Shown one piece after another: positions 1-64,000 of a stretch of DNA of 64,000 nucleotides (its first letter is position 1; every line of letters starts with the position of its first letter). The DNA is from Aquisalimonas lutea (GTDB lineage Bacteria > Pseudomonadota > Gammaproteobacteria > Nitrococcales > Aquisalimonadaceae): NCBI RefSeq assembly GCF_030409225.1, contig NZ_JAUFPK010000001.1:1227026-1291025 (forward strand), given 5' to 3'. The position numbers and the translations under genes are program-made. The notes under the pieces are model-generated. The model searched no databases. It had not been told where the DNA came from and was given only the letters and a program-made list of their open reading frames with translations.

Positions 1-441
1 ATGCGTCAACCCCTCGTAGATGGTCGGCCACTCGCCCAGGGCGCTCAATCCCTCGGGCTGGCCGTTACGGATGGACTCGGTGAGCGCGCCCAGGGCGTGG
101 TAGCAGACGTCCCGGGTGAAATCCATGTTGACCGTGGTCATCTCGTCGTGGAGGACGAAATAGCCGACATCATCCAGGGCGAAACGGTCCTGCGTCCGCG
201 CGACCAGCCCCAGATCCGCGCCGAAATCCAGCAGCACGGACACGCCGTACTCGGATACGCCGGTCTCCGCGGCGATGGCGCGGCGGTCCAGCCCGGCCGG
301 CCCGGCGCGCCCGATGGCCGCGAGAATACCCAGGTCGCGCAGCGCCACGGTGGCCTGAAAGGCGAACGGCGCGAAGGCCAGGGTCTGGGCGCGGGACTTG
401 GCTTCCAGGGCGGTCATGCGTTCGCGGTCCTTTGTGAACAT
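1..441 (-). CDS. SAM-dependent methyltransferase, N-terminal part (cut by window edge)
   Basis: Reading leftward from an ATG at 441, 147 codons stay open to the window edge, so the C-terminal catalytic part is missing. The visible part is an N-terminal winged-helix dimerisation domain of the O-methyltransferase type: a helical segment with AFAPFAFQATVALRDLGIL, then a helix-turn-helix (RRAIAAETGVSEYGVSVLL) and a wing (LGLVARTQDRFALDDVGYF). That layout is typical of small-molecule class I methyltransferases, whose Rossmann fold would follow off-window. A second ATG at 417 is a possible start. It is divergent from the acyltransferase at 949. A methyltransferase beside an LpxL-like acyltransferase occurs in aryl polyene clusters, but nothing else here confirms such a pathway. 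The substrate is unknown. Confidence 0.7.
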   Translation of the reverse strand, partial: MFTKDRERMTALEAKSRAQTLAFAPFAFQATVALRDLGILAAIGRAGPAGLDRRAIAAETGVSEYGVSVLLDFGADLGLVARTQDRFALDDVGYFVLHDEMTTVNMDFTRDVCYHALGALTESIRNGQPEGLSALGEWPTIYEGLTH

Positions 442-520
442 GATCCTTGGGCAATCACCGGGCAGTGACGCAAAGGCCCGGATTATACTAACCGCGAAGC
501 GCTGCGTAAGCACCCGGTGA

Positions 521-787
521 CTAGTGTCCCGTCCCGGAAGTTCGTGCGATTGATGAGGCCCCAGCGTCGTCAGAGCAAGGCGCGGCGACGAAGGCGTAGT
601 GATACTACGTTGAGGAGGCGCAACGCGGCGCTGGCGACGCTGGGGCCTCCCCGCGGGCGCTCCGGCGGGCCGGTCTTGCGGCGTTGGCGCCGCTCGACGT
701 GGTCTCACCACGCCTTCGCGTCGCCGCCTTGCAAACCCGGCCCGGCGGAGCGCATCAATCGCACGAACTTCCGGGACGGGACACTAG
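521..787. repeat. MITE-like palindromic element with 35-bp terminal inverted repeats
   Basis: Bases 521-555 (beginning CTAGTGTCCCGTCCCGG) are repeated as a perfect reverse complement at 753-787. Inside lies a nested palindrome: AGGCCCCAGCGTCG near 556 pairs with CGACGCTGGGGCCT near 640-653. A further hairpin-rich half follows, with GTGGTCTCACCAC-like stems. No coding capacity is evident. The flanks GGTGA and GGTGC may be remnants of a short target duplication. It sits in the divergent promoter region of the methyltransferase and acyltransferase. It is best read as a non-autonomous transposable element or large REP-like unit; the family name is not known to me. Confidence 0.75.
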
Positions 788-948
788 GGTGCCCTCATCG
801 TGCCGGAATCGCGCCCCTGCGGGCCGCGGGCGTTTTCAGCGGCCGCCGGGTTGCGGCACACTGACCGGACATCCGGCGTGCCGGGGCGGGCTGTGCGGCG
901 CACGGCCGGGCCCGGGTTCCCGTCCCGACCGTATTCCCGGGTAAGACC

Positions 949-1836
949 ATGGCACAGGAGTGGTTGCAGCACCAGGAGCGCAGCACGCCGCTGGCGCTCC
1001 ACACGATCCGCTGGATAGCCCTGCACCTGGGACGTCCGTCGGCACGCGGGCTGCTGTACCCGATCACCGCATATTTCCTGCTCTTCGCCCCGGCCTCCCG
1101 GCGCGCCTCGCGGGCCTTCCTGCGCCGGGTCCCCGGGCGGCGACCGGTCCTGTGGCAGGTCGCGCGGCACATGCACTGCTTCGCCTCGGTCATCCTGGAC
1201 CGGGTGTTCCTGCTCACGGGCCGCGAGCAAGTGCTGGACGTGACCGTGCATCACTGCGCACAGCTCGATGCCATGGTGGCCCGCGGCCAGGGCGGGCTGC
1301 TGCTGGGCGCGCACTTCGGCAGCTTCGAGGTCCTGCGCGCGCTCGCGGTCAACCGCGTGCGCTACGACATCCGGGTGGTCATGCGGCGGCGGCACAATGC
1401 GCTGCTGACCCGGGTGCTGGACGAGCTCAATCCCGACGTCGCCCGGGCGGTGATCGACCTGGACGATCCCCGCGCCTCGCTGATGATCAGCGAGGCGATC
1501 AACGAAGGCGCCCTGGTGGGGATCCTGGCGGACCGTAGCGCGGGCTCGGACGACGCCGTGCGCCACCCGTTTCTCGGCGAGCCGGCCCCGTTCCCCACCG
1601 GCCCGCTGCGCCTCGCCGCCGTGACCGGGGCGCCGGTGGTGCAGTTCTTCGGCGTCTACCACGGCGGCAACCGCTATGCCATCCACTTCGAGCCGCTCTA
1701 CGAGGGAGGGCATGTGCCCCGCGACGAGCGCGGGCCCTGGCTGGAAGCCATGACCGGCCGCTACGCCGAGCGTCTGGAGGCCCATGTCCGCACGGCACCG
1801 GAGAACTGGTTCAACTTCTACGACTTCTGGCGGTGA
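949..1836 (+). CDS. LpxL/HtrB-family lysophospholipid or lipid A acyltransferase
   Basis: A 295-residue protein of the membrane-associated acyltransferase family that includes the late lipid A acyltransferases. The catalytic HX4(D/E) motif is seen as HFGSFE around residues 122-127, followed by an Arg-rich block (VVMRRRHN) and a segment GILADRSAG that corresponds to the family's conserved DR region. A hydrophobic N-terminal stretch (YPITAYFLLFAP) probably anchors it at the inner membrane. It differs from housekeeping LpxL in lacking a strong amphipathic leader and in its Phe/Tyr-rich C-terminus (ENWFNFYDFW), which is characteristic of the acyltransferases in aryl-polyene or related lipid clusters. 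The acceptor is therefore uncertain. The start ATG at 949 has only a weak ribosome site (GTAAGA). Confidence 0.8.
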   Translation: MAQEWLQHQERSTPLALHTIRWIALHLGRPSARGLLYPITAYFLLFAPASRRASRAFLRRVPGRRPVLWQVARHMHCFASVILDRVFLLTGREQVLDVTVHHCAQLDAMVARGQGGLLLGAHFGSFEVLRALAVNRVRYDIRVVMRRRHNALLTRVLDELNPDVARAVIDLDDPRASLMISEAINEGALVGILADRSAGSDDAVRHPFLGEPAPFPTGPLRLAAVTGAPVVQFFGVYHGGNRYAIHFEPLYEGGHVPRDERGPWLEAMTGRYAERLEAHVRTAPENWFNFYDFWR

Positions 1837-1862
1837 ACTCGATGATGCACCCGGTGTCCGTT

Positions 1863-2084
1863 TAGGGAACCGCTGAACAATTCCCGCGTGCCTCTGCGCC
1901 CCACAACGCCGCTGTGGGGCGCCCTTCGGGGCCGAGCAGCGCGGGGCGCAGCCGGCGTTGCGTTGCTTGACTGTACCGCCAGTACAGCGCGGCGCAACGC
2001 GCCTTGCCTGCGCCCGCGCTGCTCGACCAGAGGCTCGCGCGAATTGTTCAGCGTTTCCTTAGGGAATTGTTCAGCGTTTCCCTA
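1863..2084. repeat. Second MITE-like palindromic repeat, 21-bp terminal inverted repeats, right end duplicated
   Basis: The left end 1863-1883 (TAGGGAACCGCTGAACAATTC) matches the reverse complement of 2064-2084 at 20 of 21 positions. An additional tandem copy of the right end lies at 2041-2061. The interior is itself palindromic: a GAGCAGCGCGGG arm near 1935 faces CGCGCTGCTC near 2020, and GACTGTAC/GTACAG form a small central hairpin. There is no reading frame of note. It fills the acyltransferase-dapA gap and may be transcribed as a very stable structure. Confidence 0.75.
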
Positions 2085-2174
2085 GCAATGACGCCGTCAT
2101 GACGGGCGCTCCCTTGTCTGTGCAAGCGCCCGGAAGTACTATGCAATGTCCATTTTCCCCAGGGGGCGAAGGCG

Positions 2175-3050
2175 ATGTTTCGTGGCAGTATGGTCGCGAT
2201 GGTGACACCCATGCACGAGGATGGCTCGGTGGATGAGGCCGCCCTCAAGCGCCTGGTCGATTTCCACGTGGCGAACGGGACCGACGCCATCGTCGCAGTG
2301 GGTACGACGGGCGAGGCGGCGACGCTCGACTACGACGAGCACTGCCACCTCATGCGCTTGACCGTGGAGGCGGCGCGCGAGCGCATCCCGGTGATCGGCG
2401 GTACCGGCGCGAACTCCACCTGGGAGGCGATCAAGCTGACCCGCTGCGCCATGGATGCCGGCTGCGACGCGGCGCTGCTGATCACGCCGTACTACAACAA
2501 GCCCACCCAGGAGGGGCTGTATCAGCACTTCCGGGCGGTGGCCGAGGCGGTGCCGATCCCGCAGATCCTCTACAACGTCCCGGGCCGCACGGCCTGCGAC
2601 ATGCTGCCGGAGACCGTCGAGCGGCTCGCGGACATTCCCAACATCGTCGCCGTCAAGGAGGCCTACGGCACCATCCAGCGCCCGCGGGAGATCCTGGAGC
2701 GCTGCGGCGACCGCATCGACGTCTACAGCGGCGACGACGGCAATGCCCGGGAGATCATCCTCGCCGGCGGCAAGGGCTGCATTTCCGTGAGCGCCAACGT
2801 GGCGCCGCGACTGATGCACGACATGTGCATCGCCGCCCTGGAGGGCGATACGGACCGGGCCGAGGCGCTGGACGCGCAGCTGGCTGCCCTGCACAAGGCG
2901 CTGTTCACCGTGACCAGCCCCATTCCGGTGAAGTGGGCGGTGAGCGAGATGGGGCTCATGGGGCCGACGCTGCGCCTGCCGCTGACGCCTCTGCCGGAGG
3001 AGCATCACGAGACCGTCCGCCAGGCCATGAAGCTGGCGGAGGTGCAGTAA
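2175..3050 (+). CDS. dapA: 4-hydroxy-tetrahydrodipicolinate synthase
   Basis: Condenses pyruvate with aspartate semialdehyde, the first committed step of the diaminopimelate/lysine pathway, in the cytoplasm. The 291 residues match the usual length. The key residues fall at the positions known from E. coli DapA: Thr44-Thr45 in GTTGEA, Tyr133 and Arg138 in YNVPGRT, and the Schiff-base Lys161 in VAVKEAYG. The YYNKPTQEG motif is also present. The ATG at 2175 is preceded by GGGGGCGAAGG, a reasonable ribosome site. bamC begins 3 bases after the stop, the classic gammaproteobacterial pairing, so the two are almost certainly cotranscribed. Confidence 0.98.
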   Translation: MFRGSMVAMVTPMHEDGSVDEAALKRLVDFHVANGTDAIVAVGTTGEAATLDYDEHCHLMRLTVEAARERIPVIGGTGANSTWEAIKLTRCAMDAGCDAALLITPYYNKPTQEGLYQHFRAVAEAVPIPQILYNVPGRTACDMLPETVERLADIPNIVAVKEAYGTIQRPREILERCGDRIDVYSGDDGNAREIILAGGKGCISVSANVAPRLMHDMCIAALEGDTDRAEALDAQLAALHKALFTVTSPIPVKWAVSEMGLMGPTLRLPLTPLPEEHHETVRQAMKLAEVQ

Positions 3051-3053
3051 CCG

Positions 3054-4127
3054 ATGACTGTGACCTCCGGAGTTGTCCGCCGCCCGCGTTCCGTTCTCGT
3101 GCTGGTGCTCGCCGCCGTGTTGCTGGCCGCCTGCGCCGGCGATCGCCAGGGTGAGCCCGAGCGCAGCGAGCGCCTGAAAGTGCCGCCGGACCTGTCCGAC
3201 GAGCGTATCGGCCAGGTGCCGGAGTCCGCTGTCGGCCAGGGCAGCGCCACGCTGAGCGGTGAAGACCGGCAGGCGCAGGAGCGTGCCTCGCGGGAGGTGG
3301 CGCCGGAGCCGCCGGGCATGCGCGTACGCCACCAGGGCGCCGAGCGCTGGCTGGAGATCGAGGCCGGCCCCGGGGAGGTCTGGAATGAGCTGGAGAGCTG
3401 GCTCGCTGCCGAGGAGGTCCCGGTTGCCCGCAAGAATCAGCAGCTCGGCGTGATCGAGACGGAGTGGCTGCCGCGGCCGCTGGGTCCGGCCGGCGGCGCG
3501 CTGCTGCCCACCGAGCGGGCCCCGGAGCTCGGCCCGCTTGCGGAGCAGTACCTGCTCCGCGTGGAGCCCACGGATGACGGCGATCGGACCCACGTCTTCG
3601 CCGCCCATCGGCGCGTGGCCGCAAGCGGTGATGACGGCTGGGCACCGCGGCCCGCCGAGCGGGGCCTGGAAGCGGAAGTGCTGCGGGCGTTCATGCTCCA
3701 CCTCGGCGCCGAGGAAGCCTTCGCCGCCCGCCAGGTGACCGCGCAGGAGGAGCCCGTCGCGCGCCTGGAGACGGGCCCCGACGGTCAGCCGCGGCTGCTG
3801 AGCCAGGAAGGCTACCTGAATACCTGGCAGCGGGTGGGCCTGGCCCTGGACCGTGCCGCCTTCACCGTCGAGGACCGCGACCGCGCCCAGGGACGCTTCC
3901 TGGTCCGCTACGATCCGGCGGTCGAGGAAGACGACGGTCCCGGGTTCTTCGCCAGCCTGCTGTTCTGGCGCGACAACGAATCGAATATGGAGCCGGGGAC
4001 CTATGCCCTTCTCGTCCGGTCGCCGGAGGAAGGCACGGCCGTGACCGTGCAGACCGAGGACGGCGAGCCCGTCAGCGAACGCTTCGCCGAGCGGTTGCTG
4101 ACCGTGATCCGGGACCAGATGCGCTGA
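3054..4127 (+). CDS. bamC: Outer membrane assembly lipoprotein BamC (NlpB)
   Basis: A 357-residue lipoprotein of the BAM complex that inserts beta-barrel proteins into the outer membrane. The signal peptide runs to residue 26 and ends in a lipobox (LLAAC, Cys27 lipidated). A short unstructured stretch with KVPPDLSD, the segment that contacts BamD, follows. Two helix-grip domains then occupy roughly residues 90-215 and 235-355, the second including [16 protein letters not shown]. It lies 3 bases downstream of dapA, as in E. coli and relatives. Overall sequence conservation of BamC is low, so the call rests on the lipobox, the KVPPDL motif, domain pattern and gene order. Confidence 0.93.
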
Positions 4128-4140
4128 TCCGGCTGCCGCG

Positions 4141-4168
4141 CGCCCCGGGACGACGCGCTCCCGGGGCG
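4141..4168 (+). terminator. Perfect 10-bp stem-loop after bamC
   Basis: CGCCCCGGGA pairs with TCCCGGGGCG around an 8-base loop, 13 bases after the bamC stop. No run of T follows, so it is not a textbook intrinsic terminator. It may act as an mRNA 3' stabiliser or a Rho-independent element of GC-rich type between bamC and purL. Confidence 0.4.
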
Positions 4169-4215
4169 TACGGGGCGCGCGCAAGCCGCCCGCTGAACCG
4201 TGGAACTCGAACAAC

Positions 4216-7200
4216 ATGCTGCGCCTCAACGGTCATCCCGCTCTCTCGTCCTTCCGCATCGACAAGCTGCTCCGGGAGCTGCGCGAGCACGTCCCGGCGG
4301 TGGCGGCCCTGCGGGTCGATTTCGTCTATTTCGTGCTGCTCGATGATGCGGCCCCGGAGGCGGATACAGGCAGGCTCCGCACGTTGCTCACCGACGGCGA
4401 AAGCCCGGATCCGGCCGGCGACGGCTGGGAGGCGTTCCTGGTCGTGCCGCGGCCCGGCACCATCTCGCCGTGGTCGAGCAAGGCCACCGATATCGCGCGC
4501 AACTGCGGGCTCGCCCATGTCCGCCGTATCGAGCGCGGCCGCGTCTTCCGCCTGCAGCGTCGCGGCGGCGCCTTTAGCGCGGCCGAGCGTGCCCGGCTGG
4601 AGCCGCTGCTCCACGACCGCATGACCGAGACGGTCCTGGCCGATGACGAGGCCGGCGAGACGCTGTTCCACGCCCGTGAGCCGGGGGCGCTGCGCCGGGT
4701 CGACATCACCGGCGGCGGCCGGGCGGCGCTGGCCCGGGCCAATGAGGCCATGGGCTTCGCCCTGGCCGACGACGAGATCGACTACCTGGTGGAGCGCTAC
4801 GCGGCGCTGGGCCGCAACCCCACCGACGTGGAGCTCATGATGTTCGCCCAGGCGAACTCGGAGCACTGCCGGCACAAGATCTTCCGCGCCGACTGGACCA
4901 TCGACGGGGCGGCGCAGCCGCGCTCGCTGTTCGCCATGATCCGGCACACCTTCGAGCAGCGCCCCGAGGGCGTGCTGTCCGCCTACAGCGACAACGCCGC
5001 CGTGGCCGCCGGCCCCCGGGTGGAGCGCTTCTTCGCCGACCCGGGCGACGGCGTCTACTGCAGCCGCAGCGAGGCCTCCCACCTGGTCATGAAGGTGGAG
5101 ACCCACAACCATCCCACCGCCATCGCGCCGTTCCCGGGGGCGGCTACCGGGGCCGGCGGCGAGATCCGCGACGAGGGCGCCACCGGCCTCGGCGCCCGGC
5201 CGAAGGCGGGGCTCGCCGGGTTCGCCGTGTCCAACCTGCGCCTGCCCGGGGCGCTGCAGCCCTGGGAGCAGGACGACCCGGGCCGGCCCGGGCGCATCGC
5301 CTCGCCGCTGGCCATCATGCTGGACGGCCCCATCGGTGCGGCGTCGTACAACAACGAGTTCGGCCGGCCCAACCTCGCCGGCTGCTTCCGCACCTACGAG
5401 CAGCGCGTGCCGGGCCCCGAGGGAGACGAGGTGCGGGGCTACCACAAGCCCATCATGCTGGCCGGGGGCATGGGCGCGGTGCGTGACGCCCACGTGCACA
5501 AGCGCCCGGTGGCCGCCGACGCCCGGGTGGTGGTGCTCGGCGGCCCGGCCATGCTCATCGGCCTGGGCGGCGGGGCGGCCTCGTCGGTGACCAGCGGCGC
5601 CAGCGATGCCGAGCTGGATTTCGCCTCGGTCCAGCGCAGCAACCCGGAGATGCAGCGCCGGGCCCAGCAGGTGATCGACGCCTGCTGGGCCCTGGGCGAG
5701 GCCAACCCGGTGCAGTCCATCCACGACGTCGGCGCCGGCGGGCTGTCCAACGCCGTGCCGGAGATCCTGGAAGACAGCGAGCGCGGCGGACGGCTGGAGC
5801 TGCGCGAGGTCCCCAGCGATGACCCGGGCATGTCGCCCATGGAGATCTGGAGCAACGAGGCCCAGGAGCGCTACGTGCTCGCCGTGGGGCCGGCGGAGCT
5901 GGAGCGGTTCCGGGCCATCTGCGAGCGCGAGCGCTGCCCCTACGCGGTCATCGGCAATGCGACCGCCGATCGGCAGCTGCTGCTCAGCGACCGTGTGCTG
6001 GGCGACGACGCCGTGCACATCCCCATGGACCTGCTCTTCGGCAAGCCGCCGAAAATGCACCGCGACGTCCGCCGGGCGGCGATTCGACCGCGCCCGCTGG
6101 CGCTGGCCGGGGTATCCCCGGACGACGCCGTGGAGCGCGTGCTGCGCCTGCCCGCGGTGGCCGCCAAGCATTTCCTGGTCACCATCGGTGACCGCACGGT
6201 CTCCGGGCTGGTGGCGCGGGACCAGATGGTCGGCCGCTGGCAGACGCCGGTGGCGGACGTGGCGGTCACGCTGGACGACTACAGCGGCTACACCGGCGAG
6301 GCCATGGCGGTGGGCGAGCGTACCCCCGTGGCGCTGCTGGACGCCCCGGCGTCCGGGCGCATGGCCGTCGCCGAGGCCTTGACCAACCTGGCTGCGGCCG
6401 ATGTCGGTGATCTCGCCCGCGTGAATCTCTCCGCCAACTGGATGGCGGCGGCGGGCCACCCGGGCGAGGACGCGCGCCTGTACGACACCGTCGAGGCGGT
6501 GGCCATGGAGCTCTGCCCGGCCCTGGGCGTGGCCATCCCCGTGGGCAAGGACTCGCTGTCCATGAAGACGGTCTGGGAGGATGGCGACGGCCGGACCCGC
6601 AGCGTGACCGCGCCGCTGTCGCTGATGGTCTCGGCGTTCGCCACGGTGGATGACACCCGCCGCACCCTGACCCCGGAGCTGCGCAACGACGCCGGCGACA
6701 GCCGGCTGCTGCTGATCGACCTCGGCCGCGGGCGCAACCGCCTGGGCGCCTCGGCTCTGGCCCAGGTGTACACCGATCTGGGCGAGCAGCCGGCGGATCT
6801 GGACGAGCCGGCGGACCTGCGGGCGTTTTTCGCCACCATCCAGGCGCTCAATCGCGAGGGCCTGCTGCTTGCCTACCATGACCGCAGCGACGGCGGCCTG
6901 CTGGTGACGCTGGCGGAGATGATGTTCGCCGCGCGCACCGGCGTGACCGCGACGCTGCCGGCGTCCGCCGCCGACCCCCTGGCCGCGCTGTTCGCCGAGG
7001 AGCCGGGCGCGGTGGTGCAGGTGGCCAGCCACAGCGTCGATGCCGTGCTCGAGCGCTTCGCCGCGGCCGGTCTCGGCGCGTGCGTGCACGTCCTCGGCGC
7101 GCCCAATGACGATGACCGGCTGCGGCTCGACCAGGGCGGGGCTGTGCTCCTGGACCGGGACCGGGTCGAGCTGCAGCGGCTGTGGCAGGAGACGACCTGG

Positions 7201-8118
7201 CGGATGCAGCGGCTGCGGGACAACCCCGAGTGCGCCGACGAGGAGTACGACGCCCTCCTGGATGCCGACGACATGGGCCTGCACGCCGCGCTGAGCTTCG
7301 ACCCGGCCGAGGATGTCGCTGCGCCGGCGGTGGCTGCCGGCGCCCGGCCGCGGGTGGCGGTGCTGCGGGAGCAGGGCGTCAACGGCCACGTGGAGATGGC
7401 GGCGGCCTTTCATCTCGCCGGCTTCGAGGCGGTGGACGTGCACATGACCGAGCTCCTCGCGGGGGAGTCGCGGCTTGCCGACTTCCAGGGCCTGGCCGCC
7501 TGTGGTGGTTTCTCCTACGGCGACGTGCTCGGCGCCGGCGGGGGCTGGGCCAAGACCATCCTGTTCAACGCCGGGTTGCGTGAGCAGTTCGCCGCCTTCT
7601 TCGCGCGCGGCGATACCTTCGCCCTCGGGGTGTGCAACGGCTGCCAGATGCTGGCGACGCTGCGGGAGCTCATTCCGGGCGCGGCCGTCTGGCCGACGTT
7701 CGTGGGCAACCGCTCCGAGCAGTTCGAGGCGCGCCTGGCGCAGGTGGAAGTGATGCCCTCGCCGTCGCTGTTCCTGCAGGGCATGGAGGGCTCGCGCATG
7801 CCCATCGCCGTGGCCCACGGCGAGGGCAGGGCGCAGTTCAGCCCCGAGCACGGGCCGCGCAAGCTGGCCACGGCCGGCCTGGTACCGCTGCGCTACGTGG
7901 ACGGCCGCGGCGAGCCCGCGGAGCGCTACCCGGCGAACCCCAACGGCTCGCCCGGCGGCATTACCGGCGTGACAACGCCGGATGGCCGTGTCACGGTCAT
8001 GATGCCCCATCCCGAGCGGGTGTTCCGCACGGTGCAGCACAGCTGGCACCCGCGGGAGTGGGGCGAGCACGGGCCGTGGATGCGCATGTTCCGCAACGCC
8101 CGGGCCTGGCTGGGGTAG
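4216..8118 (+). CDS. purL: Phosphoribosylformylglycinamidine synthase (large, single-chain type)
   Basis: Converts FGAR to FGAM with glutamine and ATP, the fourth step of purine synthesis, in the cytoplasm. The 1300 residues match the fused gammaproteobacterial form. In order there is an N-terminal PurS-like domain (about 1-150), a linker with [14 protein letters not shown], and two AIR-synthase-like ATP domains (about 200-640 and 660-990). The C-terminal glutamine amidotransferase domain has nucleophile Cys1140 (GVCNGCQ) and the His1265/Glu1267 pair (MPHPER). ATG at 4216 gives the family-typical start [11 protein letters not shown]. The antisense strand is open for about 4 kb here, but that is a GC-codon shadow. 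It stands alone downstream of bamC. Confidence 0.98.
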
Positions 8119-8180
8119 CAGTACGGCGCAGCCACCGCAGACGATAGAACCGGAGCGAGCGGCAGAAGGGGGAGGGAATC

Positions 8181-9728
8181 ATGCCCGGTGCCGTGGACTG
8201 GCTGGATCGGCGGGCGCGGCTGAGCCCGCAGCGAACCGCGCTGGTGGATGCGGCCACGGGCGAGCGCATCAGCTATCGTGACTGGAACGCCGTGGCCAAC
8301 CGCACCGCGCGCTACCTCACCGGCGCCCTCGGCGTGCGCCCGGGCGACCGGGTGGCCGTGCTGGCGGGCAACTGCATCGCCTACCTGGACCTCTGGTTCG
8401 CCTGCAACAAGACCGGCGCCATCCTGCAGAACCTCAACTGGCGGCTCGCCGCCGGCGAGCTGGCGGCGCTGATCGAGGACGCCGCACCCGTGGTGCTGTT
8501 CTACGGGGCGGATTTCAGCGAGACCGTCGGCCACCTGCGCCGGCAGGACGCCGCGCAGTCGGTGCGGGCCTGGGTGGCCCTGGACGGCGAGCCGCTGCCC
8601 GGGGACGCCAGCCTCGCCGAGCGCGCCCATGAGTCCGCCGCGACGCCGGCCATGCCCGCGCTCACCCACGAGGACCCCTGGGTGATCTGCTACACCGGTG
8701 GAACCACCGGGTTGCCCAAGGGCGCGCTGCTGACCTACGGCAATATCACCTGGAACGCCGTCAATACCCAGGCGAGCTGGGGCGTCGGGCCCGAGGACAC
8801 GGCCGTTCTCAACGCGCCGCTGTTCCACACCGGCGCGCTCAACGTGTTCACCGCGCCGCTGGTGCACGCCGGCGGCTGCAGCATCGTGTGCAGCACCTTC
8901 GACCCGGCGCAGGTGTTCGATCTCGTCGCCACCGGCGAGGTCACGCTGTTCTTCGGCGTGCCCACCATGTTCGCCATGCTCCAGGAGCACCCGCGCTGGC
9001 CGGAGGCGGACTTCTCGCCGCTGAAGCTGGTGATCAGCGGTGGCGCGCCGTGCCCGCTGCCGGTGTTCGAGCGCTTCTGGGACCGGGGCGTGGATTTCAA
9101 GACCGGCTACGGGCTGACCGAGGCAGGGCCCAACACCTTCTGGCTGCCGCCGGACGAGGTACGGGCCAAGCCGGGCGCCGTGGGCTATCCCCTCATGCAC
9201 GTGGAGGTGGCCCTGCGTGATACCCGCACGGGTGGGCCGGTGACCGAGCCGGAGACCACCGGCGAGCTGCTCATCCGCGGGCCGCATCGCACCCCGGGGT
9301 ACTGGAACCGGCCGGAGGCCACCAATGAGGCCATCGACGCCGAGGGCTGGCTGCACACCGGCGACCTGGCGCGGTTCGACGCCGACGGCGCCTATACCAT
9401 CGTGGGCCGGCTCAAGGACATGTTCATCTCCGGGGGCGAGAACATCTACCCGGCGGAGATCGAGAACGTGCTCCATGCCCATCCGCAGGTCAGCGACGCC
9501 GCGGTGTTCGGCGTCGGCGACCGCACCTGGGGCGAGGTGGGCTGCGCGGTGGTGGTGCCGGTGGCCGGGGCGGACATCCAGGCGCGCACGCTGCGCTCCT
9601 GGCTCAAGGAACGACTCGCCCGCTACAAGGTGCCCCGGCGCATCGAGTTCGCGGACGCCCTGCCCACCACCGGCGCCGGCAAGATCGACAAGCGCGCGCT
9701 GCAGGAGCGCTACGACGGCGGCGAGTAG
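8181..9728 (+). CDS. Acyl-CoA synthetase (AMP-dependent ligase, FadD-like)
   Basis: A 515-residue member of the adenylate-forming ANL family that activates a carboxylic acid as acyl-AMP and then acyl-CoA. Core motifs appear in order: A3 YTGGTTGLPKG near residue 170, A5 GYGLTEAGP near 310, A7 HTGDLARFD near 393, A8 GRLKDMFISGGENIYPAEIE near 410, and the catalytic Lys of A10 in GAGKIDKRAL near 500. Length and motifs fit medium- or long-chain fatty acid or aromatic acid CoA ligases; the substrate cannot be read from sequence. A GGGGGAGGGAATC ribosome site precedes the ATG. It follows purL by 62 bases, and no other beta-oxidation gene is adjacent. Confidence 0.9.
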   Translation: MPGAVDWLDRRARLSPQRTALVDAATGERISYRDWNAVANRTARYLTGALGVRPGDRVAVLAGNCIAYLDLWFACNKTGAILQNLNWRLAAGELAALIEDAAPVVLFYGADFSETVGHLRRQDAAQSVRAWVALDGEPLPGDASLAERAHESAATPAMPALTHEDPWVICYTGGTTGLPKGALLTYGNITWNAVNTQASWGVGPEDTAVLNAPLFHTGALNVFTAPLVHAGGCSIVCSTFDPAQVFDLVATGEVTLFFGVPTMFAMLQEHPRWPEADFSPLKLVISGGAPCPLPVFERFWDRGVDFKTGYGLTEAGPNTFWLPPDEVRAKPGAVGYPLMHVEVALRDTRTGGPVTEPETTGELLIRGPHRTPGYWNRPEATNEAIDAEGWLHTGDLARFDADGAYTIVGRLKDMFISGGENIYPAEIENVLHAHPQVSDAAVFGVGDRTWGEVGCAVVVPVAGADIQARTLRSWLKERLARYKVPRRIEFADALPTTGAGKIDKRALQERYDGGE

Positions 9729-9812
9729 CGAGCGCTTGCGCGAGCCGAACGGCGTGGGATGCCGCGCGGACAGGGTCGCGCTTCGGGCCCGTTGTCCGCT
9801 CGAGGCGCGGGG

Positions 9813-10202
9813 TTAGCGCTCCGCGGACAGGATGTGGACCCCGTATGCGGGAATATCGACGTCGGCCGTGACGATGATGAGACCCTCGGCCTGAGCCTGG
9901 GCGACCAGCATTCGATCAAGCGGGTCCTTGTGGTGCCGAGGCAGTGCGCCGGCCTGGGTTCCATGAAAGAAGGTGATGGGCAGGTGTGTGAAGCCCTCCT
10001 CTTCCGCGATGGTGTCGAGGTCTCCCTCCTCGACGCGCAGCTTGCCGATGGCCTGTTTGATGGCGATCTCCCAGCCAGTCGCCGCGCTGACAAATACCTG
10101 ATTGCGGGGATCGGCGATTGCTGCCTTGGCACGCTCTCCCAGAGATTGATCCCCGTTGAGCCACCACAGGAACGTATGGGTATCGAGGAGCAAACGTCTC
10201 AC
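9813..10202 (-). CDS. VapC-like PIN-domain toxin
   Basis: A 129-residue PIN-domain ribonuclease. The acidic metal ligands are visible: Asp7 in LLLDTHTFLWW, Glu48 in ATGWEIAIK, Asp96 in KDPLDRMLVAQA and a late Asp in IIVTADVDI. The sequence type (DTHTFLWW, HKDPLDR) is that of the PIN toxins paired with Phd-family antitoxins. It overlaps the antitoxin gene by 4 bases (ATGA-type junction), so translation is coupled. It probably cleaves tRNA or other RNA when the antitoxin is lost. Confidence 0.92.
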   Translation of the reverse strand: MRRLLLDTHTFLWWLNGDQSLGERAKAAIADPRNQVFVSAATGWEIAIKQAIGKLRVEEGDLDTIAEEEGFTHLPITFFHGTQAGALPRHHKDPLDRMLVAQAQAEGLIIVTADVDIPAYGVHILSAER

Positions 10203-10438
10203 GAACGGTCCTCAAAGGCCTCGATGATCTCGTCGGGGGTGTCGTCGAAGTCGGCCGCCATGTGGATCTCGCCGGCGAGGCGGCCGGGCGTTCGCTGGCG
10301 CCGCGGCATGGCGTAGGGGCGAAGCTCCATGTACGGCTTGCCGTTTTTGGCAATAATGACCTCTTCCCCCGCCAGGGCTTGCTCGGCGAGCTGGGAGAGC
10401 TTCGTTTTGGCCTCGTACATATTGATCTGGATGGGCAT
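10199..10438 (-). CDS. Phd/YefM-family antitoxin
   Basis: A 79-residue antitoxin. The N-terminal DNA-binding fold carries the family pattern INMYEAKTKLSQLAEQALAGEEVIIAKNGKP, and the acidic C-terminus (DFDDTPDEIIEAFED) is the toxin-neutralising tail. It is first in a two-gene operon with the PIN toxin. Just upstream lies a tandem CTAGTCTAG repeat, a likely autoregulatory operator. Confidence 0.93.
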   Translation of the reverse strand: MPIQINMYEAKTKLSQLAEQALAGEEVIIAKNGKPYMELRPYAMPRRQRTPGRLAGEIHMAADFDDTPDEIIEAFEDRS

Positions 10439-10456
10439 CGTCGCTCTTTCTCGATC

Positions 10457-10479
10457 CTAGTCTAGTTAATCTAGTCTAG
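10457..10479. promoter_or_regulatory. Operator candidate for the toxin-antitoxin operon
   Basis: Two copies of CTAGTCTAG separated by TTAAT lie 19-41 bases upstream of the antitoxin ATG. Each half is a near-palindrome (CTAG-N-CTAG). CTAG is generally rare in bacterial genomes, and four copies in 23 bases is striking. Phd-type antitoxins bind short palindromes in their own promoters, so autorepression here is a reasonable inference. Confidence 0.65.
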
Positions 10480-10520
10480 AGCGGAGCCGATCGATTCGCA
10501 ATGTCGTCGTGCGGGCTGGG

Positions 10521-11384
10521 TTACGGGAGGCCGTGCCGCCCGGCCCAGTCGCGGGCGAACTGCCAGGCCACCCGGCCGCTGCGGGAGCCGCGCTCCAGGG
10601 CGAAGCGCAGGGCGTGCTCGCGGACGGCGTCCATGTCGTCGGCGACGCCGAAGCGGGTCAGCCAGCCCTGGACGATGTCCAGATAGGCGTCCTGGCCGAA
10701 CGGGTGGAACGACACCCACAGGCCGAAGCGCTCCGACAGCGAGATCTTCTCCTCCACCGCCTCGCCGTGCTGGATCTCGCCGTCGATGTTACGGGCTTCC
10801 TCGTTCTCGGCCAGGTATTCCGGCAGCAGGTGACGCCGGTTGGAGGTCGCGTAGATGAGCACGTTCGCCGGCGCCGTGCTCACCGAGCCGTCGAGCATCG
10901 CCTTGAGGGCCTTGTAGCTGGGATCATCCGCCTCGAAGGAGAGATCGTCGCAGAAGACGATGAACCGTTCCGGCCGGCCCCGCAGCAACCCGGCGAGATC
11001 GGGCAGATCCACCAGCTCCGCCTTGTCTACTTCCACCAGGCGCAGGCCGGCGGCGGCGTGCTCGTGCAGCAGCGCCTTGATCAGCGACGACTTGCCGGTG
11101 CCCCGCGAGCCCCAGAGCAGGGCGTTGTTCGCCGGCAGGCCCTGCAGGAACTGCCGGGTGTTGCGATCCAGGCGCTCCTTCTGCTGCTCGACGTTGCGCA
11201 GCGCCGCCAGGGGGATGGCATGGGGCTGCGCCACCGGCTCCAGGAAGCCCGCGCCCAGGCGCCGGCGCCAGCGGAACGCCGTGCTCGCCTGCCAGTCCGG
11301 CTCACTGCGACCGGGCGGCAGCAGCGGCTCCGCGCGCTCCAGCAGCCGCTCGGCACGTTCCAGAATCTGTTCGAGACGATCCAT
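10521..11384 (-). CDS. DUF815 AAA+ ATPase
   Basis: A 287-residue P-loop protein of the DUF815 family. Walker A is GSRGTGKSS near residue 95 and Walker B is FIVFCDDLSFE near 147. Sensor-type Asn/Arg residues follow in LIYATSNRRHLLP, and YLDIVQGWL / GRVAWQFARDW lie in the lid. The function of the family is not established; members are soluble ATPases, often conserved near housekeeping genes. It precedes nothing obvious on its strand. DUF2058 lies 123 bases upstream in the same direction, so the two may be cotranscribed. Confidence 0.85.
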   Translation of the reverse strand: MDRLEQILERAERLLERAEPLLPPGRSEPDWQASTAFRWRRRLGAGFLEPVAQPHAIPLAALRNVEQQKERLDRNTRQFLQGLPANNALLWGSRGTGKSSLIKALLHEHAAAGLRLVEVDKAELVDLPDLAGLLRGRPERFIVFCDDLSFEADDPSYKALKAMLDGSVSTAPANVLIYATSNRRHLLPEYLAENEEARNIDGEIQHGEAVEEKISLSERFGLWVSFHPFGQDAYLDIVQGWLTRFGVADDMDAVREHALRFALERGSRSGRVAWQFARDWAGRHGLP

Positions 11385-11507
11385 GGGCGGTTCCGTGCGT
11401 TGAAGGTGGCGTATGTAGGTGGGAGGGGCTTCAGCCCCGATGCCGCAGGGTACGCATCACCAGGGCATGGGCCGGCCCCTGCGATCGACCACGACCGCGC
11501 CCCGATC

Positions 11508-12059
11508 TCACCAGTCAAGGTCATCCGGAATCGGGAACTCCTTGTAGAGATCGTCATCCTCGTCGTCGCCGGCATCCGTGACCAGCGCCACGAACAGCGA
11601 CGGCTCGCGCTCCTGCAGGCGCGGGACGACCTCCGCGGGCACCACGTGGAAGCGGCCCTTGCGCTCCACGATCGCCAGCGCCCCGGTGCTGAGCTTGCCC
11701 TGCTGGTCCCGCGTGACCTCGATCTTGCGGACCTTGCCGTCCTTGGTGAAATGGAACGGGATCGTCCCCTCCCGGGTCGAGACCGCGTGCTCGCGCAGCA
11801 GGTCTTCCACCTGGGCGGCCGCCGACTTCTTCTGCTTGCTCTGCTCGTTCCTGCGGTTGAGCTCCCGGTCGCGCTCGGCCTTTTCCCGGCGGGCCTGGAC
11901 GACCTCCTGCTGGCGCTGCGCGGCCTCCGGGTCCGGCTCGCCCTTGCGCCCGCCCTTGCGCTTCTTGCGCTGCGAGCGTTTCTCCTTGTCCGCGTTGCGG
12001 GCCTTCTTCTCGTCCACCAGGCCCGTTTGCAGAAGCTGGTCGCGCAGTGAGTTGCTCAT
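11508..12059 (-). CDS. DUF2058 (YaiL-like) nucleoprotein
   Basis: A 183-residue protein of the DUF2058/YaiL family. The N-terminus has the family signature SLRDQLLQTGLVDEKKA. A highly charged Lys/Arg/Glu helix (about residues 20-90, coiled-coil-like) follows, and then a compact C-terminal domain with IPFHFTKDGKVRKI and GRFHVVPAEVV. The last 15 residues are strongly acidic. The function is unknown; the basic middle suggests nucleic acid contact. The length agrees with E. coli YaiL (about 180). Confidence 0.88.
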   Translation of the reverse strand: MSNSLRDQLLQTGLVDEKKARNADKEKRSQRKKRKGGRKGEPDPEAAQRQQEVVQARREKAERDRELNRRNEQSKQKKSAAAQVEDLLREHAVSTREGTIPFHFTKDGKVRKIEVTRDQQGKLSTGALAIVERKGRFHVVPAEVVPRLQEREPSLFVALVTDAGDDEDDDLYKEFPIPDDLDW

Positions 12060-12171
12060 GCCCGTTCATCCGTCTCGCGTGTGCTGGGTCATCGGGTTCG
12101 TGCCGACCAGTGTAGCGCGGCGTGCCGCCGGAACGCACAGGTCGGCTCGCATGCCTGCGCCCGGGGCGCAG

Positions 12172-13917
12172 CTACCTGGCGGTGCGTCCGCCTTCGCCCC
12201 GGCTGATCTTGAGCCCGACCTGGGTAATGCGGTTACCGTCCATGGCCCGGATCACGAACTCCATGTTGTTGAGCTTGACCCGGTCGCCGACCACCGCGTG
12301 GCGCTTGAACAGCCGCAGCAGATACTGGTCGAGCGTCTCGTCGCCGTGCTGCTGGTCGGGGATGCTCAGCCCGTAGGCGCTGGACAGGGCGGCCAGTGGG
12401 GTATCGCCGTTGAGCACGAACTCGCCGAAGAAGGCGTGCTCCTCCAGCCGCGCCGGGCCGGTCGGGGCCACCAGGACGCGGTCGAGATCCGGCAGCGCCT
12501 CCGGATGGGTGAGCACGTAGACATAATCCTGCACCTGCAGGATCTCGTCGTGGATGTCCTGAAGCAGGCTGCCGTCGCGGATCAGCGCCACCACCTGGGT
12601 GCTGCGGGGCAGCCGCAGGCGGCGCACCACCTTGTACAGCGCCGGGCTGTCCGCGGTCAGGTGATAGCCCACCATCTCGTATTCCGGCTGGCCCGGCAGG
12701 TCCAGCTCCAGCCGGTGGATCACCCGCGAGCGCGGCGGCACGTCCAGTTCCAGCCAGCGGGCGACCGGGGCCACCGTCCAGCCCTGCAACACCAGGGAGA
12801 TCAGCACCACGAAGAAAGCGATGTTGAAGTACACCGCGGCATCCTCGACGCCCGCGAGCAGCGGGAACAGGCCCAGCAGAATGGGCACGGCGCCGCGCAG
12901 GCCCACCCAGCCGATGAACGCCTGCTCCTTGAGCGGGAAGCGGAACGGCAGCAGCGAGATCAGCACGGCCGCGGGCCGGGCGACCAGGAGCAGCACGCCG
13001 GCCACCACCAGGGCCTGTGGGGCGACGTCCAGCAGGTGCGAGGGCGTGATCAGCAGCCCCAGCATCAGGAACATCACGATCTGCGCCAGCCATGCCATGC
13101 CGTCGTGGAAGCGGCGGATGTTCTGGGCGTTCTGCACGCGGCGGTTGCCCAGCACGATGCCGGCCAGGTAGACGGCCAGGAAGCCGCTGCCGCCCGCCAC
13201 GGCCGTGAGGCCGAAGACCACCAGGGCCCCGGAGACCGCGAGCAGCGGATACAGGCCGGGGGTGAGCGGGACGAGATTGATGGCGCGGGCCAGAACGAAG
13301 CCACCGGCGAGCCCGATCAACCCGCCCAGGCCCATCTGCTGGACGAACTCGAGCATCAGTCCCAGGCCCATGCTCTGGTGCTCCCCGAGCAGCAGCTCGA
13401 TGAACGCCACCGTGAGGAAGATCGCCATGGGGTCGTTGCTGCCGGACTCGATCTCCAGGGTGGCGCCGATGCGCTCCTTGAGCTCCAGGCCGTGGGCGTG
13501 GAGCAGGTAGAACACGGCGGCGGCGTCGGTGGAGCCGACGATGGCGCCGATGAGCAGGCCCACCAGCAGCGGCAGGTCGAACACCCAGGCCGCGATCAGC
13601 CCGGTCACGGTGACCGTGACGACCACGCCCAGGGTGGCGAGAACCAGCGCGGGGCGCAGGCCGACGCGGAAGCTGGCGACGCGGGTGCGCAGCCCGCCGT
13701 CGAAGAGAATCACGGCCAGCGCCAGGCTGCCGATGAGGTGCGCGGTCTGGAAGTTGTCGAACGCCAGCCCGCCCGGGCCTTCCTCGCCCATGAGCATGCC
13801 GATGATCAGGAAGACCAGGAGAAGCGGGGCGCCGATGCGACTGGAGATGACGCTGGCCAGGATGCTGGCGACGAACAGCAGTCCGCCAGCAAGGATGATC
13901 TGGTGGGTCAGGTCCAA
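12172..13917 (-). CDS. nhaP2: K+/H+ antiporter of the NhaP2/CvrA type
   Basis: Inner-membrane CPA1-family antiporter of 581 residues. About 12 hydrophobic segments fill residues 1-390, including the ion-site region IVGSTDAAAVFYLL and LILFDGGLRTR-like VILFDGGLRTR. The cytoplasmic tail has a TrkA-C (RCK-C) domain near 400-490 (VGYHLTADSPALYKVVR) and a CorC/HlyC-associated domain near 495-580, exactly the NhaP2 plan. I chose a TTG start at 13917 because GGGGGGAG lies just upstream and the protein then begins at the family's first helix; an in-frame ATG 66 bases farther upstream gives an atypical leader. It probably exports K+ during osmotic downshift, useful to a halophile. Confidence 0.9.
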   Translation of the reverse strand: MDLTHQIILAGGLLFVASILASVISSRIGAPLLLVFLIIGMLMGEEGPGGLAFDNFQTAHLIGSLALAVILFDGGLRTRVASFRVGLRPALVLATLGVVVTVTVTGLIAAWVFDLPLLVGLLIGAIVGSTDAAAVFYLLHAHGLELKERIGATLEIESGSNDPMAIFLTVAFIELLLGEHQSMGLGLMLEFVQQMGLGGLIGLAGGFVLARAINLVPLTPGLYPLLAVSGALVVFGLTAVAGGSGFLAVYLAGIVLGNRRVQNAQNIRRFHDGMAWLAQIVMFLMLGLLITPSHLLDVAPQALVVAGVLLLVARPAAVLISLLPFRFPLKEQAFIGWVGLRGAVPILLGLFPLLAGVEDAAVYFNIAFFVVLISLVLQGWTVAPVARWLELDVPPRSRVIHRLELDLPGQPEYEMVGYHLTADSPALYKVVRRLRLPRSTQVVALIRDGSLLQDIHDEILQVQDYVYVLTHPEALPDLDRVLVAPTGPARLEEHAFFGEFVLNGDTPLAALSSAYGLSIPDQQHGDETLDQYLLRLFKRHAVVGDRVKLNNMEFVIRAMDGNRITQVGLKISRGEGGRTAR

Positions 13918-14064
13918 CTGTCTCCCCCCGGAGGCCCAGGTGGCCGAATGGCGCAAGCAGCCGCCATTATATCGGACATGCAAGATTCATGTCCGCTGCT
14001 CGTGTTCCGGGGGTTGCCTGCTGGCGGGCGGAGGGCGGCCGTGTCTCTCCGGGCGGGACCCGAC

Positions 14065-14091
14065 GAAAACGCCCGCCTCGGGGGCGGGCGT
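14065..14091 (-). terminator. Intrinsic terminator after the phasin gene
   Basis: On the minus strand ACGCCCGCC and GGCGGGCGT form a 9-bp stem with a 5-base loop, followed by TTTTCG. It lies 26 bases after the phasin stop and separates it from the antiporter gene. Confidence 0.8.
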
Positions 14092-14116
14092 CGCATTCCT
14101 GCAGCACCGTGGTGCG

Positions 14117-14587
14117 TCAGGCGTTCTTCTTGCTGGTGCTCGTGCTGCCGGAGCCGGAGGCGGTGCCCGTGCCGGCGGAGCCGGTGGACTCGCTCGCGGC
14201 ACTGGCGGCGGAGGCCGTGGCCTGCTTGGTGGCCTTCTTGGCCTGCTCGGTGGCGTTGCTGACGTTCTGCTGGGTCATCTTCTGCAGGTCTTCCGCAAAG
14301 CTGCGGTTGATCTTGATCAGCTCGTTGACGTCGGCGGTCACGCGCTCGCCGAGGGACTTGGCCACCTCGGTCTGCTTGGTGACGTAGGCCTGCAGGCTCT
14401 GCGGATCCTTGACCTCGGTCAGGGCGCGCAGCGTGCCGAAGCTCAGCTCGGAATAGGTCTTTACGGCCTCCACCTGGAAATCGGTGATCCTGGCCACGTG
14501 ATCCACCATCTTGCCCTGGGCCTCCAGCAGCGGGTTCAGGAACTGCGCCATCTGGGTGCTGGTCTTGTCGAACATCTCGGTATACAT
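14117..14587 (-). CDS. Phasin family protein
   Basis: A 156-residue helical protein of the phasin family, which coats polyhydroxyalkanoate granules. Residues 1-105 form amphipathic helix (MFDKTSTQMAQFLNPLLEAQ, DVNELIKINRSFAEDLQKM); the rest is a low-complexity Ala/Ser/Gly/Thr tail, as in many phasins. The ATG at 14587 is chosen because GAGGAGG sits 6 bases upstream; an in-frame TTG two codons earlier abuts that site and cannot be the start. It is monocistronic, with its own promoter candidate and terminator. No PHA synthase is in the window. Confidence 0.88.
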   Translation of the reverse strand: MYTEMFDKTSTQMAQFLNPLLEAQGKMVDHVARITDFQVEAVKTYSELSFGTLRALTEVKDPQSLQAYVTKQTEVAKSLGERVTADVNELIKINRSFAEDLQKMTQQNVSNATEQAKKATKQATASAASAASESTGSAGTGTASGSGSTSTSKKNA

Positions 14588-14640
14588 GAACAACCTCCTC
14601 GCTTCGTGCGGTCGAAAGAGATCATCTCTTTCTGCGCTGC

Positions 14641-14669
14641 AGCATAGTCCACGATCTGGTGCAACGCAA
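14641..14669 (-). promoter_or_regulatory. Sigma-70-type promoter candidate for the phasin gene
   Basis: Read on the minus strand, TTGCGT and TATGCT are separated by exactly 17 bases and end about 54 bases before the phasin ATG. Spacing is ideal and each box matches 4 or 5 of 6 consensus bases. Confidence 0.5.
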
Positions 14670-14756
14670 CACGATCTTTTGGTTGTATTGTCAGGGGGTT
14701 GTCGGTCCCGTTCCGGCGAGGTCCCGGGGTGGCGCCGCTGCCGGGCGGCCTTGCCG

Positions 14757-15167
14757 CTATTGCCGCCGGGTGGCGCTCATGGTCAGGGACACGGAGTCGG
14801 CGAAGCGCAGGGCGTGGGGCTTGTCCACTTCCACGTGCACCGCGTCCACCGCCTGGTGGCCGAGCACCAGCTTGGTGATGTCGTGCACGAGCTTCTCCAG
14901 GAGCAGGAAACGGTTGTCCTCGACCAGCTCGATGACTTGCTTGGTGATGGTGCGATAGTTCAGCGCGTGATCCGGGGCATCGGATGTGGCCGCGCGCAGC
15001 GCGTCGTAGTCGATGTGGATGTTGACCACCACGTCCTGGCGCTTCTGCTGCTCCTCCTCGTTGAGCCCGACATAGGTGCGCAGGCGCAGGTTCTTGATGC
15101 GTATGCGTGAGCTCTCCACCCGTGCAGGCCCCGGCTCCAGGGGCTGTTCCGCGCGACTCGTGGCCAT
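14757..15167 (-). CDS. folX: Dihydroneopterin triphosphate 2'-epimerase
   Basis: A 136-residue protein resembling E. coli FolX more than FolB. It has IRIKNLRLRTYVGLNEEE, DALNYRTITKQVI-type DHALNYRTIT, NRFLLLEKLVHDI and HALRFADSVSLT, all close to FolX. The epimerase converts dihydroneopterin triphosphate to the monapterin form, leading to tetrahydromonapterin. The ATG at 15167 lies 2 bases past the folE stop, and the N-terminal 20 residues before the fold are an extension. folE directly upstream supplies the substrate, so the pair forms a pterin operon. Confidence 0.88.
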   Translation of the reverse strand: MATSRAEQPLEPGPARVESSRIRIKNLRLRTYVGLNEEEQQKRQDVVVNIHIDYDALRAATSDAPDHALNYRTITKQVIELVEDNRFLLLEKLVHDITKLVLGHQAVDAVHVEVDKPHALRFADSVSLTMSATRRQ

Positions 15168-15169
15168 GG

Positions 15170-15733
15170 CTACCCCTGAATGAGCTGAAGGAACTCGTTG
15201 CGCGTGGACTGCTTCTCGCGGAATGTCCCCAGCATGACGGAGGTGGTCATGCTCGAGTTCTGCTTGCCGACGCCGCGCATCATCATGCACAGGTGGCGCG
15301 CGGAGAGATGGACGGCGACGCCCTTGGCATCGGTGACCTGCATGACCGCGTCGGCGATCTCCTTGGTCATGGTCTCCTGGATCTGCAGGCGCCGTGCATA
15401 CATGTCGACGATGCGGGCGATCTTGGACAGGCCGAGCACCTTGCCATTGGGGATGTACGCCACGTTGGCGCGCCCGATGAACGGCAGCAGGTGGTGCTCG
15501 CACAGGGAATAGAACTCCACGTCGCGGACGATGACCATCTCGTCGTTGTCCGACGGGAAGATGGCGCCGTTGACCAGCTCCTCGAGATTCTGGTTGTAGC
15601 CCTCGGTGAGAAAGCTGAACGCCTCGGCGGCGCGCACCGGCGTCTTCTGCAGCCCCTCCCGCGACGGGTCCTCACCCGCCGCGCGAATGATCTGCTCGAA
15701 GGAGGTGGTCATCTCGTCCAGGTTCATGCTCAT
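15170..15733 (-). CDS. folE: GTP cyclohydrolase I
   Basis: A 187-residue type I enzyme that opens GTP to dihydroneopterin triphosphate. Zinc ligands are seen in [10 protein letters not shown] and in [11 protein letters not shown] (Cys and His), and the loop [14 protein letters not shown] is standard. The ATG at 15733 has GGAG four bases upstream; a second ATG at 15727 would lose only two residues. It is followed immediately by folX, so the product is probably channelled to tetrahydromonapterin rather than only folate. The 62-base spacer from the PilZ-GGDEF-EAL gene upstream is AT-rich and could hold a promoter. Confidence 0.96.
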
Positions 15734-15775
15734 GGTCTCCGGCGCATTCAGGTCAACTTGTACATCAATTGGATA

Positions 15776-15788
15776 ACTATTGTATAGT
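15776..15788. promoter_or_regulatory. Short palindrome in the AT-rich folE upstream gap
   Basis: ACTAT-TGT-ATAGT lies 43-55 bases before the folE ATG, in the only AT-rich stretch between the two genes. It overlaps TATA-like -10 sequences on either strand, so it could be a promoter with an overlapping operator, or chance. Confidence 0.3.
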
Positions 15789-15795
15789 AAAATCG

Positions 15796-18700
15796 CTACA
15801 CGGGGAGATCCAGCCGCTGCAGGCCCAGCTCATCCAGCGGACAAGGGTGTTCCACGTGGTAGCCCTGGACGTAGTCCAGACCCAGCTCCCGCGCCTGCTC
15901 CAGGACCTCTTCGCTTTCCACGAAGCCGGCGATGGTGAGCTTGCCCATGTGGTGAGCCAGGTCGTGGACGGATTGCACGACGTTGCGGTCAGCGGCATTG
16001 CGGTCCATGTCGCGGATGAACGCGCCGTCGATCTTGAGGAACTCCGCAGGCAGGATCTTCAGATCGGCATAGGATGACAAGCCGCCGCCGAAGTCGTCCA
16101 GAGCGAAGCGGCAGCCCATGTCCCGGAGCACGCGCAGCAGGTCGGCGGTCCGGCCCAGGTGGGTCGTCGCCGCTGTCTCCGTGAGCTCGAAGCAGATCTT
16201 GCCGGCCGGGACCCGGTAGGTATGCAGCGTGGTGCCCAGCCAGCCGGGGAAGTCGACGTCGGCAAGCGTCTGGCCGGAGAGATTGATGGTCAGGGCGTCC
16301 ACCTCCTCCAGGCGGCCGGGATTGCGGGCGCACCAGGCGAACACGGCGGTGATGACCTGGCGGTCCACCGCCGGCATGCGACCGTAGCGTTCCGCGGCCG
16401 GGATGAAATCGTGGGGGCGCATGGCGTCCGCGCCTTCCCCGGCCGCGGCGATGAGGACCTCGTGGAGCGGGCGATGCGCGGGCTGCAGCGGCTGGATGCG
16501 CTGGCAGGACAGGCGCAGCTCCCCCGAGGCCACCGCACGATCGACGCGCGCCACCTGCTCGGCATCCCGGCGCAGCTCCGCGGCCTCCCGGTCGGCGGCG
16601 CTGGTGACATGGCAGCGATTGCCTCCCTGTTCCCGGGCGGCCGTGCAGGCGTTGTCGACATCGCGGAGCACGGCCTCGAGGCCGTGGCCGCGGGCCGAGA
16701 ACCCGAGCACGCCGACGCTGGCGGACACGCTGGTCGGGGTGCCGTCGATCTCCGGCCGCCAGGCACGCAGTGCCTGGCGCTGCTCCTCGGCGAACAATCG
16801 GGCCGTGTCCGCGTCCTGGTCCGGCAGCAGCACCGCGAACTCGTCGCCGCCCACCCGGGCGATGACGCCGCGCGGCGGCAGGGCTTCCTGGAGGCGGCGG
16901 GCGATGCGCCGGAGGAGCTCGTCGCCGCCCCGGTGGCCGAGGGTGTTGTTGACCAGCTTGAAGTCGTCCAGGGAGAACTGGCACACCGCCGCGCTGCCTT
17001 CACCTTCGCCTCCGGTGCGCTCCAGGACGTGGCGGACGCGGCGCTCGAAGGTCCGGCGGTTGAGCACCCCGGTGAGATCATCGTGGGTGGCCTGGTGGAC
17101 GAGCTGGCGGTTCAGGCCCTCCAGCATCTCCTGCCAGCGCCGCTCGGTGGCCGGCAGATCCAGGTTGCTCCCGGAGCTGGCATGCCCGTCGCCGAAGGCC
17201 TGCGCCAGGGTGGCCAGATCCAGGTCCTCCGCCTTGCGGCCGCCCTCGTCGACGAACACGAAACGGGTTCGGCGACGGTCGGTCCACGCCAGGCGCCGGG
17301 GCTTCGGCAGCCCGTCCTCGTCCCGGAACACCACCCACGCGCCCGGCTCCAGGAGCTTGGCCTGGCCGAGCCATTCCTCGGGCAGCTCCGGCTCCGCTTC
17401 CTCGCTCCCGGCGCGGGGAGGCGTTTGGCACGGCGGCAGGGTCCGGCGCGCCTCGCCCGTGAGCCAGTGCGCCAGCTCGGTCTCCAGGGCGCGAACCTCC
17501 GCCTCGCCCTGGCCCGCGTGGCGCAGGTGATGGCCGAGGTACTCCAGCAGCCGCTCCGGCTGGCGCACGGCGCGGCGCCTGCCGTCGCCGCCGCCGAGTG
17601 CCTGGAACAGCAGGTCCACCGTTCGCAGGCCGCGCTCCCAGGTCGTACCTTCGGTGCCGTGGCGCAGGTAGGTGAGCACCAGGTGGTGCTGCCAGCCCTC
17701 GTCCAGGAGTCTCTGCAACGGTTCCGGTACCGGCCGTTGACCGAAGAGGCGGTCCAGGTGCCCGGCCACCGCGGTGCGCGCCTCCTGCAGACGCTCCGAG
17801 CCCTCGTAGCGCTCGCGCAACCGCTCGACGTTCGCGGACACGCGCCGCTGCGGGCTGTCCGTCAGCCGCGCCAGGGACGCGCACGCGTCCACCAGCGCGT
17901 CGGGTTCGTCCGCTTCCCGGTTTACCGAGGCCAGAACCTCTTCCACGGAGGCCCGCATGGCCGCCGCCTGGGTATCGTCCAGCGCGCCGATGATGTTCGC
18001 CGCACGGTCCAGGTGGTCGATGAGCCGATGGAGACCGTGGTCCCGCCGTGAGAGAAAGCTGCCGTCGTTGAGCTCCAGCCGCAGCGCGGCCGGGGCCAGG
18101 CGGTTGACCCACTGCTGCAGCTGGTCATGGCCGTCGGTGCGCTGAACCCCGGCCATCCATGTCTCCAGCAGATCCACGGACTCCGCGGTGGTCGCATCGA
18201 GCGCCGGATAGCCGGCTTCCCGGAGCCGGCCCTCCACCTGCTGCCGCAGCCCCGGCCCCGCCGTTGACGGCGCGTCGATGGCCGCCGCCGCCCGTACCAC
18301 GGCCTCCTGCGGCGGCGCGGTGCCGTCGCTCGCCGCCGGGGTCCGGTCGCCGCGCTGGCGCCGAAAAAGCGAGCGCACGCTCGCCATAACGCTGCTCATG
18401 CCCACTGCAGTGGTGGCAGACGAGGCCCCGGGCCCTTCCGGGTCAGCCTCCCGGGATGGGGTGTTGTCCTGGCTGCGGACGTTGGTGATGGTGTAGCGCT
18501 CGCCTTCGAGATCGGGCAGGATCCCGTGCTCCCGCAGCCGGCCGTTGAGGCTGTCGTAGAGCACGCCGCTCTGCTGGAGGAAGGTCTTGCCGAAGGCCTG
18601 ATAGACGAGCTTGCGGCCCTGGACGGTGAGCTTGAGCGCATCCAGGCGGCGGCTGAGGATGTAGCAAAGTGCCGCCGGAGAGACCGGGTTGCGCTGGTCG

Positions 18701-19512
18701 TCCACCGCCGTCCCCGTGGCCCGGGACAGGCGCCGGTGCAGCAGGCGCAGGCGCTGCTGGCTGCGGCTCTCCGCCCGGGTGATCAGCTCCGAGCGTGCCA
18801 GCCAGTCCTCGAAATCGCCTTCGTCCACGAGCGCAAGCTTGTCCTTGTCGCCCTCGCCTCCCTCGCCGGGGACGCGGAACGCGCCGAGCTCCTGCCAGGC
18901 GGTCCCGAGATCGGCCATGAACGCCTCGCGGACCTCCCCGGCCCGGGACTGCAGGCGCTTGCGGGCGTTGTACAGGGCCGACTGCTCTGCGGTGCTGGTG
19001 GCGTCGTTGGAGCCGTTCATCAGGCGCGCTTCTGCCTGGACGATGAAGGTGTCCAGGCTGCGGCCGGCGTAGTCCTCCACCAGGGGGTAGCACTCGCGCA
19101 GTACCCGCTGGAAATACTGTCGTTGCCGGCTGTCCAGCGGAGGGTTGTCCTCGGTGCTGGCAGCGCCGCTGGCGGCGACCTGGCCGGCGTTGACTGCCAT
19201 GAGGCCGGCGACGATGCTCGGTGCCGGCTGATAGAAGCTCAGGCCCAGGCCGGTGGCGCTCACGTGCGCGGCTCGGGCGCGAACGCGCAGATCTCGGCCG
19301 GTGAGCGGGTCGCGTACGTGCATGTTGACCGTCGCCTCCGGCGCGACGAGCTGCTTCAGGCTCGCGGCCGCCGTGCGGCTGGAGGCAATCAGGAAAACCC
19401 CGCCCTCGCAGAAATCGCGGATCTCCATGGCGAGACCGCTGCCGGTCGGTGCGTGAATCTCCGCGTCCCAGCGCACCTCGTGCCGGGTGTACGCGCGCTT
19501 GTCCGAGCCCAT
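15796..19512 (-). CDS. PilZ-DUF1631-GGDEF-EAL cyclic-di-GMP protein
   Basis: A 1238-residue cytoplasmic protein. It starts with a PilZ domain (RAYTR supplies RxxxR; DFCEGG replaces the usual DxSxxG). Residues about 125-760 belong to DUF1631 (including [20 protein letters not shown]). A GGDEF domain covers about 800-965 and an EAL domain about 975-1230. The GGDEF box itself reads [11 protein letters not shown], but the first metal-binding Asp of the DxDxFK motif is Ser (QFSLDDFK), which suggests a poor or dead cyclase. The EAL domain keeps NLSG, FELTE, DDFGGG and LKIDG, though EALxR reads EVLIA and AEGVE reads AGFVE. The start at 19512 follows GGAGG; an upstream in-frame ATG has no such site. 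It may act as a sensor or as a weak phosphodiesterase. Confidence 0.88.
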
Positions 19513-19671
19513 GCAACCTCCGCGCGCCCGGGCGGGTGTAGTGCCCGGGTCAGAACCGGTTGCAGTATATCGGACACGGGCCCGTGGTTCAGCGTCCCCG
19601 GGCTGTGACACTCATCAGGGAATCCCTAGTAGAATCCGCCGGACACACGCGAACACGAGGGGTGTCCCTTC

Positions 19672-22600
19672 ATGGCGGAACAGGCGGGCCAGGATCGCTG
19701 GCAGTTCTGGGTGGATCGTGGCGGCACGTTCACCGACGTGATCGGGCGTCGGCCGGACGGGACCATGGTCATGCACAAGGTCCTCTCGGAGCACCCGGAA
19801 CGCTACCGGGATGCCGCCCTGCAGGGCATTCGCGACCTCCTCGGCCTGGCGCCGGACGACCCCATCCCCGCCGAGGCGCTGGAGGCGGTGAAGATGGGCA
19901 CCACCGTGGCCACCAACGCCCTGCTGGAGCGCAAGGGCGAGCCGACGGTGTTCGTCACCACCCGGGGCTTCGCCGACGCCCTGCGCATCGGCTACCAGAC
20001 CCGGCCGGACATCTTCGCCCTGGACATCCGCCTGCCGGAGCAGATCTACCGCCACGTGGTCGAGGTCGACGAGCGTGTCGCCGCCGACGGGACCGTCCTC
20101 GCCGCTCCGGATCCGGAGGCGGTGCGCGCGGCCCTGGAGGAAGCCCGGGACGCCGGCTGCACCGCCTGCGCGGTGGCCTTCATGCACGGCTATCGCTTCA
20201 CCGAGCACGAGGAGCAGGTGGCCGCCATCGCCCGCGAGGTGGGTTTCGGCCGGGTGAGTGTCTCGCACCGGGTCAGCCCGCTCATGCGCCTGGTCGGGCG
20301 CGGTGACACCACGGTGGTGGATGCCTACCTGTCGCCGATCCTCAAGCGCTACGCCGACCAGGTGGCCGCGGAGCTCGGTGACACGCGGCTGATGTTCATG
20401 AAAAGCGACGGCGGGCTTACCGACGCGCGCTGGTTTGAGGGCAAGGACGCCATCCTGTCCGGCCCGGCCGGCGGCATCGTGGGCTGCGTGCGCACCGCGT
20501 CCATGGCCGGCTTCGAGCAGGTCATCGGCTTCGACATGGGCGGCACGTCCACCGACGTGGCCCACTACAACGGCGAGTTCGAGCGCAGCTTCGAGACCGT
20601 CATCGGCGGCGTGCGCATGCGCGTGCCCATGATGCGCATCCACACCGTGGCCGCCGGCGGCGGCTCGCAGCTCCAGTTCGACGGCAGCCGCTACCGCGTC
20701 GGCCCGGAGTCCGCCGGCGCCGACCCGGGGCCGGCCTGCTACCGCCGCGGCGGCCCGCTCACGGTGACCGACTGCAACGTCATGCTGGGGCGCCTGCAGC
20801 CGGAGTTCTTCCCGCGGGTGTTCGGCCCCAACGGCGACGAGCCCCTGGATGCGGCCGTCGTCGTTGACGCCTTCCGGGAGCTCACCGAGCACATCCACGC
20901 CGAGACCGGCGATCGCCGCAGCCCGGAAGAGGTGGCGGAAGGCTACCTGCGCATCGCCGTGGAGAACATGGCCAACGCCATCAAGCAGATCTCCGTGCAG
21001 CGCGGCCACGACGTCACCGGCTATACCCTCAACTGCTTCGGCGGCGCCGGCGGCCAGCACGCCTGCCGCGTGGCCGACGCCCTGGGCATGGCGCGGGTGC
21101 TGATCCATCCCTTCGCCGGGGTGCTGTCGGCCTACGGCATGGGCCTGGCGGACCTCACCACCATGCGCGAGCTGGCCGTGGACGCGCCCCTGAACGCGCA
21201 CAACCAGGCCGAGCTCGCCCCGCGGCTGGAGCGCGCCGAGCGCGAGGGCCGCGACGAGCTCCTGGCCCAGGGAGCGCCGGCCGAGGGCATCCGGGCGGTG
21301 CACAAGCTCCAGCTCCGATACGCCGGCACCGACACCGCCCTGCTGGTGGACCACGGCGATGCCGAGGCGGTGCGCGCGGACTTCGAGACCCTGCACCGCA
21401 CGCGCTTCGGCTTCGTCATGCCGGACAAGGACGTGATCATCGCCGCCGCCGTGGTGGAGGTCATCGGCAGCGACGGCGCCCTGGCGGCGGAGCCGGAGCA
21501 GCCGCCGCGGCCGGCGGGCGAGGCGCCGACGCCGCTGGGCCAGGTGAGCGCCTGGATGGACGGCGCCTCGCGCACGGTGCCCGTCTACGACCGCGAGGCC
21601 CTGGCGCCCGGGGACACCATCCCCGGCCCGGCGATCATCCGCGACCCGGTCTCCACCATCGTCGTGGAGCCGAGCTGGCGCCTGGGCGTCAACGCCTACG
21701 GCCACGTGCTCATGGACCGCGAGCGCGCCGCTTCCGGCCCCGCCGTGGGCACCGAGGCGGACCCGGTCATGCTGGAGGTGTTCAACAACCTGTTCATGAA
21801 CGTCGCCGAGCAGATGGGCGTGACCCTGGAGAACACGGCGCAGTCCGCCAACATCAAGGAGCGCCTGGACTTCTCCTGCGCGGTGTTCGACGCCGGCGGC
21901 GGCCTGGTGGCCAACGCCCCGCACGTGCCCGTGCACCTGGGCTCCATGGGCGAGAGCGTGCGCGCCATCATCGCCGCGCGCTCCGGGACCATGCAGCCCG
22001 GCGACGTGTTCATGCTCAACGACCCCTACCAGGGCGGCACCCACCTGCCGGATATCACCGTCGTGACCCCGGTGTTCGGCGAGGATGAGCGCAGCATCAT
22101 CTTCTACGTGGCCAGCCGCGCCCACCACGCCGACGTGGGCGGCCTCACGCCCGGGTCCATGCCGCCCCACAGCCGGCACATCGACGAAGAGGGCGTGCTC
22201 ATCAGCAACGTCCAGGTGCTCGCCCGGGGCGAGCTGCAGGAGCACGCCCTGCGCGCGCTCTTCGCCGGCGGCCCCTGGCCGGCGCGCAACATCGAGCAGA
22301 ACCTCAGCGACCTGCGCGCCCAGATCGCCGCCAACAACCGCGGCGTCAACGAGCTCCGCGGCCTGGTGAGCCAGTACGGGCTGGACGTGGTGCACGCCTA
22401 CATGGACCACGTCCAGGCCAACGCCGCCGAGCAGGTCCGCCGCGTGCTGGACGTGCTCGACGACGGCACTTGGGAGAAGCGGCTGGACAGCGGCGCCGTG
22501 GTGCGCGCCGCCATCCGCGTGGATCGCGCCGAGCGCCGCGCGGTGGTGGATTTCACCGGCTCCAGCCCCCAGCAGCCGAGCAACTTCAACGCCCCCCGCG

Positions 22601-23286
22601 CGGTCACGCGGGCGGCGGTGCTGTACGTGCTGCGCACGCTGGTCCAGGACGCCATCCCGCTCAACGACGGCTGCCTGGAGCCTATCGACCTGGTGATCCC
22701 CGAGGCGTCCATGCTCAACCCCGAGCACCCCGCCGCGGTGGTGGCCGGCAACGTCGAGGTCAGCCAGGTGGTCACCGACGCCCTCTATGCCGCGCTGGGC
22801 GTGCTGGCCAACGGCCAGGGGACCATGAACAACGTCACCTTCGGCAACGACACCTACCAGCACTACGAGACCCTGTGCGGCGGCGCCGGCGCGGGCAACG
22901 GCTTCCACGGCGCCAGCGCCGTCCACGTGCACATGACCAACAGCCGGCTCACCGACCCGGAGGTCCTCGAGACGCGCTTCCCGGTGCGGCTGGACGGCTT
23001 CGCCATCCGCCGCGACTCCGGCGGGGGCGGGCGCTGGCACGGCGGCAACGGCGTCGAGCGGCGGCTGCGCTTCCTCGAGCCCATGACCGTGGCGGTGCTC
23101 GCCAACAGCCGCAGCGAGGCCCCGGCCGGCATCCGCGGTGGGGGCGACGGCCTCTGCGGCGAGCAGTTCGTGGAGCGCAGCGACGGCGCCCGGGAGGTGC
23201 TGACCGGGACCGACCGCGCGGACATGAACGCCGGCGACCTGTTCGTGATCCGTACGCCGGGCGGGGGCGGATTTGCAAGCGACTAG
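19672..23286 (+). CDS. 5-oxoprolinase / hydantoinase, fused A and B subunits
   Basis: A 1204-residue ATP-dependent cyclic-imide hydrolase. The N-terminal half (HyuA type, about 1-690) has the phosphate-binding loop [26 protein letters not shown] and [12 protein letters not shown]. The C-terminal half (HyuB type, about 700-1200) begins [15 protein letters not shown] and has [28 protein letters not shown] and a Gly-rich end ([14 protein letters not shown]). The fused length matches eukaryotic-type OPLAH and bacterial 5-oxoprolinases, so cleavage of 5-oxoproline to glutamate is the likeliest reaction; hydantoins are possible. It is followed by a flavin reductase and a globin on the same strand. 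Confidence 0.92.
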
Positions 23287-23417
23287 CTCCCTGGCTACCA
23301 TCGCGTGCACACGCCGCGCACAACCCGCACCGGAGCCGGTATTCCGCCGGGTCCGTGACCGTGAATCCGCCGAGGCACGATCCCATGGCTTCGCATGCAG
23401 TGGCCCGGAGCACTGAA

Positions 23418-23903
23418 ATGGCAGAGATCGCCGATCACCGCGCGCTCAAGCAGGCTCTGGGGCGCTATGCCACGGGCGTTGCCGTGGTAACGGCGCTGCG
23501 CGCCGACGGCGAGCCCGTGGGGCTGACGGTGAACTCGTTCACGTCGGTGTCGCTGGAGCCGCCGCTGATCCTGTGGTGCCTGGACAACAACTCGCCCAAC
23601 CTGGCCGCGTTCGAGCGTGCCGGCCACTTCGCCGTGAACGTGCTCGCCGCCGAGCAGGGCTGGATCGCCACGCGCTTCGCCAAGCCCGTGGAGGACAAGT
23701 TCGGCGGCGTCGACTGGCGGGCGGGCGACCACGGCCTGCCCGTGCTCGCGGAGACCGTGGCGTGCCTTACCTGTCGAACCTACAGCGAGCATCCCGGCGG
23801 CGACCACGTCATCCTCCTCGGCGAGGTGGAGGCGTTTACGGATGCCCCGGGCGACCCGCTGGTCTACGTCGACGGCACCTACCAGGTGCCGCGCACCGAG
23901 TAA
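23418..23903 (+). CDS. Flavin reductase-like FMN-binding protein
   Basis: A 161-residue protein of the flavin reductase (HpaC/ActVB) family: split-barrel fold with GRYATGVAVVTA, VNSFTSVSLEPPLILWCL (FMN loop), HFAVNVLA and DHVILLGEVE. It reduces FMN or FAD with NAD(P)H, usually to supply a monooxygenase. No partner oxygenase is next to it. GGAG lies 7 bases before the ATG at 23418; an alternative ATG at 23385 would add 11 residues. The gene ends 17 bases before the globin gene, so these two are probably one transcript. Confidence 0.88.
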   Translation: MAEIADHRALKQALGRYATGVAVVTALRADGEPVGLTVNSFTSVSLEPPLILWCLDNNSPNLAAFERAGHFAVNVLAAEQGWIATRFAKPVEDKFGGVDWRAGDHGLPVLAETVACLTCRTYSEHPGGDHVILLGEVEAFTDAPGDPLVYVDGTYQVPRTE

Positions 23904-23920
23904 CCGCTGGTTCGTTGGTG

Positions 23921-24337
23921 ATGCCGGACCTGGACACGCCCGAGCGCATCGATGCGTTCATCGACGCCTTCTACGAACACGTCCTGGACGACCCGCTGCT
24001 GGCGCCGGTGTTCCTGGACGTCGCGGCCATCGACGTCCCCGAGCACCTGGCGGTGATCAAGGGCTACTGGCGCAAGATGCTGCTCGGCCACGATTCCTAC
24101 CGCCGCAACATGATGGCCCGCCACGAGGCCGTGCACGGCCGCTGCGGCCTGGAGGCCCGGCATTTCGAGCGCTGGCTGGCGCTCTACCGCGCTATCCTGG
24201 CGGCCCGCTTCCAGGGGCCCTATGCGCGCCGCGCCGACACCCTGGCCGTGACCATTGCCGGCAACATGCAGCGCTGGCTGCATAGCCGAAAGGGTACTGA
24301 TCGGGCACGCCGGCGGGTTCGTGGCGTTGAGCCGTAA
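23921..24337 (+). CDS. Truncated globin, probably group III
   Basis: A 138-residue 2-over-2 globin. The pattern RIDAFIDAFYEHVLDDPLLAPVF, the Trp in IKGYWRKMLLG, and HEAVHGRCGLEARHFERWLALY (proximal-His helix region) match group III truncated haemoglobins. Such proteins bind O2 or NO; the role is not established. The last 15 residues are Arg-rich and outside the fold. It is translationally close to the flavin reductase, which could keep its haem reduced (inference from adjacency). Confidence 0.82.
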   Translation: MPDLDTPERIDAFIDAFYEHVLDDPLLAPVFLDVAAIDVPEHLAVIKGYWRKMLLGHDSYRRNMMARHEAVHGRCGLEARHFERWLALYRAILAARFQGPYARRADTLAVTIAGNMQRWLHSRKGTDRARRRVRGVEP

Positions 24338-24344
24338 ATTGGGG

Positions 24345-24366
24345 GGCCCAAGCTCGGGGCCTTCTT
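24345..24366 (+). terminator. Probable intrinsic terminator after the globin gene
   Basis: GGCCC pairs with GGGCC around a 7-base loop and is followed by TTCTT, 7 bases after the globin stop. The stem is short but GC-only. It also marks the edge of the AT-rich accessory patch. Confidence 0.45.
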
Positions 24367-24368
24367 GA

Positions 24369-25425
24369 TTGGCGGGTAATCGATATCGCGATCCTGATCG
24401 GATCAGCGCGAGTTAGGCTCTTTTCCGCGAGAAACTCTCTTGTGCAACCGTCGGTTAGATAGGTAACTATTTCTATAGTTTGTAATCATCTGCTACGGGT
24501 TGGGCAGCATGAGATACTAACGGTACGGAATTGTTGGAGTCGTGTCATTTCCCCCAAGAGTTCCTTTGGAAATCCGGTCCGTGCCAACGCCACGGAGGAG
24601 CCTTGAGGCTGTTTCTCGCATTGCTGAAACGCGCTTTCTCGCACTGTTGGTCCGTTGCGCCGAATCCCTTGGCGTCGTAGTGCGGTATACGGGTGGACGC
24701 CGGCTGCGAAGTCTAAAATCTTATCAAGAAGAGCGCCCAGTTGATTATTGAAAAGGCTGCGGTTGCTTTCTTGGTTAAGTCTTCATAGAGGTGCCATCAT
24801 TCTGCTGCAATATAAAGACCTTTTCCGTTGGCAATAACGCTGTAATTATAAGCTACTAAAGTATCTAATCACCCTATGGAATAGCGAGCGACGCCGCAAG
24901 CCCATTGTTGGGAAATGAAGAAGTATTTACATTCTATTCGGTATTTCCGTTCGAATACTTTATAATCGCCTTTTGCGATGGCCTCCTCTGTGGCGTGAAT
25001 TCGGCGATGTTATAGGAAGGGCAGTGTTTGCGCATTTTTGTTCTCCTTGTTTATACGGTTTCTATTTTTCTTTGATCTGGGTTGTGCACATGATATGCAA
25101 TCGCCTTTCTTTTGTTTCCTTCAATTTTGGTGTGCGACGGGGATGATTTGCCGTATTATCATGGAAAATTATGCACTATTGATAATGCATATAGACGTAT
25201 TGACTTCGCGGAAGTTGATGATGTTGATGCGGGCAAAACGTGTTAACGAAGTGTCACGGCGCATCAGATCTTTGTCGGACAACTTTACAAATAAAATTCC
25301 TCTGTCGTCAGCATCTCACGTTGGAATGTTTGTTAGTCAAGCAAGGAAGCATTTCTCTCGTTTAGGCACGCATATTGCTAGTACCTTGCTTGTGAGACGG
25401 GAGCTTCCTGCTATGGAGGTATGTC
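24369..25425. other. AT-rich accessory DNA with no convincing gene
   Basis: Base composition drops abruptly here and stays AT-rich to about 26,160. Two open frames exist on the plus strand. One is 24542-24751 (69 codons, GTG start, Arg-rich product, no homology recognised). The other is 25038-25448, listed separately. Neither has a strong ribosome site. Long AT-rich stretches such as TAATTATAAGCTACTAAAG suggest foreign origin. No tRNA, integrase or attachment site is visible at either edge. Confidence 0.6.
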
Positions 25426-25448
25426 ATGAAATCATATACGAAGAATGA
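25038..25448 (+). CDS. Hypothetical protein in AT-rich patch (doubtful)
   Basis: An open frame of 136 codons; the first part is a hydrophobic Phe-rich stretch, and the part from the ATG at 25161 (95 residues) is more protein-like, with RAKRVNEVSRRIRSL and a basic helix. No family is recognised and no clear ribosome site precedes any start. Its 3' end overlaps the start of the next gene by 23 bases and contains that gene's GGAGG site, which would be unusual but would allow coupling. Treat as unproven. Confidence 0.3.
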   Translation: MFSLFIRFLFFFDLGCAHDMQSPFFCFLQFWCATGMICRIIMENYALLIMHIDVLTSRKLMMLMRAKRVNEVSRRIRSLSDNFTNKIPLSSASHVGMFVSQARKHFSRLGTHIASTLLVRRELPAMEVCHEIIYEE

Positions 25449-25875
25449 GGAAAATGAAAAATTTTCTTTCGAGAGAGACTTGAGAGAGCTTCTTATTAGA
25501 AACGAGATTTTGGTTACTGCGTATTCCAAGTTGTTCGTGTTAATTCTAGTCACCGTTTTGCTTGTTCATATTATATTTGCCGGCTTGTATCTTATCTACG
25601 AGCCGGCGACGAGTATGCCATTGGTTTTCCAATTTGTTGCATTTAACATTACTGCTGTTATTGTTGAAGTATTCCTTAGCCGTATGGTTTTTATGCTAGC
25701 TTCGCGAGCTGGTCAACTGAGAGATCTTCGTTGTGTATCCCTGATTGCGGCTCAGGAAACGGACGCTTCTCGTCTGGAGTCGATTGCTCGTACCGTGACG
25801 GTGCTGCGGCGGGATTCTGGTTCATTGAAAGTTATGGATGTTGAAGAGGCGGCCACTTCTTTTCGTAAAAAATAA
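25426..25875 (+). CDS. Small two-helix membrane protein, unknown function
   Basis: A 149-residue protein with a charged N-terminus (KNEENEKFSFERDL), two hydrophobic helices at about 40-62 (LFVLILVTVLLVHIIFAGLY) and 68-92 (LVFQFVAFNITAVIVEVFL), and a soluble C-terminal part with a predicted helix (SRAGQLRDLRCVSLIAAQET). GGAGG lies 7 bases before the ATG, so it is very likely translated. Codon use is AT-rich, unlike neighbouring housekeeping genes, which points to acquisition by transfer. I recognise no family. Confidence 0.65.
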   Translation: MKSYTKNEENEKFSFERDLRELLIRNEILVTAYSKLFVLILVTVLLVHIIFAGLYLIYEPATSMPLVFQFVAFNITAVIVEVFLSRMVFMLASRAGQLRDLRCVSLIAAQETDASRLESIARTVTVLRRDSGSLKVMDVEEAATSFRKK

Positions 25876-26165
25876 TGGTTATGAAGTTGCAAGTAGGAGG
25901 TCTTTACCCTTTAATTATTCTTTTTAGTAGGGCTTAAAAGCATCGTTTATTCTCTTGAATAATATGCTATTTCTTCTTCATTTTGTTTGGGTGCACCTGA
26001 TTCCCATTAGAAAATATTATGCAATGTAGTACGTTTCCAAGGTGCGCGATATGTGTGGGTCGATCGCCCGGATGCAATCGTGGCGAAGTGAAAGGGTGTT
26101 GATTGATGGTGCTTATCGGATATGACGCAAAGCCACGGAATCAGGCAGCATGGTAGGTTGACGTA

Positions 26166-27347
26166 GTGACCAGAAAACTTTCATCAACGGAGGCGTGGGT
26201 GGGCATCGTCATCATCGGAACTGGCCTGGCCGGCTATACCACGGCCCGGGAGCTGCGCAAACACGACACGGAAACGCCCCTGACCCTGGTCACCGCCGAC
26301 TCCGGGCGGGCCTACTCCAAGCCCATGCTCTCCACGGGCTACCGCAAGCAGCAGACGCCGTCGGATCTGGTCCAGGGCGAGCCCGCCGCCATGGCGGAGT
26401 CGCTGGATGCGCAGGTGCTCACCGGAACCTCTGTCGAGGCCCTGCTGCCCGGGGAGTCCGCGATCCGGCTGACCGACGGCACGACACTCCCCTATGAACA
26501 GCTCGTCCTCGCGCTGGGCGCCGATCCCATCGCGCCGCCGCTCGGCGGCGATGCCGCGGAGGCCGTGTTCCAGGTCAACGATCTGGATCAGTACGAGCGT
26601 TTCCGGGCGGCCGCCGACGATGCCCGGCGAGTCGTCATTATGGGCGGCGGGCTCATCGGCTGCGAGTTCGCCAACGACCTCCGCGAGGCGGGCCACGGCG
26701 TGGACCTGGTGTTCCCCGAGCCGCTGCCGCTGCCGCGGCTTCTGCCGGAGCAGCCCGCCTGGGCCCTGCACGCGGCCCTGACGGAAATGGGGGTGGCCAT
26801 TCATACCGGTGTGACCCTGGTTGCCGTCGATCACGGTACAGCCGGGGTGGTGGCTACACTGTCCAGTGGTCGGACCCTGGAAGCGGACGTGGTGCTCGCG
26901 GCCATCGGGTTGCGGCCCCGCACGTCTCTGGCGAAGACCGCGGGGCTTACGGTGGAGCAGGGCATCCGCACGGATCGCTGGCTGGCCACCTCCGAGCCGA
27001 ATATCTATGCGCTTGGCGATTGCGCCGCGGTGGGGGGCTACGTGCTGCCCTACGTGGCGCCACTGACCAACGCCGCCCGCGCGCTGGGCCGCACGCTCGC
27101 CGGCGAGCCCGCACCCGTGCACTACCCGGTGATGCCGGTGACGGTGAAGACGAGTTGCTGCCAGGTCGTGGCCTGGCCGCCCCCGGAGGATGCCCCCGGG
27201 GCGTGGCAGTTCGACGGCGAGGGCCAAAACCTGCGCGGCGAGTACCGCGACACCGCAGGCACCCTCCACGGCTTCGCCCTGACCGGCAAGCGCATCAAGG
27301 AGCGCATGCCGCTGACCAAGGAAATGCCTCCGTTGCTTGGGGAGTGA
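26166..27347 (+). CDS. FAD-dependent NAD(P)H oxidoreductase, rubredoxin reductase-like
   Basis: A 393-residue pyridine-nucleotide disulfide oxidoreductase. The FAD-binding motif is VIIGTGLAGYTTARELR near residue 15, the NAD(P) motif VVIMGGGLIGCEFANDL near 157 and the second FAD motif IYALGDCA near 278. The C-terminal domain (YPVMPVTVKTSCCQVVAWPP) matches rubredoxin-NAD reductases of the AlkT/RubB group. No redox-active CxxxxC is present, in line with that group. No rubredoxin gene adjoins it, so the partner must be elsewhere. A GTG start at 26166 is used. The abrupt return to GC-rich sequence at this gene shows it belongs to the normal backbone. Confidence 0.85.
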   Translation: MTRKLSSTEAWVGIVIIGTGLAGYTTARELRKHDTETPLTLVTADSGRAYSKPMLSTGYRKQQTPSDLVQGEPAAMAESLDAQVLTGTSVEALLPGESAIRLTDGTTLPYEQLVLALGADPIAPPLGGDAAEAVFQVNDLDQYERFRAAADDARRVVIMGGGLIGCEFANDLREAGHGVDLVFPEPLPLPRLLPEQPAWALHAALTEMGVAIHTGVTLVAVDHGTAGVVATLSSGRTLEADVVLAAIGLRPRTSLAKTAGLTVEQGIRTDRWLATSEPNIYALGDCAAVGGYVLPYVAPLTNAARALGRTLAGEPAPVHYPVMPVTVKTSCCQVVAWPPPEDAPGAWQFDGEGQNLRGEYRDTAGTLHGFALTGKRIKERMPLTKEMPPLLGE

Positions 27348-27917
27348 ACGGGCCCTCGTCACCGGTACGGCCGGCGAGTTCGAGCCTGGGGATCGCTGTG
27401 TCCATGACTCCGGCATGCACGTGAACCGCAACCCGGGCAGCCGTGGAATCCCTTACCCGGTTCATTGCCGAGGACATCGTTGCGTTGTCGTCGGCGGAGT
27501 GCTTCCCGCCGGAGTTGGTGCTTCCTGGCAGCCGGTTCCCTTTGGAGAAGGCACCTGTAGCAGGCGCGTTGTGACTGTTGAACATAATCGCGGCTTGGTT
27601 GCGCCCGCCATGGATCGTTGCAGCCATCATCGAGGCATGATGGCTGCAAACCTTCGTCGCCAGACGCGCTCGCCCTGATGCTGTGCGGCGAGCGTCCCGA
27701 ATCGCCGCGTCATCGTAAGCGCCCACGTGGGTGAGACCGGTATCTGGCGCACCTGACACCGCATTCGAACGCTCACGAAAGAAACCTCGATGGGACGCCA
27801 ACCACCATTGGCTTCGGCGGGCTGGCGCCGAGATTCTCTCCTGTCGCGGTTCCAATGTCGGTGTCTTCTGCAGAGACCCCGTGTCGACCATCGTCAGCGT
27901 TGTGTTCTCGAAAGCGG
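27348..27917. other. Gene-poor 570-bp stretch beside the phage-like region
   Basis: Open frames occur on both strands (the longest on the minus strand is 198 codons and overlaps the 3' end of the reductase), but none has a ribosome site, a recognisable fold or plausible residue composition. No repeat or RNA gene is seen. It is probably decayed or untranslated island DNA. Confidence 0.45.
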
Positions 27918-28635
27918 CTAAGGGGCGTGAGACATGGTCTGTGAGGCGAGGTTATGGGCCCGCGGCTGAGGGAGCCGAACCTCGACAATGACACCGGCGA
28001 GTCTAGCTTGGTCCCCGTCAACGAGTTTGGCGTGCATCGGGTCATCCGGGACAAATTCCAAATCTCCCTTGGGCGTTCGATGTTTGGCGCGGCGAACGAG
28101 CAATGAGCCTGTTTCATCATCTGAAACAACGACTAACGCTCCAGGCGGCTGGCCGGCCGCTTGCGCGTCCGGGACGGGCGTAAACAGCACCAGTGCGTTC
28201 TGGCCACCGCCGTCGATGTTCTGACCCCCTGTGCCGGAGACCCTGACTCCGACGAGGGGGGCCGAGCGCGGTGTTGCGATCACCGCCTCAGGGGTGACGG
28301 ATGCGCAAGCGGTGCGCAGAGCTTCGTACGCGCGTTCCGGCGAATATTACGGGGACCCAACGGAGCTGGGGGCGCTGGGATGGATCGGGCGTATATCCCT
28401 GTTCTTGTCGAGGGGTGGGCGCCCCGTAGCGCAGATACGAGCCCGAGACGTCGAGTGCGCGCGCGATTTCGTCGATACGACGCGAGCAGCGTTCTGGGTT
28501 TCGTTCCTGGACCATGACGGTTTGTCGGCAGACACCGGCTAGTCCGGCGAGCTGGCGCTGTGTTAGTTTCGCCTGCTTGCGGAGATGATACACACGCGCG
28601 CCGACGCTGTTGTCTTCAGAATTGCACTCTGTCAT
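27918..28635 (-). pseudogene. XRE/S24-type phage repressor split by a frameshift
   Basis: From the ATG at 28635 (AGAGG upstream) the N-terminal frame encodes an HTH: VGARVYHLRKQAKLTQRQLAGLAGVCRQTVMVQE, then RRIDEIARALDVSGSYLRYG. It runs into a different frame near 28340-28350 and stops at 28288. The continuing frame (28340 to 27918) reads SPERAYEALRTACASVTPEAV and then a tail like the end of S24/CI repressors: GALVVVSDDETGSLLVRRAKHR, GDLEFVPDDP, RLAGVIVEVRL. The S24 catalytic Lys position carries Arg, so self-cleavage is doubtful even before the shift. The two halves are in the correct order and abut, hence one broken gene, unless the shift is a sequencing error or programmed. Confidence 0.65.
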
Positions 28636-28684
28636 CGCGTTTTACCTCTGTGTCGTACTTGTTACTGCACTGTGGGAGGTGGCG

Positions 28685-28714
28685 GTGTTGGCTTCGCTGC
28701 GTCGAAGCCAACAC
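28685..28714. promoter_or_regulatory. 12-bp perfect inverted repeat between endonuclease and repressor genes
   Basis: GTGTTGGCTTCG pairs perfectly with CGAAGCCAACAC around a 6-base loop. It lies 11 bases past the endonuclease stop and 50-79 bases upstream of the repressor ATG. No T-run follows on the minus strand, so it may be a terminator without tail or an operator for the repressor. Confidence 0.5.
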
Positions 28715-28724
28715 GAGTCGCCTT

Positions 28725-30059
28725 TCAGATGGGCTCGTCGCCATCGTCGTCTGGTGCCGTCGTGGATGGCATGTACCGAGCCAGGATGGTATAGACGGCT
28801 GGTGGGGCGGCGGCCACGTTGGTATACAGCAATCGACTTGGTGTCTGCGTCTCGCGCACCCCGCCGGCCAGGGCAGCATGCCGAGCCGCAGTGAGGTCAC
28901 GGGCGATCGCATACTTGCGCGCCAATGCCGTGCATCCGGCGGGATACAACGTTTCGGCGAGAATCGGTGTCCGGACGCCGGTGACGTACACACGGAAGTT
29001 CACGCTGCTTTTCCCATTGCGGATAACGCGGGTCGCCATCCGAAGTGTGCGGGCAGCGAACGCCTGGAACGCGGTGACCAATGCTTCAGAGCCGCAGATC
29101 CCAAGCTCCCATCCGCCGAGGGGGAAGACGTAGCGCTTGTCTCGCTTGATATGACCGTCGCCGTCGCACACACCGCGCCAGAAATCGACCTCGACCGAGG
29201 GCGGAACGGCCGGCGGTGCAACATTGCCGGTACCCTGGCGCCGATGTGTATATCCCAACGCGATGAGCCGCGCTGCTAGCCGGTGGCTGTAGACCGATAG
29301 AACCAATCCGCCATAGGTGCGCCCGTTACTGAGCCGGGACGACACCGGCCGGATCGGGGCATCGCTGCCGAAGAAATCTCTGAGCCACTCCAGCATGGCT
29401 CTGTCTCGCGGGTGCAGGACAATGCGCAGGCCCTCCGGCGCGCCGTCGGCTCGCGTGAGTACGCGAGCGTCCGCCCAAAGGAAACCCAGCACATATGCGA
29501 CGTCCGGTCTGCTCAGGTCATCGAGGGCATAGGGATTGACCGAGTAAGCCCGGTACGGATCTCCCGCCTCTGGCGTCTTCTCGGAACAGTGGCGAGCCTC
29601 GAGTCCGAGCGATCGGAAACCCTGCGAGATAAAAGAGAGACTTAAACCACAGCATCGCTCCAACGTCTCGAAGGAGAGTCGGTCGTCCACATACAGGATA
29701 TGCGTCAGACCGATCAGGCGATCGCGGAGCGGGTAGGCGTAGCTTGCACGGCGGCGCCTCAGGCCCTGCCAAAGCAGGGCGATTTCATCGAGACAAAGAC
29801 TTACGTCGTAGCTCTCCTGAGCGAGGTGCGTCTCCAAGGCCATCAGCCGTTCGTCAATCTCCTGAAGATCGCAAGGTGGAGCACCCGCCGCAGGCGCGGA
29901 TCCGGTACCGGCGGAGATCGCGGTCGCCCGCCCATGCTGGCCATGGGTAGCGGAGTGGTCGCCTGTATCTGCTGTGTCGAGCGGAGCAACATTCGTCATA
30001 ACCTCTGCGTCGGCTTGCCGCTGTCCATCGGCGTACTGCGTGATATTGATATCGGTCAT
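28725..30059 (-). CDS. LAGLIDADG-type homing endonuclease-like protein with N-terminal HTH-like region
   Basis: A 444-residue protein. After a disordered 60-residue leader comes a helical region (LMALETHLAQESYDVSLCLDEI) and an HTH-like segment (SFETLERCCGLSLSFISQGFRSLGL). Residues about 185-400 carry two LAGLIDADG-like helices: VAYVLGFLWADARVL and DFWRGVCDGDGHIKR. The intervening core (LRIVLHPRDRAMLEWLRDFFG, YSHRLAARLIALGY) is that of the family's alpha-beta fold. Both helices keep an acidic residue at the metal position. GGGAG precedes the ATG at 30059. It is freestanding, not inside an intron or intein. It may be a homing nuclease or a LAGLIDADG fold recruited as a DNA-binding regulator; flanking phage-type regulators favour a mobile element. 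Confidence 0.72.
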   Translation of the reverse strand: MTDINITQYADGQRQADAEVMTNVAPLDTADTGDHSATHGQHGRATAISAGTGSAPAAGAPPCDLQEIDERLMALETHLAQESYDVSLCLDEIALLWQGLRRRRASYAYPLRDRLIGLTHILYVDDRLSFETLERCCGLSLSFISQGFRSLGLEARHCSEKTPEAGDPYRAYSVNPYALDDLSRPDVAYVLGFLWADARVLTRADGAPEGLRIVLHPRDRAMLEWLRDFFGSDAPIRPVSSRLSNGRTYGGLVLSVYSHRLAARLIALGYTHRRQGTGNVAPPAVPPSVEVDFWRGVCDGDGHIKRDKRYVFPLGGWELGICGSEALVTAFQAFAARTLRMATRVIRNGKSSVNFRVYVTGVRTPILAETLYPAGCTALARKYAIARDLTAARHAALAGGVRETQTPSRLLYTNVAAAPPAVYTILARYMPSTTAPDDDGDEPI

Positions 30060-30093
30060 TCAACAACTCCCACATAGGTCACTGAGTTTCCTT

Positions 30094-30114
30094 GCCCTCC
30101 CGCGTGAGGAGGGC
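30094..30114. other. Stem-loop in the endonuclease 5' leader
   Basis: GCCCTCC and GGAGGGC form a 7-bp perfect stem with a 7-base loop, 35-55 bases before the endonuclease ATG. It could terminate transcription from the Ner-like remnant upstream or regulate the leader. Confidence 0.4.
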
Positions 30115-30248
30115 GAGCCATGGTTAAGCCCGATTGGAGCGGCCTGATGCAGGCCGGCAGCGTTGCCTGGTCTATGGACTCCGTGAATTCATCTGCGGGC
30201 GCCTTTGCTCCTCCAAGTAAGATCTTCGTTTTCGGTTGATCCGAGGAG

Positions 30249-30511
30249 TTAAGGCACGCAAGGCGTGTCCCGTGCTCGGGTGCTATGCTGGCAGCCGCAG
30301 TGAGTTGGCTTGATCGACTCCGCGATGCTGCGCTTGTTCTTCGATCTGGACCGGTCCAGGGCAATGATGAGCGCGCTCGCGGCCGTGTCGCGGTGAGCGA
30401 TCGCAAGCGCCTGAAGCAACTTGGCGGCCGTCCTGTTCCTGAGAGCGACCACCAGATTTGCTCGGTGCCAGTCAGGCGAGGTCGGTTGCTGAACTGCTGT
30501 GCTTTATCCAT
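30249..30511 (-). pseudogene. Broken Ner/Nlp-family regulator
   Basis: On the minus strand one frame reads PDWHRANLVVALRNRTAAKLLQ and, further on, NKRSIAESI. This resembles the Ner/Nlp DNA-binding family (typically PDWHRADIVAALKKRG and GERIIAEAL), used by Mu-like phages and as SfsB in E. coli. That frame has no start codon before the motif, because a TAA precedes it. An ATG at 30511 in another frame (MDKAQQF) would join it after a one-base shift near 30490. Conservation in the second half is weak. Most likely a decayed ner gene of a phage-like element. Confidence 0.45.
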
Positions 30512-30528
30512 ACCTCGAAGACTATATA

Positions 30529-30544
30529 ACATGAGCTATCATGT
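30529..30544. promoter_or_regulatory. Operator-like palindrome between divergent regulators
   Basis: ACATGA-GCTA-TCATGT is a perfect inverted repeat in the AT-rich gap between the Ner-like remnant (minus) and the XRE regulator (plus), 70 bases before the latter's ATG. Its place in a divergent control region suggests a binding site for one of these regulators. Confidence 0.45.
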
Positions 30545-30613
30545 CAAGAGTATGTTCTCCTGTTATTCTTCCGAGTTCGGTTGGTCTAACTAAGTAATAT
30601 ATAAGGTATTGTT

Positions 30614-31336
30614 ATGCCAGGAAAAAAAAGAAGAAAGGAAAGAGAAGAAAAGGTTGAAAGCGAATCTTCTTCCCAAGAGATCACAATTAGAAACCGTATC
30701 AAGTTCGCTGTAGATCAGTTCAAAACTAGATCAAAAGCAGCAACAGCCGCTGATGTTTCCACTGATATGCTCTATCGGTATATGCGAGGCGACAGCCCGC
30801 CCGGCTTTCAAGCGATTGCGGGACTCGCGAAGAATTCCGGGGTCAGCCTAGACTGGATAGCCTTTGGCAAAGGGCCTGTCTTTGTAGGCCGCCATGCAGA
30901 GGCGGTGAAAGTTCAGGAGTCGTTCGAGCGATATCGCCAGACCATCGGCGCAGGCCATCCGGAAACCACGGTAAAACAGAGGTTTATAGCCGATTACAAC
31001 CAGGGCGAGCTGACCGTCGACCAGGTATCTGGCGTGGACTCTTTGACGCTGGAAACGCTTGATAGGTATTTGAGGCTGGCTAAGGAGCCTGAGACACCCG
31101 GGGATGCCTATGTCGAGTCAGAGCAGCAGGGCGCGCGGAGCGCGCTAGACGTCGATCTGCTCGAGAGCGTGATCGTTTCGGTGCGGGAGACGTTGGAAGC
31201 CCGCCAGGTCAAGCTTGAGGCAGCTAAAGAGGCCCGCCTAGTCAAGACCGCCTATGACTACGCGCTCAGCCACAATAAGACGCCCACGCCGGAAACCGTT
31301 CTGCAGCTTTTTATCGAGCTGATCTTGGAGCAGTAG
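30614..31336 (+). CDS. XRE/CI-like HTH transcriptional regulator
   Basis: A 240-residue protein. A very basic N-terminal tail (GKKRRKEREEK) precedes an HTH of the phage CI type: DQFKTRSKAATAADVSTDML, YRYMRGDSPPGFQAIAGLA, then NSGVSLDWIAFGKGP, the standard end of that domain near residue 95. There is no S24 protease domain. The rest is helical and charged, ending in VLQLFIELILEQ, probably for oligomerisation. The upstream ribosome site is weak (AAGG). Composition is AT-richer than the backbone. It diverges from the Ner remnant and endonuclease and probably controls them. Confidence 0.8.
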   Translation: MPGKKRRKEREEKVESESSSQEITIRNRIKFAVDQFKTRSKAATAADVSTDMLYRYMRGDSPPGFQAIAGLAKNSGVSLDWIAFGKGPVFVGRHAEAVKVQESFERYRQTIGAGHPETTVKQRFIADYNQGELTVDQVSGVDSLTLETLDRYLRLAKEPETPGDAYVESEQQGARSALDVDLLESVIVSVRETLEARQVKLEAAKEARLVKTAYDYALSHNKTPTPETVLQLFIELILEQ

Positions 31337-31555
31337 CTTGTGTACCGTGAGGCAAGGCTCGCACCAGGCGGTCTCCCGCAGTACACACCGGACATCGCGT
31401 ATCCGCTCAACATATGCAGACAGAAGTGACCCCGGCTAATCGGATCGTTTCCGGTGGCCAAACCGGGGTGCTTGTCGTCTTGAAGGCTCTGGCAGGAGAA
31501 CTGGCCTGCCTCGGTGTCGGAGCCGCCTCACCGTGCTCCGTGACGAGGAGGCAAC

Positions 31556-32476
31556 ATGAGCGTCTCGACCCGGTGGGCCGACACTACAGCATCGATCCCC
31601 GCGAGCTTCGAGTATGAGCCGCAGTACGTCGACATCGACGGCGCCCGCATGCACTACATCGAGGCCGGTAGCGGGGCGCCCGTGGTCTTCCTCCACGGCA
31701 ACCCAACGTGGTCGTACATCTGGCGCAACGTCATTCCGTTCGTCGCACCCCACGCGCGCTGCATCGCCCCCGACCTCATGGGCATGGGCTATTCCGACCC
31801 GTCGTCGGGCGGCGGCTATCGCTTCTTCGATCACTACGATGCCATCGCTGCCTTCATCGACCGGCTCGGTCTCGATGAGGTCACCTTCGTCGGCCACGAC
31901 TGGGGCTGCTCCATCGCGTTCCACTATCTCGCGAACCACCCGAGGCGCGTGCGCGGCATCGCCTTTCTCGAGGGCATGGTGGGATCTCTTGCCTGGCGCG
32001 ATATGCCTGCGCGGTTCCGTCTCGCCTTTGGCGTAATGCGAACGCCCGTGCTCGGCTGGCTCACGGTCAGCGTTGCCAATGCCTTCGTCGAGGTGATCCT
32101 GCCCGCGGCCACCGTGCGCCGGCTCGATGCTGAGACCATGCGCCGCTACCGGGAGCCGTTCCCCACCGTCGCGAGCCGTCGCCCGGTGCGCCAGTGGCCG
32201 CTGGAGATCCCCCTGGACGGCCGGCCGCCGGACGTTGCCCGCGCCTTCAAGACGTACGCGCGCGTCCTGCAGACCAGCACGATCCCGAAGCTCCTCCTGC
32301 ACGGCGACCCGGGCGGCGTGCTGCAGGAACCGCAGGTGGCGTGGTGCCGGGCGAACCTGCCCAACCTGGAAACGGTCCCGGTGGGCCGGGGCATCCATTA
32401 CCTGCAGGAGGACTGCCCGGAGGCGATCGGGCGTGCAATCGCCGCGTGGTATCAGGGCACCGCCGGCGGGGGCTGA
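31556..32476 (+). CDS. dhaA: Haloalkane dehalogenase
   Basis: A 306-residue alpha/beta-hydrolase that replaces halogen on haloalkanes by hydroxide. The full DhaA-type active site is visible: halide-stabilising Asn49 in HGNPTWSYIWRN, nucleophile Asp115 followed by Trp116 in VGHDWG, catalytic acid Glu139 in AFLEGM and base His281 in GRGIHYLQED. This differs from epoxide hydrolases and esterases, which lack the Asn/Trp pair. ACGAGGAGGCAAC gives a good ribosome site before 31556. It stands alone, without a dehydrogenase for the alcohol product; such genes occur in many marine bacteria where the natural substrate is unknown. Confidence 0.93.
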   Translation: MSVSTRWADTTASIPASFEYEPQYVDIDGARMHYIEAGSGAPVVFLHGNPTWSYIWRNVIPFVAPHARCIAPDLMGMGYSDPSSGGGYRFFDHYDAIAAFIDRLGLDEVTFVGHDWGCSIAFHYLANHPRRVRGIAFLEGMVGSLAWRDMPARFRLAFGVMRTPVLGWLTVSVANAFVEVILPAATVRRLDAETMRRYREPFPTVASRRPVRQWPLEIPLDGRPPDVARAFKTYARVLQTSTIPKLLLHGDPGGVLQEPQVAWCRANLPNLETVPVGRGIHYLQEDCPEAIGRAIAAWYQGTAGGG

Positions 32477-32567
32477 GCGCACCGCGCGGGCACAATCGAG
32501 CAGAAGGGCTATCATCGGCGCAGGCAGAAGCTGCCAGCAAAATCCCAAAACAACCACGGTTGCACCC

Positions 32568-33689
32568 ATGTCGGAACAGACTGCCGCCCATCACCACCAT
32601 CGCCGCCCCTACGAGCTGCGCCATCGCCACCGCCGGGGAACCGCGCCTGGCACCCTGATCAGCCGTGCCGAGGCCCACGCGCCGCACATGACGCTGATGA
32701 GCTACGACGGCCACAACCTGGCCGACCGCAGGGAGGCCTCCCTCGAGGACATCGACGCGGCCGTGGAGCAGTGGCCCATGAACTGGATCGATGTCTCCGG
32801 CCTGGCCGACGCGGATCTGATCGCGGCCCTCGGGAAGCGCTTCGGCATCCACCCTCTGGCGCTGGAGGACGTCATCAACGTGCATCAACGGCCCAAGGTG
32901 GAAGACTACGACGCGAACCTGTTCGTGATCACCCGGATGCCTTCGTATGGCGCCCACCATCTCGAGCTCGAGCAGCTCAGCCTGTTCATGGGCGAGGGGT
33001 TCGTGATCACGTTCCAGGAGCGCCCCGGCGACTGCTTCGAGCCGGTGCGCGAGCGCATCCGCAAGAGCCCGGGCAACCGCGGCCGGCTGCTGCGGTCGGA
33101 CTATCTCAGTTACGCACTGCTCGATGCCGTGGTGGACTCCTACTTCCCCATCCTGGAGGCCTTCTCCAACCGCCTGGACGAGCTCGAGGACCGCGCGATC
33201 GCGCGGCCCAGCGAGAAGCTGGTCGGCGAGATGCACGCGGTCAAGCGCCAGCTCCAGGCGATGCGGCGGGCGGTGTGGCCCCAGCGGGAGCTGTTCCGGG
33301 TGATGACGCGGGACGTCCAGGCGGTCTCCGGGGATACGAGGCTGTTCCTGCGCGACTGCGAGGACCACGCCGTGCAGATCCTGGACGTCGTCGAGACCTA
33401 CCGCGAGCGGGCCACCAGCGCGCTCGACCTGTACGTGACCGCCATCAACCACCGCATGAACGAGGTCATGAAGGTGCTGACCATTATTGCCACCGTGTTC
33501 ATGCCGCTGACCGTGATCACGGGGATCTACGGCATGAACTTCGACACGGCGGCGTCGCCGTACAACATGCCGGAGCTCGGCTGGCGCTACGGCTATCCGT
33601 TCGTCCTGGGCGTCATCACCGCGGTGGGCGTCGGGCTGCTGGTTCTGTTCCGGCGCCGGGGCTGGCTCGGCGGCCGCTGGCGCTCGTGA
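32568..33689 (+). CDS. corA: CorA-family magnesium/cobalt transporter
   Basis: A 373-residue member of the CorA family. A His/Arg-rich N-terminus (HHHHRRPYELRHRHRRG, possible metal binding) precedes a large cytoplasmic domain of alpha-beta plus long helices. Two C-terminal membrane helices follow (MKVLTIIATVFMPLTVITG and YPFVLGVITAVGVGLLVLF). The pore signature YGMN sits between them at YGMNF. The C-terminus is basic (RRRGWLGGRW). The ATG at 32568 is the first that gives a sensible N-terminus. The protein forms a pentamer in the inner membrane and imports Mg2+. Confidence 0.94.
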   Translation: MSEQTAAHHHHRRPYELRHRHRRGTAPGTLISRAEAHAPHMTLMSYDGHNLADRREASLEDIDAAVEQWPMNWIDVSGLADADLIAALGKRFGIHPLALEDVINVHQRPKVEDYDANLFVITRMPSYGAHHLELEQLSLFMGEGFVITFQERPGDCFEPVRERIRKSPGNRGRLLRSDYLSYALLDAVVDSYFPILEAFSNRLDELEDRAIARPSEKLVGEMHAVKRQLQAMRRAVWPQRELFRVMTRDVQAVSGDTRLFLRDCEDHAVQILDVVETYRERATSALDLYVTAINHRMNEVMKVLTIIATVFMPLTVITGIYGMNFDTAASPYNMPELGWRYGYPFVLGVITAVGVGLLVLFRRRGWLGGRWRS

Positions 33690-33708
33690 GCCGGGATCAG
33701 GTGCGGCG

Positions 33709-34494
33709 ATGAGCCGGATGGTCGAGTGGACAGGCGCCCATCTGCCCTTGGTGGTGTGCAGCGCGGCCCTTGTCGCGGCGGTTGCGGTCATGGTGCTCGC
33801 CCGGCTCGCCGGACAACGGGCGGCGCACCAGTCGGTATCCGGCTGGTTGCAGCAGCAAGGGCAGCGACGCGTGCGTCTTGCGGCTGCGCTCGGCCTGGTG
33901 TGTGCGGCGCTCGCGGTGTTTCTGGCCCTGCTCGACAGCTACCGCGACGGTGGCGCTGTCGCCCGGCTGGATCATGCACTGCTGGAGGCTCACCAGGAGC
34001 ACACGGCACCTGCGATCCAGGCCGCGTTCGCTGCCATCACCCGCCTGGGGGACGTGGCGACCATCACCGCGCTGGGCTTCGCCGTGGGTGGCGTCCTGCT
34101 GTGGTATCGGCGGTGGCTGCTGTGTACCGCCTGGGGGGTGACGCTGGCCGGCGGCGGCATGGTGAGCACCGCCCTGAAGCAGCTTATCGGGCGGCAGCGC
34201 CCGGAGGCGGCCGAGGCCGTGCTGGGCACAACCGCCTGGAGCTTTCCCAGCGGTCACGCCATGGGGGCGACGTTCGCCTACGGCATGCTGGCCTATGTGC
34301 TACGGCGAACCGGCTGTGTCCGCCGGCCCGCGCCGTTGCTCGGGGCGATCGCGGCGCTCATCGTGCTCATCGGCGGCAGCCGGGTCGTGCTGCAGGTCCA
34401 CTACCCCAGCGACGTGGTCGCCGGGTTCGCGATGGCGCTGGCGTGGCTGCTGGTGTGCCTGACCGTGACGGAGCATGCCCTGCGCAGGCGTTGA
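33709..34494 (+). CDS. PAP2-family membrane phosphatase
   Basis: A 261-residue inner-membrane protein with about six helices and all three PAP2 motifs: KQLIGRQRP near residue 162, SFPSGHA near 179 and SRVVLQVHYPSDV near 225. Active sites face the periplasm and remove phosphate from lipid phosphates such as undecaprenyl pyrophosphate or lipid A. It is directly followed (1-base overlap of stop and a potential ATG) by a two-component system, so it is probably cotranscribed with and regulated by it. Confidence 0.88.
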   Translation: MSRMVEWTGAHLPLVVCSAALVAAVAVMVLARLAGQRAAHQSVSGWLQQQGQRRVRLAAALGLVCAALAVFLALLDSYRDGGAVARLDHALLEAHQEHTAPAIQAAFAAITRLGDVATITALGFAVGGVLLWYRRWLLCTAWGVTLAGGGMVSTALKQLIGRQRPEAAEAVLGTTAWSFPSGHAMGATFAYGMLAYVLRRTGCVRRPAPLLGAIAALIVLIGGSRVVLQVHYPSDVVAGFAMALAWLLVCLTVTEHALRRR

Positions 34495-34508
34495 TGGAGA
34501 CGGGTGTC

Positions 34509-35198
34509 ATGCATGTGCTGATCATCGAGGATCACCGCGATCTGGTGGCCAACATCGTGGATTACCTGGAGGCGTGCGGTCACACTACCGACTGGGCCGC
34601 CGACGGTCTGACGGGGCTGCATCTGGCAGCAACGACAGCGCCTGATGTCGTGGTTCTCGACCTTGCCCTGCCGGCACTCGATGGCGTGGACCTATGCGCG
34701 CGGCTGCGCCGGGACAAGTGCGCCGTGCCCGTGATCATGCTCACAGCCCGGGGCGAGCTGGACGAGCGCGTCCAGGGCCTGGAGGCCGGAGCCGACGACT
34801 ACCTGGTCAAGCCCATTGCGCTGCGCGAGCTCGAGGCCCGCCTGCAGGCGCAGCATCGCCGGTTCCGGGGCGGTGTCGAGCGGCCTCGCTTGCAGGTCGA
34901 TGACCTGGTTCTGGACGATGACACGCGGTGCGTCACCCGGGCGGGGCGCGCCCTGTCACTGACCCGCCGCGACTTTGAGGTCCTGCGCGTGCTCATGCGC
35001 GAGGCGCCCGCTGTCGTGCCGCGCAGCCGCATCGAGCGCGAGATCTGGGGTGATGATCTCCCCGACAGCGACTCCCTGCGTGCGCACATTCATCGGCTGC
35101 GTCGTGCTATCGATGGCGGCGGCGACAGGCGCCTGGTGCATACGGTGCACGGGGTCGGGTATCGGCTTGCGGTCGAGGGCGGTGATGATGCGGGGTAG
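34509..35198 (+). CDS. OmpR-family response regulator
   Basis: A 229-residue regulator. The receiver domain (1-115) has the acidic pair Glu7/Asp8, phosphoacceptor Asp51 in VVVLDLALP, and Lys in DDYLVKPI. A winged-helix DNA-binding domain (130-225) contains SLTRRDFEVLRVLM, SDSLRAHIHRLRRAI and VHTVHGVGYRL. It starts at the ATG at 34509, where GGAG lies 9 bases upstream; an ATG at 34494 in the same frame adds five residues. It overlaps the kinase gene by 14 bases. QseB/PmrA-like by type. Confidence 0.92.
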   Translation: MHVLIIEDHRDLVANIVDYLEACGHTTDWAADGLTGLHLAATTAPDVVVLDLALPALDGVDLCARLRRDKCAVPVIMLTARGELDERVQGLEAGADDYLVKPIALRELEARLQAQHRRFRGGVERPRLQVDDLVLDDDTRCVTRAGRALSLTRRDFEVLRVLMREAPAVVPRSRIEREIWGDDLPDSDSLRAHIHRLRRAIDGGGDRRLVHTVHGVGYRLAVEGGDDAG

Positions 35199-36438
35199 GC
35201 TGCGTGGTCGCATCGTGGTGTCGTTCCTGGGCGCGGGGCTGGTTCTCGGCCCGCTCGTGGCCACGGCGCTGTTGTTCGTCTCCTACGAGATTCTCGAGTG
35301 GAACGCCGAGCAACGCGTCGCCGCGCGGCTCGATGAAGCGGTAGCGAACCCGGGAGCGTACTCTTTCGACACGCCGGAGGCGGCGGGCGGGGCGCGCGTT
35401 CTGACCAACGCCCCGCTGGATGAGGTGCCGAGCGCGCTCTACGAACTCCCCGACGGGTTGCACGAGCACGAGACCGGCGAGTCGGGCTGGCTGGCGGCCA
35501 CGGCGACGACGTCGCAAGGGCGCATTATCGTGGTCAGCGATATCGGCCGCCTCGAGACCCTGGAGGCGGAGTCGTGGGTGTACGTACTGATCGGAACGGC
35601 TCTGGCGACGGCTGTGTCGCTGGCGGCCGGCCTGGTGATTGCCGGGCGGCTGACCGCGCCGCTGGAGCGCCTTGCCCGGGATGTCCGGCGGGCCACCGAT
35701 GAGCCGGGGCGCGGTCGGTTCGCCACCCGTCTCCCGGTCGACGAGGTGCGCACTCTTGCGGAGGCGCTGGATCACTACCGTGAGCGCACGGTGCGTGCCA
35801 TCGACCGCGAGCGGCGCTTCTCCGCCGATGTCAGCCACGAGCTCCGCAACCCCCTGGCAGTGATTCGCAACGCCGCGGAGATCGTGGAGGCCGATTCCGG
35901 GCTCGCCGATCGCTCCGTGCGAGCGCTTCGGCGTATTGATCAAGCCGCAGGCCGCATGCAGGAGACGATCACCACGTTGCTCGAACTCGTGCTGGAGCGC
36001 GATCCCAGCGGCGACGAAGCGGCGATCGTGCTTAGTGACCGCTTGGATGTCGTGATCGAGCAGGAGATGGCATCGAGCCCAGGACAGCCTCCTCGCGTGG
36101 AGCGGCGCGAGCAGCCCGATGTCACGGTGACGGCTCCGGTTGCCGTTGTCGACGTCATCACCGCCAACTTGCTCCGCAATGCGCTGCGACACGCCGACGC
36201 CCAACGGATTGTCATCGAGACCGGGCCCGGTTACCTGTCGGTGGTTGATGACGGTGCGGGAATGACCGCGCACGACGAAGGCACCGCGGAGGAGACGGAC
36301 CGCCCGATGATGGCGGGTCGTTCCGGTCTGGGCCTGTCGCTGGTCTCGCGGCTCTGCGAGCGCTTCGGCTGGACGCTCGACCTCGACAGCGCGCCCGGCC
36401 GGGGAACACGGGCGAGCTGGCGGTTCCAGACGGGGTAG
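35185..36438 (+). CDS. Sensor histidine kinase
   Basis: A 417-residue inner-membrane kinase. Two membrane helices (about 11-33 and 133-158) enclose a periplasmic sensor of about 100 residues. A HAMP domain follows (AGRLTAPLERLARDV). The phosphorylated His is in RRFSADVSHELRNPLAV, the N box in ITANLLRNALRHA, and G boxes in VDDGAGMT and RSGLGLSLV. Start taken at ATG 35185, overlapping the regulator gene. The PAP2 phosphatase in the same unit and a methyltransferase convergent to it suggest a system sensing envelope stress or modifying surface lipids (inference). Confidence 0.92.
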   Translation: MMRGRLRGRIVVSFLGAGLVLGPLVATALLFVSYEILEWNAEQRVAARLDEAVANPGAYSFDTPEAAGGARVLTNAPLDEVPSALYELPDGLHEHETGESGWLAATATTSQGRIIVVSDIGRLETLEAESWVYVLIGTALATAVSLAAGLVIAGRLTAPLERLARDVRRATDEPGRGRFATRLPVDEVRTLAEALDHYRERTVRAIDRERRFSADVSHELRNPLAVIRNAAEIVEADSGLADRSVRALRRIDQAAGRMQETITTLLELVLERDPSGDEAAIVLSDRLDVVIEQEMASSPGQPPRVERREQPDVTVTAPVAVVDVITANLLRNALRHADAQRIVIETGPGYLSVVDDGAGMTAHDEGTAEETDRPMMAGRSGLGLSLVSRLCERFGWTLDLDSAPGRGTRASWRFQTG

Positions 36439-36504
36439 GCGCGGCAGCGCACGCCGGCCGATGGGTCGCCCTTCCCCGACCGCCGCGGGTGGCGCGCACA
36501 GCTC

Positions 36505-37158
36505 CTACGCCGCGGGGCGGAGCATGAGGACCTGCTGCGCGTGAACGCCGGGCAGTATACGCCGCGCCTTCACCAGGGATAGGCCGGCTGCTTCGAGCTC
36601 GTCGTGCAGGCTCTCTGGGCTATAGCGGTGGAGGCGCTTGAGGTTGCGCTTGCCGTGAAGCACGCGATGGAGCCGGGTCCGGTCGTAGATCGTGGCAATG
36701 ATCCCGCGTCGGGTGACACGGGCGAGCTCGCGCAGCGTCGCAACACGAACCTCCCGCTCGTGGAGGTGCTGGAGCAGCCTTACGCACAGCGCGGTGTCGA
36801 ACGTATTGTCCGGGAAGGGGAGGCAATCGCTTCGGCAACAGTGGCTGTCCAGCGGTCCGAGGCGCTGCTGCACCAGCTCCAGCATGTCCGGGTTGATGTC
36901 GGCAACGCTGACCTGCAGGCCCCGCCGCAGGGCATGAGCCGTGAAGCGGCCGTACCCGCAGGGGAGGTCGAGCATGCGCTCCCCGCGCCGGGTCAGCGTA
37001 TCCATCCGGCGCGTGATGGCATCCGCCTCCAGCATGTGCAGGAGGCGCTGGTCCGGTTTGCTGTAGCGCTTTGCCATGTACCGCCTCGCCTTGCGTGCAC
37101 CAGCTTCGGCAGATGGATGGGTGCGGTTAGCCGGTACGGATTCGGCCGTCTGGTTCAT
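36505..37158 (-). CDS. Class I SAM-dependent methyltransferase
   Basis: A 217-residue methyltransferase. SAM motif I is MLDLPCGYGRFTAHAL, motif II VSVADINPDML, and DCLPFPDNTFDTALCVRLLQH is motif IV of the UbiE-like class. The N-terminal RYSKPDQRLLHML and the Arg/His-rich stretch (YDRTRLHRVLHGKRNLKRLH) may bind an anionic lipid or glycan. ATG at 37158 is preferred; an in-frame TTG at 37185 lacks a ribosome site. It is convergent with the histidine kinase. Similar methyltransferases occur next to PAP2 and two-component genes in LPS-modification loci, but the substrate is unknown. Confidence 0.82.
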   Translation of the reverse strand: MNQTAESVPANRTHPSAEAGARKARRYMAKRYSKPDQRLLHMLEADAITRRMDTLTRRGERMLDLPCGYGRFTAHALRRGLQVSVADINPDMLELVQQRLGPLDSHCCRSDCLPFPDNTFDTALCVRLLQHLHEREVRVATLRELARVTRRGIIATIYDRTRLHRVLHGKRNLKRLHRYSPESLHDELEAAGLSLVKARRILPGVHAQQVLMLRPAA

Positions 37159-37388
37159 CACCGGGTGTCTTCCAGCACTGGGCAAAAGAGGCTGTTGAGG
37201 ACACCGAGACTGAAGCCGGTGACGTCAAACCGGCGTTAACGTGGCGTCAAAAGGATGTGAAATGGGCGAGCGTCCCTCGGCGGCCAGAGGTGTAGCCGAC
37301 CTTGTGGGATATCAGCTTGAGGTGCGAGGAGCGCGGAAGGCGGCCGGCGATCCGGCGACCGCAGCGGCCGCGAGGCGTTGCGCGCTCG

Positions 37389-40300
37389 TTACCGGATTCT
37401 CTGTTGCAGGAACATCGCACACGCATCGGCGGCAAGAGGGTGGGTGTATAGGTAGCCCTGGGCGACGTCGCACGACAGCGAGCGGACGTGTTTCTCCTGC
37501 GGCCGCGTTTCGATGCCTTCCGCGAGAATGTTCAGGCCAAGGCTGCGCCCCATGTGAATGATGGCGTGGGCGATGGCGCTGTTCTCCTGGTCCTCCGGCA
37601 GCCCGGTGGTGAACGACTTATCGATCTTCAGTCGATGCAGCGGGAGCTGCTTCAAGTAGCTGAGATTGGAATAGCCGGTGCCGAAGTCGTCGATGGCGAG
37701 CTTTACGCCGAGCCGATGCAGGGCGTTGAGCTTGCACTGGACCATCTCAAGATTGTCCATGAACAGGCTCTCGGTGACTTCGATCTCCAGGCGCTCCGCC
37801 GGCAGGCGCGCACGTGCGAGCACGTCCTCGACCATTTCCACGAAATCGGGCTGCTGGAACTGCCGTACGGAGACGTTGACGGCAATGGTGCCATCGATCA
37901 GCCCCTGCTCCAGCCAGGCGGCGTGTTGCTCACAGGCCGAGGCCAGGACCCAGGCGCCGATGGCACCAATGAGGCCCCGTTCCTCGGCGATGGGGATGAA
38001 CTGCGCTGGCGGGACGAGCCCCCGCGATGGATGGCGCCACCGCAGTAATGCCTCGAGGCCGACGACGGTGTCCGTGGCCAAGTCCACTTGCGGCTGATAG
38101 ACGACGAACAGCTCGTCGCGCTCGATGGCCTGGTGGAGATCGCTCTCCAGGATCAGGCGGTCGTGGGCGCGCGCGTTCATCTCCGCGGAGTAGAACTGAT
38201 ACCGGTTGCGTCCCTGCTGCTTGGCCACGTACATCGCGGCGTCGGCGTTGCGCGCTAGTGCGGTGGCGTCTGTCCCGTTCGAGGGAAAGCATGCGATGCC
38301 GATGCTCCCGCCCAGGGTGACTTCTGTGCCTTCGAGGACGAAGCGGCCCGTGATCGCCGCGAGCAGTTTCTCGGCGACCCGCGCGGCTTCCTGCTCCTCG
38401 GTGATCTCCGGGAGCACAACCAGGAATTCGTCGCCGCCTTGCCGGCTCACCGTGTCCGTTGCGCGCACGGCATGGGTGAGTCGTTTCGCCACCTCGCACA
38501 GCACCTGATCGCCGAGGGGATGGCCGAAGACGTCGTTGACGTTCTTGAAGTGATCGAGGTCAATGAAGAGCAACGCCAGTGGATTGCCGGAGCGCTCCGC
38601 GCGGGCAAGGGCGACGTTCAACCGGTCTGTGAATAGCGCGCGGTTGGGCAGATCGGTGAGCGGGTCGTGTTGCGCAATGTAGGCCAGGCGCTCGTCACTG
38701 CGCTGGCGCTCAATAGCGGCGCTGAGCGTGTTGGCCAAGCTCTGCAGAAAACCGAGATCGTCGGTTGAGAACTTTCGCCGTTGCGGCGCGTAGGCGCCGA
38801 GAACGCCCCAGGGGCGGCCGTCGCCACCGATCGGCACCTCGATGCCGCTAACGATCCCGTGGTCGTTGAGAAGCGGTGACGGCGCGAAGCGGTTCTCCTC
38901 GCCGAAATCGTCGACGATGACCGACTCGCCGGAGGCGATGACGTGGTCAGCTAGCGAGTACGCAGCCCCGTCGGGGTTGGCGACCCGCCCGAACCACTCC
39001 GCGTGCCAGCCAACTCCGGCCCGCAAGACCAAGGCATCACGGTCGTCATCGAGCGCCAGAAGCTTGCTGTATTCCACACCCAGGCCTTCGGAGATGGCCT
39101 TGGCTGCCTCGTCGAACACGTGCTCCACATCCGTGGTCGACAATGCCATGCGGCCGAGACGTGCCACCAGCACCTGCTGGTGCGCCCGGGAGGCGAGCGC
39201 CTGTTCCGCGCGCTTGCGCGCGGAGACGTCCTGCAGGGTCCCGTATACGCCGACGACGGTGCCGTCGTCGTCCGTGCGCGGAACGGCCACAATGTGCACG
39301 TGGACATCCGCGCCAATCGGATGGTTGGCCACGAGCTCGAACTCCTGGCTTGCTCCGGAGGTGATAACGCGGTTGATGTGCTCTTGCCACAGCGTCGCGC
39401 TCGCCGACGTATACAGCATCCCGTGCTCGTTCTGGCCCTGCGGCGGGCCAAGCGCGGGGTCACGGCCAAGGAGGTCAAATATTTGCGGTGACCAGGTCAT
39501 CGCCCCCGTGGCGGTGTCGAGTTCCCAGTCCCCGATGCGCCCGACGCGCTGGGCTTCATCCAGTCGCTCTTGCGCCCGCTTGAGGTCGTCTATGTCCGTG
39601 CACGTGCCAAACCACTTCACGATCTCGCCGGTTTCGTTGCGCAGGGGGAGGGCGCGGCCGAGCATCCAGCGGTAGACGCCGTCATGGCGGCGCAGGCGGT
39701 ATTCGATTTCGTAGGGAGTGCCTGTGTTGGTGGCCTGTTGCCACAGCACCGCTGCCCTTCCCCGGTCGTCTGGGTGAAAGGGCGGATTCCAGCCGTCGCC
39801 GAGGCTTTGCTCCAGGGTGAGCCCCGTGTAGTCCATCCAGTGCTGATTGAAGTGGGTATGCCAGCCGTCCGGCTGCGTCACCCAGACAATCTGCGGCATG
39901 GATTCGATCAGCGTTCGGAACTCCGCCTCGCTGTTGCGCAGTGCCTCCTCGACCTTTTTGCGCTCGGTGAGGTCAACATCGATGCAGAATAGCTCCGTGT
40001 CGCCGTCCACCCCGGTGACGCTGGCGTGGCTGGAAAACACGGTGACCCGGGAGCCGTCCTTGCGCACGAGCGACAGCTCCGAGGCCGGGATGACTTCGCC
40101 GGTGTTGGCCATGTGCTGGATACCTGCGACGACGTCATCGTGCATCTCCGGCGGGATGATCAGATCCAGCAGGCTGCGCCCGATGGCCTCCTCGGCCTTG
40201 TAGCCGTACAGGTGCTCGGAGGCGCGGTTCCAGTACCGCGTGATGCCATCCATGCCGTAGCCCTGCATGGCCACGGTGGGCACGGTCTCAAGCAGCCCCT

Positions 40301-40901
40301 GGAAGCGGTTCTCGCTCTCCGCGAGGCGTTGTTCGGTCTGCCTTCGCCGGCTCTCCCGGTCGCGATGGTCGAGCCCGGCGCTGACCGCCCCAGCGATCGC
40401 GGCGAGGAGTTCCTGCGCCTCACCATTGAACGCCTCGCCGGACGGTGCGTGGAGTCCAAGGACGGCCTCGACCTGGCCTGCACGCCACAACGGCAGGGCT
40501 GCCGTCATGGTTTGCTCGGTCGGCGAGGCGAATGGGGTGTCCGCGGTGTGCGCCCAGATCGGCCGTTGCTGGTGGGCGGCCTGGGGTGCCGGGTTTGCCG
40601 AGTCATCGCCATCCAACGGAATGGGGAACACCTCGTTTTGCGCTTCGCCCAACCCGTAGCTGGCTGTCAGGCACAAGCGGCGGGCCTCGGGGTCGAGCCG
40701 GGCCACCCAAGCCGAGGCAAGACCGCCTACACGGATCAGTGTGTCGCAAATGCAGGCATACAGCTCATCATCGCTGTTGGTGTCGAGCGCGGCTGCATTG
40801 CAGCGCGCCAGAGCGCGGGCGAGGCTGCCAAGCCTCTGTGTTCCGACTTCAAGCGTTCGCTCGCCGGTGATCTTTTCGCCTCTGAGGACTCGGTAGTTCA
40901 A
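37389..40901 (-). CDS. Multi-sensor diguanylate cyclase/phosphodiesterase (GAF-PAS-PAS-PAS-GAF-GGDEF-EAL)
   Basis: A 1170-residue soluble signalling protein. Domains in order, roughly: GAF (30-180), PAS (195-315), PAS with PAC motif RLRRHDGVYRWMLGR (325-445), PAS (455-565), GAF (575-735), GGDEF (745-905) and EAL (915-1165). The cyclase site is intact (FIDLDHFK, RQGGDEF), and an inhibitory I-site RATD lies five residues before GGDEF. The phosphodiesterase site is intact too (EALLRW, NVSVRQF, EVTESLF, DDFGTGYSNLSYL, KIDKSF, AEGIET, QGYLY). There are no membrane helices. Both activities are possible; which prevails cannot be told. It stands alone. Confidence 0.92.
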   Translation of the reverse strand: MNYRVLRGEKITGERTLEVGTQRLGSLARALARCNAAALDTNSDDELYACICDTLIRVGGLASAWVARLDPEARRLCLTASYGLGEAQNEVFPIPLDGDDSANPAPQAAHQQRPIWAHTADTPFASPTEQTMTAALPLWRAGQVEAVLGLHAPSGEAFNGEAQELLAAIAGAVSAGLDHRDRESRRRQTEQRLAESENRFQGLLETVPTVAMQGYGMDGITRYWNRASEHLYGYKAEEAIGRSLLDLIIPPEMHDDVVAGIQHMANTGEVIPASELSLVRKDGSRVTVFSSHASVTGVDGDTELFCIDVDLTERKKVEEALRNSEAEFRTLIESMPQIVWVTQPDGWHTHFNQHWMDYTGLTLEQSLGDGWNPPFHPDDRGRAAVLWQQATNTGTPYEIEYRLRRHDGVYRWMLGRALPLRNETGEIVKWFGTCTDIDDLKRAQERLDEAQRVGRIGDWELDTATGAMTWSPQIFDLLGRDPALGPPQGQNEHGMLYTSASATLWQEHINRVITSGASQEFELVANHPIGADVHVHIVAVPRTDDDGTVVGVYGTLQDVSARKRAEQALASRAHQQVLVARLGRMALSTTDVEHVFDEAAKAISEGLGVEYSKLLALDDDRDALVLRAGVGWHAEWFGRVANPDGAAYSLADHVIASGESVIVDDFGEENRFAPSPLLNDHGIVSGIEVPIGGDGRPWGVLGAYAPQRRKFSTDDLGFLQSLANTLSAAIERQRSDERLAYIAQHDPLTDLPNRALFTDRLNVALARAERSGNPLALLFIDLDHFKNVNDVFGHPLGDQVLCEVAKRLTHAVRATDTVSRQGGDEFLVVLPEITEEQEAARVAEKLLAAITGRFVLEGTEVTLGGSIGIACFPSNGTDATALARNADAAMYVAKQQGRNRYQFYSAEMNARAHDRLILESDLHQAIERDELFVVYQPQVDLATDTVVGLEALLRWRHPSRGLVPPAQFIPIAEERGLIGAIGAWVLASACEQHAAWLEQGLIDGTIAVNVSVRQFQQPDFVEMVEDVLARARLPAERLEIEVTESLFMDNLEMVQCKLNALHRLGVKLAIDDFGTGYSNLSYLKQLPLHRLKIDKSFTTGLPEDQENSAIAHAIIHMGRSLGLNILAEGIETRPQEKHVRSLSCDVAQGYLYTHPLAADACAMFLQQRIR

Positions 40902-41127
40902 CGTGCCTCCGGCACCCCGCCTGCATGCGGACGACGCGCTAATGTGTCTCGTACGAGCACATCATAGCGGCGTTATGGATTGCCGGTCTGTGCGACGTAA
41001 CACAAGAATGCAAAAGACTTGCGTTAATACGTCATCGTCTTGCCCCGTTGCCCGGCGCGGGGAGCGCGAGCCGATCATGGCTGGGGGTTCGTTTGTACAG
41101 CGTTTCCCCTGGCTCGTAGCCAGTTGC

Positions 41128-41412
41128 TTAAGCTACCTCTTCATCGGAAATCGACACGTTGATGTGCTTGCCGGCTCGGGCAAGGACATTGACCAACATA
41201 TCCAGGCTCAACCGATCCAAACGCCCGCGCACGAGATCGTTCAGTCGTGGTTGCGTCAGCCCCAAGCGCTTAGCTGCCGCTTTCTGGGTCATGTCCAGAC
41301 CGTGCGCATAGTCGCGGATCTGTGTCATAAGTTCGGCACGCAGCCTCATGTTCTCGGCCTGCTCAGGCGAGTTCTCCAAGGCATCCCATACGTTCTCAAG
41401 CTCGGGCGGCAT
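41128..41412 (-). CDS. HigA-like XRE antitoxin/regulator, no toxin partner seen
   Basis: A 94-residue protein. Residues 35-75 form an HTH (MTQKAAAKRLGLTQPRLNDLVRGRLDRLSLDML), followed by VNVLARAGKHINVSIS, the typical end of the HigA/COG5606 antitoxins. The ATG at 41412 has no strong ribosome site. The upstream 100 bases hold only a short frame in a different phase (KKRPQGTHVRGLLWALESRI...) ending before this gene, perhaps the remnant of a partner toxin. It thus looks like an orphan. Confidence 0.75.
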   Translation of the reverse strand: MPPELENVWDALENSPEQAENMRLRAELMTQIRDYAHGLDMTQKAAAKRLGLTQPRLNDLVRGRLDRLSLDMLVNVLARAGKHINVSISDEEVA

Positions 41413-41515
41413 GGCGCTAGACGAGGTTGCTGCGTGCGATGCCGATTCGTGACTCCAATGCCCACAGCAGTCCGCGGACGTGTGTTCCTTGCGGGCGCTT
41501 CTTCTTGATCGGCCA

Positions 41516-42862
41516 CTACCGATTGAGCTTGTTGATGGTGTCGATGCGCAGCCGTTCCAGCTCGTCGCTGAAGTGGACCGGGTACGGTGTCTGCGCCGGC
41601 TCGAGCGCGCGCATGGCGGCGGGCATGCGCTCGATGGCCGCCCAGGCCCGCTGCCGGGCCTCGTCGATGTCCGGCGTCGGGTGCAGCGGGGTGCCGTCTT
41701 CGACGACGGCACGCAGCAGCGGCTCGCCGTCCCGGGCCTCGGTGCGCCCGGTGATCTCGTCGTGGCTGTAAGTGCCGTCCGCCCCGGCGAACCGCCAGAC
41801 TTGCTTCGCACCCGGGTGGAGCTTCTTGCCGGGGGCGTTCTTGAGGCGGGGCTCATTGTCGTATTCGGTGAGCTTGTAGGCGAGGTCCAGGGACGGTGCG
41901 TCCACCGAGGCGCCCATGTCCGTGCCCACGCCGAAGCCGTCGATGGGAGCGCCGCCCCGGAGCAGCTCGCGGATGGTCCACTCGTCCAGCCCGCCGCTGA
42001 CGACGATCCTGATCTGCTGCAGCCCGGCGGCGTCGAGCTTGTCGCGGGCCGTGCGGCTGAGGCTGCCGAGATCGCCGGAGTCCAGGCGGATGGCGCCGAT
42101 CTCCAGGCCCTCGTCGCGGACCAGCCGGATCACCTTGTCCACCGCGGCGAGGGTGTCGTAGGTATCCACCAGCAGTGTGGTCCCGGGATAGAGCTGGCCG
42201 TAGGTGCGGAAGGCATCGGTCTCGTCCGGGTGGGCCTGGATGAACGAGTGGGCCATGGTGCCGCTCGCCGGCAGGCCGTAGCGCAGGCTGCCGAGGACGT
42301 TGCTGGTGGCGCGGATGCCGGCGACACGGTAGGCCCGCACGCCGCGCAGGGCGGCGTCGGTTCCGTGCATGCGGCGCATGCCGAAGTCCAGCACCGGGCG
42401 CTCGCCGGCGGCAAGCGCCACGCGCACGGCCTTGGATGCTAGCACCGTCTCGGTGGTGATCTGGTTCATCACCAGGGTCTCGAGCAACTGCGCCTCGGCC
42501 ACCGGAGCGCGGACTTCCATGAACGGCTCGTGGGCGAATACCGGGGTGCCCTCGGGCAGTGCGTGGATCGCGCCGCTGAAGCGGAAACCCTCCAGCCACT
42601 GCAGGAACGCGTCCTGGAACATGCCGACCGTGGCGAGCCGGTCGAGCTGCGCCCGCGGAAAGCGCAGCAGCGGGGCGAGCTGGGCGACATGCTCCTGGCC
42701 GCAGGCGAGCACGAAGTTGCGATCCGCCGGCGGCTTGCGGAAGAACAGGCTGAAAACGCCGTCGGCGCGCATGCCTTCGGCCCAGTAGGCCTGCACCATG
42801 GTGAGCTCGTAGAGATCGGTGAACAGACCGAGCTCGTCATCGGTGAATGTCAGGTCGCTCAA
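41516..42862 (-). CDS. pncB: Nicotinate phosphoribosyltransferase
   Basis: Makes nicotinate mononucleotide from nicotinate and PRPP in the NAD salvage pathway. The 448 residues fit the family. Visible features are LFTDLYELTMVQAYW at the N-terminus, DFGMRRMHG, the SGTMAHSFIQAH segment with the phosphorylated-type His, LLVDTYDTLAAV, RLDSGDLGSLS and VVSGGLDEWTI. The C-terminus has PGKKLHPGAKQVWRF. It is monocistronic, upstream of the orphan antitoxin by about 100 bases. Confidence 0.96.
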   Translation of the reverse strand: MSDLTFTDDELGLFTDLYELTMVQAYWAEGMRADGVFSLFFRKPPADRNFVLACGQEHVAQLAPLLRFPRAQLDRLATVGMFQDAFLQWLEGFRFSGAIHALPEGTPVFAHEPFMEVRAPVAEAQLLETLVMNQITTETVLASKAVRVALAAGERPVLDFGMRRMHGTDAALRGVRAYRVAGIRATSNVLGSLRYGLPASGTMAHSFIQAHPDETDAFRTYGQLYPGTTLLVDTYDTLAAVDKVIRLVRDEGLEIGAIRLDSGDLGSLSRTARDKLDAAGLQQIRIVVSGGLDEWTIRELLRGGAPIDGFGVGTDMGASVDAPSLDLAYKLTEYDNEPRLKNAPGKKLHPGAKQVWRFAGADGTYSHDEITGRTEARDGEPLLRAVVEDGTPLHPTPDIDEARQRAWAAIERMPAAMRALEPAQTPYPVHFSDELERLRIDTINKLNR

Positions 42863-42971
42863 CGGATGCCCTCATTAGCGGATGCCATGCAATGCCCACA
42901 TTCTGCTAGAAAAGCGCCCGGTGGGCGATGACGATTCGGCACTCGTCGGGCGCGGGCGTTGGCCGGTGGGG

Positions 42972-43841
42972 TCAGTCCCCGTCCTCCGGCGGCGGACGCC
43001 GCTCGTCGGCGGTGCTCGCCAGCAGCACGCGGTCCATGACGCGCGTCGGCAGCAGACGGCGCAGGACGCCGAAGACCCGGGTCGGCAGGGTGACCGGGTA
43101 CCGCGGGCGGGGGCGCGGGCTTTCCAGTGCGTGAACCAGCTTGCGCACGACGGCGTCCGGTCCGAGCGTGAGCCCCGTGGCCCGCTCCGGGGCGGCGAGC
43201 CGGTGCTCCAGCGCCCGGTAGTTGCGGGCGTGGGCGCTGGCGGAGGCGTCGATGTTGGCGTGGAAGCGCGCCCGGGCATTGGCGCGGAAGCGACTGACGA
43301 TGGGCCCCGGTTCCACCAGCGATACGTGCACTCCGCTGCCGCGAAGCTCCATGCGCAGGGTGTCCACCAGTCCCTCCATGGCGAACTTCGAGGCCACGTA
43401 GGCGCCGCGGTACGGCAAGGCGGTCAGGCCGAGAACGGAGCTGTTGTAGACGATGCGCCCGTGGCCCTGCCGGCGCATCACCGGCAGGAGCTGGTTGGTG
43501 AGCTCCTGGGGACCGAAGAGGTTGGTCTCGAACTGGGCCCGCAAGGCGGCCCGGGGCAGGTCCTCCACAGCGCCGGGCTGCCCGAAGCCGGCATTGTTGA
43601 ACAGGGCGTCGAGCTGCCCGCCGGTGCTGGCGAGCACGGTCTCGACGGCGGCGGTAATGCTTGCGGGCTCGTCGACATCCAACTGCACCGCCTCGAGCCC
43701 GTGGTTGCGGAGCATGCGCAGGTCGTCCTCGCCGCGGGCCCCGGCGAACACGCGCCAGCCGCGCCGCTTGAGGGTGACCGCCGCGGCGTAGCCGATGCCG
43801 GTAGAGCAGCCGGTGATCAGAAGCGTGCCGTGTCGTGTCAT
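42972..43841 (-). CDS. Short-chain dehydrogenase/reductase
   Basis: A 289-residue classical SDR. Cofactor motif TGCSTGIG near residue 10, NNAGFGQ near 85, catalytic Ser in YNSSVLG, and YVASK with the catalytic Tyr/Lys near 150. The C-terminal extension (PTRVFGVLRRLLPTRVMDRV) may bind membrane. This resembles the SDR subgroup that acts on sterol, retinol or fatty aldehydes. The ATG at 43841 gives the family start MTRHGTLLITG; upstream in-frame codons are not conserved. Confidence 0.88.
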   Translation of the reverse strand: MTRHGTLLITGCSTGIGYAAAVTLKRRGWRVFAGARGEDDLRMLRNHGLEAVQLDVDEPASITAAVETVLASTGGQLDALFNNAGFGQPGAVEDLPRAALRAQFETNLFGPQELTNQLLPVMRRQGHGRIVYNSSVLGLTALPYRGAYVASKFAMEGLVDTLRMELRGSGVHVSLVEPGPIVSRFRANARARFHANIDASASAHARNYRALEHRLAAPERATGLTLGPDAVVRKLVHALESPRPRPRYPVTLPTRVFGVLRRLLPTRVMDRVLLASTADERRPPPEDGD

Positions 43842-43936
43842 CGATGCCGCCCGGTACCGCCTGAAGCCGTGTAACGGTACCCGAAACCGTCCGGTATGGG
43901 GAACACGGTGCCGCGGCACCGCCGCCCTACGGAACG

Positions 43937-45095
43937 CTACAGGCCCAGGAGCTCGGGGAACCAGGTAACGAGGCCGGGCCAGGCCGTAATGACAGCCACG
44001 AAGCCCAGCATGTCGAACAGGAAGGGCAGCGCCCCGATCATGACGTCGGTAATGTCGCCGTCACGGCGCACGCTCTGCACGACATAGAGATTCATGCCGA
44101 TGGGCGGCGTGAACAGCGAGATCTCCATCATCAGCACCAGGAAGATCCCGGACCAGACGGGATCGAAGCCCATTGCCGTGAGCATGGGTACCGTGATCGC
44201 GATGGTGGCGATCATCATGGACAGCGTCTCGATGAAGCAGCCGAGCACCAGATAGAGGCACGCCAGGGCGATCACCAGGCCAACGGGGGACACGCCGAGG
44301 TCGGCCACCCACTGGGTGAGCATGTTCGGCACGCCCATGACGCCGAGGATGAAGTTCATGAAGAATGCCGCGACGATGATCAGCAGGATAACCGCCGTGG
44401 TCTGCATGGTCGCGAGAAACGCCTCGTGGAGCATGGACAGGCGCAGCCGTCGGTAGCCGGCGGCAATGGCCAGCGCAGCGATGACACCCAGCGCCGCGGA
44501 CTCGGTGGGCGTTGCCCAGCCGGAGTAGATGCTCCCCATGACCACCAGGAATACGCCGGCAGGGGGGAGGAGATGGACCAGCATGCGCAATCGCACGCTC
44601 CACGGAACGCGCAGCTCCCCGGTCCCCGCGATCGACGGCCTAAGCAGAGAGATGCCGGCGATTACCGCCATGAAGACCAGGGCAAGCAGCACCCCGGGCA
44701 CGATGCCGGCGGCGAACAGCTTGCCGACCGAGGTGTTCGTGATCGCACCGTAGATGATCATGTTGATGCTCGGCGGGATCAGGATGCCCAGGGTGGCACC
44801 CGCAGCGATGGATCCGAGCGCCAGGCGCTCGCTGTACTGGCGCTCCCGGAACGCCGGCAGGGCGACGGTGCCGATGGTGGCCGCCGTGGCCACCTATGAC
44901 CCCGAGATGGCGGCGAACACCGCGGACGCGCCGATGTTCGTGTGCAGCAGCCCGCCGGGCAGGCGGTAGAGCCACGTGGACAGCGCTTCGTACATGCGGT
45001 CGGTAACCCCGGCACGAAGCAGGATCTCGCCGAGGAGGATGAACAGCGGTATGGCCGTGAGAAGAAAGTTGTCCAGAGCGCCCCACAGGATCCTG
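43937..45095 (-). pseudogene. dctM: TRAP transporter large permease (DctM), nonsense mutation and missing N-terminus
   Basis: The C-terminal 318 codons are an intact DctM (FRERQYSERLALGSIAAGATLGILIPPS, GWATPTESAALG, SLFTPPIGMNLYV). Upstream the frame continues as WGALDNFLLTAIPLFILLGEI, RAGVTDRMYEAL and FAAISGS, then meets a TAG where the family has Ser (GSSVATAATIG), a single TCG-to-TAG change at 44894-44896. The first 50 or so residues are absent: homology ends near 45095, where sequence of an opposite-strand racemase begins. The DctQ and DctP genes are also missing. Such permeases take up organic acids with a periplasmic binding protein. Confidence 0.88.
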
Positions 45096-45308
45096 GCCGG
45101 AGCGCCGCTGGCCGGTCTTGCCCGCAACGTCGCTGATCGCATTCCCGTGCCGGTCGTCGACGGCGTCGCCAGCGCGACCCGCCATGCGGAGTCGCTCGCC
45201 GCCATGGGCCTTGCCAATGCCCGCGACGGCAGCTTCGCCCCGCCGCCGGAGAAGGACTGGGCGGGGTTGCCGCCGGCGCTCGCCCGGTTGGTCGGGCGCG
45301 CCGGCTGA
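45085..45308 (+). pseudogene. Asp/Glu (hydantoin) racemase, C-terminal remnant
   Basis: About 70 codons match the end of the Asp/Glu/hydantoin racemase family: ILAGAPLAGLARNV, IPVPVVDGVASATRHAESL, then LANARDGSFAPPPEKDWAGL and a stop. The N-terminal two thirds are absent; sequence left of about 45090 belongs to the DctM gene on the other strand. The Cys of the second catalytic position is replaced (usual GCAPL reads AGAPL), so decay is consistent. A deletion or rearrangement joined the two remnants. Confidence 0.78.
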
Positions 45309-45370
45309 ACGCCGGGCGCAGTTGGTGCAGAACCGGCGTCATCATCGGCTAACGGTGATCCCGGGCCCCG

Positions 45371-45925
45371 TTACGCGCGTCCCCGTGTCGCGCGCTCTCG
45401 CCGGGTGCCGATCACGGTCAGGTACAAGCCGACGAGTCCGGCGATCAACAGCACGAGACTCGACGGGAGCGGGACCGACTGCGCGTCGTACCTGACCCGG
45501 CCGTCGGTCTCGGTCTCGATGAAGTTCCTGCGTGACGGGTTGAAGGGGCCCGTCCACCACGAGGCGTCGCCGGTTCCCGTGATCTGCGTACGCACCAGGC
45601 CGCCGGTGAGCACACCCAGGAAGCGCCCGTTGTGCAGCGGCGGGCCGCCGCTGTCCCAAGCGGCGGTCGTGCGCTCATTCGCCAAGGCGTCCTGCTGCCG
45701 ATACTGTTCTTGGCCGCGGTGCCCTTGTTGAAGCCCGTGTTCAGTATGTTCGATAGATTGCTCGGGCCCGCGACAGCCGGCCCGAACCGGTCCATGACGT
45801 TCTTGGCCGTCCAGTGGTAGCCGCCGCTGGTTCCCTGGTTCCGTGCCCGTTGTTGCCGAATCCCGTTCCGGCGGCTGCCGCCGTTGACCCGCCGTGCGCG
45901 GCTTGCAAGACTCCTAACTCACTCG
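45371..45925 (-). pseudogene. Trypsin-like protease with VPLP-CTERM tail, frameshifted remnant
   Basis: Three consecutive minus-strand frames together match the C-terminal half of trypsin-like secreted proteases. The pieces are GTGFGNNGHGT, then GTSGGYHWTAKNVMDRFGPAV and ILNTGFNKGTAAKNS, then ALANERTTAAWDSGGPPL (active-site Ser), NGRFLGVLTGG, and a membrane anchor VPLPSSLVLLIAGLVGL with a following Arg cluster. Shifts lie near 45835 and 45685. The His/Asp part of the triad and the signal peptide are missing. The tail is of the VPLPA/PEP-CTERM kind, sorted by exosortase. Confidence 0.72.
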
Positions 45926-45944
45926 CAGACACCGGAGTAATTCG

Positions 45945-46490
45945 ATGCGCCGTTGCTTCCGCGTTCATGTCCTGCTGATCGCTTTTTTGGCCACCATGCT
46001 CGCCGCCGGGACGGTCCACAGCCATTCCGTTTTCGGCTGGGTGGAGCGCGTCAAGGTCATTGACGCGGACTTGGTGCTCAAGTCCAAGCTGGACACGGCG
46101 GCCGAGACGTCGTCTATCCATGCGCCGGATCCGGAAGCGTTCGAGAAGGACGGCGAGGACTGGGTCCGATTCGAGATCTCCAACGAGGACGGTACGTCCG
46201 TTACCCTCGAGCGCCCGGTCGAACGGACCGTGCGCATCCGCAGCGCCTCCGGGGTCACGGAGCGCTACGTCGTCAACCTCACCGTATGTGTCGGTCGCAT
46301 CCAGCAGGAGCGGGAGGTCAACCTGGCTGACCGGGAAGAGCTCAGCACGCCCATGCTCCTCGGGCGTAATTTCATGGAAGGCGTGATCCTCGTCGATCCG
46401 GCCGAGGGCTATACGGAAGATCCCGCGTGCGGTCAGCCGTACGACCAGGATGACGATGACGACGACGGCGAGGATGATGACGACGACTGA
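45945..46490 (+). CDS. Secreted retropepsin-like (RimK-associated type) protein with poly-Asp tail
   Basis: A 181-residue exported protein. The signal peptide covers about 1-26 (LLIAFLATMLAAGTVHSHS). The body matches the bacterial retropepsin-like family often named ATP-dependent zinc protease: FGWVERVKV, LVLKSKLDTAAETSS (family KIDTGARTS; Gly and Arg changed), WVRFEIS, RPVERTVRIRS and TPMLLGRNFM. The C-terminus is almost pure Asp/Glu (DQDDDDDDGEDDDDD), possibly binding cations. Catalysis is uncertain given the altered DTG. A ribosome site (CGGAG) precedes the ATG at 45945. It diverges from the protease remnant. Confidence 0.78.
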   Translation: MRRCFRVHVLLIAFLATMLAAGTVHSHSVFGWVERVKVIDADLVLKSKLDTAAETSSIHAPDPEAFEKDGEDWVRFEISNEDGTSVTLERPVERTVRIRSASGVTERYVVNLTVCVGRIQQEREVNLADREELSTPMLLGRNFMEGVILVDPAEGYTEDPACGQPYDQDDDDDDGEDDDDD

Positions 46491-46571
46491 CCGGGGCCGT
46501 TGGCCGGGCCGGACATTCTCGGTATAGGCCGTTTCGTGCTCGGGCGGGTGACACGCCGCTTGGGCCGTTTC

Positions 46572-47255
46572 TCAGGCGAGTAGCACTGCCACGATGCCGG
46601 TGATGAAAACGCCGTCGAACGTGCCGGCACCGCCGATGGACGCCACCGGCACGCCCAGGCTGCGGATGTCGTTGATCCGCAGCAGGTCCGCGCCCGCGAG
46701 CACGCCCAGCGTGCCGGCGATGTAGGCTACCGCGGGCGAGTGCTCCCCACCGAAGGCGACGCCGAGCACCGCCGCGGCGATCGGGGCGACGAGAATGGGC
46801 ATGCCGATGCCCAGCCCGGGTACGGGCCGGCTGAAGAAGTAGCACACGGCCGTCTGGCCGGCGGTGGCAAGCAGTACGCCCAGCAACGGTACGGGCTGCG
46901 TGGCCGCCAGGTACAGGCAGAAGGTCGCCGGGATGATGGCCCCGCCGACGTTGATGGCGACCACCGTGCGACCGTGGAACGGGGGCTGCCGGTGCTGCAG
47001 CCAGGGAATGGGAACGGATGGCCGGTCGGTGCGGGCGTCGGCAGACGTCTGCATCTGGAACAGCGGCATGTTGATCAGGCTGCCGCCGATGCAGCTCAGC
47101 AGCAACAGCATCCCCGAGCCGCCGGTTAGCCCGAGCTTCTCGAACGCAATGCTCACCGCGCCCACCTGGATGAGCGCGAACAGGAACATGAACGCGATGA
47201 GTCCGATGAGAAGGGGAATGGCGAGCTCCTTGGGTCGTGACGGCGACGGGCTCAT
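46572..47255 (-). CDS. DUF1614 membrane protein
   Basis: A 227-residue protein with about seven hydrophobic segments: IPLLIGLIAFMFLFALIQVG, SGMLLLLSCIGGSLINMPL, VVAINVGGAIIPATFCLYL, LGVLLATAGQTAVCYFF and others, ending DGVFITGIVAVLLA. The GGAGTFDGVF motif and the INVGGA segment are typical of DUF1614. Function unknown. The ATG at 47255 places the first helix near the N-terminus; the longer frame upstream is not conserved. Confidence 0.82.
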   Translation of the reverse strand: MSPSPSRPKELAIPLLIGLIAFMFLFALIQVGAVSIAFEKLGLTGGSGMLLLLSCIGGSLINMPLFQMQTSADARTDRPSVPIPWLQHRQPPFHGRTVVAINVGGAIIPATFCLYLAATQPVPLLGVLLATAGQTAVCYFFSRPVPGLGIGMPILVAPIAAAVLGVAFGGEHSPAVAYIAGTLGVLAGADLLRINDIRSLGVPVASIGGAGTFDGVFITGIVAVLLA

Positions 47256-47513
47256 TGTAACCGGCGATTCCGGTGTGGAATGAACCTCCCTGCCGCCGGC
47301 CGGTGCGATCGGAGCAGACGGCGTCGCTTTCCGGGGGCGCGGTGATCTCGACTCGCGGGAGCTGAAGGTCCATCCTGCGCGTTGGGCACCGGCCTTCCTT
47401 CCGCCGTGGGCGCGCCCCGCGATCACCCGCGCTGACGGGCGGCTCCGGAGACTCTTGCGTTCCGCGTGTGCAGGCCTTATATAAGCTCCGTCGGTACAAG
47501 GAGGACAAGGATC

Positions 47514-47873
47514 ATGCCGATCTACGAATATTTCTGTGACAGTTGCGGGCACGAGCAGGAGGCCATCCAGAAGCTCAGTGATGCGCCCCTGACCGACTGC
47601 GAGTCCTGCGGGGAGGCGAAGCTGCGCCGCAAGATCTCGGCGGCGGCGTTCCGGCTCAAGGGGGGCGGCTGGTACGAGACCGACTTCAAGTCGGGCAACC
47701 GCCGCAATATCATCGGCGACAGCAGCTCGGGCAACGGTTCCGACAATGGTTCGTCCTCCGGCAGCAGCGAAGGCTCCGGGGGCAGCTCCGAGGGCAGCGG
47801 CAAGAGCGCGGGCAAGGAAAGCTCAGGCAAGGACAGCGGAAGCAGCACCTCCAAGGCCGCGAGCGGCGCCTGA
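47514..47873 (+). CDS. FmdB-family zinc ribbon protein
   Basis: A 119-residue protein. The N-terminal zinc ribbon MPIYEYFCDSCGHEQE has two CxxC pairs (Cys8/Cys11 and ESCGE region Cys29/Cys32), followed by RRKISAAAFRLKGGGWYETDFK, the family's standard block. The last 50 residues are a Ser/Gly/Lys low-complexity tail. GGAGG precedes the ATG. It lies 105 bases ahead of aspS, a conserved pairing in gammaproteobacteria. The precise role is unknown. Confidence 0.9.
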   Translation: MPIYEYFCDSCGHEQEAIQKLSDAPLTDCESCGEAKLRRKISAAAFRLKGGGWYETDFKSGNRRNIIGDSSSGNGSDNGSSSGSSEGSGGSSEGSGKSAGKESSGKDSGSSTSKAASGA

Positions 47874-47978
47874 CGCCCCGGGCGCGGCCGGTTGCGCCGC
47901 CCCGGGCGAGACCGTACCATTGCCGCCCTGATCTCCCGCCGGCCATCCCCGGCGCATACCAGTATTCAGGGCACAGAC

Positions 47979-49757
47979 ATGCGCAGCCATTATTGCGGCC
48001 AGGTTACGGAAGCACACCTCGACACGGACGTGGAGCTTAGCGGCTGGGTTCACCGGCGGCGCGACCATGGCGGCGTGATCTTCATCGACCTGCGCGACCG
48101 GGACGGCCTGGTGCAGGTGGTCTTCGACCCGGATCGTCCGGAGAGCTTTGCCACGGCCGAGAGCGTGCGCGGGGAGTATGTCCTCCGCGTGCAGGGGCGC
48201 GTGCGCAGAAGGCCGGAGGGCACGGAGAACCCGGGCTTGAACAGCGGGCAGGTGGAGGTGCTCGGCCACGCCATCGAGGTCCTGAACACCGCCAAGACGC
48301 CGCCGTTCCAGCTCGACGACGTGGACGTGGGCGAGGACGTGCGCCTGCGGCACCGCTACGTCGACCTGCGCCGCCCGGAGATGCTGGAACGGCTGCGCAC
48401 CCGGGCGCGGATCACCAGCGAGCTGCGCCGGTTCCTGGACGGCGAGGGCTTTCTCGACATCGAAACCCCCATGCTCACCCGGGCTACGCCCGAGGGCGCC
48501 CGGGACTACCTGGTGCCCAGCCGCGTCCACCAGGGGGCCTTCTATGCCCTGCCGCAGTCGCCGCAGTTGTTCAAGCAACTGCTGATGATGTCCGGCATGG
48601 ACCGTTACTACCAGATCACCCGCTGCTTCCGCGACGAGGACCTACGCGCCGACCGGCAGCCGGAGTTCACCCAGCTCGATATCGAGACCTCGTTCATGGA
48701 CGAGAACGGCATCATGGAGCTCATGGAGTCCATGATCGCCGGGCTGTTCCGCAATGTCCTGGGCGAGGAGCTGCCGCAGCCGTTTCCGCGCATGCGCTAT
48801 GCCGAGGCCGTGCACCGCTTCGGCATCGACCGGCCCGATCTGCGCATCCCCCTGGAGCTGGTGGAGGTGGCGGATCTCGTCACCGACGTGGAGTTCAAGG
48901 TCTTCTCCGGGCCGGCCAATGATGCCAAGGGACGCGTGGCGGCGCTGCGGGTGCCCGGCGGCGGCGAGCTCACGCGCAAGGAGATCGATACCTACACCGA
49001 GTTCGTCGGTCGTTACGGCGCCAAGGGGCTCGCCTACATCAAGGTGAACGATCCCGCCCAGGGGCGCGAGGGGCTGCAGTCGCCTATTCTCAAATTCCTG
49101 CCCGACGAGGCCGTGACGGGCATTCTCGAGCGCACCGGCGCCGGGGCCGGCGATCTGGTGTTCTTCGGCGCCGACCGGGCGAGCATCGTCAACGAGGCTC
49201 TCGGCGCCCTGCGGGTGCGGCTGGGTCACGACCTGGGCCTGGTGGAGGCGGGCTGGCGGCCGGTGTGGGTGGTCGATTTCCCCATGTTCGAGTACGACGA
49301 GCAGGACCAGCGCCTGTACTCCCTGCACCACCCGTTCACCTCGCCCAGCGTCGACAGCGTCGACGAGCTGCGCGCGGTGGATGCCGAGCAGCTCCTCTCG
49401 CGCGCCTATGACATGGTGCTCAACGGCACCGAGATTGGCGGCGGCTCCATTCGTATCCACCGCCCCGACATGCAGCGCGCCGTGTTCGGGTTGCTGGGCA
49501 TCGACGAGGACGAGGCGCGGGAGAAGTTCGGTTTCCTGCTGGACGCGCTGGAGTACGGCGCCCCGCCGCACGGCGGCATCGCCTTCGGCCTGGATCGCCT
49601 GGTCATGCTCATGACCGGCGCGCACTCCATCCGTGACGTCATGGCCTTCCCCAAGACCCAGACGGCGAGCTGCCTGCTCACGGAGGCCCCCGCGCCCGTG
49701 GGCGAGGCGCAGCTCCGCGAGCTGGGCATTCGGTTGCGCAAGACCGTCAGCGGCTGA
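47979..49757 (+). CDS. aspS: Aspartyl-tRNA synthetase
   Basis: A 592-residue class II synthetase. N-terminal OB-fold anticodon domain ([24 protein letters not shown]), class II motif 1 region ([27 protein letters not shown]), motif 2 ([21 protein letters not shown]), the bacterial insertion domain, and motif 3 ([14 protein letters not shown]). Length matches E. coli AspS (590). The start at 47979 gives MRSHYCGQV. Its 3' end overlaps the convergent phosphoesterase gene by 11 bases. Confidence 0.98.
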
Positions 49758-50532
49758 CCGGCGCCTGCTGGTGGATGGTCTCCGTGCCGTCCGGCCGGCG
49801 CACGGCGATGCTCAGGTACAGCCCGTGGGCTACGCCCGTCTCCAGGTTGACGTGCCCGTGGCCGCGCGCAGGGCGGCCCGCGTCATCCGCACCCACCACG
49901 TGACCGCAGTAGGTTAGTGATAGCGCGGACGGGGCGTGCGCGCTTTTCCCGGCGGTTTGTAGCCGCTGCAGGGCCTTGCCGCGTTGGCGACTCCAAATCA
50001 ATGACTCCGGGTCGCCCGCCTGATTGCGGTCGATGGTCTCGTCGGTCATGCCGTCGGCGAAGCCCGCATGGACGACGTGGTAGCGGTGGTTCCCTTGACC
50101 GACCACGAGCACGTGGGGCAGCTCCCGCACCTGCTCGATGAGCGTGCGGAACTCGTCGTCCGGTGGCCAGAGATGGATCAGCCACTCGCCGCCATTGTTC
50201 TGGTGAAGGGCAAAGCGGGGGTCCTGCGTACCGGCGGCGCCGTCGAGTTCCCGGACGCTGCCGAGCAGTAGGTCCTCGTGGTTGCCCTTGACCGCATGGA
50301 ACCACGGTTCGCGCAGCAGCCGCAGGCAGGCGACGGAATCCGGCCCGCGGTCGACCAGGTCGCCCACCGAGAGCAGGCGATCCGCTGCGGGGTCAAAGGA
50401 GAGGGCCTCCAGAGCCGCATCAAGCGTAGGACGATGGCCGTGGAGGTCGCCCACGACGAGATCGCGCCCCTGCTCGTTGGCGGGTAGCGAGACGATGCGC
50501 GCTTTGGGTTGGTTTCTAGGCCTTTTCCTCAT
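49747..50532 (-). CDS. Calcineurin-like metallophosphoesterase (PrpA/B-type phosphatase)
   Basis: A 261-residue protein phosphatase-like enzyme. Metal-binding motifs are in order: VVGDLHGH near residue 27, [10 protein letters not shown] near 58, GNHEDLL near 83, and two late His ([13 protein letters not shown]). This is the PPP/lambda-phosphatase pattern, as in PrpA and PrpB of E. coli. Substrate unknown. Convergent with aspS, with slight overlap of ends. The basic N-terminus [11 protein letters not shown] is outside the fold. Confidence 0.88.
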
Positions 50533-51073
50533 CGCTGTGCCGCACCCATGGATATTTGCGATCGGGAACGTGCATGGCCCGCAGATGCGCGACCTGGACG
50601 CACGCCCCCTGTGTCGACGTGTTCATCATGACATCGTGCGCCCTGCTCCCGCAGCTACCCCTATCGGTACTGACGGCGTCGGTGTTGGGGGCGCTGCGCA
50701 AAGGGGCGGCAAGCAGCTGCTGCAGGGACTGGCTGTGACCAGGGTCGATGTGGCCCCAGTCACAAAAACGCGCATGGTTGCCCGTGTTTTCGTGATCCAG
50801 GTCGGAATTCCGCGGTTTGCCCCCTCGACGGTCACAGAAACGCCTGGTTAGGTTGGATGCAGGATCCATTGGTTGTGGCATTGTGTGAACCCGTTCACAA
50901 AATGCCGGCATTCTGGTATCAAGGAGGGTAGCCTGACCAGTTTCAGGGTTCCCAACGTGGCCCCGTTCAAGCCGGCCCGTCTGCGGGGGCGTGCCGACTT
51001 GCCGCTTGCTTCGGGGCGGGGGTGGCATTGGGTCAGGGTGGCAGGGAGCAAGAACAAAAAGGAACGTTGAATA
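50533..51073. other. 540-bp gap ahead of the exopolysaccharide genes
   Basis: No credible gene is seen. The longest open frame (minus, 170 codons) lacks a ribosome site and family features. GTCACA-N-AAACGC occurs twice 73 bases apart (about 50758 and 50831). A long palindrome (listed separately) lies near 50890. The last 130 bases form a GC-rich leader before epsB. The gap probably holds the epsB promoter and control sites. Confidence 0.5.
50877..50906. promoter_or_regulatory. Long palindromic operator candidate upstream of epsB
   Basis: TGTGAAC-CC-GTTCACA is perfect, and with one mismatch the symmetry extends to GCATT...AATGC on each side, 30 bases in all. It lies about 170 bases before the epsB ATG. 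TGTGA-N6-TCACA is close to the CRP/Vfr type consensus, so a CRP-family regulator is one possibility. The inner half is a better palindrome than a random site would give. Confidence 0.6.
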
Positions 51074-52471
51074 ATGATACGGCTATTCAGTCACTACGTG
51101 CCGCGAAATACGCTGTTCATCGCGGTGCTCGAGGCGCTAATCCTTGCCGCGTCCGTGTATCTGGCCGCTATCGTGTGGGCCGATCTCGGCTACACGGCGA
51201 CAGCCGACCGGCTTGCGCTTGAATCGTTTATGCTCGCCGGGTCCATGCTGCTCGTGATGAGCCTGCTTGGTGTCTACGGACAATCCTCGATCGAGGGCTG
51301 GAAGACGACATTGATCCGGCTGATCGTCGCGGCCGCTTTGGGCTTCGGTGTTGTCGATTTCCTCTCGCGTGAGCTTGACGGGACCTTGGCCGTTTTGGGG
51401 ATGCCTGGCGTCATCGGGGTCGCAGGGGCGTTGGCGGTGATCTCGCTCGAGCGGGCGGTCGTGTTTCGCTGGAAGGGCGCGAAGGTGTTCCGGCCGCAAG
51501 TGCTTGTCCTTGGCACCGGTTCACGGGCTGCCCGTGTCGACGAGATCGTGCAGGCTCAGCCGTCGGCGCGCCGGATGGACGTTGTCGGTTTCGTGCCGGC
51601 GAACGAAGAAAGCCACTATGTCCCTGCACGCCGACTTGTCGGACGCGAGGCGGGGGAGACCCTGTGGACCCTAGTGCGCCGTTACGGGATCAGCGAGATC
51701 ATCGTCGGCGTGCGGGATCGGCGCAACGGCGGCCTTCCCGTCGAAGAACTGCTTGAATGCCGGCTGCACGGGGTGCGTGTGACCTATCTTACGGACTTCT
51801 TTGAGCGCGAGACGGGTCAAATCCGTGTGGAGTCGCTGAACACGAGTTGGCTGATCTTCAGCGAAGGGTTTCGCCGCGGCAGCCTGCGCAATATCGTCAA
51901 GCGCACGTTCGATATTCTCGCTAGTGGAGGGCTACTGCTCGTCACCGCACCGATCATGTTGCTCACCGCGATCGCGATCCTGGCGACGATGGGCTCACCG
52001 GTTTTCTACAAGCAGCAACGTGTCGGCGAGGGAAGACGAGTCTTTACGATTCGCAAGTTCCGCAGCATGAAAAACGATGCGGAGAAAGACGGCAAGGCGC
52101 GCTGGGCGACGAGCGACGACGACCGGATCACTCGCGTAGGGCGCGTGATCCGCCTATTGCGCATTGATGAGCTGCCGCAGATCTTCAACGTCTTCCGGGG
52201 CGATATGAGCTTCGTCGGGCCGCGGCCGGAGCGCCCCGAGTTCGTGCGCGAGCTTGCCGAGGAGATCCCCTACTACGATGTTCGCCATAGCATTAAACCG
52301 GGGATTACTGGCTGGGCGCAGGTGCGGTACGCGTATGGCGCGTCCGTGGAGGATGCCCGGCAGAAGCTCCAGTACGACCTCTACTACGTCAAGAATCACA
52401 CGCTGTTTCTGGATATCATGATACTGCTGGACACCGTCCAGGTGGTTCTGTTCGGTAAAGGAGCGCGTTGA
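51074..52471 (+). CDS. epsB: EpsB-type polyprenyl glycosylphosphotransferase (PEP-CTERM/EPS system)
   Basis: A 465-residue membrane protein starting exopolysaccharide synthesis: it transfers a sugar-1-phosphate onto undecaprenyl phosphate. Four N-terminal helices (about 10-125), a CoA-binding-like domain (VLVLGTGSRAARVDE, IIVGVRDRRNG), a fifth helix near 290, then the catalytic domain with KRTFDILASGGLL, PVFYKQQRVGEGRRVFTIRKF RSMK, RLLRIDELPQIFNVFRGDMSFVGPRPERPEF and PGITGWAQV. The sequence type with GRREAGETLW-like linker is that of the EpsB family tied to XrtA/PEP-CTERM loci. It is followed by the dehydrogenase and the PEP-CTERM cargo. Confidence 0.93.
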   Translation: MIRLFSHYVPRNTLFIAVLEALILAASVYLAAIVWADLGYTATADRLALESFMLAGSMLLVMSLLGVYGQSSIEGWKTTLIRLIVAAALGFGVVDFLSRELDGTLAVLGMPGVIGVAGALAVISLERAVVFRWKGAKVFRPQVLVLGTGSRAARVDEIVQAQPSARRMDVVGFVPANEESHYVPARRLVGREAGETLWTLVRRYGISEIIVGVRDRRNGGLPVEELLECRLHGVRVTYLTDFFERETGQIRVESLNTSWLIFSEGFRRGSLRNIVKRTFDILASGGLLLVTAPIMLLTAIAILATMGSPVFYKQQRVGEGRRVFTIRKFRSMKNDAEKDGKARWATSDDDRITRVGRVIRLLRIDELPQIFNVFRGDMSFVGPRPERPEFVRELAEEIPYYDVRHSIKPGITGWAQVRYAYGASVEDARQKLQYDLYYVKNHTLFLDIMILLDTVQVVLFGKGAR

Positions 52472-52575
52472 CCGATTAGTCACGGCGGAATCCCGGATTC
52501 CGTGGGAGAGACCTCCGCTTCCTGCCGGCACCTCTAGACTGCCCAATCGGGCACCAACCAACACGGAAAGCTTGC

Positions 52576-53865
52576 ATGCCCGCAACCATCCCAACCTTGC
52601 CGGATGCCCGCATCGCCGTGATCGGCCTTGGTTACGTGGGGCTTCCGCTGGCAGTGGCCTTCGCCGACCGTTACCCAGTGACGGGGTTCGATGTCAGCAG
52701 CCAACGCATCAGTGAGCTTAGCGAAGGCGTGGATCGCACACGCGAAGTGAGTGCGGAGAGCCTTGATGAGGTGCGCAACCTCCGGTTCACGGCGGAATCG
52801 ACGGATCTCGACGCATGCAATGTGTTCGTGGTGACGGTGCCGACGCCGATCGATAAGCACAAGCGCCCCGATCTCGGGCCGCTTGTGCGTGCGAGCGAAA
52901 TCGTGGCCCGCGCGCTGAAGCCGGGCGATGTCGTGATCTACGAGTCCACCGTCTATCCGGGGGCGACCGAAGAGGACTGTGTGCCGGTGCTCGAACGGGG
53001 CTCAGGGCTGCGCTTCAACGAGGACTTCTTTGCCGGATACAGCCCCGAGCGCATCAATCCGGGCGACAAGGCGCACACGGTCCGCGATATCGTCAAGGTC
53101 ACTTCGGGGTCTACACCGGAAGTGGCCGAGTTCGTGGATGCGCTGTACGCGAGCGTAATCCGTGCCGGGACCCATCGGGCGACGAGTATCCGGGTGGCCG
53201 AAGCGGCCAAGGTCATTGAAAACACCCAGCGTGACGTCAATATCGCGCTGGTCAATGAGCTCGCCATTCTATTCGGTCGCATGGGCTTGGACACCTTGTC
53301 CGTGCTTGAGGCGGCCGGTACCAAATGGAATTTCCTGCCCTTCCGCCCCGGGCTTGTCGGGGGGCACTGCATTGGTGTCGATCCGTACTATCTCACGCAC
53401 AAGGCCCAGGAGCTTGGCCATCATCCGGAAATGATCCTGGCCGGGCGGCGGATCAACGACGGGATGGGCCGTGTTGTGGCCACACAACTGTTGCAGCTCA
53501 TGGCCGAGCGCGGTCAGACCCTCGTCGGTGCGCGCGTCTTGATTCTCGGACTTGCGTTCAAAGAGAACTGCCCGGATCTGCGTAACACCCGGGTCGTGGA
53601 CGTGATCGAGGAACTCAAGCGCTTCAATGCCCAGGTGGACGTGCACGACCCGTGGGTAGACCCCACTGAAGCCGAGAATGAGTACGGCCTGACCCCGATT
53701 CGGGAGCCGGAGGCGGCTGTGTATGATGCCTCGATATTGGCGGTCGGCCATCGCGAGTTCGTGAATCGAGGTGCGCCCGGTATTCGCTATTACATGAAAC
53801 CAGGAGCGTGCCTGCTGGATATCAAGGGTGTGTTCCCGCGAGAGGAGGTCGACGGTCGCCTGTGA
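52576..53865 (+). CDS. Nucleotide-sugar dehydrogenase (TviB/WbpA-like)
   Basis: A 429-residue NAD-dependent 6-dehydrogenase that oxidises a UDP-HexNAc to the uronic acid. NAD-binding motif IAVIGLGYVGLPLAV near residue 13, VPTPIDKHKRPDL, active-site segment FRPGLVGGHCIGVDPYYLTHKA with catalytic Cys near 262, and LGLAFKENCPDLRNTRV. The variant VPTPID...PDL is typical of UDP-GlcNAc/GalNAc dehydrogenases of the Vi-antigen type. GGAAAG precedes the ATG. The product is probably a building block of the polymer begun by EpsB. Confidence 0.94.
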   Translation: MPATIPTLPDARIAVIGLGYVGLPLAVAFADRYPVTGFDVSSQRISELSEGVDRTREVSAESLDEVRNLRFTAESTDLDACNVFVVTVPTPIDKHKRPDLGPLVRASEIVARALKPGDVVIYESTVYPGATEEDCVPVLERGSGLRFNEDFFAGYSPERINPGDKAHTVRDIVKVTSGSTPEVAEFVDALYASVIRAGTHRATSIRVAEAAKVIENTQRDVNIALVNELAILFGRMGLDTLSVLEAAGTKWNFLPFRPGLVGGHCIGVDPYYLTHKAQELGHHPEMILAGRRINDGMGRVVATQLLQLMAERGQTLVGARVLILGLAFKENCPDLRNTRVVDVIEELKRFNAQVDVHDPWVDPTEAENEYGLTPIREPEAAVYDASILAVGHREFVNRGAPGIRYYMKPGACLLDIKGVFPREEVDGRL

Positions 53866-53952
53866 GCGGCCGTGGGAAACCAGGGCCACCGTGGGCGGCG
53901 GGCCTGGTGCAGCGGCTACGTCGTTCTAGTGAAGGTACGCCTGATGGCGGGC

Positions 53953-54294
53953 TCAGCGGGCCGCGCCGAGTCCAAGCAGTCCGAGCCCGAGTAGGGCAAT
54001 CGTGCCCAGCTCCGGTGCGGGAACCGTCTCGTTGAAGGCGATGTTGTTGAACTTGAAGACGAACTCCGAGGCTGTCGCAATCACGCAGTCGAGTGCACCG
54101 GTCGAGATGATGTTGACGTACAGGGTCCCTTCGACGCCCTGGTCCCCATTCGGGCTCTCCAGTACATCACTACCGGTGACGTTGCCGACGAGGTCCTCGC
54201 CGTTAAACGAGCTCAGTTTGTTGTAGTTATCGACTGAGCCCGAGAGCAAGTCGGTACCAGCGGTAAACCATGCCCCTGGTTCCGTCCTCCCCAT
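53953..54294 (-). pseudogene. PEP-CTERM protein fragment lacking signal peptide
   Basis: A 113-codon frame that ends with the sorting signal VPAPELGTIALLGLGLLGLGAAR and a stop. The usual Arg-rich tail is cut to a single Arg. There is no signal peptide and an in-frame TAG sits just before the first ATG; the upstream sequence shows no matching N-terminus. Thus it is a C-terminal remnant or a member too short to be exported. The remaining body has NYNKLSSFNGEDL and no known fold. Confidence 0.6.
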
Positions 54295-54426
54295 ACCCTA
54301 GAGGCCGCCGGACGAGGGCCGGGCGTTGGTACCATGTTGCAAGCGGAACCGCCACGTTGCCGTGAATGGCGAGGCCGCGGGTGTTGAAGACCTTGCAGTT
54401 GCCGGTCTAAGGGACCTTCAGCGGGG

Positions 54427-54460
54427 AACCATATCTTTCCAAGTGGGAAGATATGGTTTT
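54427..54460 (+). terminator. 11-bp perfect AT-rich stem-loop followed by T-run
   Basis: AACCATATCTT pairs with AAGATATGGTT around a 10-base loop, then TT continues (GGTTTTAG). It lies between two minus-strand cargo genes but is tailed for the plus strand. It could be a terminator for read-through from the dehydrogenase gene or an operator. Confidence 0.45.
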
Positions 54461-54508
54461 AGCGGCTCAAAGACCTCGAACACCAGCGTTTAAGGACCGT
54501 GAGAAACT

Positions 54509-54547
54509 GAGCCGCGCCAGGGATGCTCGCAATCGCTGGCGCGGCTC
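54509..54547 (-). terminator. 12-bp stem-loop after the first intact PEP-CTERM gene
   Basis: GAGCCGCGCCAG pairs perfectly with CTGGCGCGGCTC around a 15-base loop, 30 bases beyond the stop of the cargo gene at 54577. On the minus strand it is followed by AGTTTCTC, a weak T tract. Confidence 0.6.
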
Positions 54548-54576
54548 GCCCGTCCGTGTTTACTTCCTGCTTCGGC

Positions 54577-55380
54577 TTACTGGCGGCTGGTCCAGCGGCG
54601 ACGCATGGCCATGCCAATACCCGCGAGGCCGATGCTCATGAGCGCTAAGGCCCCGGGTGCGGGGACTTGTGCCGGATCATCGCCGATGTCTGCGCCTCCA
54701 ATCGTGGCACCATCGAAGGCTAGTCCGGATTGATAAGCCGTGTCGGCCCAGTTTACGACACCGAACTGCAGCGAGTACTCGCCGGCCTGATCGAACAGGA
54801 ACGAAGCGTTGACCCAGTCCGTAGACCCGCAGCCGTCGTCCCAACAATCTCCTGAGGAGTCACCGAGTGGAGACCACTGCGGCGCCCCGGAAACGACCGG
54901 GGTATCTTCCGGATCCAAGGTCACGTCGACATCGGGCTCCGGCAGACCAAAACCCGGTACGGTGTCGCCATCCGGATTCGTGCGCGCCGTGAACAGCTGA
55001 ATCGGATCGTCACCAACAGGAAGGACTTGCGCCCAGCCGTAGTCTGTGTAACTACCACCGTCAGATGTGACGTAGTTGAAGTAGAAATCCAGCTCGTCAC
55101 CGGCGTCCGCGGAGAAGGTGGGTGACGTAATCGTCGAGCCGGTGGTCTCGTCTTCAACACCGAGTCCATCCATATCGGCACCGTCGTCGGTGGAAATCCA
55201 ACCGTACTCGCTACTCGCGAACGGTGACAGATCTACCGCTCCGTCGGCCCCGGAGGTGCCGCTGTTGCCTACGGTCGTCCAGTCGGACAGATTTACAGGG
55301 TCCGCCATTGCGGGCCCGGTCAAGCCGGCCGCAGCAACCAGTGCAAGGATACTCACGCCGCACTGAGCTCTTTTACTCAT
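54577..55380 (-). CDS. PEP-CTERM sorting domain protein
   Basis: A 267-residue secreted protein. Signal peptide 1-26 (VSILALVAAAGLTGPAMA). The body is acidic and rich in Gly/Asp/Ser with beta-type sequence: SSEYGWISTDDGADMDG, FSADAGDELDFYFNYVTSDGG, WVNASFLFDQAGEYSLQFGVVNW, a pattern of sugar-binding-like beta-sandwiches in PEP-CTERM proteins. The sorting signal is VPAPGALALMSIGLAGIGMAMRRRW. A sigma-54-type site lies about 105 bases upstream. Substrate for exosortase, surface or matrix protein; exact role unknown. Confidence 0.88.
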   Translation of the reverse strand: MSKRAQCGVSILALVAAAGLTGPAMADPVNLSDWTTVGNSGTSGADGAVDLSPFASSEYGWISTDDGADMDGLGVEDETTGSTITSPTFSADAGDELDFYFNYVTSDGGSYTDYGWAQVLPVGDDPIQLFTARTNPDGDTVPGFGLPEPDVDVTLDPEDTPVVSGAPQWSPLGDSSGDCWDDGCGSTDWVNASFLFDQAGEYSLQFGVVNWADTAYQSGLAFDGATIGGADIGDDPAQVPAPGALALMSIGLAGIGMAMRRRWTSRQ

Positions 55381-55482
55381 TTGGTACCCCTCCTCTTCAC
55401 CACCGTTTGGCTGAAAACCATCTAAACTGCTTAACGGTGTTGAGCGAAAGGCATCCTCGCTATAGGATGCGCATCAGATCCT

Positions 55483-55498
55483 TGCAAAAGTCGTTCCG
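55483..55498 (-). promoter_or_regulatory. Sigma-54-type promoter for the PEP-CTERM gene at 55380
   Basis: On the minus strand CGGAACGACTTTTGCA has GG and GC exactly 10 bases apart, as required for RpoN (-24/-12), with TTTGCA at -12. It is about 100 bases before the ATG. The nearby prsR gene encodes a sigma-54 activator, so the site is plausible. Confidence 0.55.
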
Positions 55499-55669
55499 AA
55501 AGAAGGAGAGTTAATAACCCGTATCTTGTGGTCTTTTCAGTCCCCACGTCATGTGGTGCCATTTCTTGGTGTAAAGGAAACGTTGATCCAATAACTTTTC
55601 AGCGGCTAAATACGGCTTGTCGAAGGTCGGCATCGGCCGGAACTGAGGTCTCCTCGGATAATTAACCGG

Positions 55670-56311
55670 TCAGCCGCGGCGCCTACGCCGTGCTGCGACA
55701 CCTAGCCCTAGCAGGCCGAGGCCGAGCAGGCCGAGCATCGTCGGTTCGGGGACTTGCACTGACCCCGTGCGTGCAAACAACGTGATGTGGGATAGATCCG
55801 GGATGTTGCCGTTTTTCGTATAGGCAATCTCCCACGTTCCATCGGTCGGATCTGTATTCACGACGAGGTCCTCGAACAGCCACAGCGCATATCTGTTCGA
55901 GCCCTTCAGCGCCGCAACAAAATCAAACGCAGCCGGCAACGGCGTTCCCGTGGCGCTCAACGACCAAGTCCCGTCGTCGCTTCCATCCCAGTCGAGCGTG
56001 AACGTGTAGCCGTTGAGTTCGCCGGTTTCCCCCGAGCTGTCGCCCTGGATCAAGTGCGTCCAACCGGTGCCCCACTTGGTACTGACGATCGCGTCGACGT
56101 CGGTTTGGTCATTGACGTTGTCTACGACCACACCATAGCAATCGTTTGCGTCGGCTGAATCATAGGCCATGTCCGACACAGAGATCCCGTCTGTTTGTTC
56201 CGCGTCGCTGCAGAACAGGGTGGTCGCGTCGGCGTTATTGAACGCTGCTGTTGACACGAGTGCCGCGCTGCTGATCGCCGCCGTTGAGAGAACTGATTGC
56301 CATGCTTTCAT
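55670..56311 (-). CDS. PEP-CTERM sorting domain protein
   Basis: A 213-residue secreted protein. Signal peptide about 1-27 (SVLSTAAISSAALVSTAAFNNADA). The body includes CSDAEQTDGISVSDM and DANDCYGVVVDN (two Cys, possible disulfide), FTLDWDGSDDGTWSLSATG, LKGSNRYALWLFEDL. The sorting signal is VPEPTMLGLLGLGLLGLGVAARRRRRG, a textbook PEP motif. The ATG at 56311 is chosen because the signal peptide then starts MKAW; the upstream in-frame region is not signal-like. A strong sigma-54 site lies 130-147 bases upstream. Confidence 0.88.
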   Translation of the reverse strand: MKAWQSVLSTAAISSAALVSTAAFNNADATTLFCSDAEQTDGISVSDMAYDSADANDCYGVVVDNVNDQTDVDAIVSTKWGTGWTHLIQGDSSGETGELNGYTFTLDWDGSDDGTWSLSATGTPLPAAFDFVAALKGSNRYALWLFEDLVVNTDPTDGTWEIAYTKNGNIPDLSHITLFARTGSVQVPEPTMLGLLGLGLLGLGVAARRRRRG

Positions 56312-56440
56312 GATGCTGATTGCTCCCGCAAAGCCCAGATTCATAATGATTCCGAACTCGGGATGCCGTTTTCGCGCCTTCTCCCGGATGCTTTGCCGGA
56401 AAAATGTAAGCACAGCGGCATCCTATATCCGAGCCTATGT

Positions 56441-56458
56441 ATGCAAGAGCCTCGCCAG
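56441..56458 (-). promoter_or_regulatory. Sigma-54-type promoter for the PEP-CTERM gene at 56311
   Basis: On the minus strand CTGGCGAGGCTCTTGCAT contains TGGC and TTGCA with GG and GC 10 bases apart, close to the RpoN consensus TGGCAC-N5-TTGCA. It lies about 130 bases before the ATG, which leaves room for a leader. Confidence 0.7.
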
Positions 56459-56584
56459 TTCACCGTTGTTTTAATGAATACAAAAGCATAGATCGCCGGC
56501 GGTTCGGCTTTTATAGAGTCTGTGTCAAGGAATTCGACGTCCGTTAACCTACGCAGAATAGCGAGTCTCGGTTGTGACCTGACC

Positions 56585-56860
56585 GGAACACGTGCCTTTG
56601 CGGGCTTTGGTGCTCGTGACGGGGCGGAAGAGTTCGTCTACCCGTGAACTCCGGCCTCATGCCAGCACCCTTCTCGTCGACGTCGATGATCATGTCGCCT
56701 GTGGCGGGCTCTGCCCGGACGGTGAACGATATCGTCGTCGGGCCTGCCTGTCCGTTTTCGGGAGCAACAGAGCCCTCATGTTGGATGACCCCGTGCCCAG
56801 ACGACGCCCACGGGACATTGTCAAGCGGTCCGACAGGGCTCTCGACGTGCATCACTTGAA
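56585..56860 (-). pseudogene. Decayed fragment of a second PrsK-like histidine kinase
   Basis: The minus strand reads TVRAEPATGDMIIDVDEKGAGMRPEF, then after a one-base insertion VDELFRPVTSTKARKGT. These match prsK at 63080-63240 in this window (TVRAEVAGNEMIIDV, GAGMTPEF, DELFRPFTSTKSSKG), including many identical codons. Only the middle of the ATPase domain (G1 box and following) survives. It stops at about 56590, and upstream of 56760 similarity fades. No H box, start codon or promoter. Copy of a paralogue or of prsK by duplication. Confidence 0.75.
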
Positions 56861-57004
56861 GTCAGGCTAGCTAAATATTGCAAGGATATTCCCAGCAGCA
56901 AAATCCAAGTTTGTCGGACACGTTGACCACTTCACGTGACATCGTCTCCGTAGGCATGATTCGACTGACAATGGCTGGCGTGCAACGACCGCTTCAGTGC
57001 CTGG

Positions 57005-57035
57005 AAAAAGAACAGCCCCGCGCAGGGCGGGGCTG
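57005..57035 (-). terminator. Strong intrinsic terminator after the DUF1194 gene
   Basis: On the minus strand CAGCCCCGC and GCGGGGCTG form a 9-bp stem with 5-base loop, followed by TTCTTTTT, 25 bases beyond the stop at 57061. Confidence 0.88.
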
Positions 57036-57060
57036 ATGAACGCTGAGGCGACTACCTGTT

Positions 57061-57864
57061 CTAGCGCCTGCGGCGGGCGCCAACCAGCATCCCGAACAGC
57101 CCGAGCCCCATCAGGCCGAGGGCGCCGGGTGCCGGCACCGATACCTCGGGATCGATCTCGCGCAGAATCTTCGCGCTGATGGCGTCGCTGAAGCCGTTAA
57201 AGTCCTGAACGATGTCCTGGAACGCGCCAGGGCCGGCAATGACGTTGGTCGCTCCATAGTCCAGTGCGTTGATCTGGTCATTTGGGTCATCGCCGAAGAA
57301 CTCCCGGTCGTCGATCCACAACGCGTTGATGGTATCGATGTCGCTGGCCAGGGCCGAATCCCGTGCGGCCTGGAGCGGTTCACATACGGGGGACGAGTAA
57401 ATGCAGTCAACGCTCTCCGAGCCATCGCCGGAAACGTCGATCACATTTCTCGTGCCTTCATAGCCATTGTCCGTGAACAGATCGACGCCGAAGTTCAAGC
57501 CATTGGTCATTCCGGTGCTTGTGCCGCTACCGCCACGTGGCGCTTCAGCGATTGCGTCGGCGAAAGCGTTGGCCGAAGCTGCGTCACTGATCTGGGTCCA
57601 GTCCACGGCCACGCTCGCGGAACTGGACCAGTCGACCAGCGTGACCGCGATCGATCCGATCGAGCCATCCATGATCTTGGATATGATGTCGCCGTCACGG
57701 AAAGCGGCTTCATAGCCGTTGCGCTGAAGTGCGAAATCGTTGCTGTCGACGCTGCCCGACACGTCATTGAGAAGCGCAAGTTCCAAGTCCACAGGCACTG
57801 CTTGGCCGGTGCCCGCCCACATTGCCGAAGCACAGACAAATGATATCAATACCTTGCGGCGCAT
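57061..57864 (-). CDS. DUF1194 (VWA-like) PEP-CTERM protein
   Basis: A 267-residue exported protein. Signal peptide 1-22 (LISFVCASAMWAGTGQA). The body is a von Willebrand A-type fold of the DUF1194 family: LLNDVSGSVDSNDFALQRNGY (MIDAS DxSxS seen as DVSGS), GSIAVTLVDWSSSASV, GTSTGMTNGLNFG, RNVIDVSGDG, and DREFFGDDPNDQINALDYGATNVIAGP. The C-terminal signal is VPAPGALGLMGLGLFGMLVGARRRR. VWA domains bind metal and proteins, so it may be an adhesive matrix protein. Its terminator is strong; the upstream gap is AT-rich with a nested palindrome. Confidence 0.9.
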   Translation of the reverse strand: MRRKVLISFVCASAMWAGTGQAVPVDLELALLNDVSGSVDSNDFALQRNGYEAAFRDGDIISKIMDGSIGSIAVTLVDWSSSASVAVDWTQISDAASANAFADAIAEAPRGGSGTSTGMTNGLNFGVDLFTDNGYEGTRNVIDVSGDGSESVDCIYSSPVCEPLQAARDSALASDIDTINALWIDDREFFGDDPNDQINALDYGATNVIAGPGAFQDIVQDFNGFSDAISAKILREIDPEVSVPAPGALGLMGLGLFGMLVGARRRR

Positions 57865-58443
57865 ATTCTTCTCCCCTTATTGATTTTGGCGCGAGACTGC
57901 ACGCCCTACCGTAAACGCTTTCGACCATTCGAGCCGGCGACCCTTGGCGCCGGCCAACCGTCGGAATCCCCATGGACTCGGGAACCCCGGCAACGGTTAC
58001 AACCCCTAGATTGCAATTAACATGCACAATCGATAATTGCTCTATAAATCATATAGTTTATCGATTCACTCAGCCCGGCACGGCTCGTTGGTGTAATGTG
58101 TTTCGACGATCCGCCAAATAGCTGCCTGATTGGCCGGGCCGGGCACGGGGCATGCCTCCGCACTTCGGAAACCTTGAAGGATAGCTGCACGTGAGCGCGG
58201 GCGGGGTGGCGCACCCAGGCGGCAACGCGGCGAGGGCGGGCGAGAAGACGGCATCAGGGGTTCAACCGAGCGGCTTACCGCAAGTGGGTCGCTTACAGGA
58301 CGGGAAATCCTGGTGGCGCTCTCTCATAGGCCCTGGCCGTTGACGCCAGTGGTTCCTGTGCAGGAACGGCCGAGACACTACGGGCTATTTTGGAGGGCAC
58401 GGCGAGCAACGCACCCTGCTCTCGGCCCCCGACGCGTTCATTC
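57865..58443. other. Gap with AT-rich palindrome, no gene seen
   Basis: Between the DUF1194 gene and the small PEP-CTERM remnant no open frame has a ribosome site or family features. GGCGCC-rich hairpins (GCCGGCGACCCTTGGCGCCGGC near 57940) and the nested palindrome at 58028-58066 are the notable structures. Confidence 0.5.
58028..58066. promoter_or_regulatory. Nested AT-rich inverted repeat
   Basis: AATCGATAA (58028-58036) and TTATCGATT (58058-58066) are perfect 9-bp arms; inside lies a second perfect pair CTATA/TATAG. The block stands out as AT-rich in GC-rich surroundings, 164-202 bases upstream of the DUF1194 gene. Likely a protein-binding or DNA-bending site. Confidence 0.45.
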
Positions 58444-58605
58444 ATGTCTCTCACAGATCCAATTCTCGCCGACACTTTCAAGGCGGAGAGCCCGGAGAAA
58501 ACCGACTTTGTCTTGGTGGCGATCGGGACGCTGCCGGCGCCCGGGTGCCTCGTCCTTTTGGGCGCAAGCCTAGTCGGATTTCGGATCGTGGCGCGGCGCC
58601 GCTAG
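58444..58605 (+). pseudogene. PEP-CTERM C-terminal remnant
   Basis: A 53-codon frame whose end is a sorting signal: LPAPGCLVLLGASLVGFRIVARRR. The preceding 30 residues are acidic and there is no signal peptide. Only the last part of a cargo gene remains, on the plus strand, opposite to the other cargo genes. An in-frame ATG at 58390 would extend it, still without a signal peptide. Confidence 0.55.
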
Positions 58606-58639
58606 GCCATAAGCTGATAACGCGGCTTGGTCCGGCTTG

Positions 58640-58664
58640 AAAACGGCGGCCCTTGGCCGCCGTT
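58640..58664 (-). terminator. Intrinsic terminator of the prs operon
   Basis: AACGGCGGC and GCCGCCGTT form a 9-bp stem with a 5-base loop; on the minus strand TTTTC follows. It is 62 bases after the prsT stop. Confidence 0.75.
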
Positions 58665-58725
58665 CCTCGTTGCGGTGCCAGTGGTGAGCGAAGGCGAGCC
58701 CCGCGTCGCGTGGAGCTGGTGGTAT

Positions 58726-61509
58726 TTACTCGAGTTCTTCCATCAGACGATGTGCCTGTTCGCGCGACGGGAAGGGCTCGTCCGTATCGAGCGCCTCACG
58801 GAGCTGCTCTCGCGCGCGCCCCGTTTCACCGCTCTCGGCGAGCGCAGCCGCATAGTGGTAGCGAATGCCCAGATTGTCGGGGGCCTGCTCGACGGCATTG
58901 GAAAGCAATTCGATAGCCCGCTCCACGTTGCCCGCCTGGAGTTCGATCCAGCCGAGAGTGTCGGTGACGGCCGGACTGTCGGGTGCGAGTTCGTGCGCCG
59001 CTCGGGCCGTCTCCAGGGCGCGATCATCGTCGATCTCGTGATAGCTCCAGGCCAAGTTGTTCAGTATCGATGCGTTGTCGTGGTTAGTCGCCTCTGCCAG
59101 CGCCTCGAAATGTGGTACGGCCTCCAGATAGTCGCCGCGCTGCACGTACCACTGGGCTAATGACATCCGGCTGCCGTTATCGTCCGGGTTGTTCTCAAGC
59201 CACCGCTCTAGTGGCGCGGCGGGGTTGTCTATGCCCGCTTCGTTACGGCTCGTAACAAGCGGGCCCAGGGCGTCACGCTGTCCCGCGTCGACGGCGCGAT
59301 CGTAAGCGGCTGCGGCGGCCTCGTGCTCGCCCGCGGCGGACAAGGCGTGGCCTTGTGCAAGATTCCCAGGACCTGTGCCGTTGTCCTGTTCCTTGAGCGC
59401 GTGCGCGGTCTCCAGGGCAGCTTCGTAGTTGCCTTGCTCGATCTGCGTCATGGCCAATGTGTAGGCCGGTTGGATCAACTCCGGCCGGTCAGCGACCAGC
59501 GCCTTGAGAGTCGCTAGCGAGCCCTGCGTATCACCCTCTTCACTCTGTGCTTGCGCGAGCTGGAAGCGCAGCTCGGCCGAGTCAGGCGCGGCGTCGACCG
59601 CCGCCTGTAGGCTGTCGACCGCGGCCTCGGCTTGGCCGGCCTCGAGGCGAAGTCTCCCCTGAAGCGCAAGGACTTGTGGGTTGCGGCGAGCGCGCTGCAC
59701 AGCCCTATCGGCTGCCGCGAGTGCTGCCTCGAGATTGCCTTCGCGGCGTTGTAACCGGGCAATGGCGACGTAGGGCTGGACAGCTTCTTCAGCAGCGGTC
59801 GCCCCGCGCTCAAGGGCGTTGATAGCGTCCGCGGTGTTGCCGAGGCGATTGTGTGCCTCGGCAAGTGCCATGAGAGCGGTCAGGTTGTCGGGCGCGATCT
59901 GGAGTCCTCGTTCGAGATGGCTGACCGCCCCCTCGGCGTTGTCTTGTGACAGCGCCAGGAGCCCCATGTTGAACGCGACCTGCGCACTGTCAGGTGCCAG
60001 CTCGCTTGCGCGCTCAAAAGCGGCCTGAGCTTCGTCGAAACGCTCAAGCGCCATGTAGACGCCGCCGGCGACGTTGTGTGCCGGGGCGCTTTCGGGATAG
60101 TTGTCAACAAGGGCCTCAGCCTCCTGAACGGCACGGTCCGTTTCCCCGCCGCGCAGCGCGGCTAGCGCGAGGTATTGCCGGCGCATGAGCTCGTCGTCAC
60201 CACCGGCAAGCCCCGGTTGTTCCAGCAGCGCGAGCGCAGGCTGGGCAGCGCCCTGGCCCATCAACGTCCGTGCGAAGCGCAGTCGCGCACGCTGTGTCTC
60301 CGGATTGCCCGGGTCTGGTGTGTCGAGATTGGCGATGACGCTTTCTATATCGTCGCCTGCCGCGCGCGCGAGCAGAGCCAGCGCCTCGCTGTCATCCGCC
60401 ACATGACGGATACCCTCAGCGAGAACGCGACTGGCCCGCTCACCCTGGTCCATGCCGCGGTGAGCCGTGGCGAGCATCGCGCGCGCTTGTGCATTCGCTG
60501 GCTGGGCGGAGACCACGTCTTGGAGCAGATTGACTGCCTGTGCGTATTGCTCCTCCTGAAGGCGAATGGCACCCAAGACGAATTGCGCCGGCATGTTGTT
60601 CGGGGCATTGCTGAGTACCGTCTGCAGACGTTCTTTCGCCGTATCGAGATCGCCGTCACCATAGGCGATCACCCCTGCCAGATAGTTGGCATACGGATGG
60701 CGGGTGCCTTGCTGGCGCATGGTCTCCACATGCTCCTTGGCCTCGTCCTGACGTCCTTCGGCGAGAAGAATCTGGGCATACTGGCCGCGCGCGTTGAATT
60801 GCTCTTGCACCGAGATATCTGTGAAAGGCAAATCCAGAACGCGCTCATATGCGGCCAACGCGTCGTCGCGGCGGTTCGCGAGGCGGGCGGCGTTGGCGGT
60901 CGCAAGCCAAGCAGCAGGTGATTGCTCGTCGGCAGCTACGGCGCGCTCGGCAAAGTCTGCCGCGTCGCTCGGACGATTGGCGTTGGCAGCCAGTCGCGAC
61001 AGACCGACCAAGGCGGTGACATGGTCATCGTCCCGGGCAAGCACATCCTCAAACGCTCGTCGGGCCGCCTGCTGATTCCCGGTCTGACGGTGTGCTTCAC
61101 CGATGAGTGCTTCAAGATCAGCCCGGGCGTCAGAGTCGGTGAGGTCGTCCATGCTGACACGTGCGTGGACTTCCTCGGCGCGGCGGTCCCAGATCAGGGC
61201 ACGGGCGAGCTTGGGGTCAATACGGTCTGCGGAAATGCCGCCGGCACGTGCGCGTTCGAGCGCGTCCACAGCGCGACCGTATTCCCCTTGGCGTAGCGAG
61301 GCGACGCCGAGCCCGTAGCGTGCCTCGGCGTTGTCCGGATTCTCTTCCAGCACCTCCCGGTAGTCGGCAATGGCGGACTGGTAGCGCCCTTGTTCGCGCA
61401 TCTCGGCGGCGCGTTCCATGAGTTCGTCAACCCCTTGGGCGCCGCAACCAGTGACTATAATGGCCAGCGAGGCCAGTCCGAGCCAGTATCGAATTCCTTG
61501 CTGCATCAT
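58726..61509 (-). CDS. prsT: PEP-CTERM system TPR-repeat lipoprotein PrsT
   Basis: A 927-residue lipoprotein. Signal ends at lipobox VTGC with Cys22. The rest is an almost continuous array of tetratricopeptide repeats: YQSAIADYREVLEENPDNAEARYGLG and about 20 further 34-residue units with the W/G/Y/A/P pattern (for example DEAQAAFERASELAPDSAQ). This matches the PrsT family of XrtA/PEP-CTERM loci, which presumably scaffolds EPS export or sorting at the periplasm. It is the last gene of prsK-prsR-prsT, 40 bases after prsR, with its own terminator. Confidence 0.93.
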   Translation of the reverse strand: MMQQGIRYWLGLASLAIIVTGCGAQGVDELMERAAEMREQGRYQSAIADYREVLEENPDNAEARYGLGVASLRQGEYGRAVDALERARAGGISADRIDPKLARALIWDRRAEEVHARVSMDDLTDSDARADLEALIGEAHRQTGNQQAARRAFEDVLARDDDHVTALVGLSRLAANANRPSDAADFAERAVAADEQSPAAWLATANAARLANRRDDALAAYERVLDLPFTDISVQEQFNARGQYAQILLAEGRQDEAKEHVETMRQQGTRHPYANYLAGVIAYGDGDLDTAKERLQTVLSNAPNNMPAQFVLGAIRLQEEQYAQAVNLLQDVVSAQPANAQARAMLATAHRGMDQGERASRVLAEGIRHVADDSEALALLARAAGDDIESVIANLDTPDPGNPETQRARLRFARTLMGQGAAQPALALLEQPGLAGGDDELMRRQYLALAALRGGETDRAVQEAEALVDNYPESAPAHNVAGGVYMALERFDEAQAAFERASELAPDSAQVAFNMGLLALSQDNAEGAVSHLERGLQIAPDNLTALMALAEAHNRLGNTADAINALERGATAAEEAVQPYVAIARLQRREGNLEAALAAADRAVQRARRNPQVLALQGRLRLEAGQAEAAVDSLQAAVDAAPDSAELRFQLAQAQSEEGDTQGSLATLKALVADRPELIQPAYTLAMTQIEQGNYEAALETAHALKEQDNGTGPGNLAQGHALSAAGEHEAAAAAYDRAVDAGQRDALGPLVTSRNEAGIDNPAAPLERWLENNPDDNGSRMSLAQWYVQRGDYLEAVPHFEALAEATNHDNASILNNLAWSYHEIDDDRALETARAAHELAPDSPAVTDTLGWIELQAGNVERAIELLSNAVEQAPDNLGIRYHYAAALAESGETGRAREQLREALDTDEPFPSREQAHRLMEELE

Positions 61510-61549
61510 CTCACTCCGTTTACAGGACGAACGCCCTGACTTTTGCCGT

Positions 61550-62917
61550 TCAGGTATCCGCGCCGGCCTTGACGCCGTGCTTGCGCATCAGGTCGTACAG
61601 TGTGGGGCGCGAGACCCCCAGAAGCTCCGACGCCTTGGACACGTTGCCGTTGGCATGCGTCATCGCCGTCTCCAAAGCTCGTTGTTCAGCCTCGTGACGC
61701 ACTTGCCGCAGATTCAAAGGGGGGAGGGTGCCGACCCCTCCGTCCGGTTCCGCGAGGCTGAGGTCGGCACTGTCGATCAACTTACCATCAGTGAGAATGA
61801 CGGCCCGTCGGATTGCTTTCTGAAGTTCACGCACATTGCCGGGCCATTGGTAGCCATGGATCGCATTGATGGCGTCGTCGGTGAACCCCCGCACGTCCTT
61901 GCCTTCCTTCTCCGCTTCCTGGATGAGGAACATCCGCGCGAGAAAGACGCTATCGCCTTCGCGCTCGCGCAGCGGCGGAATGGCAATCTCGATGTCGTTG
62001 ATCCGATAGTAAAGATCCTCGCGGAAGGCATTGTCCTTGATGAGTTGGCCGAGATTTTGGTGGGTCGCGCAAATCACACGCACGTCCACCGGAATCGACT
62101 GACGCCCGCCGACGCGCTCCATGACACGCTCCTGGAGAAAGCGCAGCAGCTTTGACTGCAGCGCCATGGGCATGTCACCAATCTCGTCGAGCAAGACCGT
62201 CCCGCCGTCGGCGTTCTCGAGCTTGCCCTTCGTCTGCCGATGGGCTCCGGTGTAAGCACCCTTCTCGTAGCCGAAGAGCTCACTCTCGAGGAGGTTTTCC
62301 GGAATAGCGGCGCAATTGATCGCCACGAAGTTGCCTCTGGCCCGGTCGCTGAGGCTGTGGAGCGCACGCGCAAGCACTTCCTTGCCCGTGCCCGTCTCAC
62401 CGAGCAGGAGGATGTTGCCGTTGGTGTTGGCGACTTTCTCGACCATCCGACAGATCTTGAGCATGCGCTGGCTGCCAGTGGCGAATCCGTCCAGGGCGGT
62501 TCCCTGCGTGCGCAGCAGCTCACGATTCTGCCGTTCCAATTCAGCAACATGGAAGGCGCGCTCAACGATGAGGTTCAGCGTGTCGGGTTCGACGGGTTTT
62601 TCGTAGAAGTCGTAGGCGCCGAGGCCGACCGCCTTGACCGCGCTGGATTCATCGCCGTTGCCGGTAACGACGACGACTTTCGTATGGGGGGCCGCACTGA
62701 GGATCTCGCTGAGCGTGGCCATGCCTTCACTTGTGCCGTCCGGGTCCGGGGGAAGACCGAGGTCCTGGAGCACAACCATGGGCTCGTGGCGGCGCAACTG
62801 CGCAAGTGCGCTTTCACGGTCCTCGGCATAGAGCACCTCGTAGCGATCAAAGTGCCAGCGAAATTGCGCCTGCATGCCGGGGTCGTCCTCGACGATGAGC
62901 AGCTTTTGTGCACTCAC
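61550..62917 (-). CDS. prsR: Sigma-54-dependent response regulator PrsR
   Basis: A 455-residue activator. Receiver domain 1-120 with acidic Glu10-Asp11-Asp12 and phosphoacceptor Asp52 (VLQDLGLPP). AAA+ domain about 145-375: Walker A GETGTGKE, sigma-54 contact loop GAYTGA, Walker B GGTVLLDEIGDM. The C-terminal Fis-type HTH is NGNVSKASELLGVSRPTLYDLM. It matches the PrsR family of PEP-CTERM-box regulators. prsR and prsK overlap by 4 bases. It should activate cargo genes with -24/-12 sites, two of which are visible at 55483 and 56441. Confidence 0.95.
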   Translation of the reverse strand: MSAQKLLIVEDDPGMQAQFRWHFDRYEVLYAEDRESALAQLRRHEPMVVLQDLGLPPDPDGTSEGMATLSEILSAAPHTKVVVVTGNGDESSAVKAVGLGAYDFYEKPVEPDTLNLIVERAFHVAELERQNRELLRTQGTALDGFATGSQRMLKICRMVEKVANTNGNILLLGETGTGKEVLARALHSLSDRARGNFVAINCAAIPENLLESELFGYEKGAYTGAHRQTKGKLENADGGTVLLDEIGDMPMALQSKLLRFLQERVMERVGGRQSIPVDVRVICATHQNLGQLIKDNAFREDLYYRINDIEIAIPPLREREGDSVFLARMFLIQEAEKEGKDVRGFTDDAINAIHGYQWPGNVRELQKAIRRAVILTDGKLIDSADLSLAEPDGGVGTLPPLNLRQVRHEAEQRALETAMTHANGNVSKASELLGVSRPTLYDLMRKHGVKAGADT

Positions 62918-64000
62918 CGGGCTCCTCCTGTCTGTGCTGCCGTGTCGCTCATCGATGCGTGAGGCTCGCCATCCCGCTGCCGGGCCGGCAGCGTCAGCCG
63001 GAACCGGGTGCCGGCACCCGGTTCACTCACCACACTAACGCGCCCGCCGAGCCGGTGGGCGAACTCGCGGGCCTGGTGCGCACCGATCCCCATGCCCTTG
63101 CTGGATTTGGTGCTGGTGAACGGGCGGAAGAGTTCATCGCGCACGAACTCGGGTGTCATACCCGCACCGGTGTCCGCGACGTCGATGATCATCTCGTTAC
63201 CGGCAACTTCCGCGCGGACGGTGACCGTGCCGTCATCGGGGGTGGCGTCCTGGGCATTGCGGACGAGATGGACCATGACCATGGCGAACTCGTCCGGGTC
63301 CGCCTCGACCACGCGGTCTTCCGTGGCGAGCTCGAGGTGCGGGTGCGGCGTGCGGTCGCCACAACGCGCGGCGGCGTCGTTGAGCAGGCGCTCGACGTTC
63401 ACCCGCTCGGTGAAACCGCGTTTCTGACTGCGCTGCAGGTGCTCCAGCAGCCGCTCCATGCGGCGCACGGAATTGCCGATGGTCTCCATGGCGTCGTCGA
63501 CAAAGGCCGGGTTGTGCTTGTGCTTGTCGGCATTTTTTACAACCAGCGACTGCTGCGCGATAAGGTTTTTCAGATCGTGCATGAGGAACGCCGTGAGCTG
63601 GTTGAATGCCTCAAACTGCCGGGCCTGGGACAGCGCCTGAGCGTCCTCGTATTGCCCGAGATAGCTGGCAATCTGGCGGCCGAGCGTTTTGAGAAGATCA
63701 CGGTCCTCCCAGGTGATCTCGGTATTCACATCAGGCCGGGACAGGAGAATGAATCCGGTCACCGTCTCCTGCTGGAGCAGCGGAATAATCGCCCATGCCT
63801 TGTCCATGTTCTCGATGGCGGCCGGAAGAGTCATGTGGTTGTACCGCTCCGGGCGATCACGGTACTCCGCCATGTCGATGATCCATTTATGTGTGCGCAG
63901 GAAGGTCACTAAGGGCGCGTCATCCGCGATCGTACTGTCGGCTGCGACGTCCGTGCGCCAGGCCCCCATGGGGGTGAATCCCCCTTCGAGCTCCTGGTGG
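62914..64000 (-). CDS. prsK: PEP-CTERM system histidine kinase PrsK (C-terminal part)
   Basis: The gene runs off the right edge; the frame stays open to 64000 without a start, so only about 362 C-terminal residues are seen. They comprise a GAF-like domain (LLQQETVTGFILLSRPD), the His-phosphotransfer region FLMHDLKNLIAQQSLVVKN with the phosphorylated His, an N box (HLVRNAQDAT), G1 DTGAGMTPEF, F box RPFTSTKSSKG and G2 GIGAHQAREFAHRLGG. This is the PrsK pattern (HDLKN). Membrane helices of the family lie upstream of the window. Its partner PrsR is immediately downstream. Confidence 0.93.
   Translation of the reverse strand, partial: HQELEGGFTPMGAWRTDVAADSTIADDAPLVTFLRTHKWIIDMAEYRDRPERYNHMTLPAAIENMDKAWAIIPLLQQETVTGFILLSRPDVNTEITWEDRDLLKTLGRQIASYLGQYEDAQALSQARQFEAFNQLTAFLMHDLKNLIAQQSLVVKNADKHKHNPAFVDDAMETIGNSVRRMERLLEHLQRSQKRGFTERVNVERLLNDAAARCGDRTPHPHLELATEDRVVEADPDEFAMVMVHLVRNAQDATPDDGTVTVRAEVAGNEMIIDVADTGAGMTPEFVRDELFRPFTSTKSSKGMGIGAHQAREFAHRLGGRVSVVSEPGAGTRFRLTLPARQRDGEPHASMSDTAAQTGGAR

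Follow-up and report, generated by a model that had tools for sequence, protein, structure and literature searches.

A decayed partial copy of the histidine kinase gene prsK in a PEP-CTERM cargo array of Aquisalimonas lutea, and a second relic of the same segment across the intact gene

Organisation of the PEP-CTERM region

The stretch analysed here (the window) comprises 64,000 nucleotides of contig NZ_JAUFPK010000001.1 (1,227,026-1,291,025), and positions are those of the whole window unless another frame is named; G000:C1 denotes the same contig in its own numbering, and L039 the resident prsK locus. The end of the window is occupied by an XrtA/PEP-CTERM regulatory module consisting of prsT, prsR and prsK, all on the minus strand and each scoring above its NCBIfam cut-off (Table 1). 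The part of prsK that lies inside the window matched TIGR02916 with 387.3 bits (cut-off 300). When the contig was fetched past the window end, the full gene was found to be free of stops and to match positions 1-679 of the model with 755.3 bits.

Three PEP-CTERM cargo genes are located between prsT and a gene that we labelled nucleotide-sugar dehydrogenase, and the first of two prsK relics described below (relic 1) lies between the last two of them. The cargo gene that has relic 1 in its upstream region perhaps starts nearer 56341 or 56309 than its open reading frame indicates. Two other stretches of the window resemble remains of cargo genes. A short minus-strand ORF at 53953-54294 ends in a PEP-CTERM-like tail (VPAPELGTIALLGLGLLGLGAAR) and is possibly a truncated cargo gene, and the plus strand at 58531-58605 reads LPAPGCLVLLGASLVGFRIVARRR followed by a stop, matches the cargo gene at 54577-55380 in tblastn (E 0.001) and is a possible decayed cargo tail.

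Table 1. Features of the PEP-CTERM region and of the two prsK relics
Feature	Position	Strand	Basis or remark
Nucleotide-sugar dehydrogenase (our own label)	52576-53865		Same place in the congener G002
PEP-CTERM cargo gene	54577-55380		Pfam/NCBIfam profile matches
PEP-CTERM cargo gene, relic 1 in upstream region	55670-56413	-	PF07589 29.4 bits (cut-off 20.7); TIGR02595 25.4 bits (cut-off 16)
Candidate sigma-54 -24/-12 promoter of cargo gene 55670-56413	56442-56457	-	TGGCGAGGCTCTTGCA, 2 mismatches to consensus
Candidate PrsR-site core TTGACA (variant of TTTACA)	56523-56528	-	65 nt upstream of the -24/-12 site
prsK relic 1	56582-56753	-	Decayed copy of prsK nt ~1784-1953
DUF1194 PEP-CTERM cargo gene, opposite side of relic 1	57061-57864	-	PF06707 172.5 bits; PF07589 22.6 bits (cut-off 20.7)
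prsT, TPR protein	58726-61509	-	TIGR02917 512 bits (cut-off 312.2)
prsR, sigma-54 interacting response regulator	61550-62917	-	TIGR02915 683.4 bits (cut-off 502.6)
prsK, intact histidine kinase	62914-64000, 5' part past window end; full gene L039 7940-10060, 706 aa	-	TIGR02916
Segment of intact prsK homologous to relic 1	63082-63250	-	Local alignment of relic 1 and prsK
prsK relic 2	G000:C1:1293433-1293599 = L039 11434-11600	-	DNA and translated matches to prsK

Predicted promoter sites in the cargo leaders

Using a -24/-12 consensus, five sites of this type were predicted in positions 50000-73900 of the extended window, three of them upstream of cargo genes; the five include the candidate promoter of the cargo gene next to relic 1. 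The end of relic 1 lies about 50 nt upstream of the candidate PrsR-site core of that gene and does not overlap it. The cargo gene at 54577-55380 has TTTACA at 55575 and a predicted -24/-12 site at 55498. An exact TTKACA core was present in two of the five cargo-type genes examined and was absent within 230 nt of the other three, one of which (L039 14560-15402) has a predicted -24/-12 site.

According to one study (PMC1569441), a long leader is frequent in proteobacterial PEP-CTERM genes; it carries a motif that ends in TTTACA and, about 63 nt further on (62.8, S.D. 10.6 nt), a sigma-54 site, and across genomes these leader sites are distributed in the same way as PrsK, PrsR and PrsT. The 65-nt spacing found here fits the published value. 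Relic 1 sits in a leader of this kind, with a TTTACA-like core and then a -24/-12 site downstream of it; it is not itself part of the site described in that study, and the sites given here (for the -24/-12 site, cf. motif 2 of the study) are predictions. For Aquincola, an RpoN study (PMC9850573) reports that transcription of pepA depends on RpoN1 and calls its dependence on PrsK-PrsR probable.

A decayed copy of a prsK segment between two cargo genes

When the minus strand of 56540-56900 was compared with the window by blastn, prsK was matched with 74% identity over 150 bp (E 7.9e-20), and the next match besides prsK and the query itself had an E value of only 0.065. Local alignment of relic 1 with the resident prsK gave 124 identical columns out of 172, and the Smith-Waterman score was 70, compared with a maximum of 21 over 200 shuffles. 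The homologous segment of the intact gene is taken by us to run from the end of the N box to the G2 box of the ATPase domain, i.e. the part with the ATP lid.

The initial annotation had described 56585-56860 as a decayed duplicate of prsK carrying a one-base insertion in the DELFRP region. The similarity is real, and the insertion is found just before DELFRP together with two more single-base insertions further upstream, all three breaking the frame. The interval itself stood in part: 56582-56753 matches prsK nt 1784-1953, whereas the similarity of 56754-56860 to prsK is no better than that of shuffled sequence. Similarity to prsK beyond the ends of the relic was likewise no better than shuffles on both flanks. 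A hidden upstream extension of relic 1, suspected from an N-box protein look-alike, and a downstream extension of either relic were rejected on flank scores of this kind.

Relic 1 derives from the ATPase-domain part of PrsK, the XrtA/PEP-CTERM histidine kinase. Unlike PrsK it has no continuous reading frame, the similarity switching from one frame to another, and it lacks the HisKA and sensor parts: of a full-length DNA profile of prsK, only positions 1814-1921 matched there. The ORF at 56544-56855, which holds part of the relic, did not match TIGR02916 or any other NCBIfam family at E up to 1, and gave a single weak, unrelated match in Pfam (E 0.23). Homology beyond chance, frameshifts with truncation, and unconstrained changes (counted in small numbers and in one genome) are all features of a gene relic. 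The ORFs on either strand at 56544-56870 should not be called genes on the basis of this similarity.

A DNA search of the own genome with 56585-56870 returned the query, prsK (E 2.4e-18) and otherwise weak short matches with E values of 0.16 and up. In the own genome and 58 relatives taken together, the only matches below E 0.001 were the own prsK and the prsK of the congener G002 (5.4e-7), and weak short matches at E up to 1 occurred in 48 of the 59 genomes. Among 100 prsK genes, some of which are repeats of one contig, the resident gene scored best against relic 1 (70; next 43), which bears out the proposed descent from prsK. A closer match to an unrelated kinase, named beforehand as the finding that would tell against this descent, did not appear in the own genome or the 58 relatives. 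As the own genome held no other significant DNA match, an unrelated kinase was rejected as the source, and the probability that relic 1 stems from an unrelated histidine kinase or is a chance match is negligible, given that below E 0.001 it matches only the prsK genes of its own genome and of G002, with E 7.9e-20 inside the window.

The initial annotation had further read the fragment as implying duplication and loss of the control kinase. Nothing in the array points to such a loss, prsK being full length and intact (706 aa, 755 bits, stop-free). Because relic 1 comprises only about 170 of the 2121 nt of prsK and has sharp ends, it gives no sign of a whole second kinase either.

A second relic beyond the window

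A second relic of the same prsK segment, new relative to the initial annotation, is located 2.4 kb past the window end, on the far side of the intact prsK from relic 1. A search of the own genome with the PrsK protein gave 23 matches at E up to 1, of which two are short and lie close to prsK, namely relic 1 (E 3e-4) and C1:1293410-1293511, which corresponds to relic 2 (E 0.004). Relic 2 reads ELIRYERFRPFKSTKSSTGTG at the position where PrsK has EFVRDELFRPFTSTKSSKGMG, and lies between two ORFs that we labelled, from their sequences, deacetylase-like and acyltransferase-like.

The best alignment of relic 2 was to the prsK of G002 (score 58, against 32.5 for the own prsK), with a blastn identity of 75% over 113 bp (E 2.5e-14; 9.9e-13 to 2.5e-14 across searches). 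Translated matches had E values of 8e-8 to the G002 gene and 4.5e-7 to the own gene. The blastn match to the own prsK (E 8e-4) falls within the noise of the control, in which short self-matches elsewhere reached E 1.5e-5, and the identification of relic 2 therefore rests on the match to G002 prsK and on the translated matches. In the DNA of the 58 relatives, relic 2 matched the prsK genes of G002 and of G018, and there were three weak matches besides (E 0.003-0.007).

Descent and decay of the two relics

A codon alignment was prepared from 98 loci (the own locus, G002 and 96 others), L086 and L151 having been dropped from the 100 as too short. At sites that differ between the own and the G002 prsK, relic 1 agrees with the own gene at 30 and with G002 at 12, and relic 2 with the own gene at 11 and with G002 at 25. 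The resulting lean to the own gene is 0.71 for relic 1, further than in any of the 96 other prsK genes (0.28-0.64), and 0.31 for relic 2, which is inside that range. In the maximum likelihood tree, relic 1 was joined to the own prsK (UFBoot 99) and relic 2 to the G002 prsK (UFBoot 96), and among the nine topologies tested this arrangement came out best with every one of the four alignments.

A sister relationship of the two relics gave AU p values of 0.006-0.021 with the first alignment, 0.011-0.041 with both relics aligned to the own gene, 0.004-0.111 with both aligned to G002, and 0.055-0.099 with swapped references; on these alignments it appears disfavoured, though not excluded. When relic 1 was aligned to the G002 gene, its lean to the own gene dropped to 22:17, and its grouping with G002 had AU p values of 0.12 and 0.16. 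Placing relic 2 outside the own and G002 genes, or with the own prsK, gave 0.11 and 0.11, and 0.39 and 0.60 with swapped references. Two separate copying events are thus favoured, not proven, by the tree comparisons.

Alignment with the window prsK and with those of relatives had been proposed as a means of dating the copy. It singled out the own prsK as the best match, but no date can be given for the relics because the tips leading to the own and G002 genes (0.013 and 0.008) are implausibly short beside relic branches of 0.43 and 0.55. Such tip lengths look artefactual, as would arise from rows that are short and noisy.

Changes on the relic side, counted where the own and G002 genes agree, fell on codon positions 1, 2 and 3 in the numbers 8, 11 and 7 for relic 1 and 9, 9 and 10 for relic 2. 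Changes on the intact side numbered 3, 1 and 8 for the own prsK compared with relic 1, and 4, 2 and 4 for the G002 gene compared with relic 2, and the two intact genes differ from each other at 14, 7 and 28. As its changes are even over the codon positions and those of the own prsK favour third positions, relic 1 is apparently unconstrained. The counts are small (26 changes for relic 1 and 12 for the own prsK, with no third-position excess in G002 compared with relic 2), and they suggest a lack of constraint on the relics and constraint on the intact genes.

Relic 1 descends from prsK, has no detectable similarity to it outside the segment, has a broken frame and changes spread evenly over codon positions, and coexists with an intact prsK. 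We consider it very probable that it is a non-functional partial copy of the own prsK, or of that of a very close relative, which lies in a cargo leader that is long and non-coding, and decays without protein-level constraint. A partial rather than a whole-gene copy may have arisen when ectopic recombination or repair acted on the prsK-prsR-prsT-cargo region, and could have persisted if foreign sequence is tolerated in the part of the leader that precedes the predicted PrsR/sigma-54 site. The position of relic 2 on the far side of prsK suggests that copying happened more than once; the two relics need not share an origin.

It is unlikely that relic 1 instead goes back to a foreign prsK module, gained by horizontal transfer, that replaced the resident one or was replaced by it. 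Such a source is suggested by relic 2, the nearest relative of which is the congener's gene and not the resident one by both alignment score and tree, whereas relic 1 itself groups with the own prsK. Moreover, the placement of relic 2 outside the two genes or with the own prsK was not rejected, its lean is within the range of the 96 other genes, neither relic has flanks that recur elsewhere in the own genome, and relic 1 had no match to plasmids or phages. A mobile element was also considered and rejected, on the single-copy flanks, the lack of repeats of note and the lack of a plasmid or phage match to relic 1. Recombination moving cargo and regulator genes together, the other process that the initial annotation had put forward, gains no support from these single-copy surroundings or from the search for relics of other cluster genes given below.

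Ends of the two relics

A local pair-HMM with identity set to 0.72 placed relic 1 on the own prsK from nt 1789 (5-95% range 1773-1796) to nt 1953 (1942-1973), and relic 2 on the G002 prsK from nt 1783 (1770-1832) to nt 1953 (1946-1964); at an identity of 0.65 the ranges widen and the medians shift by a few bases. The two relics represent the same segment of prsK, with coinciding ends. Identity between the own and G002 genes is 82% and 83% in the two blocks of 60 nt that span the ends of the segment, 82-93% in the HisKA part (nt 1321-1620) and 68% in the next downstream block. The next upstream block (nt 1681-1740) is poorly conserved between them (55%), and the upstream end of the relics is for this reason less secure than the downstream one.

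By our rough estimate, two random segments of a 2121-nt gene would coincide so well with a chance of 5e-4 to 0.03, depending on the segment length assumed, and we regard the coincidence as notable, not conclusive. Neither decay nor partial copying at random would lead one to expect it, and it counts against the partial copy favoured above. At the downstream junction the flanks of the two relics share 8 bases (p 0.02 over the first 30 nt, 0.15 over 60 nt and 0.43 over 100 nt), and upstream the p values were 0.97 (60 nt) and 0.21 (110 nt). A common origin of the relics with shared flanks was rejected on these values.

One prsK segment with the same ends occurs twice, in both cases upstream of a gene belonging to the region, which would suit a functional non-coding element (a prsK-derived antisense RNA or binding site, for instance) retained in the cargo leader and beside the acyltransferase-like gene. 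Such an element is extremely unlikely, as the changes are spread as in unconstrained decay and neither relic folds unusually on either strand (z -0.34 and +0.20 for relic 1, +1.26 and -0.62 for relic 2). An Rfam search of 55300-59000 at E up to 1 found no family, and the 58 relatives searched held no strong counterpart outside prsK. It is very unlikely, too, that some process or element favours exactly this segment of about 170 nt, whether as a copying hot-spot or as a short element derived from prsK with an additional influence on prsK or cargo expression, and that two or more copies, differing in age or in the version of prsK they came from, were placed on both sides of prsK-prsR-prsT. If the coincidence of segments were confirmed in related strains, the region would offer a small example, open to testing, of part of a gene being copied repeatedly around a regulatory module.

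Search for comparable relics at other prsK loci

The 100 prsK loci consist of the own locus and 99 others, at least five of which were judged to be repeats, with flanks of up to 10 kb, many of them ended sooner by contig ends. No relic comparable to the two described here was found in the flanks of these 99 loci. Comparison of every prsK with every flank (1.54 Mb) by blastn at E up to 1e-4 gave six matches, three of which are relic 1 or relic 2; the other three are to the 5' part of locus L145's own, probably broken, prsK. In that locus prsK is apparently split (2367-2599 and 2753-4459), its 5' part matching other prsK genes separately, through a frameshift or an assembly error. Self-comparison of the loci by tblastn at 1e-3 gave matches in the own locus only, and by blastn at 0.01 gave short matches in 15 other loci, the best with E 1.5e-5 over 50 bp.

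Of the 100 loci, 88 went into a full-length DNA profile of prsK, eight having been dropped for short matches and four for internal stops. In the window and the following 10 kb it matched prsK, relic 2 (6.9e-6) and relic 1 (5.3e-5), followed by six matches with E values of 0.034-0.8 elsewhere in the profile (positions 210-422). Over all flanks, relic 2 and relic 1 were again the best matches (1.7e-4 and 1.3e-3); the next, at 0.0096, fell elsewhere in prsK.

Nine intergenic stretches were searched by tblastn for prsR, prsT and other cluster genes, and no convincing relic of these was found; beyond the two prsK relics, the search gave the possible PEP-CTERM tail (E 0.001) and weak matches, among them one to a relative's prsT (E 0.047). 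These results bear on whether relic 1 is what deletions have left of a complete second prsK at this site, possibly accompanied by a second regulatory module; such erosion would likewise leave a dead relic, with a different start. Bacterial genomes commonly contain decayed genes, one survey of 64 prokaryote genomes giving about 7,000 candidate pseudogenes (PMC522871), and the possible tail relic nearby hints at decay of other genes of the array. Such erosion is nevertheless doubtful, though a real possibility: a single segment is left, although the better conserved HisKA part should show first, no convincing prsR or prsT relic accompanies it (the prsT match just given being the best), and both relics keep the same segment.

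Relic 1 resembles the bacterial pseudogene fragments and intergenic remnants described in that survey (PMC522871), in being a disabled, truncated copy of a resident gene, located in intergenic DNA, with neutral-looking substitutions; it differs from the fragments surveyed there in that another relic of this segment, whose ends coincide with its own, lies across the intact gene. Relic 1 is an ordinary gene relic, made mildly curious by this second dead copy. A narrow literature search, in which all aspects were required together, found no paper on exosortase/PEP-CTERM systems with a kinase pseudogene or gene duplication.

Additional observations on prsK in the window and the genus

A weak prsK-like match (E 0.0075) was seen on the plus strand of the window at 36154-36453, with one internal TAG and an open frame given as 539 aa. 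TIGR02916 was not found at 1e-30 in three of four congeners (G001, G003 and G004), and an exosortase match was present in G001 and G004 and absent in G003; the system may be patchy within the genus, or these may be gaps in draft genomes (G001 is 82% complete). Near the prsK cluster of the congener G002, the ORFs at L065 4204-5571 resemble what we take to be IS66-type transposition proteins.
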